Positions 1 through 46,823 of a stretch of 46,823 nucleotides of DNA are shown piece by piece. Every line of letters begins with the position of its first letter. Positions within the stretch are counted from its first letter, which is position 1. The notes under the pieces are model-generated. The model ran no database searches. It worked only from the letters and a program-made list of their open reading frames with translations, and was not told the origin of the DNA. The DNA is from Comamonadaceae bacterium (lineage in GTDB: Bacteria > Pseudomonadota > Gammaproteobacteria > Burkholderiales > Burkholderiaceae_C). Both the position numbers and the translations under genes were made by a program. The stretch lies in assembly GCA_947452785.1 (NCBI GenBank), contig CANGDZ010000022.1:1-46823 (forward strand), written 5' to 3'.

Positions 1-1
1 C

Positions 2-1570
2 CCGGTTTGGGGCCTGCTCGAAAAATTCGCGCCGACCTTCTTAGCCGGTATGCCTTGCATCGGCAAGCCCGCCACCTCGACCAGCTACCTGACCGAAGCG
101 CTGGTGCGCATGATCGACGAGTCGGGCATCTTGCCCAAGGGCGCTTTGCAATTGATCGTCGGCGGCACGGGTGACTTGCTGGACCGTTTGGAAGTGACCG
201 ATGTGGTGACCTTCACCGGATCAGCCGACACCGCGGCCAAGCTGCGTGTGAACGCCAATTTGGTGAAGAACAGCATCCCGTTCAACGCCGAAGCCGACTC
301 GCTCAACTGCGCGATATTGGCGCCCGACGTGACGCCGGACGACGAAGAATTTGATCTGTTCGTCAAAGAAGTGGTGCGCGAGATGACGGTGAAAGCTGGA
401 CAGAAATGCACTGCCATTCGCCGCGCCATCGTGCCGCGCAAGCACCTAGACGCGGTGGCTGAAAAAATCAAAGCCCGCCTGGCCAAAGTGGTGGTGGGCG
501 ATCCTTCTGTCGAGGGCGTGAAGATGGGTGCTTTAGCGTCCAAGTCGCAACAAGCCGATGTGGCCGAGCGCGTGGCCCTGCTGCGCCAAAGCGCCGAACT
601 GGTGTTTGGCGGCAGCCCAGACTTTGCACCGGTAGGCGAGGGCACGGCGCAAGGCGCTTTCTTCCAACCCACTTTGCTGCTGTGCCAAAACCCATTGACC
701 ACCGACAGCGTGCACGACGTCGAAGCCTTTGGCCCTGTCAGCACCTTGATGCCTTACGACAGCCTGGACGAAGCCTTGGCGCTGGCCCAGCGCGGCAAAG
801 GCAGCCTGGTCGGCTCCCTAATCACCAAGACACCGGCCGTAGCCGCGCAGGTGGTGCCCGTGGTCGCGGCTTACCATGGTCGTTTGCATGTACTCGACCG
901 CGAATCGGCCGGTGAATCCACCGGTCACGGCTCGCCTCTGCCCATGCTCAAGCATGGCGGCCCAGGACGCGCGGGTGGCGGAGAAGAATTGGGTGGCCTG
1001 CGCGCCGTCAAGCACCTGTTGCAACGCGCGGCGGTGCAGGGTTCGCCCACCATGCTGGCGGCCATCACGCGCGAGCATGTCCGCGGCGCCAAGCTGATTG
1101 AGACCGGCACCCACCCCTTCCGCCATTACTTTGAAGAGCTGCAAATTGGCGAGTCGCTGCTCACGCCCACCCGCCAAATCACCGACGCCGATGTGCACGC
1201 CTTTGGCAACCTGACGGGTGACATGTTTTACATGCACTTTGACGAAGAAGCCGCCAAAGCCTCGCCGTTTGGCAAGCGCATTGCGCACGGTTACTTGGTC
1301 TTGTCCGACGCGGCCGGTTTGTTTGTCGTGGCCGAGCCCGGCCCGGTGCTGGCCAACTACGGCCTGGACACGCTACGCTTTGTCAAACCCGTGGGCATTG
1401 GCGACAGCATCCAAGTGCGCCTGACGTGCAAACGCAAAATCGACCGCAACAAGAAAGACGCTAACGGCCAAGGCCAGGGCGTGGTGGCCTGGGACGTGGA
1501 AGTCACCAACCAAGACGGCGACGTGGTGGCCAGCTACGACATCTTGACCTTGGTGTCGAAGAAGCTTTGA
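2..1570 (+). CDS. paaZ: PaaZ-type bifunctional aldehyde dehydrogenase / oxepin-CoA hydrolase, 3' part
   Basis: The open frame runs in from the left edge, so the start and the NAD-binding part of the dehydrogenase are missing. About 350 residues of an aldehyde dehydrogenase are visible, with the catalytic Cys in GQKCTAIRR (Cys codon 407-409). A C-terminal MaoC-type hydratase domain of about 160 residues follows, with [16 protein letters not shown] and the [10 protein letters not shown] stretch. In the phenylacetate pathway this fusion opens the oxepin-CoA ring (MaoC domain) and oxidises the resulting semialdehyde (ALDH domain), in the cytoplasm. The fusion order and the MaoC motif support PaaZ over a plain ALDH. 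No other paa gene lies downstream; the rest of the operon, if present, is upstream of the window. Confidence 0.88.
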
Positions 1571-1612
1571 ATTTCGCTTGGGGCGCTGAACGACTCAACT
1601 GAAGGGCACGCC

Positions 1613-2227
1613 ATGGGACTGTATGACCGCTACGTCTTGCCTTATCTGATCGACATCGCCTGTGGCCTGCCGATGGTGCAGGCGCAGCGTCGCCAGGTCG
1701 TGCCCAAGGCCCAAGGCCGGGTCCTGGAGATCGGCATGGGGACCGGCCGCAATCTGCCTTTTTACGACCGCACACGTATCAGCCGCCTCGTCGGCGTGGA
1801 TCCTGCGCTGCAGATGCATCGCCTGGCACGCCAACGCAGCCGTGCGGCGGGCATAGAGGTCGAGTTGATGGGTTTGTCGGCCGAGCAGTTGCCCACCCCC
1901 GACGCCAGTTTCGACACTGTGGTCTGCACCTACACCCTGTGCAGCATTCCCGATGCAGCGCAGGCGCTGCGCGAAATGCGGCGTGTGCTGGTGCCGGGCG
2001 GTAAGCTGCTGTTTTGCGAACATGGCCGAGCCCCCGACGCGAGCGTCCGCCGCTGGCAAGACCGTTTGCAGCCGCTGTGGGGCCCGCTGGCGGGTGGTTG
2101 TCAGTTGGGGCGCGACATCCCCGGCTTGCTGGACGCTGCAGGCTTCACGGCCACCACGCAAGCGGCCTACTTGGCCGGTCCGCGCCCCGTGACTTTCCAT
2201 TATTGGGGTGAGGCACAAGCGGCGTGA
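1613..2227 (+). CDS. Class I SAM-dependent methyltransferase
   Basis: 204-residue cytoplasmic methyltransferase. The SAM-binding glycine motif reads EIGMGTGRNLPFY near residue 40, followed by an acidic residue at the end of strand 2 (GVDPALQM) and a motif II/III region around VVCTYTLCSIPD and MRRVLVPGGKLLFCEHG. This is the UbiE/phosphatidylethanolamine-methyltransferase-like branch (Methyltransf_11 fold). The substrate cannot be read from the sequence; small lipids or quinone precursors are typical of relatives. An AAGGGC ribosome site lies 9 bases before the ATG. It starts 42 bases after paaZ and could be co-transcribed with it, but no functional link is evident. Confidence 0.8.
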   Translation: MGLYDRYVLPYLIDIACGLPMVQAQRRQVVPKAQGRVLEIGMGTGRNLPFYDRTRISRLVGVDPALQMHRLARQRSRAAGIEVELMGLSAEQLPTPDASFDTVVCTYTLCSIPDAAQALREMRRVLVPGGKLLFCEHGRAPDASVRRWQDRLQPLWGPLAGGCQLGRDIPGLLDAAGFTATTQAAYLAGPRPVTFHYWGEAQAA

Positions 2228-2242
2228 GTCCGTCCATGCGGG

Positions 2243-2254
2243 GATAATCCGCCT
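2243..2254 (+). promoter_or_regulatory. Candidate -10 element directly before the ykgJ-like start
   Basis: GATAAT sits at 2243-2248, only six bases before the ATG at 2255, and no Shine-Dalgarno sequence is visible. If used, transcription would begin at about the A of the ATG, giving a leaderless mRNA. There is no good -35 hexamer, so this is tentative. Confidence 0.3.
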
Positions 2255-2659
2255 ATGAGATCCCCCATTGCTGTTGTTGACGTTGACCGTTGCGAGACTT
2301 GGACCCGTTACAAAAACGGATTGTGTGACACCTGTGCGGCCAATTGCTGCACCATGCCGGTGGAGGTCAAGATGCCCGATTTAGTGCGACTGGGCTTGGT
2401 CGACCCATTTGAGGCCGAGCACGACGACCCCAAACAAATCGCCAAGCGCTTGTCCAAGGCCGGGCAGATCGAGCACTTTAACTTCAAGAACAGCATCTTC
2501 AGTCTCGCCCGACGGGCCAGTGGCGATTGTCAGTTGCTGGACGCCAAGACCCGCCGTTGCACGGTGTATGACAAGCGACCCAACACCTGCCGCTTGCATC
2601 CGCAGGTAGGGCCGCGCCCCAACCACTGCCCCTACGGCAACAAAGCCCAGTCGGCCTGA
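2255..2659 (+). CDS. YkgJ-family cysteine-cluster protein
   Basis: 134-residue protein with the Cys-cluster pattern of the YkgJ/CxxCxxCC family (UPF0153). An N-terminal CDTCAANCCTMPVEV cluster is followed by a central CQLLDAKTRRCTVYDKRPNTC segment, RLHP, and a last Cys in NHCPYG. The spacing suggests binding of zinc or an iron-sulfur cluster. The biochemical role of the family is not well established. No signal peptide is present. The gene stands alone between the methyltransferase and the convergent rpoD, and shares the terminator hairpin that follows. Confidence 0.82.
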   Translation: MRSPIAVVDVDRCETWTRYKNGLCDTCAANCCTMPVEVKMPDLVRLGLVDPFEAEHDDPKQIAKRLSKAGQIEHFNFKNSIFSLARRASGDCQLLDAKTRRCTVYDKRPNTCRLHPQVGPRPNHCPYGNKAQSA

Positions 2660-2666
2660 CTGAATG

Positions 2667-2704
2667 AAAAAAGCCGCTCCGTTTTGCAACGAGGCGGCAT
2701 TTTT
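2667..2704. terminator. Bidirectional terminator between the ykgJ-like gene and rpoD
   Basis: GCCGCTC (2673-2679) pairs with GAGGCGGC (2691-2698) with one bulged base. The stem is flanked by a run of A on the left and T on the right (2699-2704), so it reads as a rho-independent terminator from both sides. It lies 18 bases past the rpoD stop. Confidence 0.75.
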
Positions 2705-2722
2705 GCAAGGTTAGAGCGGTGA

Positions 2723-5278
<2,556 letters not shown>

Positions 5279-5541
5279 GGGGACAACCTCAGGACATCAA
5301 AACGGACAAGGAAAAACACGGACTGCGCCACAAAACAACTGGCGCGGGTAAGGGTTACAAAGGGAAAGGGGTTGCTTAGGGCGACCCGTTTAATTTTGCA
5401 AAGGGCAAGATGAATGGGCGAACATTTGGAATGCAGTCCTTGCGGTGTGTTGACCGTCCCGTAAAGGGTGCGCTGATGGCTGGGGTCGAACCGGAGGTGC
5501 TGCTGTCGCTCTTGCCTAAAAGATGGATTATACCCGACAGC
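5279..5541 (-). promoter_or_regulatory. rpoD promoter and long leader region
   Basis: On the minus strand a consensus -10 hexamer TATAAT lies at 5532-5527, ten bases after the dnaG stop. The matching -35 position (CAGCTG) is poor. A transcript from here would have a 5' leader of about 240 bases before rpoD. The leader contains a hairpin, GCGCCA (5325-5330) with TGGCGC (5340-5345), about 45 bases before the start codon. I found no tRNA or small gene in this stretch. Confidence 0.5.
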
Positions 5542-7551
5542 TCAAATCCCAGCTGTTAAAAGCCCTGCCGCCAGGAGCTCTTTTCGGCGTTTGTCCAGGC
5601 TGCGCCAACGCGCTAAGGCTTGCGGATCTTGCTGCGCTTCGGCTTCGGCCAGGGCCTGGGTTTGCAGCAGGTTGAGCCGGTCAATCAGCATCAGGTTCAG
5701 CAGTTGCCGCAGTTCTTGCTGGGCTTCTTCGGGGGAGCTGGTGTTGTCTGTGTTCGGGTCTACAGGTTGGTGGGTGGCCATCAGTTTGCGCGCTAAAGCT
5801 GCAAAGCTTTGTTTTTGCAATTCGACATCTAGCGCACTCCAGGCGAGTGGCCCGTGGTCGTGAAATTGGCTCTCCAGCCAGGCAAACAGCGCGCCGTGGG
5901 GGGCGGGGAGGGCGCACAGCATGGCGTGGTCCTCGCCGGTCAGGCTGTCCCACAGCGCCATATTGCCCAGCACCAAGCGGCTGGCATGGTCAGCGCGGCT
6001 GGCGGGCAGGCTGCGCGGGCCCATGGAGGGTGGGGGGACGTCCTCTTTGCGCCATTTGCCGTTGGCGTCTTTTTTCCAAGGAGAGGGGCTGCGTTTGGCC
6101 GGTTGAAAACGGCCGAGCTCGGCGCTGCTGGCATACAAGTCCAGTGGCTCGGCAGACAGGTCGGCATCGGTCAGTTCATGTTCGGCGACGCGGCTTGGGG
6201 CTGCGCTGGCCGCACCTTGGCCTCGGGGGCTGCCGCGTGCCAGCGATTTTTCTGCTTGCACCTGCCACAGGCCTCCCAGCTCGGTGGTTTCCAGTTGAAT
6301 CAAACTGGCCAATTCGCCCAGCAGTTGGCGCTTCAAAGCACCATCGGGCAGCAGCCGCCACAAGGGCGCTGCGTTGCTTGACAGGTGGGCTCGGCCTTCG
6401 GCAGTTTCCAGGTCGCAGCCTTCTTTGGCGACTTCGATCAGAAAGCGCGACAGCGGCGTGGCCTGGGCCACGCATTGGGCAAAGCCTTCTCGGCCAAATT
6501 CGCGGATGTAGCTGTCGGGGTCATGCTCGGCCGGCAAAAACAAAAACTTGATGCTGCGCACATCGGTGGCGTAGGGCAGGGCGCCGTCCAAGGCCTTGCG
6601 GGCGGCGCGGCGCCCGGCGGCGTCGCCGTCAAAACCAAAGACCACCGCGTCGGTAAAGCGAAACAGCTTTTGCACATGGTCGGGTGTGCAGGCGGTGCCC
6701 AGGGTGGCCACAGCGTTGGGAAAGCCCAATTGAGCCAAGGCCACCACGTCCATATAGCCTTCGGTCACCAGCACAAAGCCTGCGGCATGCAGTGCTTCAC
6801 GGGCTTCAAACAGGCCATACAACTCACGGCCTTTATGGAATACCGGGGTTTCGGGCGAGTTCAGGTATTTGGGTGTGCCATCGCCCATGACGCGGCCGCC
6901 AAAACCAATGCATTCACCTTTGATGTTGCGGATCGGGAACATCACCCGGTCGCGGAATCGGTCGTAGCGCTTGCTGTCTTCTTCGTTAACGATCACCAAG
7001 CCGCTTTCGGCCAACAGGGGGTCGTCGTAATTGGGAAAGACACTGGCCAGGCTGCGCCAGCCTTCGGGGGCGTAGCCCAGGCCAAAGCGTTTGGCAATCT
7101 GCCCCGACAGGCCTCGACCTTTCAGGTAAGCCACTGCTTTGGGGGTGGTTTTGAGGTGCTGGCGGTAAGACTCGCCGGCTTTTTCCAACACATCGGTCAG
7201 GGAGTTTTGCTTTTGCCGTTGCTCGGCCGCTCGGGCCCGATCTTCGGGGGACTGATCTTCTTCGGGGACCACCATGCCCACCTGCTGGGCCAGATCTTTC
7301 ACGGCCTCAATGAAGGTCATGCCGGCATGCTCCATCAGGAAGCCCAGCGCATCCCCGCTTTTGCCGCAGCCAAAGCAATGAAAGAACTGTTTGGTGGGGC
7401 TGACGCTGAAGCTGGGGGACTTTTCGCCATGAAACGGGCACAGGCCCATGAAATTGGCTCCGCCCTTTTTCAGCTGGACATAGCGGCCCACCACCTCGAC
7501 GACGTCGATGCGGGAAAGCAACTCTTGCAAAAAAGACTGAGGGATGGCCAC
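5542..7551 (-). CDS. dnaG: DNA primase
   Basis: 669-residue replicative primase that makes RNA primers at the fork in association with DnaB. The N-terminal CHC2 zinc finger is intact (Cys38, His41, Cys59, Cys62 in LCPFHGEKSPSF and FFHCFGCGKSGD). The catalytic core follows with FGGRVMGDGTPKYLNSPETP and the TOPRIM motif VTEGYMDVVAL, then VFGFDGDAAGRRAA. A variable linker leads to the C-terminal DnaB-interacting helicase-binding domain. Length is slightly above E. coli DnaG (581). It is followed by rpoD, as in the classical macromolecular synthesis operon, but rpsU is not upstream here: a divergent acyl-CoA synthetase gene begins 93 bases away. Confidence 0.96.
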   Translation of the reverse strand: MAIPQSFLQELLSRIDVVEVVGRYVQLKKGGANFMGLCPFHGEKSPSFSVSPTKQFFHCFGCGKSGDALGFLMEHAGMTFIEAVKDLAQQVGMVVPEEDQSPEDRARAAEQRQKQNSLTDVLEKAGESYRQHLKTTPKAVAYLKGRGLSGQIAKRFGLGYAPEGWRSLASVFPNYDDPLLAESGLVIVNEEDSKRYDRFRDRVMFPIRNIKGECIGFGGRVMGDGTPKYLNSPETPVFHKGRELYGLFEAREALHAAGFVLVTEGYMDVVALAQLGFPNAVATLGTACTPDHVQKLFRFTDAVVFGFDGDAAGRRAARKALDGALPYATDVRSIKFLFLPAEHDPDSYIREFGREGFAQCVAQATPLSRFLIEVAKEGCDLETAEGRAHLSSNAAPLWRLLPDGALKRQLLGELASLIQLETTELGGLWQVQAEKSLARGSPRGQGAASAAPSRVAEHELTDADLSAEPLDLYASSAELGRFQPAKRSPSPWKKDANGKWRKEDVPPPSMGPRSLPASRADHASRLVLGNMALWDSLTGEDHAMLCALPAPHGALFAWLESQFHDHGPLAWSALDVELQKQSFAALARKLMATHQPVDPNTDNTSSPEEAQQELRQLLNLMLIDRLNLLQTQALAEAEAQQDPQALARWRSLDKRRKELLAAGLLTAGI

Positions 7552-7563
7552 GGCGCTATTTTC

Positions 7564-7586
7564 ACCGATCCTGCATGGACATCGGT
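7564..7586. promoter_or_regulatory. Inverted repeat in the dnaG / acyl-CoA synthetase divergent spacer
   Basis: ACCGAT (7564-7569) and ATCGGT (7581-7586) form perfect 6-base arms around an 11-base spacer, in the short region that must hold both divergent promoters. It could be an operator for the acyl-CoA synthetase gene. The arms are short and chance is possible. Confidence 0.25.
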
Positions 7587-7644
7587 CATCGGGATGTCAG
7601 CCGTCTCGGTTTCAATGGACAATCGCTGAAAAATGGAGACTGAA

Positions 7645-9303
7645 ATGACCTCAATGTTCGACCAAGACCTGCCCCCTACGGCCGCCAACTTCGCGGCCAT
7701 GTCGCCTTTGAGCTTCATTGAGCGCACCGCGCAGGTGTACCCGAACCGTTTGGCTGTGGTGCACGGTTTGGGCGCTCAGACGGTGCGTCAAACCTGGTCG
7801 CAAACGTATGACCGTTGCCGCCAACTGGCCAGCGCCTTGGTGCAGGCCGGAGTGGGCAAAAACGACACGGTGGCCGTCATGTTGCCCAACACGCCCCCTA
7901 TGGTGGAAGCGCATTTTGGCATTCCCATGGCGGGCGCTGTGCTAAATGCGCTGAACACCCGCCTTGACCCCGAAACTTTGGCCTTTATGCTGGACCATGG
8001 CGAAGCCAAGGTGGTGATCGTGGACCCGGAGTTCTCCGGCACGATGAAAAAAGCCTTGGCCTTGCGCCAATCGACACGCCCGCTGTTGGTGATCGACGTG
8101 CAAGACGCGCTGTACTCCGGCCCGTCCGAGCGCTTGGGCCAAACCGACTACGAAGCTTTTTTGGCGCAAGGGGACCCGCAGTTTGCTTGGGCATTGCCAG
8201 ACAATGAGTGGGACGCCATTGCCCTCAATTACACCAGTGGCACCACGGGGAACCCCAAGGGCGTGGTCTACCACCACCGGGGCGCAACCACGAATGCCAT
8301 TTCCAATATTTTGGAATGGGACATGCCCAAGCACGCGGCCTATTTGTGGACGTTGCCGATGTTCCATTGCAACGGTTGGTGCTTTCCGTGGACGCTGGCC
8401 GCTCGTGCGGGCGTGAACGTGTGTTTACGCCGGGTCGATGCGCAAAGCATTTTCGACATGATGCGCGAGCACCACGTCACGCATTACTGTGGCGCGCCGA
8501 TCGTGCACGGCTTGCTGGTCAATGCGCCGCCAGAAATGAAGCTGGGATTGCCGGCCGGCGTGAAAGCCATGGTGGCGGGCGCAGCGCCGCCCGCGTCGAT
8601 GATTGAAGGCATGGAGCAAATGGGCTTTGATTTGACCCATGTGTACGGTTTGACCGAGGTGTACGGCCCGGCCACGGTGTGCGCCAAACACGATGAATGG
8701 CAACAATTACCGATTGGCGATCGGGCCCGGCTCAATGCCCGCCAGGGCGTGCGTTATCACCTGGAGCGCGAGGTCTGCGTGCTCAACCCTGAGACGATGC
8801 AGCCCGTGCCGCACGACGGAGAGACCATGGGGGAGATCATGTTCAAAGGCAATATCGCCATGAAGGGGTATTTGAAAAACCCCAAGGCAACTGAAGAAGC
8901 TTTTGCTGGCGGCTGGTTCCACAGCGGCGACTTGGCGGTGCAGTACCCGGATGGCTACATCAAGATCAAAGACCGCAGCAAAGACATCATCATCTCGGGC
9001 GGTGAAAATATTTCTTCGATTGAAGTCGAAGACGTGCTGTACCGCCACCCCGACGTGCTGGCCGCCGCTGTGGTGGCCAAGCCCGATGCCCGCTGGGGCG
9101 AGACGCCATGTGCCTTTGTGGAATTGAAAGCCGGCGCCACCACCACCGCGCAAGCCATGGTGGATCACTGCAAGATGCATTTGGCAGGTTTCAAAGTGCC
9201 GCGTGCGATTGTGTTTGGTGAGCTGCCCAAAACCAGCACCGGCAAAATTCAGAAATTCGAGTTGCGCAAGCTGGCCGGATCGGCGATAGCCATCAACGTT
9301 TAA
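7645..9303 (+). CDS. Acyl-CoA synthetase (AMP-dependent, fatty-acid type)
   Basis: 552-residue adenylate-forming enzyme that activates a carboxylic acid with ATP and CoA. The P-loop-like motif YTSGTTGNPKGVVYHH lies near residue 200. The central motif HVYGLTEVYGPA follows, then WFHSGDLAVQYPDGY, KDRSKDIIISGGENISS, and the catalytic Lys near the C-terminus in PKTSTGKIQKFELR. It belongs to the medium/long-chain group that includes AlkK-like and DmdB-like proteins; the substrate cannot be fixed from sequence. An in-frame ATG at 7633 exists, but the GGAG at 7635-7638 is properly spaced for the ATG at 7645, so that start is preferred. Divergent from dnaG. Confidence 0.88.
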   Translation: MTSMFDQDLPPTAANFAAMSPLSFIERTAQVYPNRLAVVHGLGAQTVRQTWSQTYDRCRQLASALVQAGVGKNDTVAVMLPNTPPMVEAHFGIPMAGAVLNALNTRLDPETLAFMLDHGEAKVVIVDPEFSGTMKKALALRQSTRPLLVIDVQDALYSGPSERLGQTDYEAFLAQGDPQFAWALPDNEWDAIALNYTSGTTGNPKGVVYHHRGATTNAISNILEWDMPKHAAYLWTLPMFHCNGWCFPWTLAARAGVNVCLRRVDAQSIFDMMREHHVTHYCGAPIVHGLLVNAPPEMKLGLPAGVKAMVAGAAPPASMIEGMEQMGFDLTHVYGLTEVYGPATVCAKHDEWQQLPIGDRARLNARQGVRYHLEREVCVLNPETMQPVPHDGETMGEIMFKGNIAMKGYLKNPKATEEAFAGGWFHSGDLAVQYPDGYIKIKDRSKDIIISGGENISSIEVEDVLYRHPDVLAAAVVAKPDARWGETPCAFVELKAGATTTAQAMVDHCKMHLAGFKVPRAIVFGELPKTSTGKIQKFELRKLAGSAIAINV

Positions 9304-9314
9304 TGCAGAAAGAT

Positions 9315-9352
9315 CCGGCTGCGCCTGTGCCTTATAAGCAGGGCGCAGCCGG
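9315..9352. terminator. Strong hairpin between convergent genes
   Basis: CCGGCTGCGCC (9315-9325) and GGCGCAGCCGG (9342-9352) are perfect 11-base arms with further pairing inside the loop. It lies 11 bases after the acyl-CoA synthetase stop and before the convergent 9375 gene. There is no good T-run on either side (ATCTTTC on the minus strand is the nearest), so termination is likely but not textbook. Confidence 0.6.
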
Positions 9353-9374
9353 CTGAGCTACAGATCGGCTCAGA

Positions 9375-9779
9375 TTACTTGGCTGGGGCCGTGACTGTGG
9401 TTGGCATTGCCGGGGTTGCAGGCATGGCCGATTTAGCCGAAGCTTTGCGCGCTGCTTTGCGTGCTTTTTTGTCCATTTTCTTGGCGGCTGGTTTGGTTTG
9501 CGCAGGCGCTTCAGTTTTGGGGGTCATGACCGGTGTGGCCAATCCCGTGGCTGCAGGTGCTGCGGCTGGCGCTGCGGCAGGGGTAGCAGGCGTCACGGCA
9601 CCCTTGGCTTTGTTCACCGCAGCGGTGGCAGCATTGGCGGCGGCATTACTGGCGGCGTTTTGAGCTTCTTGCTTGACCGTGGCCATCGATGGCACGGCAG
9701 GCACTGCGGGAACGGTCACTTGCGCGAAGGCTGTTGCAGCCATAAAGCCAGAAACCAATGCGAGGAGGAGCTTGTTCAT
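9375..9779 (-). CDS. Small secreted Ala/Pro-rich protein of unknown function
   Basis: 134 residues. A clear Sec signal peptide (MNKLLLALVSGFMAATAFAQ) should be cleaved after AFA. The mature part is low complexity: a Val/Pro stretch, an Ala/Asn segment that could form a helix (NAASNAAANAATAAVNKAK), Ala/Pro repeats, then a very basic section (KKMDKKARKAARKASAKS). No known domain is recognisable; a periplasmic or envelope location is inferred. An AAGGA site lies 8 bases before the ATG. An inverted repeat GCTCAG/CTGAGC (9804-9821) sits in the 5' region. Composition is like many poorly conserved Comamonadaceae envelope proteins. Confidence 0.7.
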   Translation of the reverse strand: MNKLLLALVSGFMAATAFAQVTVPAVPAVPSMATVKQEAQNAASNAAANAATAAVNKAKGAVTPATPAAAPAAAPAATGLATPVMTPKTEAPAQTKPAAKKMDKKARKAARKASAKSAMPATPAMPTTVTAPAK

Positions 9780-9895
9780 TTTGAATCCTTGAAGTTGAAT
9801 TGCGCTCAGAATGTCCTGAGCTGTATCTTCAACGTCAATGCAATGGAATCAGATGACGGATGCTTTGTAACGCTTTGTAGTGACTGCCGTGATGC

Positions 9896-10444
9896 TCAAT
9901 CGATGTCGAAGGCGTGGACCTTGAACTGGCCCGCTGCGCGGTCTGCAAAAAAGTGCTCCAGAGTTTCCTTGACGGTGCGAAAAGCCAGCTCGTCCCAAGG
10001 AATATCGGCTTCGCTGAAAAGCTGGGCCTCTTGCGTTTCATGGCCCGGATCGAAGCGGTCATGCAGCAGTTGGGCACGGTAGTACAAATGCACCTGCCCC
10101 ACGCGCGGCACGCTCATCACGGTGAACAGGTCAAGCATTTCAAATTCAGCGCCAGACTCTTCGCGGGTTTCGCGGGCTGCGCCTTGTGAGGTGGACTCCC
10201 CCAGTTCCATGAAACCGGCCGGCAGCGTCCATTTGCCTTTGCGCGGTTCAATATTTCGTTTACACAGCAGCACCAACTCGTTCAGCACAGGCACCGTGCC
10301 GACCACGTTCAAGGGGTTGGTGTAGTGAACCGTGTCGCACGAGGGGCAGATGTCACGCATGCGCGTGTCACCGTCATCGGGGATGCGCTTTTCAACCTGG
10401 TGCCCGCATTGACGGCAATGGCGGATGGTTCGATCAAAACTCAT
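9896..10444 (-). CDS. Nudix hydrolase with N-terminal zinc ribbon
   Basis: 182 residues. The N-terminus carries a four-Cys zinc ribbon (CRQCG about residue 10, CPSC about residue 34) and the core has a complete Nudix box starting at GFMELGESTSQGAARETREE with the REx2EE glutamates that bind Mg2+. Such enzymes cleave nucleoside diphosphates linked to another moiety; zinc-ribbon Nudix proteins of this layout include NADH pyrophosphatase-like and ADP-ribose-like hydrolases, but the NudC signature after the box is not evident, so the substrate is open. Cytoplasmic. It lies downstream of the TRAP genes on the same strand, 92 bases away. Confidence 0.87.
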   Translation of the reverse strand: MSFDRTIRHCRQCGHQVEKRIPDDGDTRMRDICPSCDTVHYTNPLNVVGTVPVLNELVLLCKRNIEPRKGKWTLPAGFMELGESTSQGAARETREESGAEFEMLDLFTVMSVPRVGQVHLYYRAQLLHDRFDPGHETQEAQLFSEADIPWDELAFRTVKETLEHFFADRAAGQFKVHAFDID

Positions 10445-10509
10445 GGTTCAGGTTAGCGGTGTAAGTCAAGGTTGTGAGAGTCTACCCTGCACTGCAAACC
10501 CACGCACGG

Positions 10510-10530
10510 CCGGGGCCTGGCTGGCCCCGG
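10510..10530. terminator. GC-rich hairpin after dctM
   Basis: CCGGGGCC (10510-10517) pairs perfectly with GGCCCCGG (10523-10530) around a 5-base loop, just past the dctM stop. No T-run follows, so it may be an RNA-stabilising 3' hairpin or a weak terminator. Confidence 0.4.
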
Positions 10531-10536
10531 GTGGGA

Positions 10537-11853
10537 TCAAGTCAGGTACTGAACCAGAAACAAGGTGATGCCGGGGAAGAACAAAAGCAGCAAGGTGCGG
10601 AAGGTGTCGCTGATCAAAAAAGGCATGATCCCTTTGTAGCTCTCACTCAATGGCACGTCTTTGGCCATGCCATTGACGACATACACGTTCAGCCCCACCG
10701 GGGGTGCCAGCATGCCAAAGCCCACCGTCATCAACACCATGATGCCAAACCAGATGGCCGTGTGTTCTGGCGTCATGCCAAAGTCGAGCTTCATGATGAT
10801 GGGAAAGAAGATCGGGATGGTCAGCAGCAGCATGGACAGCTCGTCCATCACGGCGCCCAGCACCACATACAAGAGCAAAATGCCGCTCACCACCATCAGG
10901 GGCGCCAGATTCATGGCGACCACCATTTCAGCCAGTTGGCCCGGCACCTGGGTTCGCGCCAATGACGCGTTCATGACGTCAGCACCCATGAAGATCAAGA
11001 AGATCATGGCCGAACTGAGCGCGGTGGCGTGAAAGCATTCCAAGAACTTGGTCCAGGTCAATTCGCGTTTGAGCAAAGCGGCCACAAAGGTCGATGAAGC
11101 ACCCACAGCCGCCCCTTCAGTGGGGGTGAAAAAGCCGGCGTAAATGCCGCCAAAGACAATCACAAAAATGGTGGCAATTGGGAAGATGCCTTTCAGTGAT
11201 TCCAAAGTCAGTTTTTCAGCAACTTCATTTTCAGGTGCATGTCCAGGCACCACACGCACATAAATGGCGATAGCAATCATGTAACCCACCATGGCAATGA
11301 TGCCTGGCAACATGGCCGCCGCAAACAGCTTGGCGATGTTTTGCTCGGTCAAGATGGCGTAAATCACCAGAGGGACCGAGGGCGGGATCAAAATGCCCAA
11401 AGTGCCACCTGCGGCCAAAGTGCCCGTGGCCAAGCGGCCCGAGTAACCATGGCGCTTCATTTCCGGCAACGCCACGCCGGTGATCGTGGCCGCAGTGGCG
11501 ACAGACGAACCGCAAATCGCGCCGAAGGCCGCACAAGCCAACACCGCGCCCATGGCTAGACCCCCTTTGAAGCGGCCCATCACGGCGGCCGCAAACTGGA
11601 ACAAAGCCTTGCTGATGCCGCCTTGCGTGGCAAAGTGCCCCATCAAAATGAACAAGGGGATCACCGATAAATCGTAATTGGCCAGACGCGCAAAGGCCAG
11701 GTTGTTGACGAAATTGAGGAAAGGAGACACGCCGGACTGCAAGATAAAGCCTACGGCACCGGCGATGAACATGGCTCCGGCAATGGGCACGCGCACCACC
11801 ATCAGGAACAGCATCACGCCAAAAATAAGCAAAGCCAACTGGATCGGGGTCAT
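10537..11853 (-). CDS. dctM: TRAP transporter large permease subunit (DctM family)
   Basis: 438-residue integral inner-membrane protein with about 12 hydrophobic segments, the ion-coupled channel of a tripartite ATP-independent periplasmic transporter. Family marks include the N-terminal LLIFGVMLFLMVVRVPIAGA-like segment, GSSVATAATITGVALPEM, LGILIPPSVPLVIYA and FFTPTEGAAVGA. Length is typical for DctM. It overlaps dctQ by four bases (ATGA), so the two are translationally coupled. The substrate is set by the binding protein encoded upstream (12447-13478), probably a carboxylate. Confidence 0.94.
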   Translation of the reverse strand: MTPIQLALLIFGVMLFLMVVRVPIAGAMFIAGAVGFILQSGVSPFLNFVNNLAFARLANYDLSVIPLFILMGHFATQGGISKALFQFAAAVMGRFKGGLAMGAVLACAAFGAICGSSVATAATITGVALPEMKRHGYSGRLATGTLAAGGTLGILIPPSVPLVIYAILTEQNIAKLFAAAMLPGIIAMVGYMIAIAIYVRVVPGHAPENEVAEKLTLESLKGIFPIATIFVIVFGGIYAGFFTPTEGAAVGASSTFVAALLKRELTWTKFLECFHATALSSAMIFLIFMGADVMNASLARTQVPGQLAEMVVAMNLAPLMVVSGILLLYVVLGAVMDELSMLLLTIPIFFPIIMKLDFGMTPEHTAIWFGIMVLMTVGFGMLAPPVGLNVYVVNGMAKDVPLSESYKGIMPFLISDTFRTLLLLFFPGITLFLVQYLT

Positions 11854-12341
11854 GCAGTCACCTCTGCTTCAGGGTTAAAAGAGGAGAGAGTTTGCATGGC
11901 CGCAATGAAGGCGGTCAAGGTGAAGGGAATGCACATGCTGGTGAACACAATCCAGTCAGGAAACCCCAGCAACATCGAGGCCCCCTGGGTTTCTTTGGCA
12001 TTGATGGCCGCAACGCCGCAGCGCCAAGCCAGCAGAAAGAAAATGATCAGCATCAGAAAATCGCCAAAACGATCGAGCTTGAAGTTAAAGGCCGCCGGGC
12101 GGTTGGCCGTGAAGAAGTCCACGATGATGTTGTCGCGCTTGAACTGACACAGCGGCATAAAGAAGGCAATGGCCGCGCCAGAGCCAATACCGGTCAGCTC
12201 AAAGTCGCCAATCAGTGCGGTGTCAAAGACGTTGCGACCGATCAGGCTGTAACAAGTCATCAGCATCAGGCCGGTCATCAAAAGACCGCCCAAGATGCTG
12301 CATAAACGGGCGAGCCGCTCTAGTGCAGAAGAAAACAACAT
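11850..12341 (-). CDS. dctQ: TRAP transporter small permease subunit (DctQ family)
   Basis: 163 residues with four predicted membrane helices (around LLMTGLMLMTCYSLIG, GIGSGAAIAFFMPL, LMLIIFFLLAWRCG and VFTSMCIPFTLTAFIAAM). This is the small membrane subunit that partners DctM. The conserved region after helix 1 (GRNVFDTALIGDFELTG) fits DctQ. It lies 105 bases downstream of dctP, with a strong terminator hairpin between them, so less permease than binding protein is expected. Confidence 0.9.
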   Translation of the reverse strand: MLFSSALERLARLCSILGGLLMTGLMLMTCYSLIGRNVFDTALIGDFELTGIGSGAAIAFFMPLCQFKRDNIIVDFFTANRPAAFNFKLDRFGDFLMLIIFFLLAWRCGVAAINAKETQGASMLLGFPDWIVFTSMCIPFTLTAFIAAMQTLSSFNPEAEVTA

Positions 12342-12390
12342 GGTGTTCTAGGCTTCAAAAGAAAAGTAGTGGGCAAGCTTTTTAAAGCTC

Positions 12391-12428
12391 AAAAAAACCG
12401 GAACCCATGCCAACTGCATGGGTTCCGG
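12391..12428 (-). terminator. Rho-independent terminator/attenuator after dctP
   Basis: Perfect 13-base arms 12398-12410 and 12416-12428 surround a 5-base loop. On the minus strand the stem is followed by seven T (the A-run at 12391-12397). It lies between dctP and dctQM of one operon and probably lets only part of the transcripts continue into the permease genes. Confidence 0.9.
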
Positions 12429-12446
12429 CGTGCCTGCTTCCAAGGA

Positions 12447-13478
12447 TTACTTGGTGTATTGCTTGATCAGGTCAGTAGCGCTTTGCAGCATGCCTTTGCC
12501 GTCCATGCCTTTGCCGGTCATTTCAGCGACCCATGCATCGTCCAGAGAATCGGTGGCTTTTTTCCATTTTTCCAGCTCAGCCTTGGGAATAATGCTGATT
12601 TTCTGGTTGGCGGAAGCCTCAAAGATTTTCTTGCTAGGCACGTCTTGCCCAGCTTGGGTCTTGCCCAAGAAAGCTGAGAATTCGCGGCCCGAGTTTTTGT
12701 CGATCACGGCTTTCAGATCAGGCGGCAACGAGTCGTACTTGGCCTTGTTCATAGGCACCACAAACACGGTGGTGTACAGCGCGTTGTAGTTGCGATCGGT
12801 CTCGGCGGTGAAGTTGGTCAACTCGTTCACCTTCAAGCCAGGCGCCACTTCGTAAGGGATAACGGCGCCATCGATCACGCCTTTGGACAAGGCTTCAGGC
12901 ACTTGCGGTACCGGCATGGCCACTGGGGTTGCGCCCATCATGGCCACCATCTTGTTGACCTGGCGAGTTGGGGCGCGCACTTTCATGCCCTTCAAATCGG
13001 CCATGGTGGTCACAGCTTTGGACTTGGTGTAAATGTTGCCTGGGCCGTGCACGTGAATGGCCAGCATCTTCACATCCTTGAAGTCATCTTGGGCAAACTT
13101 CTGCGCATAGTCCCAAGCGGCACGGCTGGTGGCTTCCGCATTGGTCATCATGAAAGGCAACTCAAAGACTTCAAGCTTGGCCAGCTTGGGGGTGTACGCC
13201 TGCAGGGTCCAAGCCACATCGATCACGCCGTCACGGGCTTGCTCATACAACTGGGGCGGGGTGCCGCCCAGTTGCATGGCGGGGAAAATGTCGCATTTGA
13301 GGTGATCTTTGGAATCACGAGCGAGGTTTTTACACCATTCGCCCAGCATGGTGGTGTGCTGAATCGATTGAGGGCCCAAAAAGTGATGAACCTTCAGGGT
13401 CACGGTCTGGGCCTGCACGCCCCAGGTGGCGCAGGCCAGACTGACGGTGAGGGCTGCATGTTTCAAAAACGGCTTCAT
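12447..13478 (-). CDS. dctP: TRAP transporter substrate-binding protein (DctP family)
   Basis: 343-residue periplasmic binding protein with a Sec signal peptide (MKPFLKHAALTVSLACATWG, cleavage after VQA). The fold marks of the DctP family are present: VHHFLGPQSIQH at the start of the mature protein, the GVIDVAWTL segment, FELPFMM and KGMKVRAPTRQVNKM, where the Arg of the conserved V-R-x-P motif binds the substrate carboxylate. The clustering with a fumarylacetoacetase-family hydrolase suggests an aromatic or dicarboxylic acid ligand, but that is inference. A TetR-type palindrome lies 70 bases upstream. Confidence 0.93.
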   Translation of the reverse strand: MKPFLKHAALTVSLACATWGVQAQTVTLKVHHFLGPQSIQHTTMLGEWCKNLARDSKDHLKCDIFPAMQLGGTPPQLYEQARDGVIDVAWTLQAYTPKLAKLEVFELPFMMTNAEATSRAAWDYAQKFAQDDFKDVKMLAIHVHGPGNIYTKSKAVTTMADLKGMKVRAPTRQVNKMVAMMGATPVAMPVPQVPEALSKGVIDGAVIPYEVAPGLKVNELTNFTAETDRNYNALYTTVFVVPMNKAKYDSLPPDLKAVIDKNSGREFSAFLGKTQAGQDVPSKKIFEASANQKISIIPKAELEKWKKATDSLDDAWVAEMTGKGMDGKGMLQSATDLIKQYTK

Positions 13479-13547
13479 ATGGTCTCCGAGTAGGAAAAAT
13501 CAAAACAAATCAACAAAACTGAGCACAAAAGCAAAAGTCGATCATAA

Positions 13548-13565
13548 ACCAACCGTTCGGTCGGT
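13548..13565. promoter_or_regulatory. TetR-type operator palindrome upstream of dctP
   Basis: ACCAACCGTTCGGTCGGT is an 18-base palindrome with a single mismatch between arms (ACCAACCG / CGGTCGGT around TT). Symmetry and length are those of TetR-family operators. It lies between the hydrolase stop and the dctP start. No tetR gene is in this part of the window, so the regulator must be encoded elsewhere. Confidence 0.65.
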
Positions 13566-13588
13566 TAATTGGTACTTACCCAAGGTAA

Positions 13589-14290
13589 TCAGGCCACTTT
13601 GACCGTGAGGGATCCCAGTCCCGCCACATGGCCGGTCAAGATATCACCAGGAACGACCGCAGCTACGCCTTCGGGGGTTCCGGTGTAAATCAAATCGCCG
13701 GGCTGCAGCTCCCAAGCGGCAGAGAGGTGTTCAATGGTTTCGGCAATGTTCCAGATCAATTTGGCAACAGTGCTGATTTGGCGGACCTGTTCATTGACTT
13801 GCAAGGCAATTTCAGCATGGGCGATATCGCCTGCTTCAGCCACGGGTGTGATGGGGCCGATGGGCGCGGAATAGTCAAAAGCCTTGCCAATGCACCAAGG
13901 GCGGCCTTGTTTCTTCATGTCGTTTTGCAAATCACGGCGGGTCATGTCCATGCCAACGGCGTAGCCATAAATATGCTTCATGGCATCGACGGCCTTGATA
14001 TTTTTGCCGCCCATCCCGATCGCCACCACCAACTCAATTTCATGGTGAAAGTTTTGCGTCAAGCTGGGATAGGGCAACACACCGGTTTGGCCGGCTTCGA
14101 CCACGACCAGTGCATCGGCAGGCTTCAAAAAGAAAAACGGAGGCTCTCGACCGGTGAAGCCCATCTCTTTGGCGTGTTCCTCGTAATTACGGCCCACACA
14201 GTAAATGCGGTGCACCGGGAAATGAGCAGTCGAACCCACAACAGGAACAGAAACGGGTGCAGGAGGTGTAAAGAGGTAATTCATGGTCAT
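13589..14290 (-). CDS. Fumarylacetoacetate hydrolase-family protein, probable fumarylpyruvate hydrolase
   Basis: 233-residue cytoplasmic hydrolase. The FAH fold is marked by IYCVGRNYEEHAKEMG, PPFFFLKPADAL, the metal-binding glutamates in HHEIELVVAIG, and GYAVGMDMTRRDLQ, ending with GDLIYTGTPEGVAAV. The short single-domain form and the RNY-HAKEMG start resemble NagK-type fumarylpyruvate hydrolases of the gentisate route; acylpyruvase or hydratase activity is the alternative. Two close in-frame ATGs (14290 and 14284) are possible starts; neither has a clear ribosome site. It lies upstream of dctP on the same strand and divergent from a MarR regulator, suggesting an aromatic-acid catabolic module. 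Confidence 0.82.
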   Translation of the reverse strand: MTMNYLFTPPAPVSVPVVGSTAHFPVHRIYCVGRNYEEHAKEMGFTGREPPFFFLKPADALVVVEAGQTGVLPYPSLTQNFHHEIELVVAIGMGGKNIKAVDAMKHIYGYAVGMDMTRRDLQNDMKKQGRPWCIGKAFDYSAPIGPITPVAEAGDIAHAEIALQVNEQVRQISTVAKLIWNIAETIEHLSAAWELQPGDLIYTGTPEGVAAVVPGDILTGHVAGLGSLTVKVA

Positions 14291-14340
14291 TTCGCATGGT
14301 CTAGTTGATGAAACGAACTTTACCGCTTTTCAGTGGGCAT

Positions 14341-14375
14341 TTTGGAGGGCCTGGCAGGTTCTTTAAAATCAGGCC
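14341..14375 (+). promoter_or_regulatory. marR promoter with an overlapping inverted repeat
   Basis: TTTGGA (14341-14346) and TAAAAT (14364-14369) are spaced by 17 bases. The -10 ends six bases before the ATG at 14376 and there is no ribosome site, so the mRNA may be leaderless. The repeat GGCCTG (14348-14353) / CAGGCC (14370-14375) brackets the spacer and -10 and would suit MarR autoregulation. Confidence 0.45.
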
Positions 14376-14813
14376 ATGTCTCAAAGTTTTGATTTTGCCC
14401 ATGCGCCCGGTCACTTGATCCGAAGAGCGCAACAAATTGCGGTTGCGGTGTTTGCGGAACACCTTGCGGCTTTTGATGTCACACCGGTTCAATTCGCGAT
14501 TTTGAATGCGCTGATGGACGCGCCTGGCACCGACCAGGTGAGTTTGGCTGCGCGGGTGGCTTTCGATGCAGCCACCTTCGGCTCGGTGATCGGTCGCTTA
14601 GAAACCAAAGGATGGGTGCGCCGTGAAGCCTCTCCTCAGGACCGCCGTCGTAAATTGCTGTGGCTGACGCCCAAGGGCAAAAAAGCCGTCATTGAAATGG
14701 CGCCGCTGGTCACACAGGCGCAAGCCTTGATATTGCAACCTTTGCAAGCGCAGGAGCAGCAGCAGTTGGTGGCTTTGTTGGCTAAGTTAGTTAGCGCACA
14801 AAGCAGAGGTTGA
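14376..14813 (+). CDS. MarR-family transcriptional regulator
   Basis: 145-residue winged-helix repressor. The recognition region is QVSLAARVAFDAATFGSVIGRLETKGWVRRE (residues about 50-80, part quoted for location) and the wing carries the family mark SPQDRRRKLLWLTPKG. The N-terminal HLIRRAQQIAVAVFAEHL segment forms the dimer helix. Members near catabolic genes usually sense an aromatic acid or CoA thioester. It is divergent from the fumarylacetoacetase-family hydrolase, with only 85 bases between starts, so it most likely controls that gene and itself. Confidence 0.92.
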   Translation: MSQSFDFAHAPGHLIRRAQQIAVAVFAEHLAAFDVTPVQFAILNALMDAPGTDQVSLAARVAFDAATFGSVIGRLETKGWVRREASPQDRRRKLLWLTPKGKKAVIEMAPLVTQAQALILQPLQAQEQQQLVALLAKLVSAQSRG

Positions 14814-14867
14814 TCTCGCTCACAGTTTGTTGCGTTTGTTGAATTTGCTCACAACTGCGTCCTGTCA

Positions 14868-14896
14868 TTGAAGGTGATGCACCAGTACATTACAAA
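14868..14896 (+). promoter_or_regulatory. Candidate sigma-70 promoter of the OmpA-like lipoprotein gene
   Basis: TTGAAG (14868-14873) and TACAAA (14891-14896) are separated by 17 bases, 34 bases before the gene start, leaving a short A/T-rich leader that ends in a very strong ribosome site (AAGGAGG). Confidence 0.4.
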
Positions 14897-14930
14897 GGTG
14901 TATTTATTTTTAAATTTCAAGGAGGCTTTT

Positions 14931-15587
14931 ATGACTCAAACTCAATTCTCGTTTACCCCCGTCGTAGCCTTGCTGTGTGCGGCCTCGACATTGCTCGCCG
15001 GTTGTGCCAATCCCACCGCTGAACAAAAGGGTGCGGCGACCGGCGCCGGCTTGGGCGCTTTGGCCGGCGTCTTGCTTGGCGACAGCCGTCAGTCCGCTGC
15101 CGTTGGCGCAGCGGTCGGTGCATTGGGCGGTTATGTCTGGTCCAAGAACATGGAAGAGAAAAAGCAGGCCATGGAAAAAGCCACGGCCGGCACTGGCGTG
15201 TTGGTCACGCAAACGCAGGACAACCAGCTCAAGCTCAATATTCCGAGCGATATTTCATTTGATTCAGGCCGCTACAACATCAAGCCCAACTTGCAACCTG
15301 TGTTGGACCAGTTCGCACAAGGCTTGAACAGTCAACCCAACACCGAAGTGCGGATCGTGGGTCACACCGACAGCACAGGGTCCGATGCGGTGAACAATCC
15401 TTTGTCCGTCAATCGCGCCGACAGTGCGCGTGACTACCTGGTCTCCAGGGGAGTGGACGGGCGCCGCATTGCCACCGAGGGCCATGGCGCCAAGCAGCCG
15501 CTGGCCGACAACAGCACCGAGGCCGGTCGCGCCAAAAATCGCCGTATTGAGATTTACCTGGCCGAGCGCCAGATGGCTAAACCCTAA
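14931..15587 (+). CDS. OmpA-family outer-membrane lipoprotein with glycine-zipper segment
   Basis: 218 residues from the ATG preceded by AAGGAGG at 14919-14925; an upstream in-frame start at 14868 lacks a ribosome site. The signal peptide ends in the lipobox LLAGC, so the mature N-terminal Cys is lipidated. Next come a glycine-zipper segment (GAATGAGLGALAGVLLG, then AAVGAAVGALGGYVW) and a C-terminal OmpA peptidoglycan-binding domain (VRIVGHTDSTGSDAVNN, NRADSARDYLVSRGV, AKNRRIEIYL). It probably anchors the outer membrane to the cell wall. Pal and YiaD-like proteins are the nearest types; the zipper favours YiaD-like. Confidence 0.9.
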   Translation: MTQTQFSFTPVVALLCAASTLLAGCANPTAEQKGAATGAGLGALAGVLLGDSRQSAAVGAAVGALGGYVWSKNMEEKKQAMEKATAGTGVLVTQTQDNQLKLNIPSDISFDSGRYNIKPNLQPVLDQFAQGLNSQPNTEVRIVGHTDSTGSDAVNNPLSVNRADSARDYLVSRGVDGRRIATEGHGAKQPLADNSTEAGRAKNRRIEIYLAERQMAKP

Positions 15588-15632
15588 GTTCATCGGCCTG
15601 GGCGCAAGACCAGGCGCGATTTCAGGGCCCGC

Positions 15633-15935
15633 TCAAGACGATTTGAGCGCCAGTTCGAAGTGCTCGACCACGGGGGGCACCGCAAAAAAAGGCCCCACGA
15701 TGGCGCGCCATTCTGTAAACAGGGGCGACTGGCGAAAGCCAACGGTGTGGTCTTCCAAGGTATCCCAAAATATTTGCAAGATGTAGCGCTCAGGGCTTTC
15801 AATGCCGCGGTTGACCTTGGCCCCTTGAAAGCCTTTGGCGTTGACGGCGACGGTGTTCAGACCACGGGCGATCGCTTCTTCAAAAGCGGCTTGCTGACCG
15901 GGTGCTATGCGAATGTCGGCGAGTTCTAGGATCAT
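15633..15935 (-). CDS. Antibiotic biosynthesis monooxygenase (ABM)-fold protein
   Basis: 100 residues from MILELADIRIAPGQ, where a GGAAAG site lies nine bases upstream; the longer frame starting at 15971 has no ribosome site. The pattern (beta strand, EEAIARGLNTV helix, GFQGAKVNRGIESPERYILQIFWDTLEDHT) is that of ABM-domain dimeric alpha-beta barrels. Small stand-alone members include YgiN-like quinol monooxygenases and proteins of unknown role; no substrate can be assigned. Convergent with the lipoprotein gene and divergent from corA. Confidence 0.8.
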   Translation of the reverse strand: MILELADIRIAPGQQAAFEEAIARGLNTVAVNAKGFQGAKVNRGIESPERYILQIFWDTLEDHTVGFRQSPLFTEWRAIVGPFFAVPPVVEHFELALKSS

Positions 15936-15987
15936 CGGGGTTTTCTTTCCAAAAAATGTGATTATCACCATAGCCGAGACATGCGTT

Positions 15988-16026
15988 TGTCATCAAATAT
16001 TCACGGCTTGATTACATGATTGACAC
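15988..16026 (+). promoter_or_regulatory. Pho box upstream of the corA-like gene
   Basis: Hexamers TGTCAT (15988), ATTCAC (15999), GATTAC (16010) and TGACAC (16021) recur with an exact 11-base period, the layout of PhoB direct repeats. The first, second and fourth are good matches and the third is weak. The site ends 45 bases before the corA start. Confidence 0.65.
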
Positions 16027-16071
16027 AAGGGCTGCAACGGTTCAGCCCATGTGCTCAAGCGTGGGTGATTC

Positions 16072-17175
16072 ATGAGAGTTTTTTCGATCGCAACAGGTTC
16101 CGTCACAGAGACCGATACCTTGCCCTTGTGTCTGCCCGACCAGGGATTTGTCTGGATGGCATTTTCCAGACGTGAATTTGAAGTCTTGCAAAACCAGGTG
16201 CAGAGCACTTTACAGACCTTGTGCAACGCCACTTTGTTGGATTTGCATGTGCAAGATGTCTTGAACAAGCAGTTGCCATCGCATTTTGACTTCACGTCGG
16301 ATTACAACTTGTTGGTGTTTCGACGCTTGGCCACAGGACAAAGTGAGTCGGACCTGTCCCGACCCGGTGAAATACTTCACCGCACAAGCGATCGGGGAGG
16401 GCCCCCGGTGCTGCGCCGTATAGACACCAGCCCCGTGGCATTCGTGGTGTTTGACCGCGTGGTGGTGACGGTGCATCCGGCTGACTGCGGGATTCGAGAG
16501 AGTTTTGCTGCGCGCTTGTTGCAAGCCGTCGACATGTCGGCTCATCAGCAAATGAACCGCATGCCCGCCAGCCCTGCCGATTTGATGCTGCGGGTGGTGA
16601 GTCAAATGGTCGACGGTTATTTGAACCTGCGCAGAGAATTGACACGGCAGTTGGACCATTGGCAAAGTGAGTTGTTGAACCCCAATACCCGGTTCAACAA
16701 CTGGAGCGCCTTGCTTGACGCGCGACTGTCGCTGCATTATTTGGATGAAATTTGCGAGGATCAACGCGCCGCGATTCAAGATTGGACGGACGCTTTGAAC
16801 GATCAGCCTTTGAACCCGGACGATCACTCACGGGCTTTGGAGCTGCTCAAGGTGCGCAGCCGCGATGTGCTGGAGCACATTGAGCGTGTCGTTCACCATG
16901 TGCAGCGCCTGGAACAAAGCGCTGAAACGGCGGTGCAGATGCATTTCAACGCGCAAAGCAACCGCACCAACGACATCATGCGCACCTTGACGGTGTTGAC
17001 CGCCATCTTTTTGCCGTTGAACCTGATCACCGGTTTTTTTGGAATGAATTTCGAAAACTTCCCCATCCTGCACTCCGAGCTGGGTCTGTGGTGGACCGAG
17101 CTCGGCATGGTTGTCTTGGGCTTGGGCTTACCCGTTTACTTTTGGCGCAAACGTTACCTGGGCCAAGGCATTTAG
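16072..17175 (+). CDS. CorA-family divalent-cation channel
   Basis: 367-residue inner-membrane protein. The long cytoplasmic N-domain ends in a stalk helix (DVLEHIERVVHHVQRLEQSAE) and two C-terminal membrane helices. The signature GMN lies at the end of the first helix in GFFGMNFENFP. This family carries Mg2+ (CorA) or Zn2+ (ZntB); the FENFP loop after GMN fits CorA-type proteins, but ions cannot be told apart by eye. Its stop overlaps the stop of convergent ppk2 by four bases. The Pho box upstream suggests induction in phosphate starvation, perhaps to supply Mg2+ for polyphosphate and ATP chemistry (inference). Confidence 0.88.
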   Translation: MRVFSIATGSVTETDTLPLCLPDQGFVWMAFSRREFEVLQNQVQSTLQTLCNATLLDLHVQDVLNKQLPSHFDFTSDYNLLVFRRLATGQSESDLSRPGEILHRTSDRGGPPVLRRIDTSPVAFVVFDRVVVTVHPADCGIRESFAARLLQAVDMSAHQQMNRMPASPADLMLRVVSQMVDGYLNLRRELTRQLDHWQSELLNPNTRFNNWSALLDARLSLHYLDEICEDQRAAIQDWTDALNDQPLNPDDHSRALELLKVRSRDVLEHIERVVHHVQRLEQSAETAVQMHFNAQSNRTNDIMRTLTVLTAIFLPLNLITGFFGMNFENFPILHSELGLWWTELGMVVLGLGLPVYFWRKRYLGQGI

Positions 17176-18089
17176 TATTTTTCAGGAACCACCATGTCAT
17201 CCGGCACAGGGTGGCGAATGTAGTCCGGGTTGCGCACCCGGGCTGGGAGCTGAACGCCATCGTGATCGATCTCGTGGTAATTGAAATGACCTAACAAGTG
17301 GTCAATGCAATTGAGACGGGCACTTTTTTTATCGACCGCTTGTACCACCCACCAAGGCGCCTCAGGAATGTGCGTGCGCTCGATCATGGTTTCCTTGGCA
17401 CGGGTGTAATCCTCCCAGCGGCGGCGGCTTTCCAAATCCATGGGGCTGAGTTTCCACTGCTTCAAGGGATCATGAATGCGACCCAAGAACCGTGCGTGCT
17501 GCTCATCGTCGGTGATCGAGAACCAGTATTTGATCAGCGTGATGCCGCTGCGCACCAGCATTTTTTCAAACTCAGGCACGGTGCGAAAGAACTCTTCGTA
17601 CTCTTCGTCATTGCAAAAGCCCATGACCCGTTCGACCCCGGCACGGTTGTACCAACTGCGGTCAAACAACACGATTTCTCCGGCCGCCGGCAAGTGCGCC
17701 ACATAGCGCTGGAAATACCATTGCGTGCGTTCCCGGTCGTTGGGTGCGGGCAGCGCAGCCACGCGGCACACGCGCGGATTCAAGCGCTGGGTGATGCGTT
17801 TGATCACGCCCCCTTTGCCTGCGGCGTCTCGCCCTTCAAACAAAATCACCACGCGCTGGCGGTGCGCCACCACCCAGTCTTGCAATTTGACCAATTCGCC
17901 TTGCAAGCGCAGCAATTCGCGAAAGTAATGCGCCCGCGATGCGGCGGTGACTCCAAGATGCTCGCTGCCGCCCGCAGACAAACGATCGTCAATTTCCATT
18001 TCAAATTCTTCGTCCAACGTGTCCAGCAGGTCTTCACGCAGGCGGCGAATTTGATCTTCTTCTAAATAGGTGGGCTCAGGTTGCGACAT
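17172..18089 (-). CDS. ppk2: Polyphosphate kinase 2 (PPK2 family)
   Basis: 305 residues. PPK2 enzymes transfer phosphate between polyphosphate and nucleoside (di)phosphates in the cytoplasm. The Walker A loop is FEGRDAAGKGG (residues about 83-93), followed by RITQRLNPR, the lid region PNDRERTQWYFQRYV, and Walker B-type VLFDRSWYNRAGVERVMGF. A single-domain PPK2 of this length is typical of class I, which mostly makes GTP or ATP from polyphosphate. The start is MSQPEP, with AGGAAA eight bases upstream; a longer frame from 18143 would run through the Pho box and has no ribosome site. Confidence 0.93.
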   Translation of the reverse strand: MSQPEPTYLEEDQIRRLREDLLDTLDEEFEMEIDDRLSAGGSEHLGVTAASRAHYFRELLRLQGELVKLQDWVVAHRQRVVILFEGRDAAGKGGVIKRITQRLNPRVCRVAALPAPNDRERTQWYFQRYVAHLPAAGEIVLFDRSWYNRAGVERVMGFCNDEEYEEFFRTVPEFEKMLVRSGITLIKYWFSITDDEQHARFLGRIHDPLKQWKLSPMDLESRRRWEDYTRAKETMIERTHIPEAPWWVVQAVDKKSARLNCIDHLLGHFNYHEIDHDGVQLPARVRNPDYIRHPVPDDMVVPEKY

Positions 18090-18124
18090 GGTGATTTCCT
18101 TTGCCGCGATTTTCGGCTTGTTGT

Positions 18125-18152
18125 ATGACAAAACCGTGACCATAAGAAGTCA
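18125..18152 (-). promoter_or_regulatory. Pho box upstream of ppk2
   Basis: Read on the minus strand: TGACTT (18152-18147), GGTCAC (18141-18136), TGTCAT (18130-18125), exact 11-base period. It ends 36 bases before the ppk2 start. Confidence 0.7.
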
Positions 18153-18168
18153 CGCGCGGCCGTTGTTA

Positions 18169-18207
18169 ATTCATGCATTTGTCATTTCACTGCCACAAGA
18201 TTGTCAC
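18169..18207 (+). promoter_or_regulatory. Pho box upstream of the olsB-like gene
   Basis: ATTCAT (18169), TGTCAT (18180), TGCCAC (18191) and TGTCAC (18202) recur every 11 bases. It lies back to back with the ppk2 Pho box, only 16 bases apart, making a divergent PhoB-dependent control region. Confidence 0.8.
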
Positions 18208-18278
18208 GGGTGGCCGACATGATTACTCCCATTGAAGCGAAAAAACCTTGTGCCGATAGAAAACCGAAGGAGCCCCAG

Positions 18279-19115
18279 ATGAAAGAAATCCCAACCCCGA
18301 CCTTTTCCCTTTCGCCAGCCATTTTGCCCAGGGGGTCACTTCATCCGGGCGGTACAACAATTTCGGTTCCGTCTTCCCCAGTGGCGCGTGGCGGCATCCG
18401 GGTTTCCTGGGCACAGCACGAAGACGACGTGCGTGCCGCTCAGAAACTGAGATTCGATGTGTTCGCGGGAGAGATGGGGGCGCAGTTGGCCTGCAAGGTG
18501 CCCGGTCACGACATCGATGTGTTCGATGACTATTGCGAGCATTTGCTGGTGCACGACTTAGTGACCGAGCAGGTGATTGGCACCTACCGGGTGTTGACCC
18601 CGGCCCAAGCCAAACGCGCAGGGGGCACTTACAGCGATACCGAATTTGATTTAACCCGTTTACGCGGCATTCGCTCACGCATGGTGGAGTTGGGTCGCAG
18701 CTGTGTTCACCCTGACCATCGCCATGGGGGTGTCATTTTGGCACTGTGGGGAGCCCTGTTTGAGTTCATGAACCGCAACCAACTGGACACCATGATTGGC
18801 TGTGCCAGTATCCCCATGCTGCACAACGGCATGGTCTCGGGCGATGTGGCGGCCAGCATTTGGTCGCAAGTGAGTGCAAGCCACATGGCTTCCGTTGAAT
18901 ACCATGTGCGGCCCCGTCTGCCCTTGCCGGTTGAGCAACTCGATCGCCATTTGCAAGTGGAACCCCCTGCGCTGATCAAAGGCTATTTGCGCTTGGGCGC
19001 AAAGGTCCTGGGTGCACCGGCTTGGGATCCTGATTTCAACTCTGCCGACCTGCCCATGATGATGCGGGTGGCGGAGATGCCAGCGCGCTACCGCAAGCAC
19101 TTCAACGGGGTTTGA
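18279..19115 (+). CDS. OlsB-like GNAT N-acyltransferase (ornithine-lipid synthesis type)
   Basis: 278 residues from the ATG with GGAG seven bases upstream; longer frames lack a ribosome site. The arrangement of AAQKLRFDVFAGEMGAQL, the acidic DIDVFDDYCEHLLVHD, VIGTYRVLTP and VELGRSCVHPDHRHGG, then MIGCASIPM, is characteristic of L-ornithine N-alpha-acyltransferase OlsB and its close relatives. OlsB adds a 3-hydroxyacyl chain to ornithine, the first step to phosphorus-free ornithine lipids. The second acyltransferase, OlsA, is not nearby. The Pho box and the coupled phosphoesterase gene support a lipid-remodelling role; an acyltransferase with another amine substrate remains possible. Confidence 0.75.
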   Translation: MKEIPTPTFSLSPAILPRGSLHPGGTTISVPSSPVARGGIRVSWAQHEDDVRAAQKLRFDVFAGEMGAQLACKVPGHDIDVFDDYCEHLLVHDLVTEQVIGTYRVLTPAQAKRAGGTYSDTEFDLTRLRGIRSRMVELGRSCVHPDHRHGGVILALWGALFEFMNRNQLDTMIGCASIPMLHNGMVSGDVAASIWSQVSASHMASVEYHVRPRLPLPVEQLDRHLQVEPPALIKGYLRLGAKVLGAPAWDPDFNSADLPMMMRVAEMPARYRKHFNGV

Positions 19116-19117
19116 GC

Positions 19118-20026
19118 ATGGGCAGCGCTTCTATGGGCTTTGTCGCAAAAACTGCCGATGAGCAACCTTCGATTGCTTCCAATTACGCGCAAGTGCTGCA
19201 GCAAGCCTCACTCGAACCTGAAGAGGAAGTCCATGAGGAGGGCGAGGAGAAGCACTTTCGAGCCATCTTTATTTCCGATATCCACCTCGGGACACCGGGA
19301 TGTCAGGCTGACGCCTTGCTTGAGTTTTTGCGCACCCACAGCAGTGACACCTTGTATTTGGTCGGTGACATCATCGATGGATGGCAGTTGCGCCGTCGCT
19401 GGTATTGGCCACAAGCGCACAACGACGTGGTGCAAAAATTACTTCGCCGCGCACGCAAGGGTTGCCGCGTGGTCTTTGTACCGGGCAACCATGATGAATT
19501 TGCTCGCGGCTTCATTGGTCACTCCTTTGGCGGGATTGAAGTGGTCAAAGAGACCGTGCACACCACCGCCATCGGCCAAAAATTGTGGGTGATCCATGGT
19601 GACCATTTCGATGGTGTCATCCAGTTGGCCAAATGGTTGGCGTATTTGGGCGACTCCATGTACGAGCTGACGCTCAAGCTCAACCGCTACTTGAACCATT
19701 TGCGCGCCAAGTTTGGTTTGCCCTACTGGTCCTTGTCGGCTTACTTGAAATTGAAAGTGAAAAAAGCCGTCAATTTCATCAGCGATTTTGAAGTGGCCGT
19801 GGCCTCACAAGCTGCCAAGCATGGCTTTCAGGGCGTGGTGTGTGGTCATATTCACCATGCGGAAATTCGGGAAATCAACGGTATTTTGTATTGCAATGAC
19901 GGCGATTGGGTCGAGAGTCTGACCGCCATGGTGGAGCACATGGACGGGCGACTCGAAATTCTCAGCTTCGATGAAGTCAATCAAATGCGGCTGAGCAGTC
20001 ACAAAGGCATTGCTGTGGTTTCTTGA
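19118..20026 (+). CDS. LpxH/PlcP-like metallophosphoesterase
   Basis: 302 residues. All metal-binding blocks of the calcineurin-like fold are present: SDIHLG, GDIIDGWQ, GNHDEF, HGDHFDG and GHIHHAEI. The protein belongs to the UDP-2,3-diacylglucosamine hydrolase-like group (COG2908), which also contains PlcP, the phospholipase C induced by phosphate starvation that degrades membrane phospholipids. It is longer than typical LpxH (about 240). A TTG at 19112 overlaps the upstream stop, but the ATG at 19118 is two codons later and preferred. Coupling to the OlsB-like gene and the shared Pho box favour PlcP over lipid A synthesis; this is inference. Confidence 0.8.
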   Translation: MGSASMGFVAKTADEQPSIASNYAQVLQQASLEPEEEVHEEGEEKHFRAIFISDIHLGTPGCQADALLEFLRTHSSDTLYLVGDIIDGWQLRRRWYWPQAHNDVVQKLLRRARKGCRVVFVPGNHDEFARGFIGHSFGGIEVVKETVHTTAIGQKLWVIHGDHFDGVIQLAKWLAYLGDSMYELTLKLNRYLNHLRAKFGLPYWSLSAYLKLKVKKAVNFISDFEVAVASQAAKHGFQGVVCGHIHHAEIREINGILYCNDGDWVESLTAMVEHMDGRLEILSFDEVNQMRLSSHKGIAVVS

Positions 20027-20040
20027 CTTAAGTCACCCTC

Positions 20041-20079
20041 TGTCAGCTGATTTTCATTAAATTGTCATGTATTTGACAT
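20041..20079 (+). promoter_or_regulatory. Pho box upstream of ppk1
   Basis: TGTCAG (20041), TTTCAT (20052), TGTCAT (20063) and TGACAT (20074): four hexamers with an exact 11-base period. It begins 14 bases after the phosphoesterase stop and ends 66 bases before ppk1. Confidence 0.82.
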
Positions 20080-20145
20080 CAAATGAGGTGCGACCGTGTT
20101 GCCCAATCATTGTTCAACGGTCAAGCTCAAATTAAATGAATTTCA

Positions 20146-22245
20146 ATGTCAATTTCTAAAAAAAGTGCAGGTTCCGAAGGTACGCCGCAAAAGGTGGCCG
20201 GTTTGCTGGATCGTGACGCCAGCATCTTGGACTTCAACGTGCGGGTCCTCGATTGGGCCAAACGCGCAGAAGTTCCTCTCTTAGAACGGCTGCGCTACCT
20301 GTGCATCGTGTCCTCCAATTTGGACGAATTTTTTGAAGTGCGCGCCATGTTGCATTTGGCCGCACATGCCCACCATGATCACAAGGGGCTCTACAACAGC
20401 GAGACCTTCAAGGTCAATTACAGCAAGGCCGCGCAATTGGTCGCGGATCAATACAAACTGTATAACGAGGCCTTGCTGCCGGCATTAGAAAAAGAAGCCA
20501 TTCGAATTTTGTCGCACGGCGAGCGCAATCTGGCGCAAAAAAAATGGGTGCATGACTACTTTGTGCGTGAGGTCAAGCCCTTGTTGGTGCCGGTGGGGCT
20601 GGATCCTTCGCATCCCTTTCCGCAAGTGGCCAACAAGTCGCTGAACTTCATTGTGCAATTGACGGGCAAAGATGCCTTTGGTCGCCACAATGACATTGCC
20701 ATCGTCAAAGTCCCCCGTGTCTTGCCGCGCGTCATCCGAATTCCAACCAAAGTGGCTGGGCCGGGCACCAGTTTCGTGCTGTTGTCGAGTGTCATTCGTG
20801 CGCATTTGTCCGAGTTGTTCATTGGCCGAGAGGTAGGGCAGTTTTCGCAGTTTCGCGTCACACGCCACTCGGACTTGGCGGTCGACGAAGACGATGTCGA
20901 AAATTTGAGAACGGCCTTGCGCCACGGTCTGCAGCATCGCAATTACGGGGAGGCGGTTCGGCTCGAGGTGTCAGAAAGTTGCTCCACGCATTTGTCCGAT
21001 TTTTTACTCAAGCAATTCAAATTGCCTGAAGCCGCGCTGTTTCGCGTGGCCGGCCCCGTGAACCTGGTGCGATTGAACCAGTTGATCGACCTGGTCGATC
21101 AACCCGCATTGTTATTCCCCACTTTTCAAGCCAGTTACCCCAAGCAATTGCAGCGGGGTGCGTCGGTGTTTGAACGCATGCAAAAAGGCGATGTGTTGAT
21201 TCACCAACCCTTTGAAAGTTTTGATGGGGTGCTGGACTTTTTGCGCGAAGCCGTCTACGACCCCCAGGTGCTGGCGATCAAGCAAACCATTTACCGCATT
21301 GGCAATGACACGGTTATGCTGGATTTGCTACGCGAAGCGGTGCGACGCGGCAAAGAAGTGACGGCCGTGGTCGAGTTGAAAGCCCGTTTTGACGAAGAAG
21401 CAAACATCAATGTGGCGGAGCAACTGGAGTCTGTCGGCGCGCAGGTGGTGTATGGCGTGGTGGGTTTGAAAACCCACGCCAAAATGCTTTTGGTGACACG
21501 CCGTGAAGGCAAGGTGCTGAGGAAATACGGGCACCTGTCGACGGGCAATTACAACCCCCGAACCACCCGCTTGTACACCGACATCAGCTATTTGACCTGC
21601 AATCCCCAGCTCACGGCAGACATGGATCACTTGTTCATGCATGTGGCCAGCCAAAGCCGCTTGCACCGCATGAACAAATTGTGGGTTGCCCCTTTTCAGT
21701 TGCAGCGCAAAATCATTACCCAGTTGGACGCGGTGGGGACTGCTGCTGCGCAGGGGCAAGCGGCGAAAGTCATGGTCAAAATGAATGCCTTGACCGATGT
21801 TGATTTGATTGGCGCCCTAATCCGCGCGGGGCAAAAAGGCGCGCAGATTGATCTGATTATTCGCGGCGCCTGTATGTTGCCCGCAGAAGTGCCGGGCTAC
21901 ACCGACAACATCCGAGTGCGTTCGGTGGTGGGGCGCTTTTTGGAACACACTCGGGTTTTTTATTTTGTAGCGGGCGCTAAAGAGAGTCTGTATTTGTCCA
22001 GTGCCGACTGGATGAACCGCAATATGATTCGCCGCATCGAATTGGCTTGGCCGGTCGAAGATCCGGTTTTGCGCCAGCGTGTGGTCGATGAATGCCTGAA
22101 TTTGTATTTGCAAGACGGGCGCAATGCCTGGTGCTTAGGCCCTGAGGGGCAGTACACCAAGCTGGAAAAAAAGGGTCGGCATGTGCACAGCGCCCAGGCT
22201 ATTTTGATGCGCCGCTATGCGGCCGATGCCAGTCAGAAAAAGTAA
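20146..22245 (+). CDS. ppk1: Polyphosphate kinase 1
   Basis: 699-residue enzyme that polymerises the gamma-phosphate of ATP into polyphosphate. The N-terminal domain carries LDFNVRVLDWAKRAEVPLLE and LSSNLDEFFEVR-like blocks. The phospholipase-D-like catalytic half has the autophosphorylated His463 in YGHLSTGNYNPRTTRLYTD and a second catalytic-site His601 in VVGRFLEHTRVFYF. RGACML and SADWMNRNMIRRIE are also typical. Length matches the family. The ribosome site is weak. It has its own four-repeat Pho box and is followed after 18 bases by sixA, so the two probably share a transcript. Confidence 0.97.
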   Translation: MSISKKSAGSEGTPQKVAGLLDRDASILDFNVRVLDWAKRAEVPLLERLRYLCIVSSNLDEFFEVRAMLHLAAHAHHDHKGLYNSETFKVNYSKAAQLVADQYKLYNEALLPALEKEAIRILSHGERNLAQKKWVHDYFVREVKPLLVPVGLDPSHPFPQVANKSLNFIVQLTGKDAFGRHNDIAIVKVPRVLPRVIRIPTKVAGPGTSFVLLSSVIRAHLSELFIGREVGQFSQFRVTRHSDLAVDEDDVENLRTALRHGLQHRNYGEAVRLEVSESCSTHLSDFLLKQFKLPEAALFRVAGPVNLVRLNQLIDLVDQPALLFPTFQASYPKQLQRGASVFERMQKGDVLIHQPFESFDGVLDFLREAVYDPQVLAIKQTIYRIGNDTVMLDLLREAVRRGKEVTAVVELKARFDEEANINVAEQLESVGAQVVYGVVGLKTHAKMLLVTRREGKVLRKYGHLSTGNYNPRTTRLYTDISYLTCNPQLTADMDHLFMHVASQSRLHRMNKLWVAPFQLQRKIITQLDAVGTAAAQGQAAKVMVKMNALTDVDLIGALIRAGQKGAQIDLIIRGACMLPAEVPGYTDNIRVRSVVGRFLEHTRVFYFVAGAKESLYLSSADWMNRNMIRRIELAWPVEDPVLRQRVVDECLNLYLQDGRNAWCLGPEGQYTKLEKKGRHVHSAQAILMRRYAADASQKK

Positions 22246-22263
22246 TCCCACAAGGAGACAGAA

Positions 22264-22725
22264 ATGGATCTGATTTTTTGGCGTCACGCCGAAGCATTCG
22301 AACCCATAGACGGCCAAGACGACATGAGCCGCGGACTGACACCTAAAGGAGAAAAGCAGGCCAAACGCATGGCTGCTTGGTTAGACCGCCAACTGCCCGT
22401 TGGGGTTCGGGTGTTGGTCAGTCCCGCCCTCAGAACCGAGCAAACGGTCCGCGCCTTGAACCGAAAATTCAAATTTCGCGACGAGCTGGCGCCGAACGCG
22501 GAACCCGATCAGGTGCTGCTGGCAGCGGGCTGGCCAGACGCCAAAATGCCTGTCGTCATCGTTGGGCATCAACCCACCTTGGGCCGCATCATCGCGGCCT
22601 TGCTGGGCTTGCCCGAGCAAGAGTGCGCGGTGCGCAAAGGTGCTGTGTGGTGGTTGCGCAGCCGCTTGCGCGAGGGTGTTCAGCAAACCGTGATCGTGAC
22701 GGTCCAAAACCCCGATTTGCTGTAA
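22264..22725 (+). CDS. sixA: SixA-type phosphohistidine phosphatase
   Basis: 153-residue histidine-phosphatase-superfamily protein. The catalytic RHA motif is at residues 7-9 (LIFWRHAEAFE), the second Arg lies in VLVSPALRTEQT, and the second active-site His is in VVIVGHQPTLGRI. The short length and this layout match SixA rather than phosphoglycerate mutase. SixA dephosphorylates phosphohistidine on HPt or PTS proteins. It follows ppk1 closely with a good AAGGAG ribosome site, an arrangement suggesting a link with phosphate or polyphosphate control. Confidence 0.9.
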   Translation: MDLIFWRHAEAFEPIDGQDDMSRGLTPKGEKQAKRMAAWLDRQLPVGVRVLVSPALRTEQTVRALNRKFKFRDELAPNAEPDQVLLAAGWPDAKMPVVIVGHQPTLGRIIAALLGLPEQECAVRKGAVWWLRSRLREGVQQTVIVTVQNPDLL

Positions 22726-22741
22726 AACCCAAGAAGCGGAG

Positions 22742-23221
22742 TCAGTCGCGGCCAGGGCGACCGGTCTTCAGGGCTGGCACTTTAGCCAAGATGGCGGCAA
22801 AGCCCTTGTCGTCCAGGGCGCTCAAAGCCATGATGCCGGCGCGCAGCAACTCACTCTTTTTTACGCTGTGCAGCAGGCTTGTGGCGCGCTGCTTCAGGCT
22901 GTCAATGGCCTGGTACTCGTCTTTGGGCATGGTGAAACTGTCACGCACCAATTTTGGTTTTTTGGGAGCTTTGATTTTGCTTGGCTCAATGGCTTTCACA
23001 ACTTTTACTGTTTTTGCAGCGGCTTTGACGATGACCTTGGCCGCAGGTATGGCGACTGGCTTCTTGGCCACGGCTTTGCGTGGTGTCGCAGTTTTGGCTG
23101 GGTTGGCTTTGCGTGCTGGGGCGGCGCGTTTGGCCACAGCGGCTTTGCGGGCAGGCTTGGCGGCAGTTTTTGCTGCTGCTGAGGCTGGCGCTGGTGTTGC
23201 AGTTGAAATGGAAGTTGGCAT
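22742..23221 (-). CDS. Lys/Ala-rich protein with a ribbon-helix-helix-like C-terminal domain
   Basis: 159 residues of unknown function. Residues 1 to about 90 are a histone H1-like tail of Lys, Ala, Pro and Val (AAKPARKAAVAKRAAPARKA). Residues about 94-133 look like a ribbon-helix-helix fold: a short strand DSFTMPKDEY, a helix AIDSLKQRATSLL, a turn, then KKSELLRAGIMALSAL. Both parts suggest nucleic-acid or polyanion binding. A strong AAGGAG ribosome site precedes the ATG. The 27-base palindrome upstream could be its own operator. It lies downstream of ppx, converging on sixA. PAKKA-tailed proteins such as AlgP are reported on polyphosphate granules, which makes its position interesting. Confidence 0.75.
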   Translation of the reverse strand: MPTSISTATPAPASAAAKTAAKPARKAAVAKRAAPARKANPAKTATPRKAVAKKPVAIPAAKVIVKAAAKTVKVVKAIEPSKIKAPKKPKLVRDSFTMPKDEYQAIDSLKQRATSLLHSVKKSELLRAGIMALSALDDKGFAAILAKVPALKTGRPGRD

Positions 23222-23235
23222 GAAAGCTCCTTTTA

Positions 23236-23262
23236 AAACGGTGTATACAGTTTATACCGTTT
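23236..23262 (-). promoter_or_regulatory. 27-base palindrome and promoter upstream of the Lys/Ala-rich protein gene
   Basis: AAACGGT (23236-23242) and ACCGTTT (23256-23262) are perfect 7-base arms centred on 23249, and the symmetry continues imperfectly into the flanking T/A runs. On the minus strand TATAAA (23256-23251) inside the repeat and TTGCCA (23277-23272) with a 15-base spacer form a candidate promoter, so a bound repressor would cover the -10. Confidence 0.6.
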
Positions 23263-23322
23263 AAAGGCCCGTGGCAACTGATCTCGCGCAAATGATTGAG
23301 CGCCAACTGACCCCACGCAAGA

Positions 23323-24819
23323 TCACAAACTGTTGAAGGTCACCGCCCAGGGTGTTTTTTGCCAAGCAATGCACTCTTCGCGCAGCAAATGCGCCGACTG
23401 TGGCCACAGCGCCGCCCAGCCTTTGCGCGTGTTGATGGTGAAGCCCTGTACCGGCTGGTCGTGATGTGACAGGTCAAAACCCTTGAGGTCAGGGTCTCGT
23501 CTGGCATGGCACAAAATCACCGCGAGGCGCAAGGCAAACAATTGATGCACAAAGCCAGGATCCAGCAGGTTGCCTTCAAGCTTGCGCAATTTGCCACGAT
23601 GCCCCAGCACCAATTGACTCAAACGGTGCAACTCCGGTACGGAGAATCCGGGCAGGTCGGCATTGTCCAAAATATAGGCGCCGTGTTTGTGGTGATCCGC
23701 ATGCGAAATGTGTGCGCCGACCTCATGCAAGCGGCCCGCCCAAATCAGTTTGCGTTGCATGGGCGACAAGTCATCTGCGGTTGCTGTGGGCGGGATTTTT
23801 TTGAAGAGCAAAGCCGCCGTGTGACTCACGCGCTGTGCTTGCTGTGCATCAATGCCAAAGCGCTTGGACAACCATTCTACCATCGATTCACGAATGTCGG
23901 TACTTTCATCGCGCTCGAGCAAGTCGTACAAGGCGCCCTGACGCAATGCGCCTTGCGCGGCATGCAATTCGTCGATGTCGAGCAATTCAAACAAGGACAT
24001 CAAGATGGCCAATCCACCGCCAATCACGGGACGTCGGTCTTCTTTGATGCCGTCGAGTTTGAGTTGATCAGAACGACCCGATTTGATGAGTTTCTCTTTG
24101 AGCCAATACAAGCCTTCACGGGTGATGGGGCCTGCAGGCCGTCCCGCCGCTTCGAGCACGTCCATCACGGCGCCAATGGTGCCTGAGGCACCATAAGCCA
24201 CATCCCAGTCTTTGCGGCGGTACACCGTCAACACCTCGTCCAAAATGGCTTTGGCGGCCACCTCGGCCATGTCAAAAGCCATGGGGGTGAACAAGCCGTC
24301 TGGAAAATACTTCATCGACCAGGCCACGCTGCCCACGCGGTAAGACTCCATGGTGGTGGGCTGAAAGCCTTGGCCCAAGATCATCTCCGTGGAGCGGCCG
24401 CCAATATCAATCACCAAGCGCCGCTCATCAGACTGAGGCAGCAAGTGGACAACGCCCGAATAAATCAGCCGTGCTTCTTCGCGACCGGGAATGATTTCGA
24501 TCGGAAAACCCAAAATCGTTTGGGCTTTTTCTAAAAAAACATCGCGGTTGCGTGCTTCACGCAGGGTTTGGGTGGCGACTGCGCGCACCTGACTGGGCTC
24601 AAAACCCGAGATGCGTTCGGCAAACCGGGCCAAGCAATCCCAGCCCCTTTGCATGGCCGCCAGTGAGAGATTTCGCTCGCTGTCCAGGCCGTTGCCTTGT
24701 CTGACGGTTTCTTTGAGGTATTCCACCCGCCTGATCTGCCCGTGGTCCAAGTGACCAATTTCCAATCGAAAGCTGTTGGAGCCTAAGTCCACAGCCGCTA
24801 AAAGTTGTCCGTTTTTCAT
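23323..24819 (-). CDS. ppx: Exopolyphosphatase (Ppx/GppA family)
   Basis: 498-residue enzyme that removes terminal phosphate from polyphosphate (and possibly pppGpp). The sugar-kinase/HSP70-type fold is marked by AAVDLGSNSFRLEI at the N-terminus, RAVATQTLREARN, IPGREEARLIYSGV and the phosphate-binding LVIDIGGRSTEM. A C-terminal HD-like domain includes HEVGAHISHADHHKHGAY. Length matches E. coli Ppx (513). Cytoplasmic. It is transcribed away from pstS, and its own Pho box lies on the minus strand 47 bases upstream of the start. Confidence 0.95.
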   Translation of the reverse strand: MKNGQLLAAVDLGSNSFRLEIGHLDHGQIRRVEYLKETVRQGNGLDSERNLSLAAMQRGWDCLARFAERISGFEPSQVRAVATQTLREARNRDVFLEKAQTILGFPIEIIPGREEARLIYSGVVHLLPQSDERRLVIDIGGRSTEMILGQGFQPTTMESYRVGSVAWSMKYFPDGLFTPMAFDMAEVAAKAILDEVLTVYRRKDWDVAYGASGTIGAVMDVLEAAGRPAGPITREGLYWLKEKLIKSGRSDQLKLDGIKEDRRPVIGGGLAILMSLFELLDIDELHAAQGALRQGALYDLLERDESTDIRESMVEWLSKRFGIDAQQAQRVSHTAALLFKKIPPTATADDLSPMQRKLIWAGRLHEVGAHISHADHHKHGAYILDNADLPGFSVPELHRLSQLVLGHRGKLRKLEGNLLDPGFVHQLFALRLAVILCHARRDPDLKGFDLSHHDQPVQGFTINTRKGWAALWPQSAHLLREECIAWQKTPWAVTFNSL

Positions 24820-24866
24820 GAAAGGTGATCAAACTCAGGTTTTTATCGCGCACAAGCTCCCATTTT

Positions 24867-24894
24867 GTGACCTTTTCTTGTCAGTTTGATGACG
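24867..24894 (-). promoter_or_regulatory. Pho box upstream of ppx
   Basis: On the minus strand: CGTCAT (24894-24889), TGACAA (24883-24878), GGTCAC (24872-24867), 11-base period. It lies 49 bases from the pstS Pho box, which faces the other way. Confidence 0.65.
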
Positions 24895-24943
24895 ATTTGG
24901 AAAAATACCTTCAGGCGTCTTCCCGCATAAGACTTCTTTTAAT

Positions 24944-24960
24944 TGACATGATATTGTCAC
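24944..24960 (+). promoter_or_regulatory. Pho box upstream of pstS
   Basis: TGACAT (24944-24949) and TGTCAC (24955-24960) form an 11-base direct repeat; a -10-like TTAGAG follows at 24970-24975. The distance to pstS is 73 bases. Confidence 0.75.
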
Positions 24961-25033
24961 AATCGAAAGTTAGAGTCACAACCATGTTCAAAATGCTTTG
25001 AACAGTGTTCACTAACCTTTGATAAGGAATGCT

Positions 25034-26056
25034 ATGTTGAAAATCAAATCCTGGGTGGCCGCATTGGGCTTGTCCGTTGTTGCCGCAACGACTTTTGCCG
25101 CTGAAATCACTGGCGCCGGCGCCACCTTTCCTTACCCCGTGTACGCCAAATGGGCCGAGGCCTACAAAGCCAAGACCGGTGTGAGCATGAATTACCAGTC
25201 CATCGGTTCATCGGGCGGTATCAAGCAGATCAAAGCCAAAACCGTTGACTTTGGTGCTACCGACAACCCCGTGAGTTTTGATGACTTGGAAAAAGACGGC
25301 ATGGTTCAATTCCCGGCCATCATTGGCGGCATTGTGGCTGTGATCAACGTTGAAGGTGTCAAGCCTGGCCAATTGAAATTGACGGGCGACTTGTTGGCCG
25401 AATTGTTCTCGGGTGGCATTGCCAAATGGAGTGACAAGCGCATTGTCGACCTCAATCCTGGCGTTACATTGCCTGACGCCCCTGTGACCGTGGTGCACCG
25501 CGCTGACGGCTCCGGCACCACTGCCGTGTTCACCGACTACCTGGCCAAAGTCAATCCCAAGTGGAAAGAAACTGTGGGTTCAGGCGCTGCTGTGAAGTGG
25601 CCTGCCGAATCTTCGGTGGGTGGTAAAGGCAACGAAGGCGTGTCTGCCAACGTGTCTCGCGTCAAAAATTCGATTGGCTACGTGGAATACGCTTACGCCA
25701 AGAAAAACAACATGACCCACATCAGCTTGCGCAATGCGGCCGGTCAGTATGTCCAGCCCGATGACGAAACCTTTGCCGCCGCTTCGGCCGGTACCGACTG
25801 GTCCAAGATCCCAGGCATGGGCACTTTCTTGACCAACGCCGGTGGTGCCAAATCATGGCCTATCGCAGCCGCTTCGTTCATCTTGGTCTACAAAGAGCCA
25901 GCAAACAAAGCCAATGCGGCCGATGTCTTGAAGTTCTTTGACTTCGCTTTCAAAGAAGGCAAAAAATTGGCAACAGATTTGGAATACGTTCCTATGCCTG
26001 ATGCCACTACCGACTTCATCCGCAAGAGCGTTTGGAACAAGGTCAACGTCAAGTAA
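25034..26056 (+). CDS. pstS: Phosphate ABC transporter, periplasmic phosphate-binding protein
   Basis: 340-residue periplasmic protein that binds inorganic phosphate for the PstCAB transporter. A Sec signal peptide (MLKIKSWVAALGLSVVAATT, cleavage after FAA) is followed by the canonical ITGAGATFPYPVYAKWAEAY, the phosphate-binding IGSSGGIKQI and the loop HRADGSGTT. The Asp in VDFGATDNPV is the typical ligand. AAGGA lies five bases before the ATG at 25034; an upstream TTG frame start is not supported. First gene of pstSCAB-phoU-phoBR, separated from pstC by a terminator hairpin that should raise PstS over the membrane subunits. Confidence 0.97.
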   Translation: MLKIKSWVAALGLSVVAATTFAAEITGAGATFPYPVYAKWAEAYKAKTGVSMNYQSIGSSGGIKQIKAKTVDFGATDNPVSFDDLEKDGMVQFPAIIGGIVAVINVEGVKPGQLKLTGDLLAELFSGGIAKWSDKRIVDLNPGVTLPDAPVTVVHRADGSGTTAVFTDYLAKVNPKWKETVGSGAAVKWPAESSVGGKGNEGVSANVSRVKNSIGYVEYAYAKKNNMTHISLRNAAGQYVQPDDETFAAASAGTDWSKIPGMGTFLTNAGGAKSWPIAAASFILVYKEPANKANAADVLKFFDFAFKEGKKLATDLEYVPMPDATTDFIRKSVWNKVNVK

Positions 26057-26073
26057 TTGTTGACCCCAAAGAC

Positions 26074-26098
26074 CCCCAGGCCTGCGCCTGGGGTTTTT
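26074..26098 (+). terminator. Intra-operon terminator between pstS and pstC
   Basis: CCCCAGGC (26074-26081), loop CTGC, GCCTGGGG (26086-26093), then five T. A textbook rho-independent terminator 17 bases past pstS; with no separate promoter seen before pstC, partial read-through is expected. Confidence 0.9.
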
Positions 26099-26115
26099 GA
26101 CACTTCAGGATGACC

Positions 26116-27102
26116 ATGGCCACGCTTGATCCGACCGATACCTTGGCGCTACATCGCCAAAAAGTGATACGTATGCAGCGTATCCAAGACTTTATTTTTG
26201 AAAAAACCTCGATGACTTTTGCGATGACCACCTTGGTGGTGTTGCTGGGGATCATTGCTTCTTTGTTTATCAGTGCGTGGCCGGCATTGGTCGAGTTTGG
26301 TTTCCCGTTTTTCTACACCATCGAGTGGGACATCATCAATTCCAAATTCGGCGGCTTGATTGCCATATTTGGTACGGTGGCCACAGCCTCTATAGCGATC
26401 TTGATTGCCTTGCCGCTCAGTTTCGGCATTGCGGTCTTTTTGACCGAGACCTGCCCCAAGCCCCTGCGCAGGCCCTTGGGCACGGCCATTGAATTGTTGG
26501 CCGCTGTGCCTTCCATTATTTATGGCATGTTCGGTCTGTTTGTGTTTGCGCCTTTGTTTGCCGAATATATTCAGCCGGCCATTGCTGCCACCTTGGGCCA
26601 AATTCCGGGCCTGGGTTTCTTGTTCACCGGTGCGTTCAACGGCATCGGCATTTTGGCCGCTGGTTTGATTTTGGCCATGATGATCTTACCCTTCATCGCC
26701 TCGGTGATGCGCGATGTGTTTGAAATCGTCCCCCCCATTCTCAAAGAGTCCGCTTACGGCTTGGGTTGCACCACCTGGGAGGTGGTCACCAACATCGTCT
26801 TGCCTTACACCAAAACCGGTGTGGTGGGCGGCGTGATGCTGGGTCTGGGCCGCGCTTTGGGCGAGACCATGGCGGTCACTTTTGTGATTGGCAATGCGCA
26901 CAAATTGTCGCCCTCATTGTTCTCGCCAGGCAACTCGATCGCCTCGACCTTGGCCAATGAATTTGGCGAAGCCGAACCGGGTCTGCATTACTCGTCGCTG
27001 TTTGCCTTGGCCTTGGCCTTGTTCATCATCACCTTGATCGTGTTGTCTCTGGCCAAGTGGATGCTGCTTCGCGCTGAAGCCAAGAAAGGCTTTAAATCAT
27101 GA
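26116..27102 (+). CDS. pstC: Phosphate ABC transporter permease
   Basis: 328-residue inner-membrane permease with about six helices, forming the channel with PstA. Visible marks are [19 protein letters not shown], the [15 protein letters not shown] segment and the EAA-loop region [23 protein letters not shown] that contacts the ATPase PstB, with [14 protein letters not shown] after it. The AGG at 26107-26109 fits the ATG at 26116 better than the ATG at 26110, which would be only one or two bases away. Overlaps pstA by four bases. Confidence 0.96.
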
Positions 27103-27965
27103 GTACGCCCATTCACTTTGACGCGGGTATTTACCGCCGCCGCAAAATCAAAAGCACCGTCGGCCTGTTCTTGTCCATGTCGGCCATGGCTGTAGGCTTG
27201 GTCTTTTTGTTGTGGATCTTGAGCATCTTGATGTTCAAAGGCTTTTCGTCTTTGAATGTTGGCATGTTCACGCAAAGCACCCCCGCACCGGGCTCTGATG
27301 GTGGTGGTTTGCTCAATGCCATCGTTGGCAGTTTGATGATTGTGGGTAGCTGCACTTTGATCAGCACGCCAATTGGCGTGATGGCGGGCATCTATTTGTC
27401 TGAGTATGGCGAGCGCAGCAAGTTTGCTGCCGTGACGCGGTTTGTGAACGACATCATGCTGTCAGCACCCTCTATCGTGGTTGGCTTGTTCATCTACGCC
27501 ATCGTAGTGGTCAATGCCAAGCATTTTTCGGGTTGGGCTGGTACCTTGGCTTTGGCATTGATTGCCATTCCGGTGGTGGTGCGCAATACCGAAAACATGC
27601 TGCGCTTGGTTCCCGTCACACTGCGTGAAGCGGCCTTTGCCCTGGGCGCTCCCAAGTGGAAAGTCTCCACCACGGTGGTACTCAAAGCTGCGCGCAGCGG
27701 TGTCATGACCGGTTTGCTGTTGTCTTTGGCCCGCGTCAGCGGCGAAACAGCGCCCTTGCTGTTCACAGCACTGAACAACCAGTTTTACTCCACCAATATG
27801 AATGCCCCCATGGCCAATTTGCCTGTGGTCATTTACCAATTCGCCATGAGCCCGTACGAAAACTGGGTCAACTTGGCCTGGGGCGCGGCCCTGTTGATTA
27901 CCTTGACTGTCTTAGGCCTGAATATCGTGGCCCGAGCTGTGTTTAAAGAGAAAGTTGCAGTCTGA
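27099..27965 (+). CDS. pstA: Phosphate ABC transporter permease
   Basis: 288-residue inner-membrane permease, partner of PstC. Family marks: [46 protein letters not shown] and the cytoplasmic EAA loop [21 protein letters not shown], followed by [17 protein letters not shown]. The ATGA overlap with pstC couples translation. pstB begins two bases after its stop. Confidence 0.96.
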
Positions 27966-27967
27966 AT

Positions 27968-28750
27968 ATGATCACAAACCCATCAGCTTCACCCGCGAAA
28001 AACGTGCTCGAAATTCGCGATCTGAATTTTTACTACGGCGCCTTCCAAGGTCTGAAAAATGTCAACCTGGACATCAAGGCCAACACGGTGACTGCCTTCA
28101 TTGGCCCATCAGGTTGTGGCAAATCCACTTTGCTGCGCACCTTGAATCGCATGTACGACCTGTACCCGGGTCAACGCGCCGAAGGCGAAATCAATTTCAA
28201 TGGCGAGAACATTCTCAACCCCAAGCAAGATTTGAATTTGCTGCGCTCGCGCATCGGTATGGTCTTTCAAAAGCCCACGCCGTTTCCCATGTCGATTTAC
28301 GACAACATCGCCTTTGGCGTGCGCTTGTACGAAAACCTGTCGAACAGCGACATGGACGATCGGGTCGAATGGGCATTGCAAAAAGCCGCCATCTGGAACG
28401 AAGTCAAATCCAAATTGAACCAAAGCGGTTTGTCATTGTCGGGCGGTCAACAGCAGCGCCTGTGCATTGCGCGCGGCATTGCGGTCAAGCCCTCTGTGCT
28501 GTTGCTGGACGAGCCCACCTCGGCCTTGGACCCGATCTCGACCGGTAAAGTGGAAGAATTGGTGCACACCCTCAAGAGTGAGTACACCGTGGTGATCGTC
28601 ACGCACAACATGCAGCAAGCTGCCCGTGTGTCAGACTTTACCGCTTACATGTACCTGGGTGAATTGATTGAATACGGTCAAACCGAATCCATCTTCATGA
28701 AACCCACCCGCCAAGAAACCGAAGATTACATTACTGGCCGTTTCGGCTGA
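27968..28750 (+). CDS. pstB: Phosphate ABC transporter ATPase
   Basis: 260-residue cytoplasmic ATPase that powers PstCA. Walker A is GPSGCGKST (residues about 47-55), the Q-loop lies in [15 protein letters not shown], the ABC signature is LSGGQQQRL, Walker B is [13 protein letters not shown] and the switch His is in [13 protein letters not shown]. Length is typical. In the Pho system it also takes part in signalling to PhoR through PhoU. It lies in tight operon order, 2 bases after pstA and 14 before phoU. Confidence 0.97.
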
Positions 28751-28764
28751 TCAGAAAGAGACTC

Positions 28765-29463
28765 ATGGAAAAACACATCTCCAGCCAATTTGATGCCGAA
28801 CTGACCAATGTGTCTAGCCGTGTGTTGGAACTTGGTGGTTTGGTGGAGTCACAAATCCGCCATGCGGTGTATGCGCTCTCGCAATTCAGCACCGAAGTGG
28901 CCGAGCAGGTGATCAACACCGAGGCTGAAGTCAACAAGATGGAAGTCGAAATCGATCGCGAACTCTCGTCCATCATCGCTCGGCGCCAGCCCACGGCCGT
29001 AGACCTGCGTTTGTTGATCGCCATCTCCAAAACCACCGCCAACCTAGAGCGAGTGGGTGATGAAGCCGAAAAAATCGCACGCATGGTCAAGGCCATTGTG
29101 GACAGTGGTTCATCGAGATCCTTGCCCGCTTCAGAGCTGCGCGTGGCGTCTGACCTGGCTTCGGGTTTGCTGCGCAAAGCTCTTGATGCCTTTGCCCGCT
29201 TGGACGTGACCGCATCCATTGCCATCTTAAAAGAAGACGATTTGATTGACACCGAGTTTGACGGCTTTGTGCGCAAATTGGTCACTTACATGATGGAAGA
29301 CCCGCGCACCATTTCGGCCAGCCTGGACCTGTTGTTCATTGCCAAAGCAATTGAACGCATTGGTGACCATGCCAAGAACATCGCCGAATTCACCATCTAT
29401 GTGGTCAAAGGCGCCGACGTTCGACATACCTCTTTGGCTGATATTGAATCTTTTGTCAAATGA
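28765..29463 (+). CDS. phoU: Phosphate signalling complex protein PhoU
   Basis: 232-residue, all-helical cytoplasmic protein made of two PhoU repeats. Each repeat carries the metal-binding E-x3-D-like pattern: INTEAEVNKMEVEIDRELSS in the first and LKEDDLIDTEFDGFVRK in the second, and both end in helices (LERVGDEAEKIARM; IERIGDHAKNIAEF). PhoU links the Pst transporter to PhoR and keeps the Pho regulon off in high phosphate. Its stop overlaps the phoB start by four bases, an order common in betaproteobacteria. Confidence 0.96.
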   Translation: MEKHISSQFDAELTNVSSRVLELGGLVESQIRHAVYALSQFSTEVAEQVINTEAEVNKMEVEIDRELSSIIARRQPTAVDLRLLIAISKTTANLERVGDEAEKIARMVKAIVDSGSSRSLPASELRVASDLASGLLRKALDAFARLDVTASIAILKEDDLIDTEFDGFVRKLVTYMMEDPRTISASLDLLFIAKAIERIGDHAKNIAEFTIYVVKGADVRHTSLADIESFVK

Positions 29464-30176
29464 GAACACTGCCCCGCATCTTGATCGTTGAAGATGAACC
29501 GGCGATTGCCGAGTTGATCGCGGTGAATCTCCGGCACAACGGCTTCCAACCCATTTGGGCGATGGACGGTGAAACCGCCCAGCGTGAATTGGATGATGTC
29601 TTGCCCGATGTGATTTTGCTGGACTGGATGCTGCCGGGAGAAAGTGGTTTGACGCTGGCGCGCAAATGGCGCGCCACAGCGCGGACCAAAACAGTGCCCA
29701 TTTTGATGCTCACGGCGAGGGGGGATGAGCCTGACCGCGTGGCCGGTTTGGATGCAGGGGCAGACGACTACATTGTCAAACCCTTCTCCACCAAAGAATT
29801 GCTGGCCCGCATTCGCGCAGTATTGCGTCGCCGTGCGCCCGAGCAGGCGGGCGGGGCCGTGCGTTTAGGCGACTTGGTGCTGGACGCCGATACCCACCGC
29901 GTGAGTTACCAGGACCAGTTGTTGAAAATCGGACCCACAGAGTTCAAGCTGCTGCAATACATGATGACCCATGCTGAACGCGTGCACAGCCGAGGCCAGC
30001 TCCTGGACCGCGTCTGGGGTGACCATGTGTTCATCGAAGAGCGCACGGTGGATGTGCACGTCAAGAGACTGCGAGAGTCGTTGGGTGAGGCCGGCATCAT
30101 GGTGGAAACCGTTCGAGGTGCAGGCTACCGGGTTACAACGACCCCGCTGGCCGCGACCCAGCTCAAATCAGCTTGA
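29460..30176 (+). CDS. phoB: Phosphate-regulon response regulator PhoB
   Basis: 238-residue OmpR-type response regulator. The receiver domain has the acidic pocket Glu11-Asp12, the phosphorylation Asp55 in LLDWMLPGESG, and the conserved Lys in DYIVKPFSTKEL. The C-terminal winged helix contains GPTEFKLLQYMMTHAERVHS, LLDRVWGDHVFIEERTVDVH and the wing RGAGYRVTT. When phosphorylated by PhoR it binds TGTCAT-type repeats; at least eight matching sites lie within this window. Confidence 0.97.
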   Translation: MRTLPRILIVEDEPAIAELIAVNLRHNGFQPIWAMDGETAQRELDDVLPDVILLDWMLPGESGLTLARKWRATARTKTVPILMLTARGDEPDRVAGLDAGADDYIVKPFSTKELLARIRAVLRRRAPEQAGGAVRLGDLVLDADTHRVSYQDQLLKIGPTEFKLLQYMMTHAERVHSRGQLLDRVWGDHVFIEERTVDVHVKRLRESLGEAGIMVETVRGAGYRVTTTPLAATQLKSA

Positions 30177-30205
30177 TTTGAACTGAGTTTTTCCGGTTCT
30201 TAGGG

Positions 30206-30211
30206 TATCCT
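30206..30211 (+). promoter_or_regulatory. Possible internal -10 before phoR
   Basis: TATCCT lies six bases before the phoR ATG, and no ribosome site is visible. This resembles the ykgJ-like and marR starts (possible leaderless start), but there is no good -35, so the evidence is weak. Confidence 0.2.
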
Positions 30212-30217
30212 GCCTCG

Positions 30218-31570
30218 ATGTTGTCTCGATTGCTTTTCGCCCTTTTTATCCTGTTGGTCACAGCGACTTGCGGCTTTTGGCTGGCCGGTAGTTCAGGGCT
30301 CTGGGTCTCTATCAACGGTGCCTTGTTTGCCTTGCTGGTGCTCGACTATGTTCGTGGCTACCAATTGGAAAAATGGCTGCGACAAGGGGAACCCCATTCT
30401 CTGATCAAATTGACAGGGTTTTGGGGCGAATTGTTGGACCGCATTCGCCGGGGCTACAAAATACGCGATCAATCGGCAACCCAACACCGGCAACGGTTGC
30501 AAGAATTTTTGTCTGCCATCCAGGCCTCGCCCAACGGTGTTTTGCTGCTCGATGAAGAAGGCCGCATTGAGTGGTGTAACCAAACTGCGGCAGCTCACCT
30601 GGGATTGCACGAACAACGCGATTTGGGCCAACACATTGGTAACCTGGTGCGTGACCCGGCGTTCACGCGCTATGTGGCCCAAGGAGATTACAGCAATGAA
30701 GTAATCATCGATGGCCGATCGAATTCGTTTTCGCAGTTGCTCAAATTGCAACTGCAATTGCACCCCTACGGTGAAAATAAAAGATTGCTGCTGACCCGTG
30801 ACGTCACGGCGCGTGCGCAGGCCGACCAGATGCGGCGTGATTTTGTGGCCAATGTCTCCCATGAAATTCGCACCCCTTTGACAGTGCTGGCCGGCTTTGT
30901 CGAGACCTTGCAATCCCTGCCGTTGAGTCCCGAGGAGCAGCGTCAATATTTGGATTTGATGGCTGTTCAAGCCCATCGCATGCAAGGCTTGGTGAGTGAC
31001 TTGCTGACCTTGTCGCAATTGGAAGGCAGCCCGCCGCCGCCCGTGACCGAAGCGGTGGACTTGAAGTCCCTGATGGCGCAGGTCAAATCCGATGCGGTAT
31101 CGCTTTCGGCCTTGCAGGGCAAAGACGGGCTGCCCGTGCATACCTTGACGTTTGATTTGCCCGATCATGTGCACGTCTTGGGCTCACGCGCTGAAATTCA
31201 CAGCGCGGTGTCCAATTTGGTCAACAACGCGGTGCGTTACACGCCTGCTGGCGGCAAGATCGACGTGGTTTGGTCTTTGGACGCCGAGGGGCAGGCTCAA
31301 TTTTCGGTGAAAGATGACGGCGTGGGCATTGCCGCCGAGCACCTTCCGCGTTTGTCCGAGCGCTTTTACCGGGTTGACCGCAGCCGCTCACGTGAGTCGG
31401 GTGGCACTGGCTTGGGCCTGGCCATTGCCAAGCACATTGCACAGCGCCATGGCGGCAGCTTTCATATTCAAAGTGAGTTAGGTAAGGGGTCTAGTTTTTC
31501 TTTGAGTTTCCCCAGCGCCAGGGTCAAAACGGAAACCAAAGCAGCTTTGGATCTGGCGCCTGAACTGTGA
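30218..31570 (+). CDS. phoR: Phosphate-regulon sensor histidine kinase PhoR
   Basis: 450-residue inner-membrane kinase. Two adjacent N-terminal helices (LLFALFILLVTATCGFWLAG, then WVSINGALFALLVLDYV) leave almost no periplasmic domain, as in known PhoR. A PAS-like domain follows (about residues 95-200), then the H-box with phosphorylated His215 in VANVSHEIRTPLTVLAGF, the N-box NLVNNAVRYTP, and the ATP-lid glycines DDGVGI and GGTGLGLAIAKHI. It senses phosphate through the Pst/PhoU complex and phosphorylates PhoB. It starts 41 bases after phoB and ends four bases before the convergent phnN. Confidence 0.96.
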   Translation: MLSRLLFALFILLVTATCGFWLAGSSGLWVSINGALFALLVLDYVRGYQLEKWLRQGEPHSLIKLTGFWGELLDRIRRGYKIRDQSATQHRQRLQEFLSAIQASPNGVLLLDEEGRIEWCNQTAAAHLGLHEQRDLGQHIGNLVRDPAFTRYVAQGDYSNEVIIDGRSNSFSQLLKLQLQLHPYGENKRLLLTRDVTARAQADQMRRDFVANVSHEIRTPLTVLAGFVETLQSLPLSPEEQRQYLDLMAVQAHRMQGLVSDLLTLSQLEGSPPPPVTEAVDLKSLMAQVKSDAVSLSALQGKDGLPVHTLTFDLPDHVHVLGSRAEIHSAVSNLVNNAVRYTPAGGKIDVVWSLDAEGQAQFSVKDDGVGIAAEHLPRLSERFYRVDRSRSRESGGTGLGLAIAKHIAQRHGGSFHIQSELGKGSSFSLSFPSARVKTETKAALDLAPEL

Positions 31571-31574
31571 CACC

Positions 31575-32144
31575 TTATTCGTGTGTGGGCCAATCTTGCA
31601 GCGCTCGCAGCGCCTTGAGAAGTTGCTGGCCAGAGGACGCCAGGCTGTCGTGGTTTTGAATTTCGATGAGTTGGCATCCTGGCGGCACGCGCAATGCCAG
31701 GGTTCGGTTGAGCCGATTTTCAATCGCCTGATGCGACTCACGGCCTCGCCCCAGTAGGCGCTGGCGCAAAACCTCGATGTCCGCCGTGATGTGCAGCACG
31801 GTCAACTCGGGGTAGAGTTGGGCGGCCTGTGGCAGGTGTGCCCGAGAGCCATTCACAAAGACCCATTGTTGCTGTGTCAATGGCCGCAGCTCCGCGTGGC
31901 GAATACCATACAGGTGCTCATTGGCGGCCCAATGCATTGCAAACGCTTGGGCGTCTAACAGCTGTTTGAATTGCGATGTTGACACGCTGTCATGCATTTC
32001 GCCATCGGCTGCGCAGGCTCGGTTGATGGTGCGGCGAGCCCAGGCGACGGGCCACTGGCTAGGTAATTGCGATCGCAGCCAGTTCAGTAAACTGTCTTTG
32101 CCTGCACCGGATGGGCCGACCACATAAATGAGTTGCGCGTTCAT
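31575..32144 (-). CDS. phnN: Ribose 1,5-bisphosphate phosphokinase PhnN
   Basis: 189 residues, guanylate-kinase-like fold. The Walker A loop is VVGPSGAGKDSLL near residues 8-20, followed by ARRTINRACAADGEMHD (the R-R-T and acidic binding region) and WAANEHLYGI. PhnN phosphorylates ribose 1,5-bisphosphate to PRPP, the salvage step after C-P lyase. The start chosen is MNAQLIYVV, whose ATG overlaps the stop of the DUF1045 gene by four bases; a longer frame would only extend into that gene. Last of three genes in the phnF-DUF1045-phnN operon. Confidence 0.92.
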   Translation of the reverse strand: MNAQLIYVVGPSGAGKDSLLNWLRSQLPSQWPVAWARRTINRACAADGEMHDSVSTSQFKQLLDAQAFAMHWAANEHLYGIRHAELRPLTQQQWVFVNGSRAHLPQAAQLYPELTVLHITADIEVLRQRLLGRGRESHQAIENRLNRTLALRVPPGCQLIEIQNHDSLASSGQQLLKALRALQDWPTHE

Positions 32145-32848
32145 CCGCGCAACTCCAAACTTTGCAGCCACTGAAAGTCAGCCCCTTTAACGGGCTCGGC
32201 AAACAAAGCGATGTGCGTGAATCGGCAGATCGGTAAAGTTTCAAATTGCATCTGGGCGGCTTGCACCAGGGCCTGGCGTTCAAGGTCTGAAATGGAGTGC
32301 AGGGGGCCGGTGAGCGACAGGTGAAATTGGTATTCATCCAACACCCAGGGGTAGCCCCATTGCACCAGCAACTGGTCTTGTGCCGGGGTCAATGGCGTTT
32401 GCCGACGCCGAGCCCAATCGGCTGGGCTCAATGGCTTGGCAAAGCCGTGCAAGCGGGTGACACACGCCGCGGCAGTGGACGCGATGGCGTTGGTGTGGCC
32501 TGCCGGTCGCAGAGACATAAAGCCCCCCGCGGTACTGACTTGAAGCGGCGGCAGATCGAAGGCGGGCAACTCTTGGGCCAAGTCCTGCATGGCGAGCAAC
32601 AGGGAGGCCACGCTGGCGTCAGGGCTCAGTTCAAATGGTGCTTTGAGCGTGGCATGCCAACCGTAGCGTCGCGGCTCTTGGGTGACAAGTCGAAATTGAT
32701 GTGCGTCCATGCCTGCGATCAGCGGTTGTTTCAGCGTCTGCCCCGTGGCTGCGCAGCGACCCAGCCAGTGACAGCCGGCAGCCCACCATTCGCTGTGCAG
32801 CGCGGGGATGAAGTAAACCGCATAGCGGTAAGCAAATTCAGTTTTCAT
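32141..32848 (-). CDS. DUF1045 phosphonate-operon protein with a 2H-phosphoesterase signature
   Basis: 235 residues. It matches the DUF1045 family found in phosphonate operons (start MKTEFAYRYAVYFIPALHSEWW). Two H-x-[TS] motifs are present: His65-Ala-Thr67 in YGWHATLKAPFEL and His176-Leu-Ser178 in YQFHLSLTGPL. Paired motifs about 110 residues apart are the active-site mark of the 2H phosphoesterase superfamily, which opens cyclic phosphodiesters. No function is proven for the family. It lies between phnF and phnN, overlapping both by a few bases, and no phnP gene is in the window, so a role in opening phosphoribosyl cyclic phosphate is plausible (inference). Confidence 0.88.
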   Translation of the reverse strand: MKTEFAYRYAVYFIPALHSEWWAAGCHWLGRCAATGQTLKQPLIAGMDAHQFRLVTQEPRRYGWHATLKAPFELSPDASVASLLLAMQDLAQELPAFDLPPLQVSTAGGFMSLRPAGHTNAIASTAAACVTRLHGFAKPLSPADWARRRQTPLTPAQDQLLVQWGYPWVLDEYQFHLSLTGPLHSISDLERQALVQAAQMQFETLPICRFTHIALFAEPVKGADFQWLQSLELRG

Positions 32849-33599
32849 GGTGATTGACGGTGAGGCTGACGCGATCGCCTGCAAACCAGGCGTAGGCAAA
32901 TTCAATGGGTGTGTGGTCGGTATCGATGTTCACGCTTTTCACCAACAACACGGGGCGCGTGGCAGATTGACCCAGCAGCAACGCGACCTCTTTGCTGGGC
33001 AGGCGCGCTGAGACGCGGCTTTCTTGTCGCATGTAGTCGATCACGCCATGCTGCGCAAAGCCTTCGGTGATGGAGCCCGTGCTGGTGACGATATCGGCAA
33101 GTTGTGCAAAGCGCGGCAAAGGAAAGTAACGTTCACTCACATGCAGTGGTTGGCCTGCGCCTTCACCCACCACTTGCAAAAAAAGCAGCGCACTCTCGGC
33201 GGCGACTTGCAGTGCCTGTGCCTGTTCCACTGTGGCGCAGACCGTCTGGCTGCGCATCACGCGCAGCTCGCCGCGCAAGCCTGCTTGCAACAGATTGTGT
33301 CGGTGACGCGTGCGTTTGCCCAGCGCAAGATCCACTGCCAAATTCTCCACATAGGTGCCGCTGCCTTGCGTTGATCGGACCAAGCCATTTTGCCCCAGAT
33401 GCGCCAAGGCGCGCCGAATGGTGTGCCGGTTGGCACCGAACTGCGCAGCCAGTTGATGCTCTGAAGGCAGCTTGATGCCGGGCGCATAAAAACCCTGACC
33501 AATGGCATAAGCCAAGTCCTGTGCAATGCGTGACCAGAAGCTTTCGCGCTCAGTGCCGACTTGTGGCTGTGGATTCAAAAAAGTCACTCCAGTTGTCAT
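32838..33599 (-). CDS. phnF: GntR-family (PhnF-type) transcriptional regulator
   Basis: 253 residues from MTTGVTF; a longer frame to 33671 would cover the promoter region. The N-terminal GntR winged helix is seen in YAPGIKLPSEHQLAAQFGAN and RHTIRRALAHLGQNGLVRS-type residues with GSGTYV as the wing. The C-terminal UTRA effector domain follows, with LHVSERYFPLPRF and the ending TPIEFAYAWFAGDRVSL. PhnF represses phosphonate genes and is released by a ligand. No ribosome site is obvious before the ATG. It is divergent from phnG; a PhnF-type operator lies between them and a second one precedes phnC. Confidence 0.93.
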   Translation of the reverse strand: MTTGVTFLNPQPQVGTERESFWSRIAQDLAYAIGQGFYAPGIKLPSEHQLAAQFGANRHTIRRALAHLGQNGLVRSTQGSGTYVENLAVDLALGKRTRHRHNLLQAGLRGELRVMRSQTVCATVEQAQALQVAAESALLFLQVVGEGAGQPLHVSERYFPLPRFAQLADIVTSTGSITEGFAQHGVIDYMRQESRVSARLPSKEVALLLGQSATRPVLLVKSVNIDTDHTPIEFAYAWFAGDRVSLTVNHHEN

Positions 33600-33642
33600 G
33601 AAAGATACACACCGATTGCCTAAGCTCAAGAGTATGTTCAAG

Positions 33643-33654
33643 TTGTATAGACAA
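33643..33654. promoter_or_regulatory. Putative PhnF operator at phnF/phnG
   Basis: TTGTATAGACAA is an imperfect palindrome (TTGT/ACAA arms) ending 19 bases before the phnG ATG and 44 bases from the phnF start. Its core GTATAGAC is the same as in the published Mycobacterium smegmatis PhnF operator TGGTATAGACCA. It recurs, with one change, before phnC. Confidence 0.78.
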
Positions 33655-33673
33655 GTAAGAGGGTGCCACAACG

Positions 33674-34180
33674 ATGTTTCAACCGTATGACCATGCCGAG
33701 TCTTCTACAAAGACAGAGCGACAAAAGTGGATGGCCTTGTTGGCCCGGGCGCCCCAGCCTCTGCTGGACGATGCTTTGACAGCCCATGATGCCGCGCAGC
33801 CTCAGTGGTTGCGCCGTCCGGAGACCGGTCTGATGATGGTGCAGGGCAGGGCGGGGGGAACGGGCGAGCGCTTCAATCTGGGGGAGGTCACGGTCACGCG
33901 CTGCGCATTGCGCTTGGCGCAGGCCGCTGACGATGCACCGGTTGGCGTCGCCTATGTCCTGGGGCGCAACCATCGCCAAGCGCACATGGCCGCAGTGGCC
34001 GATGCCTTGTTGCAAGACCCCGCGCAGCGTGCAGATCTGGAAGTAACTTTGTTGGCGCCGGTGCGTCGGCATTTGTTGCACCAACAGGCTCAGCGTCATG
34101 CACGAGCACAAACCACCAAAGTGGATTTTTTAACCGTGGCGCGCGAAGCAGGCGATGGCGAGGAAGGTGAGACCTCATGA
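33674..34180 (+). CDS. phnG: C-P lyase core subunit PhnG
   Basis: 168 residues. PhnG is a small subunit of the PhnGHIJ core complex, which with PhnI carries out attachment of the phosphonate to the ribose of ATP. Typical sequence marks are RQKWMALLARAPQP at the N-terminus, LRRPETGLMMVQGRAGGTGERFNLGE and VGVAYVLGRNHRQA. A GAGGG ribosome site lies 12 bases before the ATG, just after the PhnF operator. The stop overlaps phnH by four bases, first gene of a tight eight-gene operon to phnM. Confidence 0.94.
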   Translation: MFQPYDHAESSTKTERQKWMALLARAPQPLLDDALTAHDAAQPQWLRRPETGLMMVQGRAGGTGERFNLGEVTVTRCALRLAQAADDAPVGVAYVLGRNHRQAHMAAVADALLQDPAQRADLEVTLLAPVRRHLLHQQAQRHARAQTTKVDFLTVAREAGDGEEGETS

Positions 34181-34803
34181 ACACAGAAGTTTTGCAAAAC
34201 CTGGTGGCTGGTTTTGACCACGAGGCCTATGGCAGTCAAGCGGTGTTTCGCACGGCGCTGAATGCGCTGTCTCACCCCGGTCGCCCCTTGGACATGCCCT
34301 TGAGCACGGCATTGCCGCGACAGGGTCATGCCGCCGCCGCTGCCTTGCTGCTGGGCTTGGTAGATGCCGATACCGCGCTGTGGTTGTCGCCCGGCTTGGC
34401 AGGCAGTGATGCGGCCACTTGGCTGCGTTTTCATACCGGTTGCGCGTGGGTGTCTGACCCGGGAGTAGCACACTTTATTTGGGTGGCGCAAGGCGATGCC
34501 ATGCCTGAGCTGCAGAGCTTGCGCCAAGGCACCGATGCCTATCCTGATCAATCCGCCACTTGCGTGATCGAGGTGCAAAGTCTGCACAGCGATGAGGGTG
34601 AAAAAGGCGGCTGGATTCTGCAAGGCCCCGGTATCTTGGGGCAGCGCAGATTGCACGTGCAAGGCCTGCCGGCCGATTTTGAAACGCAATGGGCAAGCAA
34701 CCACGCCAGCTTTCCTTGCGGAGTCGACGTATTTTTGGCCACTGCTGCGCACATCGTGGGCTTGCCACGCACCACGCGTTTATTCACCTCAGAGGAAGCT
34801 TGA
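34177..34803 (+). CDS. phnH: C-P lyase core subunit PhnH
   Basis: 208 residues. Family marks: an N-terminal GFDHEAYGSQAVFRTALNA, LSHPGRPLDMP, and the C-terminal CGVDVFLATAAHIVGLPRTT. PhnH is structurally related to PLP-dependent enzymes but binds no cofactor, and is an essential part of the PhnGHIJ complex. Four-base overlap with phnG; phnI begins just after its stop. Confidence 0.94.
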   Translation: MNTEVLQNLVAGFDHEAYGSQAVFRTALNALSHPGRPLDMPLSTALPRQGHAAAAALLLGLVDADTALWLSPGLAGSDAATWLRFHTGCAWVSDPGVAHFIWVAQGDAMPELQSLRQGTDAYPDQSATCVIEVQSLHSDEGEKGGWILQGPGILGQRRLHVQGLPADFETQWASNHASFPCGVDVFLATAAHIVGLPRTTRLFTSEEA

Positions 34804-34804
34804 T

Positions 34805-35938
34805 ATGTACGTGGCCGTCAAAGGCGGGGAAACCGCCATCCTCAACAGCTACAAGTTGCTCGCCGAGCAGCGACGCGGCGACACCGCGCAAGCCGAACTG
34901 AGCGTCGATCAAATTCGCCAGCAGCTCAAGCTGGCGGTGGACCGTGTCATGACCGAAGGCTCGGTGTACGACCCCGAGCTGGCGGCGCTCGCCATCAAAC
35001 AGGCCAGTGGTGATTTGGTTGAAGCCATTTTTTTGCTGCGCGCTTACCGCGCCACCTTGCCACGCTTGGGCAATACCTGTGCGCTGGACACCGCCCGCAT
35101 GCAGCTGGACCGGCGTATCTCGGCGACTTTCAAAGATTTGCCGGGCGGTCAGGTTTTAGGCCCGACCTACGACTACACCCAGCGTTTGCTGGACTTCACT
35201 TTGATGGCCAACGCACAAGCGGATGACGCGGCGCCGGACCTTGCCTTGCCTGCTGCCACCGCGCTGCCTGACAAAGTGCCCCGCGTGGTTGATCTGCTGA
35301 ACCAAGAGGGTTTGATTGAAACCTTTGAGCGACCCGAACATGACCCCGCGCCCCGTGACTTGACGCGGGAGCCGCTGCGCTTTCCCGCCGACCGTGCCAC
35401 GCGTTTGCAAAACATCGCCCGTGGCGACGAGGGTTTTTTACTGGCCATGGCCTATTCCACGCAACGTGGTTACTCGCACACCCACCCCTTTGTGGGTGAA
35501 GTGCGCTTAGGCCAAGTGGCCGTGGAGATCGAGCCTGAAGAACTCGGCTTTGCGATCTCCATTGGCGAGATGGAAATCACCGAATGTGAAATGGTGAATC
35601 AGTTCGCAGGCAGTAAAACCGAGCCGCCCAAGTTCACCCGCGGCTATGGTCTGGCCTTTGGCCACAGCGAGCGCAAAGCCATGGCCATGAGTTTGGTCGA
35701 CCGCGCCCTGCGCGCTGAAGAATTGGGTGAAGCCATCGAGTCGCCCGCGCAAATGCAGGAGTTTGTGCTTTCGCACAGTGACAGCCTGGAGGCCTCGGGC
35801 TTTGTGCAGCATTTGAAGTTGCCGCATTACGTGGACTTTCAGTCTGAGCTGGAGCTGGTGCGCAAGATGCGCGCGAAGTTGAGCAGCCCCGCAGACCCTG
35901 CTAGCGCCATCGCCTCGACCCGCCAGGAGAACGCATGA
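34805..35938 (+). CDS. phnI: C-P lyase core subunit PhnI
   Basis: 377 residues from MYVAVKGGETAILNSYKLLA; an upstream start in the same frame lies within phnH and is rejected. PhnI, with PhnG, H and L, catalyses displacement of adenine from ATP by methylphosphonate to form alpha-D-ribose-1-methylphosphonate 5'-triphosphate. Conserved blocks include the early KGGE, the central GNTCALDTARMQLDRRI, RGYSHTHPFVGEVR and FAISIGEMEITECEMVNQF. An AGAGGAAG ribosome site is nearby. Four-base overlap with phnJ. Confidence 0.96.
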   Translation: MYVAVKGGETAILNSYKLLAEQRRGDTAQAELSVDQIRQQLKLAVDRVMTEGSVYDPELAALAIKQASGDLVEAIFLLRAYRATLPRLGNTCALDTARMQLDRRISATFKDLPGGQVLGPTYDYTQRLLDFTLMANAQADDAAPDLALPAATALPDKVPRVVDLLNQEGLIETFERPEHDPAPRDLTREPLRFPADRATRLQNIARGDEGFLLAMAYSTQRGYSHTHPFVGEVRLGQVAVEIEPEELGFAISIGEMEITECEMVNQFAGSKTEPPKFTRGYGLAFGHSERKAMAMSLVDRALRAEELGEAIESPAQMQEFVLSHSDSLEASGFVQHLKLPHYVDFQSELELVRKMRAKLSSPADPASAIASTRQENA

Positions 35939-36786
35939 CCACGCCTGAAGTTAACTTTGCGTATCTTGACGAGCGCACCAAGCGCATGATCCGCCGCGCC
36001 ATTTTGAAAGCGGTGGCCATTCCTGGTTACCAAGTGCCGTTTGGCTCCAGAGAAATGCCACTGCCGTATGGCTGGGGTACTGGAGGCATCCAGGTCACTG
36101 CATCGGTCATTGGGCCCGACGACACGCTCAAAGTGATCGACCAAGGCTCCGATGACACGGTCAACGCCGTCAATATTCGGCGCTTTTTTGAACGCACGGC
36201 GGGCGTCAATACCACCACGCGCACCCATGAGGCCACGCTGATTCAGACGCGTCACCGCATTCCTGAAATGCCCTTGTCCGAGGGGCAAATTCTGGTCTAC
36301 CAAGTGCCTGTGCCTGAACCCATGCAACGCCTGGAGCCGCGTGAAACCGAGACCCGCACACTGCATGGCTTGGCCGAGTACGGCCTGATGCATGTGAAGC
36401 TGTATGAGGACATTGCGCGCTACGGCCACATTGCCACCACCTATGACTACCCGGTGATCGTGAACCACCGCTACATCATGTCGCCATCGCCGATCCCCAA
36501 GTTTGACAACCCCAAGATGCACATGAACCCGGCGTTGCAATTGTTTGGCGCGGGCCGCGAGAAACGCATTTATGCCGTGCCGCCCTACACCGCGGTCGAG
36601 AGTCTGGCGTTTGAGGATCATCCTTTTGAAATTCAAAAATGGAATGCTGTCTGCGCCCACTGTGGTGCCACCGATTCGTTTCTGGACGAAGTCATCACCG
36701 ACGACGCTGGGGGTCGACTGCATATTTGTTCGGATTCGGACTTTTGCCAAACACGGCAAGACGAACAGAGCACGGAGGCGGCATGA
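35935..36786 (+). CDS. phnJ: C-P lyase catalytic subunit PhnJ
   Basis: 283 residues. This radical-SAM subunit cleaves the carbon-phosphorus bond of ribose-1-phosphonate 5-phosphate to a cyclic phosphate. The Cys pattern CX2CX21CX5C is exact (Cys240, Cys243, Cys265, Cys271), giving the iron-sulfur cluster ligands and the catalytic Cys. Other marks: NFAYLDERTKRMIRRAILKA at the start, YGWGTGGIQ, IRRFFERTAGV and RHRIPEMPLSEGQILVYQ-like residues. All key residues are present, so the enzyme should be functional. Four-base overlap with the GNAT gene that follows. Confidence 0.97.
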   Translation: MTTPEVNFAYLDERTKRMIRRAILKAVAIPGYQVPFGSREMPLPYGWGTGGIQVTASVIGPDDTLKVIDQGSDDTVNAVNIRRFFERTAGVNTTTRTHEATLIQTRHRIPEMPLSEGQILVYQVPVPEPMQRLEPRETETRTLHGLAEYGLMHVKLYEDIARYGHIATTYDYPVIVNHRYIMSPSPIPKFDNPKMHMNPALQLFGAGREKRIYAVPPYTAVESLAFEDHPFEIQKWNAVCAHCGATDSFLDEVITDDAGGRLHICSDSDFCQTRQDEQSTEAA

Positions 36787-37250
36787 GTGTGCTCATTCGC
36801 CAAGCCACGGTCCAAGACTTGGCTGATGTGCTGCAGCTCTATGCCCAGCCAGCCATGGACAACGGCCAGGTGCTGTCGCTGCCAGAGGCTGAGCAGCAAT
36901 TTGCCCAGTTCAGCCTGTATCCCAACTACCGTTTGTTTGTCGCTTGCGAAGCGCAGAGCGATGCCCCTGCATCGGCAGGCCGAGTGGTCGGCACCTACGC
37001 TTTGTTGGTGATGCACAACTTGGCTCACCAGGGCACGCCATCTGCCATTGTGGAAGACGTGGTGGTCAGCGCTGAGCGCCAATCACAAGGCATAGGCCGC
37101 GCCATGATGGCGTCCGCCATGGACTTGGCGCGTGAAGCCGGTTGCTACAAGCTGGTGCTGTCGTCTAACCAAAAGCGCGAACGCGCACACGCCTTTTACG
37201 AGTCGCTGGGCTTTCAGCGCCATGGTTTCAGTTTTCAGATCGAGATTTGA
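36783..37250 (+). CDS. GNAT-family N-acetyltransferase inside the phn operon (PhnO-like position)
   Basis: 155 residues from MSVLIRQATVQDL; the longer upstream frame lies inside phnJ. The GNAT fold shows the acetyl-CoA loop ERQSQGIGRAMMASAM, the preceding strand IVEDVVVS, and the last helix KRERAHAFYESLGFQRHGFSF. In enteric bacteria PhnO acetylates aminoalkylphosphonates to detoxify or prepare them; this protein is in the operon but its similarity to PhnO itself cannot be judged by eye. Start overlaps phnJ by four bases; phnK follows after one base. Confidence 0.82.
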   Translation: MSVLIRQATVQDLADVLQLYAQPAMDNGQVLSLPEAEQQFAQFSLYPNYRLFVACEAQSDAPASAGRVVGTYALLVMHNLAHQGTPSAIVEDVVVSAERQSQGIGRAMMASAMDLAREAGCYKLVLSSNQKRERAHAFYESLGFQRHGFSFQIEI

Positions 37251-37251
37251 C

Positions 37252-38040
37252 ATGCCGACCTTAGACAACTCTCCGCCCTTGCTGCGCGTGCGCGGCGTGG
37301 GCAAAAATTATGGTGACCGCGTCGCCCTGCAAGACGCCAGCTTTGACTTGTGGCCCGGTGAGGTGATGGCCGTGGTTGGCGAATCAGGCTCGGGCAAAAC
37401 CACCTTGCTCAACGCCATTGCCGCCCGCAGTCGCCCGGATGTGGGACAGGTTGAGTTTCTCAGCCGCGAGGGTCAGCTGCAAGATGTGTATGCCATGAGC
37501 CAAGCGCAACAGCGCCTGCTGGCACGCACCGACTGGGGCTTTGTGCATCAAAACGCGGCCGATGGTTTGCGCATGGACGTGTCGGCCGGGGCCAATGTGG
37601 GTGAGCGCCTGATGGGCTTGGGCGAAAGGCATTACGGGCGCTTGCGCAGCACCGCCGAAGACTGGTTACAGCGCGTGGAAATTGACGCCTCACGCATCGA
37701 CGACACGCCGCGCACTTTTTCGGGCGGCATGCGCCAGCGCTTGCAAATTGCGCGCAACTTGGTCACCCGCCCGCGCCTGGTGTTCATGGACGAGCCTACC
37801 TCCGGGCTGGATGTGTCAGTGCAAGCGCGCTTGCTCGACTTGCTTCGCCAACTCTCACGGCAAATGCAATTGGCCGTGGTCATCGTCACGCACGACTTGG
37901 CCGTTGCCCGTTTGCTGGCGCACCGCATGATGGTCATGCAGCAAGGCTGTGTGGTGGAGTCGGGCCTGACGGATCAAGTGCTTGACGACCCGCAGCACCC
38001 CTACACCCAGTTGCTGGTGTCTTCTGTTTTACAACCTTGA
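37252..38040 (+). CDS. phnK: C-P lyase ABC-type ATPase subunit PhnK
   Basis: 262 residues. ABC-type ATPase that binds the C-P lyase core rather than a membrane permease. Walker A is GESGSGKTT, the signature is FSGGMRQRLQ, Walker B is LVFMDEPTSGLD and the switch His is in VVIVTHDLAVARLLA. An oligopeptide-transporter-like fold (GxxxDP-QHPYT ending) is typical for PhnK. The ATG at 37252 follows the GNAT stop by one base; a longer in-frame start at 37132 lies within the GNAT gene. Confidence 0.94.
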   Translation: MPTLDNSPPLLRVRGVGKNYGDRVALQDASFDLWPGEVMAVVGESGSGKTTLLNAIAARSRPDVGQVEFLSREGQLQDVYAMSQAQQRLLARTDWGFVHQNAADGLRMDVSAGANVGERLMGLGERHYGRLRSTAEDWLQRVEIDASRIDDTPRTFSGGMRQRLQIARNLVTRPRLVFMDEPTSGLDVSVQARLLDLLRQLSRQMQLAVVIVTHDLAVARLLAHRMMVMQQGCVVESGLTDQVLDDPQHPYTQLLVSSVLQP

Positions 38041-38059
38041 ACTGCTTGAGAGAACCACG

Positions 38060-38764
38060 ATGCTGCATATGAAACAGGTGTCCAAGCGCTTCACGCTGCA
38101 CCACCAACACGGGGCCCAGTTGCAGGTACTGCACCAGGTTGATTTGAACGTCGGCCCCGGCGAATGCGTGGTGCTCGATGGCCCATCGGGCATGGGCAAG
38201 AGTACGTTGCTGAAACTCATTTACGCGAACTACCGCGCCACCAGTGGCCAGATTGAGGTGCACCAAGCCGATGGCAAGGTGCTGGAGTTGACCCAGGCCT
38301 CACCACGTGAACTGGTGCGCATGCGCCGGGACACGGTCGGCTATGTGAGCCAATTTTTGCGCGTGATCCCACGCGTGTCGGCGCTGGATGTGGTGGCTGA
38401 ATCGCTGATCGACGATGCCGCAGACCAAGTGGACGCCATTGAAGCCGCACGTGAACAAGCGCGGGTCTGGTTGACGCGTTTGAGCATCCCCGAGCGACTG
38501 TGGCCCTTGCCGCCAGCCACTTTCTCCGGCGGTGAGCAGCAGCGCGTGAACATCGCGCGCAACATGATCAAGCCCCGACCCATTCTGTTGCTCGACGAGC
38601 CCACCGCGTCTTTAGACGCCGCCAACACCCATACCGTCATCACACTGATTCAAGAGGCCGTTGCGCGCGGCACTGCCTTGGTGGGTATTTTTCATGATGC
38701 GAGCGTGGGGCAGGCTGTGGCCACCCGACGCATCGATGTCGCTCAATTCAGGACCCCCGCATGA
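38060..38764 (+). CDS. phnL: C-P lyase ABC-type ATPase subunit PhnL
   Basis: 234 residues from MLHMKQVSKRFTLHHQ. ABC ATPase with Walker A GPSGMGKST, the signature FSGGEQQRVNIARNM, Walker B ILLLDEPTASLD and the switch His in GIFHDASVG. The segment SQFLRVIPRVSALDVVAE is typical of PhnL. It supports the PhnGHI reaction; the PhnL ABC half is needed in vivo for C-P lyase. The Walker A has Met instead of the usual Ser, a minor change. It overlaps phnM by four bases. A start at 37982 would lie in phnK and is rejected. Confidence 0.94.
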   Translation: MLHMKQVSKRFTLHHQHGAQLQVLHQVDLNVGPGECVVLDGPSGMGKSTLLKLIYANYRATSGQIEVHQADGKVLELTQASPRELVRMRRDTVGYVSQFLRVIPRVSALDVVAESLIDDAADQVDAIEAAREQARVWLTRLSIPERLWPLPPATFSGGEQQRVNIARNMIKPRPILLLDEPTASLDAANTHTVITLIQEAVARGTALVGIFHDASVGQAVATRRIDVAQFRTPA

Positions 38765-39915
38765 ACTCCCTTGTTTTTAAAAATGCCCAAATGGTTTTGC
38801 CCCACGAGGTCGTGTCGGGCAGCGTCTCTGTTGTTGAGGGGTTGATTGCTGCGGTGGACCAAGGCCCCGCCATGCATGCCGAAGGCTGGGATCTTGAGGG
38901 CGACTACCTGATGCCCGGCTTTGTCGAGATGCACACCGACAATTTTGAGCGCCACCTGATGCCACGCCCCAAAGTGCAATGGGCCGAAATGCCCGCCTTG
39001 CTGGCGCACGACGCCGAGGTGGCGGCCTCAGGCATCACCACGGTGTTCGATGCACTGGGTGTGGGCGATGCCGACTCAGACAGTTTGCGTGGCAGCACCT
39101 GGGATGCGGTGCTGAACGTGCTGGAGGTCTGCAGTGCAGAAAACTTATTGCGTGCTGATCACCATCTGCACGTGCGCTGTGAGTTGCCTGCCCCCAATAC
39201 CATCGATTTGTTTGCGCCCTTTCATGATCACCCGCGCTTGTCGTTAATCTCGCTGATGGACCACACCCCCGGTCAGCGCCAGTGGGAAAACATCGACGTG
39301 GCCCGGGTTTACTACACCGGCAAAAAAGGCTGGTCGAATGAAAAGTTCGAACGCCAGGTGCTGCACGCGGCTGAATTGCAAGCGCGTTACGCAGCGCCGC
39401 ACCGCGCCTACTTTGTGAACTATTGCCATACACATCACATTGCGCTGGCCAGCCACGACGACACCACGCCCGACCATGTGCAGCAAGCCCACGCCGAGGG
39501 CGCCAGCATGTCGGAGTTCCCCACTACCTTGCTGGCCGCACAAACAGCGCATGCCCACGGTTTGCTCACGGTGATGGGTGGGCCCAATGTGGTGCGCGGG
39601 GGCTCGCATTCGGGCAATGTGTCGGCGGCCGAGTTGGCGCGCCATGGCTTGCTGGACATTTTGTCGTCTGACTATGTGCCCGGCAGTTTGCTCAGTGCGG
39701 TCGTGCGCTTGGTCGACGACGGTATTTACAGTTTGCCGCAAGCGGTGGCCACCGTCACGCACAACCCAGCGCAAGCCACCGGTCTCAAAGACCGGGGGCA
39801 GATCGCCGTGGGGCAGCGCGCTGATTTGATTCAAGTGCGCTTTGTGGCCTTGCCCCAAGGCGGGCGCCATGCCGTGGTGCGGGCGGTGTGGCGCGAAGGG
39901 CAGCGTGTGTTGTGA
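38761..39915 (+). CDS. phnM: Alpha-D-ribose 1-methylphosphonate 5-triphosphate diphosphatase PhnM
   Basis: 384-residue amidohydrolase-superfamily enzyme that removes pyrophosphate to give ribose-1-methylphosphonate 5-phosphate, the PhnJ substrate. The first metal-binding motif is PGFVEMHTDNFERH (His-x-Asp, PhnM-type), followed by GVGDADSDSLR, the metal His pair in NYCHTHHIALASHDD, and the late Asp in ILSSDYVPGSLL. Length matches E. coli PhnM (378). Last gene of the phnG-M transcript, followed by a 104-base control region for phnC. Confidence 0.96.
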   Translation: MNSLVFKNAQMVLPHEVVSGSVSVVEGLIAAVDQGPAMHAEGWDLEGDYLMPGFVEMHTDNFERHLMPRPKVQWAEMPALLAHDAEVAASGITTVFDALGVGDADSDSLRGSTWDAVLNVLEVCSAENLLRADHHLHVRCELPAPNTIDLFAPFHDHPRLSLISLMDHTPGQRQWENIDVARVYYTGKKGWSNEKFERQVLHAAELQARYAAPHRAYFVNYCHTHHIALASHDDTTPDHVQQAHAEGASMSEFPTTLLAAQTAHAHGLLTVMGGPNVVRGGSHSGNVSAAELARHGLLDILSSDYVPGSLLSAVVRLVDDGIYSLPQAVATVTHNPAQATGLKDRGQIAVGQRADLIQVRFVALPQGGRHAVVRAVWREGQRVL

Positions 39916-39931
39916 GCGCGGAGTGCTTGAA

Positions 39932-39970
39932 TGACATCCAAACTTCCCGGGGTTGTCAAAAGCCTGTCAC
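39932..39970 (+). promoter_or_regulatory. Pho box upstream of phnC
   Basis: TGTCAA (39954-39959) and TGTCAC (39965-39970) form an 11-base direct repeat. TGACAT at 39932-39937 is in phase 22 bases upstream. It lies just before the PhnF-type operator. Confidence 0.75.
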
Positions 39971-39990
39971 ATATGCTGCGCACACTCAGC

Positions 39991-40002
39991 TTGTATAGAC
40001 AT
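39991..40002. promoter_or_regulatory. Second putative PhnF operator, upstream of phnC
   Basis: TTGTATAGACAT differs by one base from the site at 33643-33654 and lies at nearly the same distance (17 bases) before the start codon. It places the transporter and the HD gene under the same repressor. Confidence 0.75.
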
Positions 40003-40019
40003 CTTGAGGCAATTGCGCC

Positions 40020-40874
40020 ATGGCACTGAAGATTCAAAATTTAGACAAACATTTCCCCAACGGAAAACACGCCTTGCGCGACATCAATCTGAGTATTGGT
40101 GAGGGCGAAATGGTGGCCTTGATCGGCGCCTCGGGTTCCGGTAAGTCCACCTTGCTGCGTATGGTGGCCGGTTTGTTGCCGGCGGATGCAGGGCCAGGAT
40201 CTTTGATCGAAGTGAATGGACACTGCGTACAACGGGACGGACGCATTGCCAGCGACATTCGCACCATTCGCTCGCAAGTGGGCTTTGTTTTTCAGCAATT
40301 CAATTTGGTGGACCGTTTGCCCGTGCTGGTCAATGTGTTGGTGGGGCGTTTGCACTGCATGCCGCTATGGCGCGGCGTGATGCGTTGGTTCAATGCCCAT
40401 GAACGCACGTTGGGGCTGGAGGCTTTACAGCGTGTAGGCATTTTGGAATGCCACGGTCAACGTGCTTCGACCTTGTCTGGCGGGCAACAGCAACGCGCAG
40501 CGATTGCGCGCACCTTGGTGCAAGGCGCCAAGCTGGTGCTGGCCGATGAGCCGATTGCCTCGCTGGACCCCGAATCGTCCCGCAATGTGATGGAAATTTT
40601 GACCCGTATTCAGCGTGAAGATGGCCGCACCGTAGTGGTCTCTTTGCACCAGGTGGACATGGCCATTCGCTATTGCCCCCGCGTGATTGCGCTGAACCAA
40701 GGCCAGGTGGTCTATGACGGGCTGTCAGCCAACTTGACGCCTGCTTTGCTGCGCCAGTTGTACGGCATGCAAGCCGATGAATTTTTGAGTGGCAGCGAGT
40801 TGCTCACCAAAGTTCCTGCTCAAGACACTGTGCCAGTCTTGGCATGGGCTGCGCCCATCGCCCAGATGGCTTGA
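40020..40874 (+). CDS. phnC: Phosphonate ABC transporter ATPase PhnC
   Basis: 284-residue cytoplasmic ATPase of the PhnCDE importer. Walker A is [13 protein letters not shown], the Q-loop is in [17 protein letters not shown], the signature is [13 protein letters not shown], Walker B is [15 protein letters not shown] and the switch His is in [12 protein letters not shown]. The family mark [15 protein letters not shown] matches PhnC. The C-terminus is slightly longer than in E. coli PhnC. A GAGG ribosome site lies between the PhnF-type operator and the ATG. Confidence 0.95.
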
Positions 40875-40912
40875 ATCTCTCTTTTACTTTTAAACCTGCT
40901 GGAGATCCTACT

Positions 40913-41857
40913 ATGTTCAAAAAATCATTGACCGCACTGGCCTTGGGCCTGAGCTTGATGGGCGCCATGGCGCAAGATATCAGCTTTGGCTTTATTTCGA
41001 CCGAATCTAGTCAAAACATCAAGTCCGATTGGCAGCCGCTGATTGACGACATGGAAAAGCAGACCGGTTTGAAGGTCAAGGCTTTCTTTGCGACCGATTA
41101 CGCCGGCATTATCGAAGCCATGCGCTTTAACAAAGTGCAACTGGCCTGGATGGGCAACAAGTCGGCCATGGAGGCTGTGGACCGTTCTAACGGTGAAGTG
41201 TTTGCGCAAATGGTCAACGCCGATGGCACTCAAGGTTATTACTCGCACCTGATCGTGCACAAAGACAGCCCGATCAATAACCTGGACGACATGTTCAAAA
41301 ACGGCAAGAACTTGAGCTTTGGCAATGGCGACCCGAACTCCACATCGGGCTTTTTGGTGCCTAGTTTTTATGTGTTTGCACAAAACAAGCAAGACCCCAA
41401 AACACTGTTCAAAGTGATGCGCAGCGCTAACCACGAAACCAATGCCTTGGCTGTGGCCAACAAGCAAGTCGATGTGGCGACCAACAACAGCGAAAATTTG
41501 GAAAAGCTCCAAGGGCGTCAACCTGAAAAAGTCAAAGACATCAAAGTCATCTGGACCTCCCCACTGATCGCTTTGGATCCTTTGGTGATCAGCAAAGGCT
41601 TGCCTGAAGCGACCAAGACGAAGATCAAAAACTTCTTCTACAACTACGCCAAAACCGACGCGCGTGAAAAAGAAATTGTCATGAAGATTTCGAAGTTGTC
41701 GGGCTTTAAAGCGTCGACCAACGACCAACTCAAACCGATTCGCCAATTGGATTTGTTTGGCAAGCGCAACAAGATCGATGCTGACACCACCCTGTCTGAC
41801 GCTGACAAAAAGACCAAACTGATTGAAATCGATCAGCAATTGGCTGCCTTGAAATAA
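40913..41857 (+). CDS. phnD: Phosphonate ABC transporter periplasmic binding protein PhnD
   Basis: 314 residues from [18 protein letters not shown], with a GGAG ribosome site eight bases upstream (an in-frame start at 40844 lies in phnC). Sec signal peptide with cleavage after AMA. Family marks of the PhnD binding fold: [40 protein letters not shown] and [15 protein letters not shown], where Ser-Thr-Ser contacts the phosphonate. Expected ligands are alkyl or aminoalkyl phosphonates. Second gene of the phnCDE operon. Confidence 0.95.
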
Positions 41858-41877
41858 GTTCTGTGACGGTACTTCGC

Positions 41878-42684
41878 ATGTCTACCCCCGCCAATTTAAA
41901 AATGCAGGCCTTGGCCGAGTCGGCCGCTTCATCGCGCAGCCTGAGTTGGTATTTGTGCTGGGGCGCTTTGCTGGCTTTACTGGCCTGGTCTTGGCAAGGG
42001 GCAGACATGCGGCCTATGGAGTTGTGGCGCGACTCCGGCAATATGAAAACCTATGCGGCGGAATTTTTTCCGCCTAATTTTGGCCACTGGCGCATCTATC
42101 TGGACGAGATGCTGGTGACCTTACAGATCGCGTTGTGGGGCACGGCATTGGCCGTGGTCACGGCCATACCGATGGGCCTTTTGGCTTCGTCCAACATCGT
42201 GCCCTGGTGGGTCTACCAGCCGGTGCGTCGCGTGATGGACGCATGCCGCGCCATCAATGAGATGGTGTTCGCCATGCTGTTTGTCGTGGCCGTGGGCCTG
42301 GGGCCTTTTGCCGGGGTCTTGGCCTTGTGGATACATACCACCGGCATCTTGGCCAAGTTGTTTTCTGAAGCAGTCGAAGCCATCGACCCTCAGCCGGTCG
42401 AAGGCATCCGGTCTACCGGTGCCACGGCTTTGCATGAAATTGTGTACGGCGTGATTCCGCAGGTCATGCCCCTATGGATTTCATTTGCCTTGTACCGATT
42501 CGAGTCCAATGTGCGCTCTGCCACCGTGGTCGGCATGGTCGGGGCGGGCGGTATCGGTGTGGTGCTGTGGGAAATCATCCGCGGTTTTCAATACGCCGAG
42601 ACCGGCGCTGTGATGCTGATCATCATTGTCACGGTCAGTTTGATTGATTTGATTTCATCCCGTATTCGCCAATTTTTTGTCTGA
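41878..42684 (+). CDS. phnE: Phosphonate ABC transporter permease PhnE
   Basis: 268-residue inner-membrane permease with about six helices. The region [39 protein letters not shown] and the EAA loop [21 protein letters not shown] are typical of Phn[18 protein letters not shown] follows. It forms the channel with PhnC energising it. ATG at 41878 is preferred; a GTG at 41863 would add five residues. The HD-domain gene begins nine bases after its stop, so all four genes form one unit. Confidence 0.94.
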
Positions 42685-42692
42685 GGTGCCTC

Positions 42693-43244
42693 ATGTCCCT
42701 GACCCTGTCGCAAGTCACTGATCTTTTACAAAACCACGGTCAAAACCAATACGGCATGGAGGCGGTCAGTCAGTTGGAACATGCTTTGCAGTGCGCGGAC
42801 CTGGCAGAGAAAGCAGGGGAAACTGCCGAGACTATTGCCGCGTCATTGCTTCACGATCTCGGCCATATGCTGGTGGCTCAAGGTCTAGGGCAGCAAGAAA
42901 TCGACACCCGCAAGGACGACCTGCATCAGTTCATGGCCTTGCCGTTTTTACGGGGCTTGTTCACCGACGCCGTGCTGGAGCCGATTCGCATGCATGTGGA
43001 TGCCAAGCGCTATTTGTGCCTGATCGATCCAGGCTATTGGGCCGAGTTATCGCCCGCTTCCAAACACAGCTTGGAGCAGCAAGGCGGCATCTTCAGCGAG
43101 TCACAAGCGGATAGCTTCATGCAGCAACCCTATGCCGCTGAGGCGGTTCGTTTGCGTCGCTATGACGATTTGGCCAAAACACCGCTGAAGGTTGTGCCTT
43201 CTCTTGTGCACTTTGAATACTATTTAAATCAGGCTTGCATCTGA
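42693..43244 (+). CDS. PhnZ-like HD-domain oxygenase (phosphonate-operon HDIG protein)
   Basis: 183 residues. HD-domain protein of the kind linked with phosphonate operons. Its residues line up with the di-iron oxygenase PhnZ: Tyr20, Glu23 and His30 are spaced exactly as PhnZ Tyr24, Glu27, His34; the HD pair is His54-Asp55 (PhnZ 58-59); His78 and His101 match the next ligands, and Lys105 follows His101 by four as in PhnZ. A C-terminal Asp (159/160) completes the site. PhnZ cleaves 2-amino-1-hydroxyethylphosphonate and relatives cleave hydroxymethylphosphonate. The partner hydroxylase PhnY is not in the window. Its substrate is unknown. Confidence 0.88.
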   Translation: MSLTLSQVTDLLQNHGQNQYGMEAVSQLEHALQCADLAEKAGETAETIAASLLHDLGHMLVAQGLGQQEIDTRKDDLHQFMALPFLRGLFTDAVLEPIRMHVDAKRYLCLIDPGYWAELSPASKHSLEQQGGIFSESQADSFMQQPYAAEAVRLRRYDDLAKTPLKVVPSLVHFEYYLNQACI

Positions 43245-43261
43245 GTTTTTATTTTTTGAAG

Positions 43262-43289
43262 TGTCATAAAAATTTCATAAAAATGCCGC
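43262..43289 (+). promoter_or_regulatory. Pho box upstream of the TonB-dependent receptor
   Basis: TGTCAT (43262), TTTCAT (43273) and TGCCGC (43284) follow each other every 11 bases, with AAAAA as both spacers. A TATTGT -10 candidate lies 11 bases beyond, at 43301. It is preceded only by the stop of the HD gene. Confidence 0.8.
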
Positions 43290-43379
43290 AGTAGTGACTT
43301 TATTGTTTTTTACAGTTCTCCCAGTTGAGAAAAGTTATTTTCACTTTTCTTATCTGTTCAACCTCAGCTGTAAAAATTC

Positions 43380-45626
43380 ATGCTCAAAACTTCTGCCCCT
43401 AAGCCACAACGCCTGGCCCAATTGGTCTCTTTGGCCTTCATCACCTCGGTGGGTGGTGCGGCATTCGCCGACACCGTAGACCTTGGTACTGTGGGTGCCA
43501 GTGGCGCTGCAGGTTCGACGGTTTCGGTCAAGGCAGAGCGCGGCACGGCCGCCTCTGTGGCACCAACGCAAGCCAGCCTGAGTGCAACGCAGCCTCAGTC
43601 GATCGTTTCACGCGCTTTCATTGAAGACTCCACACCGCCTACAGGTAACTTCAACACGATCTTGGCCATTGCACCCAGCGTCGCCTCTATGCCCTCCACC
43701 AACGGGCCTGGCATGGCGGACCAAAAAATGTCGCTGCGCGGCTTTCAAGACGGCGAATACAACGTCACCTTTGACGGCATTCCCTTTGGCGACAGCAACG
43801 GCCCCACGCACCACTCCACTTCCTATTTCCCAGCTTCTGTGATCGGCGGCATGGTGATTGACCGCGGTCCAGGTAACGCCAGCAACGTGGGTTACTCGAC
43901 CTATGGCGGTAGTGTCAACTTGTTCTCTAAGGCGCCTTCGCAAACCAAGCAAACCAGCGTGTATGGCTCGCTGGGGAACTGGGGTACTCGCTTGGAAGGT
44001 ATTTCTTATGAAAGCGGCCGCATGGAGGGCAGTGACGCCACCTTGCAAGTGAACGCCCAGAATATGGCCGCCACCGGGTATCTGTCGAATTCACCGATGG
44101 ACAACAACAACCTGACGGTGAAGTACCAACGCCCATTGGGTGATTCGACCTTGATGACGATCTTTGGTAGTGCCAACAAGGTCAAGTCCAACGTCACCGA
44201 CAACGCATCAGGCCCCACCATGGCGCAAGTGGCTGTACTGGGTAAAAACTATGTGATGAACAGCAACCCAGCCAGCCAAGGTTTTTACGGCTACAACACA
44301 GCCACCAAGACCACGGACATGGATTACGTTCGTTTGCAGACCACCTGGGCCAATGGCTGGCAAACCGACAACCAAACCTACACCTACGCCTACGCCAACT
44401 TTACCGAGGCAGGCCAAGATCCTTCGAAATTCAACGGCACGGCCGATTCGTCGATGTCTGTGAAGAATCTGTTGGGTACTTCTGTGACGTTGCCTAACGG
44501 CGGCGTGCCTGGCTATCACAAGCTGAACTCCTACCGCGTTTGGGGTGACATTCTCAAGGCCACCAAAAATCTTGACAATGGCTTGCTGCGCGTAGGTGCT
44601 TGGTATGAAGGCTCCAAAACTGATCGTCACAACATGGAAGCCAACATGGTCACCGGCAATGTGCTGGCCGGTGCATCATCCGCCTACCCAGCAGGCATTG
44701 TGACCACCGGCAACTTTACTCAACAAAATTCCAGCTGGAGCCAAATCCAGCCCTTCGTTGAGTTTGAGTGGGCTGCTGCACCTGGTTTGACGATCACACC
44801 GGGCTACAAGGCGATGAATTACAACTTCCACCTGGACTCGGCGTTTAACCAGAAGGCTTTGACAGCCCAGTCTTACAACAACAACTACAAAGCATCTTTG
44901 CCATTCCTGACGGTCAACAAAAGGTTGGACGAACAGAATTCGCTCTACGCTCAATATGCCAAGGGCATGCAAGTTCCGTTCATTGGTGTCGGCACAGCCA
45001 CTGGAACGCGTCCTGACCCACAGACCACCACCAACTACCAAGTCGGTGCGGTGCACAAGTCGGATCGCTTGACGATTGATGGTGATTTGTACTACATCAC
45101 CATGAACAATATGCAGCTGAACACCGGTACCAATGCGAACCCACAGTTCACCAACGTCGGTGGCGCGCTGTACAAAGGCGTTGAAGGTCAAGCCGCCTAT
45201 ATGTTGGGTGATGGTTGGTCTGCATTTGCCAACTTTGGTTACAACTTGGCCGACTACAGCGCCTCCAATGCGGCAGCAGGTCAACCGACGGGCCAAGTGC
45301 CTAACGCACCCAAGGTCACCACGGCCTATGGCGCGATTTACAACCAAGGTGATTGGACCGCCTCTTTGCTGTACAAACACATTGGCGAGCAGTACAACGC
45401 CAAGTTGCTGGGTCAGTTGAATGCCATCAACAACGCCGACTTGAACGTGGGTTATACCTTCCGTAACATGGACAACGTCAAGGCTCTGAAGATTCAGCTC
45501 AGCGTTTTCAACGTGACCAATTCGCAGCAAATCGTGGGTGTGACTGGGCCGCTGACTTCGGCTACGACACAGTACCAGTGGCAAGCGCCGCGCAGCATGA
45601 TGATTTCAGCCAAAGCTGACTTCTGA
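43380..45626 (+). CDS. TonB-dependent outer-membrane receptor
   Basis: 748 residues. A signal peptide (MLKTSAPKPQRLAQLVSLAF, cleavage after AFA) leads to a plug domain with FNTILAIAPSVAS, MSLRGFQDGEYNVTFDGIPFGD and the conserved GPGNASNVGYSTYGGSVNLF, then a 22-strand-type barrel ending in the outer-membrane signature Phe (ISAKADF). No ligand family is recognisable: plug details resemble siderophore and citrate receptors, but a phosphonate or phosphate-ester ligand is equally possible given the Pho box. No ribosome site is visible. The gene is followed after two bases by exbB, so the whole uptake system is one unit. Confidence 0.9.
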   Translation: MLKTSAPKPQRLAQLVSLAFITSVGGAAFADTVDLGTVGASGAAGSTVSVKAERGTAASVAPTQASLSATQPQSIVSRAFIEDSTPPTGNFNTILAIAPSVASMPSTNGPGMADQKMSLRGFQDGEYNVTFDGIPFGDSNGPTHHSTSYFPASVIGGMVIDRGPGNASNVGYSTYGGSVNLFSKAPSQTKQTSVYGSLGNWGTRLEGISYESGRMEGSDATLQVNAQNMAATGYLSNSPMDNNNLTVKYQRPLGDSTLMTIFGSANKVKSNVTDNASGPTMAQVAVLGKNYVMNSNPASQGFYGYNTATKTTDMDYVRLQTTWANGWQTDNQTYTYAYANFTEAGQDPSKFNGTADSSMSVKNLLGTSVTLPNGGVPGYHKLNSYRVWGDILKATKNLDNGLLRVGAWYEGSKTDRHNMEANMVTGNVLAGASSAYPAGIVTTGNFTQQNSSWSQIQPFVEFEWAAAPGLTITPGYKAMNYNFHLDSAFNQKALTAQSYNNNYKASLPFLTVNKRLDEQNSLYAQYAKGMQVPFIGVGTATGTRPDPQTTTNYQVGAVHKSDRLTIDGDLYYITMNNMQLNTGTNANPQFTNVGGALYKGVEGQAAYMLGDGWSAFANFGYNLADYSASNAAAGQPTGQVPNAPKVTTAYGAIYNQGDWTASLLYKHIGEQYNAKLLGQLNAINNADLNVGYTFRNMDNVKALKIQLSVFNVTNSQQIVGVTGPLTSATTQYQWQAPRSMMISAKADF

Positions 45627-45628
45627 AC

Positions 45629-46285
45629 ATGACACTCAGCAAGCTGTTTGATCTGGCGAACGCCTCTGGCGGAACGCTGTATCTGATGGCTTTGCTCATG
45701 TTGGTGGCCTTGACGGTCATCATCGAGCGAAGCCGCTATTTGTCCAAAATGCAACAAGACGGTGACAGCCTCATCGACTTGTTGCACGACGGCTCGGCCA
45801 TGGACCATGAGGTCTTGCTTAAGGCCTTGCAGCAATATGAAAACTTGCCCCACGCCAGCGTGGTGCATGCTTCGCTGATCGAGCCTGACACCTCCGAGCG
45901 TGATGTGTGTGCGGGTCACTTGGAAGAAGCCATCATGCGCGAAGTGCCCACCTTGGATCGCTCCTTGTGGGTGCTGGACACGGTGATCACCTTGGCGCCT
46001 TTGTTGGGGTTATTTGGCACCATCATTGGCATGTTCGGTGCTTTCTCTGTGCTGGGCGATGTGCAAAATGGTGCGAGCCAAGTCACGGGTGGCATTGCCG
46101 AGGCTTTGATTGCCACGGCTTCTGGTTTGATGATTGCCATGATCGGTTTGGTCTTCTTCAACTGGCTCAACACCAAAGTGCGCATGATCGTGCATCAGAT
46201 GGAAATCATCAAGGTCATGATTTTGAATCGTCGCTTTGGTCGCCATCAGCCTGCAGGAAGCAGAGCCACTTTGAAGGCAGTTTGA
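45629..46285 (+). CDS. exbB: ExbB-type biopolymer transport protein (MotA/TolQ/ExbB proton channel)
   Basis: 218 residues with three membrane segments. The first is in the region GGTLYLMALLMLVALTVIIE; the other two flank LGLFGTIIGMFGAF and GGIAEALIATASGLMIAMIG, which are the most conserved blocks of the family. With ExbD it uses the proton gradient to energise TonB. No ribosome site is seen two bases after the receptor stop, so translation is probably coupled. TolQ is the alternative, but the neighbours argue for ExbB. Confidence 0.92.
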   Translation: MTLSKLFDLANASGGTLYLMALLMLVALTVIIERSRYLSKMQQDGDSLIDLLHDGSAMDHEVLLKALQQYENLPHASVVHASLIEPDTSERDVCAGHLEEAIMREVPTLDRSLWVLDTVITLAPLLGLFGTIIGMFGAFSVLGDVQNGASQVTGGIAEALIATASGLMIAMIGLVFFNWLNTKVRMIVHQMEIIKVMILNRRFGRHQPAGSRATLKAV

Positions 46286-46286
46286 G

Positions 46287-46682
46287 ATGCGGTATTTTGA
46301 AACGCGCAAGGCGCGGATCGAGATCATTCCGATGATCGACATCATGCTGTTCTTGCTGGTCTTTTTTGCAATGATGACGTTGCGCATGATTCCCACATCA
46401 GGCCAGATTAGCAAGTTGCCTACCAGCAGCACGGCCAGTGCGATTCCACCGCCTAAGTTGATGGTGGAAATTCGCTCCAACGGTCAGTTGTTGGTCGAAG
46501 GCCATGACGCAGAGCCTGCCGAAATTACCGCCTTGGTCAAAGCACGTGACCCTGCTAATTTGGCCGTGACCATTGCTGGCAGTGATGATGCGTCCATGCA
46601 GCACTTGATGAAAGCTGTTGACGCGGTTCGCTTGGGCGGCGCCACGCAAATTGGTTTGGCTGCCAAACAGGTGCCGCGTTGA
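46287..46682 (+). CDS. exbD: ExbD-type biopolymer transport protein
   Basis: 131 residues with one N-terminal membrane helix (DIMLFLLVFFAMMTLRM). The essential protonatable Asp is Asp18 in IIPMIDIMLF. The periplasmic domain has PKLMVEIRSNGQLLVEGHD and the late AVRLGGATQIGLAAKQ, typical of ExbD/TolR. It starts one base after exbB, which provides an AAGG site, and its stop overlaps the following frame. Confidence 0.92.
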   Translation: MRYFETRKARIEIIPMIDIMLFLLVFFAMMTLRMIPTSGQISKLPTSSTASAIPPPKLMVEIRSNGQLLVEGHDAEPAEITALVKARDPANLAVTIAGSDDASMQHLMKAVDAVRLGGATQIGLAAKQVPR

Positions 46683-46823
46683 GCGCCACCTTCAACAGCC
46701 TGCCGGTGTGGGCACCCACCTCGAAAAGCAAGCCACCCCAAGGCGTTTGGTCTTCGCTGGGCTCAGCGCTGTTGATTGAGTTGGGTGTGGTGGGGGCGGT
46801 GATGGTCTGGGTGCTCTTGCACC
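46679..46823 (+). CDS. tonB: TonB-like energy transducer, 5' part (cut by the window edge)
   Basis: An open frame begins with TTG at 46679, overlapping the exbD stop (TTGA), and is open to the edge (48 codons). It encodes a short basic cytoplasmic stretch (SATFNSLPVWAPTSKSKPPQ) and then a hydrophobic helix with LLIELGVVGAVMVWVLLH, the layout of a TonB N-terminus. The Pro-rich spacer and C-terminal domain are outside the window, so the name rests mostly on the ExbB-ExbD order. Confidence 0.6.
   Translation, partial: MSATFNSLPVWAPTSKSKPPQGVWSSLGSALLIELGVVGAVMVWVLLH

What the first reader, a model, noticed from the sequence alone, without database searches (positions are those of the whole stretch)
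43262..46823. A complete TonB uptake system under Pho control next to the phosphonate genes
A TonB-dependent receptor with its own ExbB, ExbD and a TonB start follows a three-repeat Pho box with AAAAA spacers, straight after phnCDE and the HD oxygenase. TonB systems are usually tied to iron or B12. A dedicated one induced by phosphate starvation would suggest active outer-membrane import of a phosphorus compound (phosphonate, phosphate ester or metal complex). I see no iron-type control signal in the 135-base upstream region.
Basis: partly seen in the sequence, partly recalled or inferred. Interest (0 to 1): 0.82.

Follow-up and report, generated by a model that had tools for sequence, protein, structure and literature searches.

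The report
Phosphate-starvation TonB uptake system with phosphatase
A freshwater bacterium carries a complete, self-powered outer-membrane import machine that appears to be switched on by phosphate starvation and paired with a phosphatase, probably for taking up organic phosphate rather than phosphonates or iron.

Summary
A TonB-dependent receptor, ExbB, ExbD and a TonB start follow a tandem 11-bp Pho box. The contig ends inside TonB; contig C52 of the same genome overlaps it by 149 identical bases, completes TonB and adds a metallophosphoesterase (MPE) and cytochrome b561. Upstream lie ppk, ppx, pstSCAB-phoUBR and phn: a phosphorus island.

A special tie to phosphonates is not supported. phn adjoins the receptor only in this genome and two close relatives; in two others of the genus the operon follows phoR. 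In the genus, MPE is in 8 of 8 receptor-bearing genomes and 1 of 82 others; PhnJ in 3 of 8 and 16 of 82. The Pho box recurs in relatives without phn and was not found before 9 other receptors of this genome.

Trees and breakpoints indicate that a foreign receptor replaced the native one in place, between native promoter and exbB.

Best reading: Pho-induced import of an organic phosphate, cleaved by MPE, Pi taken in by PstSCAB. A metal-chelate role is not excluded. New variant of a known kind.

The parts
43262..43305 (+). Pho box, four 11-bp repeats: two good (43262, 43273), two weak (43284, 43295)
   Evidence: conserved in L001, L002, L077, L078 (degenerate second repeat in L002)
43380..45626 (+). 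TonB-dependent receptor, 748 aa; coding part apparently exchanged in place
45629..46285 (+). ExbB-type proton channel subunit, 218 aa
46287..46682 (+). ExbD-type subunit, 131 aa
46679..46823 (+). TonB start (TTG inferred), cut by contig end; completed on contig C52 (bases 5-727), followed there by metallophosphoesterase 758-2143 and cytochrome b561 2121-2720
40020..43244 (+). phnC, phnD, phnE and Phn-HD genes upstream; in L078 this place is taken by phoR
33674..39915 (+). C-P lyase genes phnG to phnM (G, H, K, L, M by NCBIfam, J by PF06007; PhnI inferred by position and size, no family hit at 1e-20)
31575..33671 (-). phnN, phn-operon protein (just below its cut-off) and phnF; phn block begins right after phoR
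25019..31570 (+). pstS, pstC, pstA, pstB, phoU, phoB, phoR
23323..24819 (-). exopolyphosphatase (Ppx/GppA type)
20146..22245 (+). polyphosphate kinase, with Pho-box repeats at 20041-20079

Best explanation
This is a Pho-regulon operon for active outer-membrane import of an organic phosphate compound (phosphomono- or diester, possibly metal-chelated). Phosphate shortage activates PhoB, which binds the box at 43262. The receptor binds the compound outside, and its own ExbB-ExbD-TonB energises passage into the periplasm. The co-encoded metallophosphoesterase cleaves it, and PstSCAB takes up the phosphate. Shown by sequence: gene order, completeness, domain calls, the box and its recurrence, the link to MPE, tree conflict and breakpoints of the receptor. 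Inferred: PhoB binding, direction of transport, MPE location and activity, substrate class.
For: MPE occurs in 8 of 8 receptor-bearing genomes of the genus and 1 of 82 others (Fisher p 1e-10), and in the family sample in 11 of 20 against 20 of 379 (p 1e-8) (not corrected for shared descent). 21 of 22 near-clade loci have a phosphatase-type gene within 6.5 kb (the markers were partly picked from these same loci, so this count is not independent). Pho box at p<0.05 in 14 of 19 near relatives other than W, L001 and L002, against 0 of 9 other receptors of this genome. In L077 and L078 the operon lies downstream of pst-phoU-phoB-phoR. MPE keeps metallophosphoesterase residues (D129, GD171-172, GNH221-223, H319, GHxH364-367) invariant in the 44 sequences aligned out of 120 listed (motif meaning recalled). 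In 4 of 6 rows of a more distant receptor clade an ABC importer lies beside the receptor; its binding protein lacks the Tyr pair aligned in ferric-binding HitA and shares SG-TY and SSA stretches with a pyridoxal-phosphate-binding protein.
Against: No substrate or expression evidence. MPE has no close solved structure, so its substrate is unknown. 9 of 20 family-sample receptor genomes lack this MPE type (5 of the 9 have another phosphatase-type gene within 6.5 kb), and in 4 of the 11 that have it MPE is on another contig than the receptor (G019, G173, G194, G353). Two of 22 near-clade loci (L056, L058) show no ExbB or ExbD hit. The nearest folds include ferric-citrate FecA, and the distant clade's binding protein scores best to ferric-binding HitA. 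The Pho site of W alone is not significant against GC-matched windows.
Confidence: 0.55

Rival explanations
1. Metal supply: the receptor imports a metal chelate needed by Pho-regulon metalloenzymes or C-P lyase, so it is Pho-induced although its cargo is not phosphorus.
For: Nearest folds PqqU/YncD and FecA; a His-His pair in the plug in 32 of 32 counted receptor rows (partial L071, left out of the count, shows it too); a possibly redox-active membrane protein in several loci: b561 after MPE (own genome, L001, L002, L078, L079), PepSY_TM after TonB in L004, a DUF4405-like protein just below cut-off in L005; the distant clade's binding protein resembles HitA/FbpA; methylphosphonate induced an iron-starvation response with TonB receptors in Nodularia (PMC5955973, passages).
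Against: No Fur-like box (weak evidence); partners are phosphatases; the distant binding protein lacks the Tyr pair; siderophore-receptor family score far below cut-off (59.9 against 223.5 bits).
Confidence: 0.2
2. Phosphonate import: the receptor brings a phosphonate or phosphonate ester to PhnCDE and C-P lyase.
For: Adjacency in W, L001, L002; within the genus the three genomes with this receptor type are the only receptor-bearing ones with PhnJ; same contig within about 20 kb in G375 and G317, both of one other genus; weak PhnJ enrichment; in L066, the one distant locus tested, the binding protein and ATPase score best to 2-aminoethylphosphonate transporter models, below cut-off.
Against: 14 of 20 receptor-bearing genomes lack PhnJ; 16 of 19 genus genomes with PhnJ have no receptor hit; direct phn adjacency seen in one lineage only.
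Confidence: 0.13
3. Uptake of inorganic phosphate or polyphosphate itself.
For: Neighbours ppk, ppx, pst.
Against: The usual partner is a phosphoesterase; porins normally suffice for phosphate (recalled).
Confidence: 0.07
4. Cell-surface signalling receptor.
For: P. aeruginosa has a PhoB-controlled signalling locus with exbB2D2-tonB4 (PMC4971064, passages).
Against: Pfam scan shows plug and barrel only, no N-terminal signalling domain; no sigma or anti-sigma family among the neighbour proteins scanned.
Confidence: 0.03

Closest known systems
Low-phosphate-induced TonB transporters and PusCD systems of Flavobacterium (PMC8115612, passages seen)
   Same: TonB transporters induced by phosphate depletion, beside phosphomono- and diesterases; one (Fjoh_0545) is listed in the PhoBR operon
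   Different: Bacteroidetes; Pus systems have a SusD partner; ExbB and ExbD do not occur in that text. Here the operon carries its own ExbB, ExbD and TonB, with no SusD among the neighbours scanned
Caulobacter PhoB-regulated TonB receptors (PMC11208175, passages)
   Same: PhoB controls TonB receptors thought to import alternative phosphate donors
   Different: No dedicated energiser described in the passages seen
P. aeruginosa PUMA3 locus with exbB2D2-tonB4 (PMC4971064 and PMC2729926, passages)
   Same: Extra ExbB-ExbD-TonB set under phosphate-starvation control
   Different: Works through sigma VreI; neighbours are two-partner secretion genes; VreA lacks a barrel
TonB transporter beside phytase in Citromicrobium (PMC3400609, passages)
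   Same: Receptor-phosphatase gene pair read as organic phosphate uptake
   Different: No Pho box or own energiser described in the passages seen

Membership tests
TonB-dependent transporter system | Plug and beta-barrel receptor | tested here: met
   PF07715 and PF00593 over cut-off; model pLDDT 84.7 and the 50 Foldseek matches shown are TonB transporters, some with partners
TonB-dependent transporter system | ExbB, ExbD and TonB encoded with it | tested here: met
   TonB completed on overlapping contig C52
TonB-dependent transporter system | TonB box | tested here: inconclusive
   N-terminal DLGT(V/I)-like stretch in most rows; reading it as a TonB box is inference
Pho regulon | Tandem 11-bp Pho box upstream | tested here: met
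   not significant alone
Pho regulon | PhoB-dependent induction at low phosphate | not testable with these tools
   needs expression data
TonB-dependent siderophore receptor (TIGR01783) | Score over curated cut-off | tested here: not met
   59.9 against 223.5 bits
Fur-regulated iron uptake | Fur box | tested here: inconclusive
   none found, but none for 9 other receptors either
Pus (SusCD-like phosphate utilisation) | SusD-like partner | tested here: not met
   no SusD domain among the neighbour proteins scanned
PUMA3-type signalling | N-terminal signalling domain, sigma and anti-sigma genes | tested here: not met
   for the receptor; none among the neighbour proteins scanned

The most novel reading that the evidence does not exclude
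A Burkholderiales class of self-powered, Pho-induced organophosphorus import operons whose receptor is an exchangeable specificity module: the energiser, promoter and phosphoesterase stay while receptors are swapped by recombination near the signal peptide and stop codon, and a sister clade couples the same receptor type directly to an organophosphate-type ABC importer.
Probability: 0.35. Interest if true: 0.72.

Novelty: new variant of a known kind. Interest (0 to 1): 0.52.

Why it matters
Outer-membrane uptake of organic phosphorus is usually thought to be passive through porins (recalled). A dedicated energised system in a pst-pho island, paired with a phosphoesterase, would give proteobacteria an active route comparable to the one proposed for Bacteroidetes, and the two receptor types in otherwise matching operons give a natural experiment on what sets the specificity.

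Tried and rejected
Phosphonate as the defining partner: rejected on co-occurrence and gene order. A first mismatch scan for the Pho box with TGTCAT only was replaced by a weight matrix trained on 12 repeats from other promoters of the window; these were picked because they fit the pattern. A GC-matched background gave weaker results and is reported. Sequence search of solved structures found no relative of receptor or MPE. The MPE model matched only the general fold (Mre11, Vps29). A scan of viral contigs found no relative. L005 and L006 were left out of counts because they appear to be the same contigs as L054 and L055 (equal contig lengths). L079 has too little upstream sequence and was left out of Pho-box counts. 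L003 and L004 are nearly identical and both counted. Partial L071 was left out of the residue count. Paper searches for this system (open-licence PMC only) listed none that I recognised as describing it; only ten papers were opened, by passages found with search terms.
Full report
What is there. The window appears to be the whole contig C22 of a draft genome of 3.5 Mb (98% complete, 4% contamination). Close relatives are uncultured Burkholderiales or Comamonadaceae. Its last 3.6 kb hold a Pho box, a TonB-dependent receptor, ExbB, ExbD and the first codons of TonB. Contig C52 begins with 149 bases identical to the end of the window and continues: TonB, MPE (94% identical to that of L001), cytochrome b561, PhoD and a phytase-like protein (families by Pfam on L001 and L002). 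L001 and L002, records of other isolates, show the same order, so an assembly artefact is unlikely.

Setting. Upstream in the window lie polyphosphate kinase, exopolyphosphatase, pstSCAB, phoU, phoB and phoR, then phnN, phnF, phnG-M and phnCDE with Phn-HD. The stretch is a phosphorus island. In L078 pstC-pstA-pstB-phoU-phoB-phoR runs into the receptor operon with about 260 bases before the receptor start; in L077 one other gene, on the opposite strand, intervenes. Among the loci examined the phn block stands between phoR and this operon in W, and directly before the receptor in W, L001 and L002 only.

Regulation. The box TGTCATAAAAA-TTTCATAAAAA-TGCCGC-TGACTT is 118 bases upstream of the start codon. 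The aligned promoters of W, L001, L002, L077 and L078 keep it, with a degenerate second repeat in L002, although L077 and L078 have a receptor of only 45-48% identity and no phn. With a matrix from other promoters of the window, W has p 0.003; 14 of 19 near relatives other than W, L001 and L002 have p<0.05, against 4 of 10 distant ones and 0 of 9 other receptors of this genome. Against GC-matched real windows the result is weaker (5 of 22 near-clade sites, W included, below 0.05, combined p 2e-5; W alone 0.18). No Fur-like site was found, but the test also found none at the other nine receptors, so it cannot exclude iron control.

Partners. Receptor hits at E<=1e-60 occur in 20 of 399 family genomes, 5 of 369 class genomes and 8 of 90 genus genomes, the own genome included each time. 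MPE is found in 31 of 399 and 9 of 90. In the genus all 8 receptor genomes have MPE and 1 of 82 others does (p 1e-10); PhnJ is in 3 of 8 and 16 of 82 (p 0.36). In the family sample MPE is in 11 of 20 (odds ratio 22) and PhnJ in 6 of 20 (odds ratio 3.7). These p-values ignore shared descent. In 4 of the 11 MPE is on another contig than the receptor (G019, G173, G194, G353), so the pair is not always adjacent there. Of 22 near-clade loci, 21 have a phosphatase-type gene within 6.5 kb, the miss being L061 whose contig ends early; 2 have phn. The marker set was drawn partly from these loci. The distant loci have 2 of 10. The same queries around the nine other receptors of this genome hit no phosphatase marker except the continuation of this operon on C52, but one of the nine stands beside a 5'-nucleotidase that was not among the queries. 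ExbB and ExbD were found in 20 of the 22 near-clade loci, not in L056 and L058.

Receptor exchange. In the receptor tree W, L001 and L002 fall in a clade (100/100) with other genera, whereas same-genus L076-L079 fall in another clade (100/100). In the ExbB tree W, L001 and L002 group with L076-L079 (100/99). Along the DNA, W resembles L078 in the box region (78%), the first 60 bases of the receptor (73-83%) and from the receptor stop onward (88-93%), but only 42-66% per 200-base window through the receptor; with L004 it is the other way round (74-82% through the receptor, 45-83% after it). The simplest account is replacement of the receptor coding part in place; duplication and loss is not formally excluded.

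Structure. The receptor model (pLDDT 84.7) is nearest to PqqU/YncD and FecA, transporters of small polyanionic ligands (ligand nature recalled); fold similarity among TonB transporters is general, so this is only suggestive. A His-His pair in the plug is present in 32 of 32 counted rows, and many Arg and Lys positions are constant in the near clade.

Distant clade. In L066, L068, L073 and L075 (receptor 33-37% identical), 4 of 6 rows of their clade, an ABC importer lies next to the receptor; L067 ends after ExbD, and L074 has a phosphodiesterase-like gene (by eye) instead. The binding protein of L066 scores best to ferric-binding HitA, then to pyridoxal-phosphate-binding P5PA. The Tyr pair of HitA is replaced, and motifs shared with P5PA are kept in 4 of 4 with small changes. 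This hints at an organophosphate cargo, but at that distance it is no proof for the window.

Literature. Low-phosphate-induced TonB transporters are known in Flavobacterium, including one listed in the PhoBR operon and some near phosphonate-degrading enzymes (PMC8115612, passages), and in Caulobacter (PMC11208175, passages). P. aeruginosa has exbB2D2-tonB4 under phosphate-starvation control (PMC4971064, passages). The kind is known; the self-contained operon with MPE and the exchanged receptor is a new variant as far as the searches show.

Verdict. Observation confirmed; Pho control likely; phosphonate specificity unlikely; organic phosphate import most likely (0.55), metal chelate the main rival (0.2).

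Noticed in passing
L107 2430-9549 (contig C52 14429-21548, minus strand): A second complete TonB system (ExbB, an 825-aa receptor, TonB, ExbD) lies about 12 kb past the first, behind a 5'-nucleotidase and phosphatidylserine decarboxylase; no convincing Pho box. Possibly nucleotide-derived phosphorus uptake.
   Followed up: partly
L066, L068, L073, L075: Distant receptors sit beside an ABC importer whose binding protein lies between iron-binding and organophosphate-binding types.
   Followed up: partly
window 18169-18207 and 15988-16004: Further Pho-box-like repeats near the starts of ORFs at 18201 and 16072 that were not identified.
   Followed up: no
L099 (G375) and L100 (G317): phn clusters on the same contig as a receptor in two genomes of one other genus, in other gene orders.
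   Followed up: partly
G813 contig C103: Only genus genome with MPE but no receptor hit; the assembly is in about 590 contigs.
   Followed up: no
L056 and L058: Near-clade receptors followed by TonB without a detected ExbB or ExbD between.
   Followed up: no
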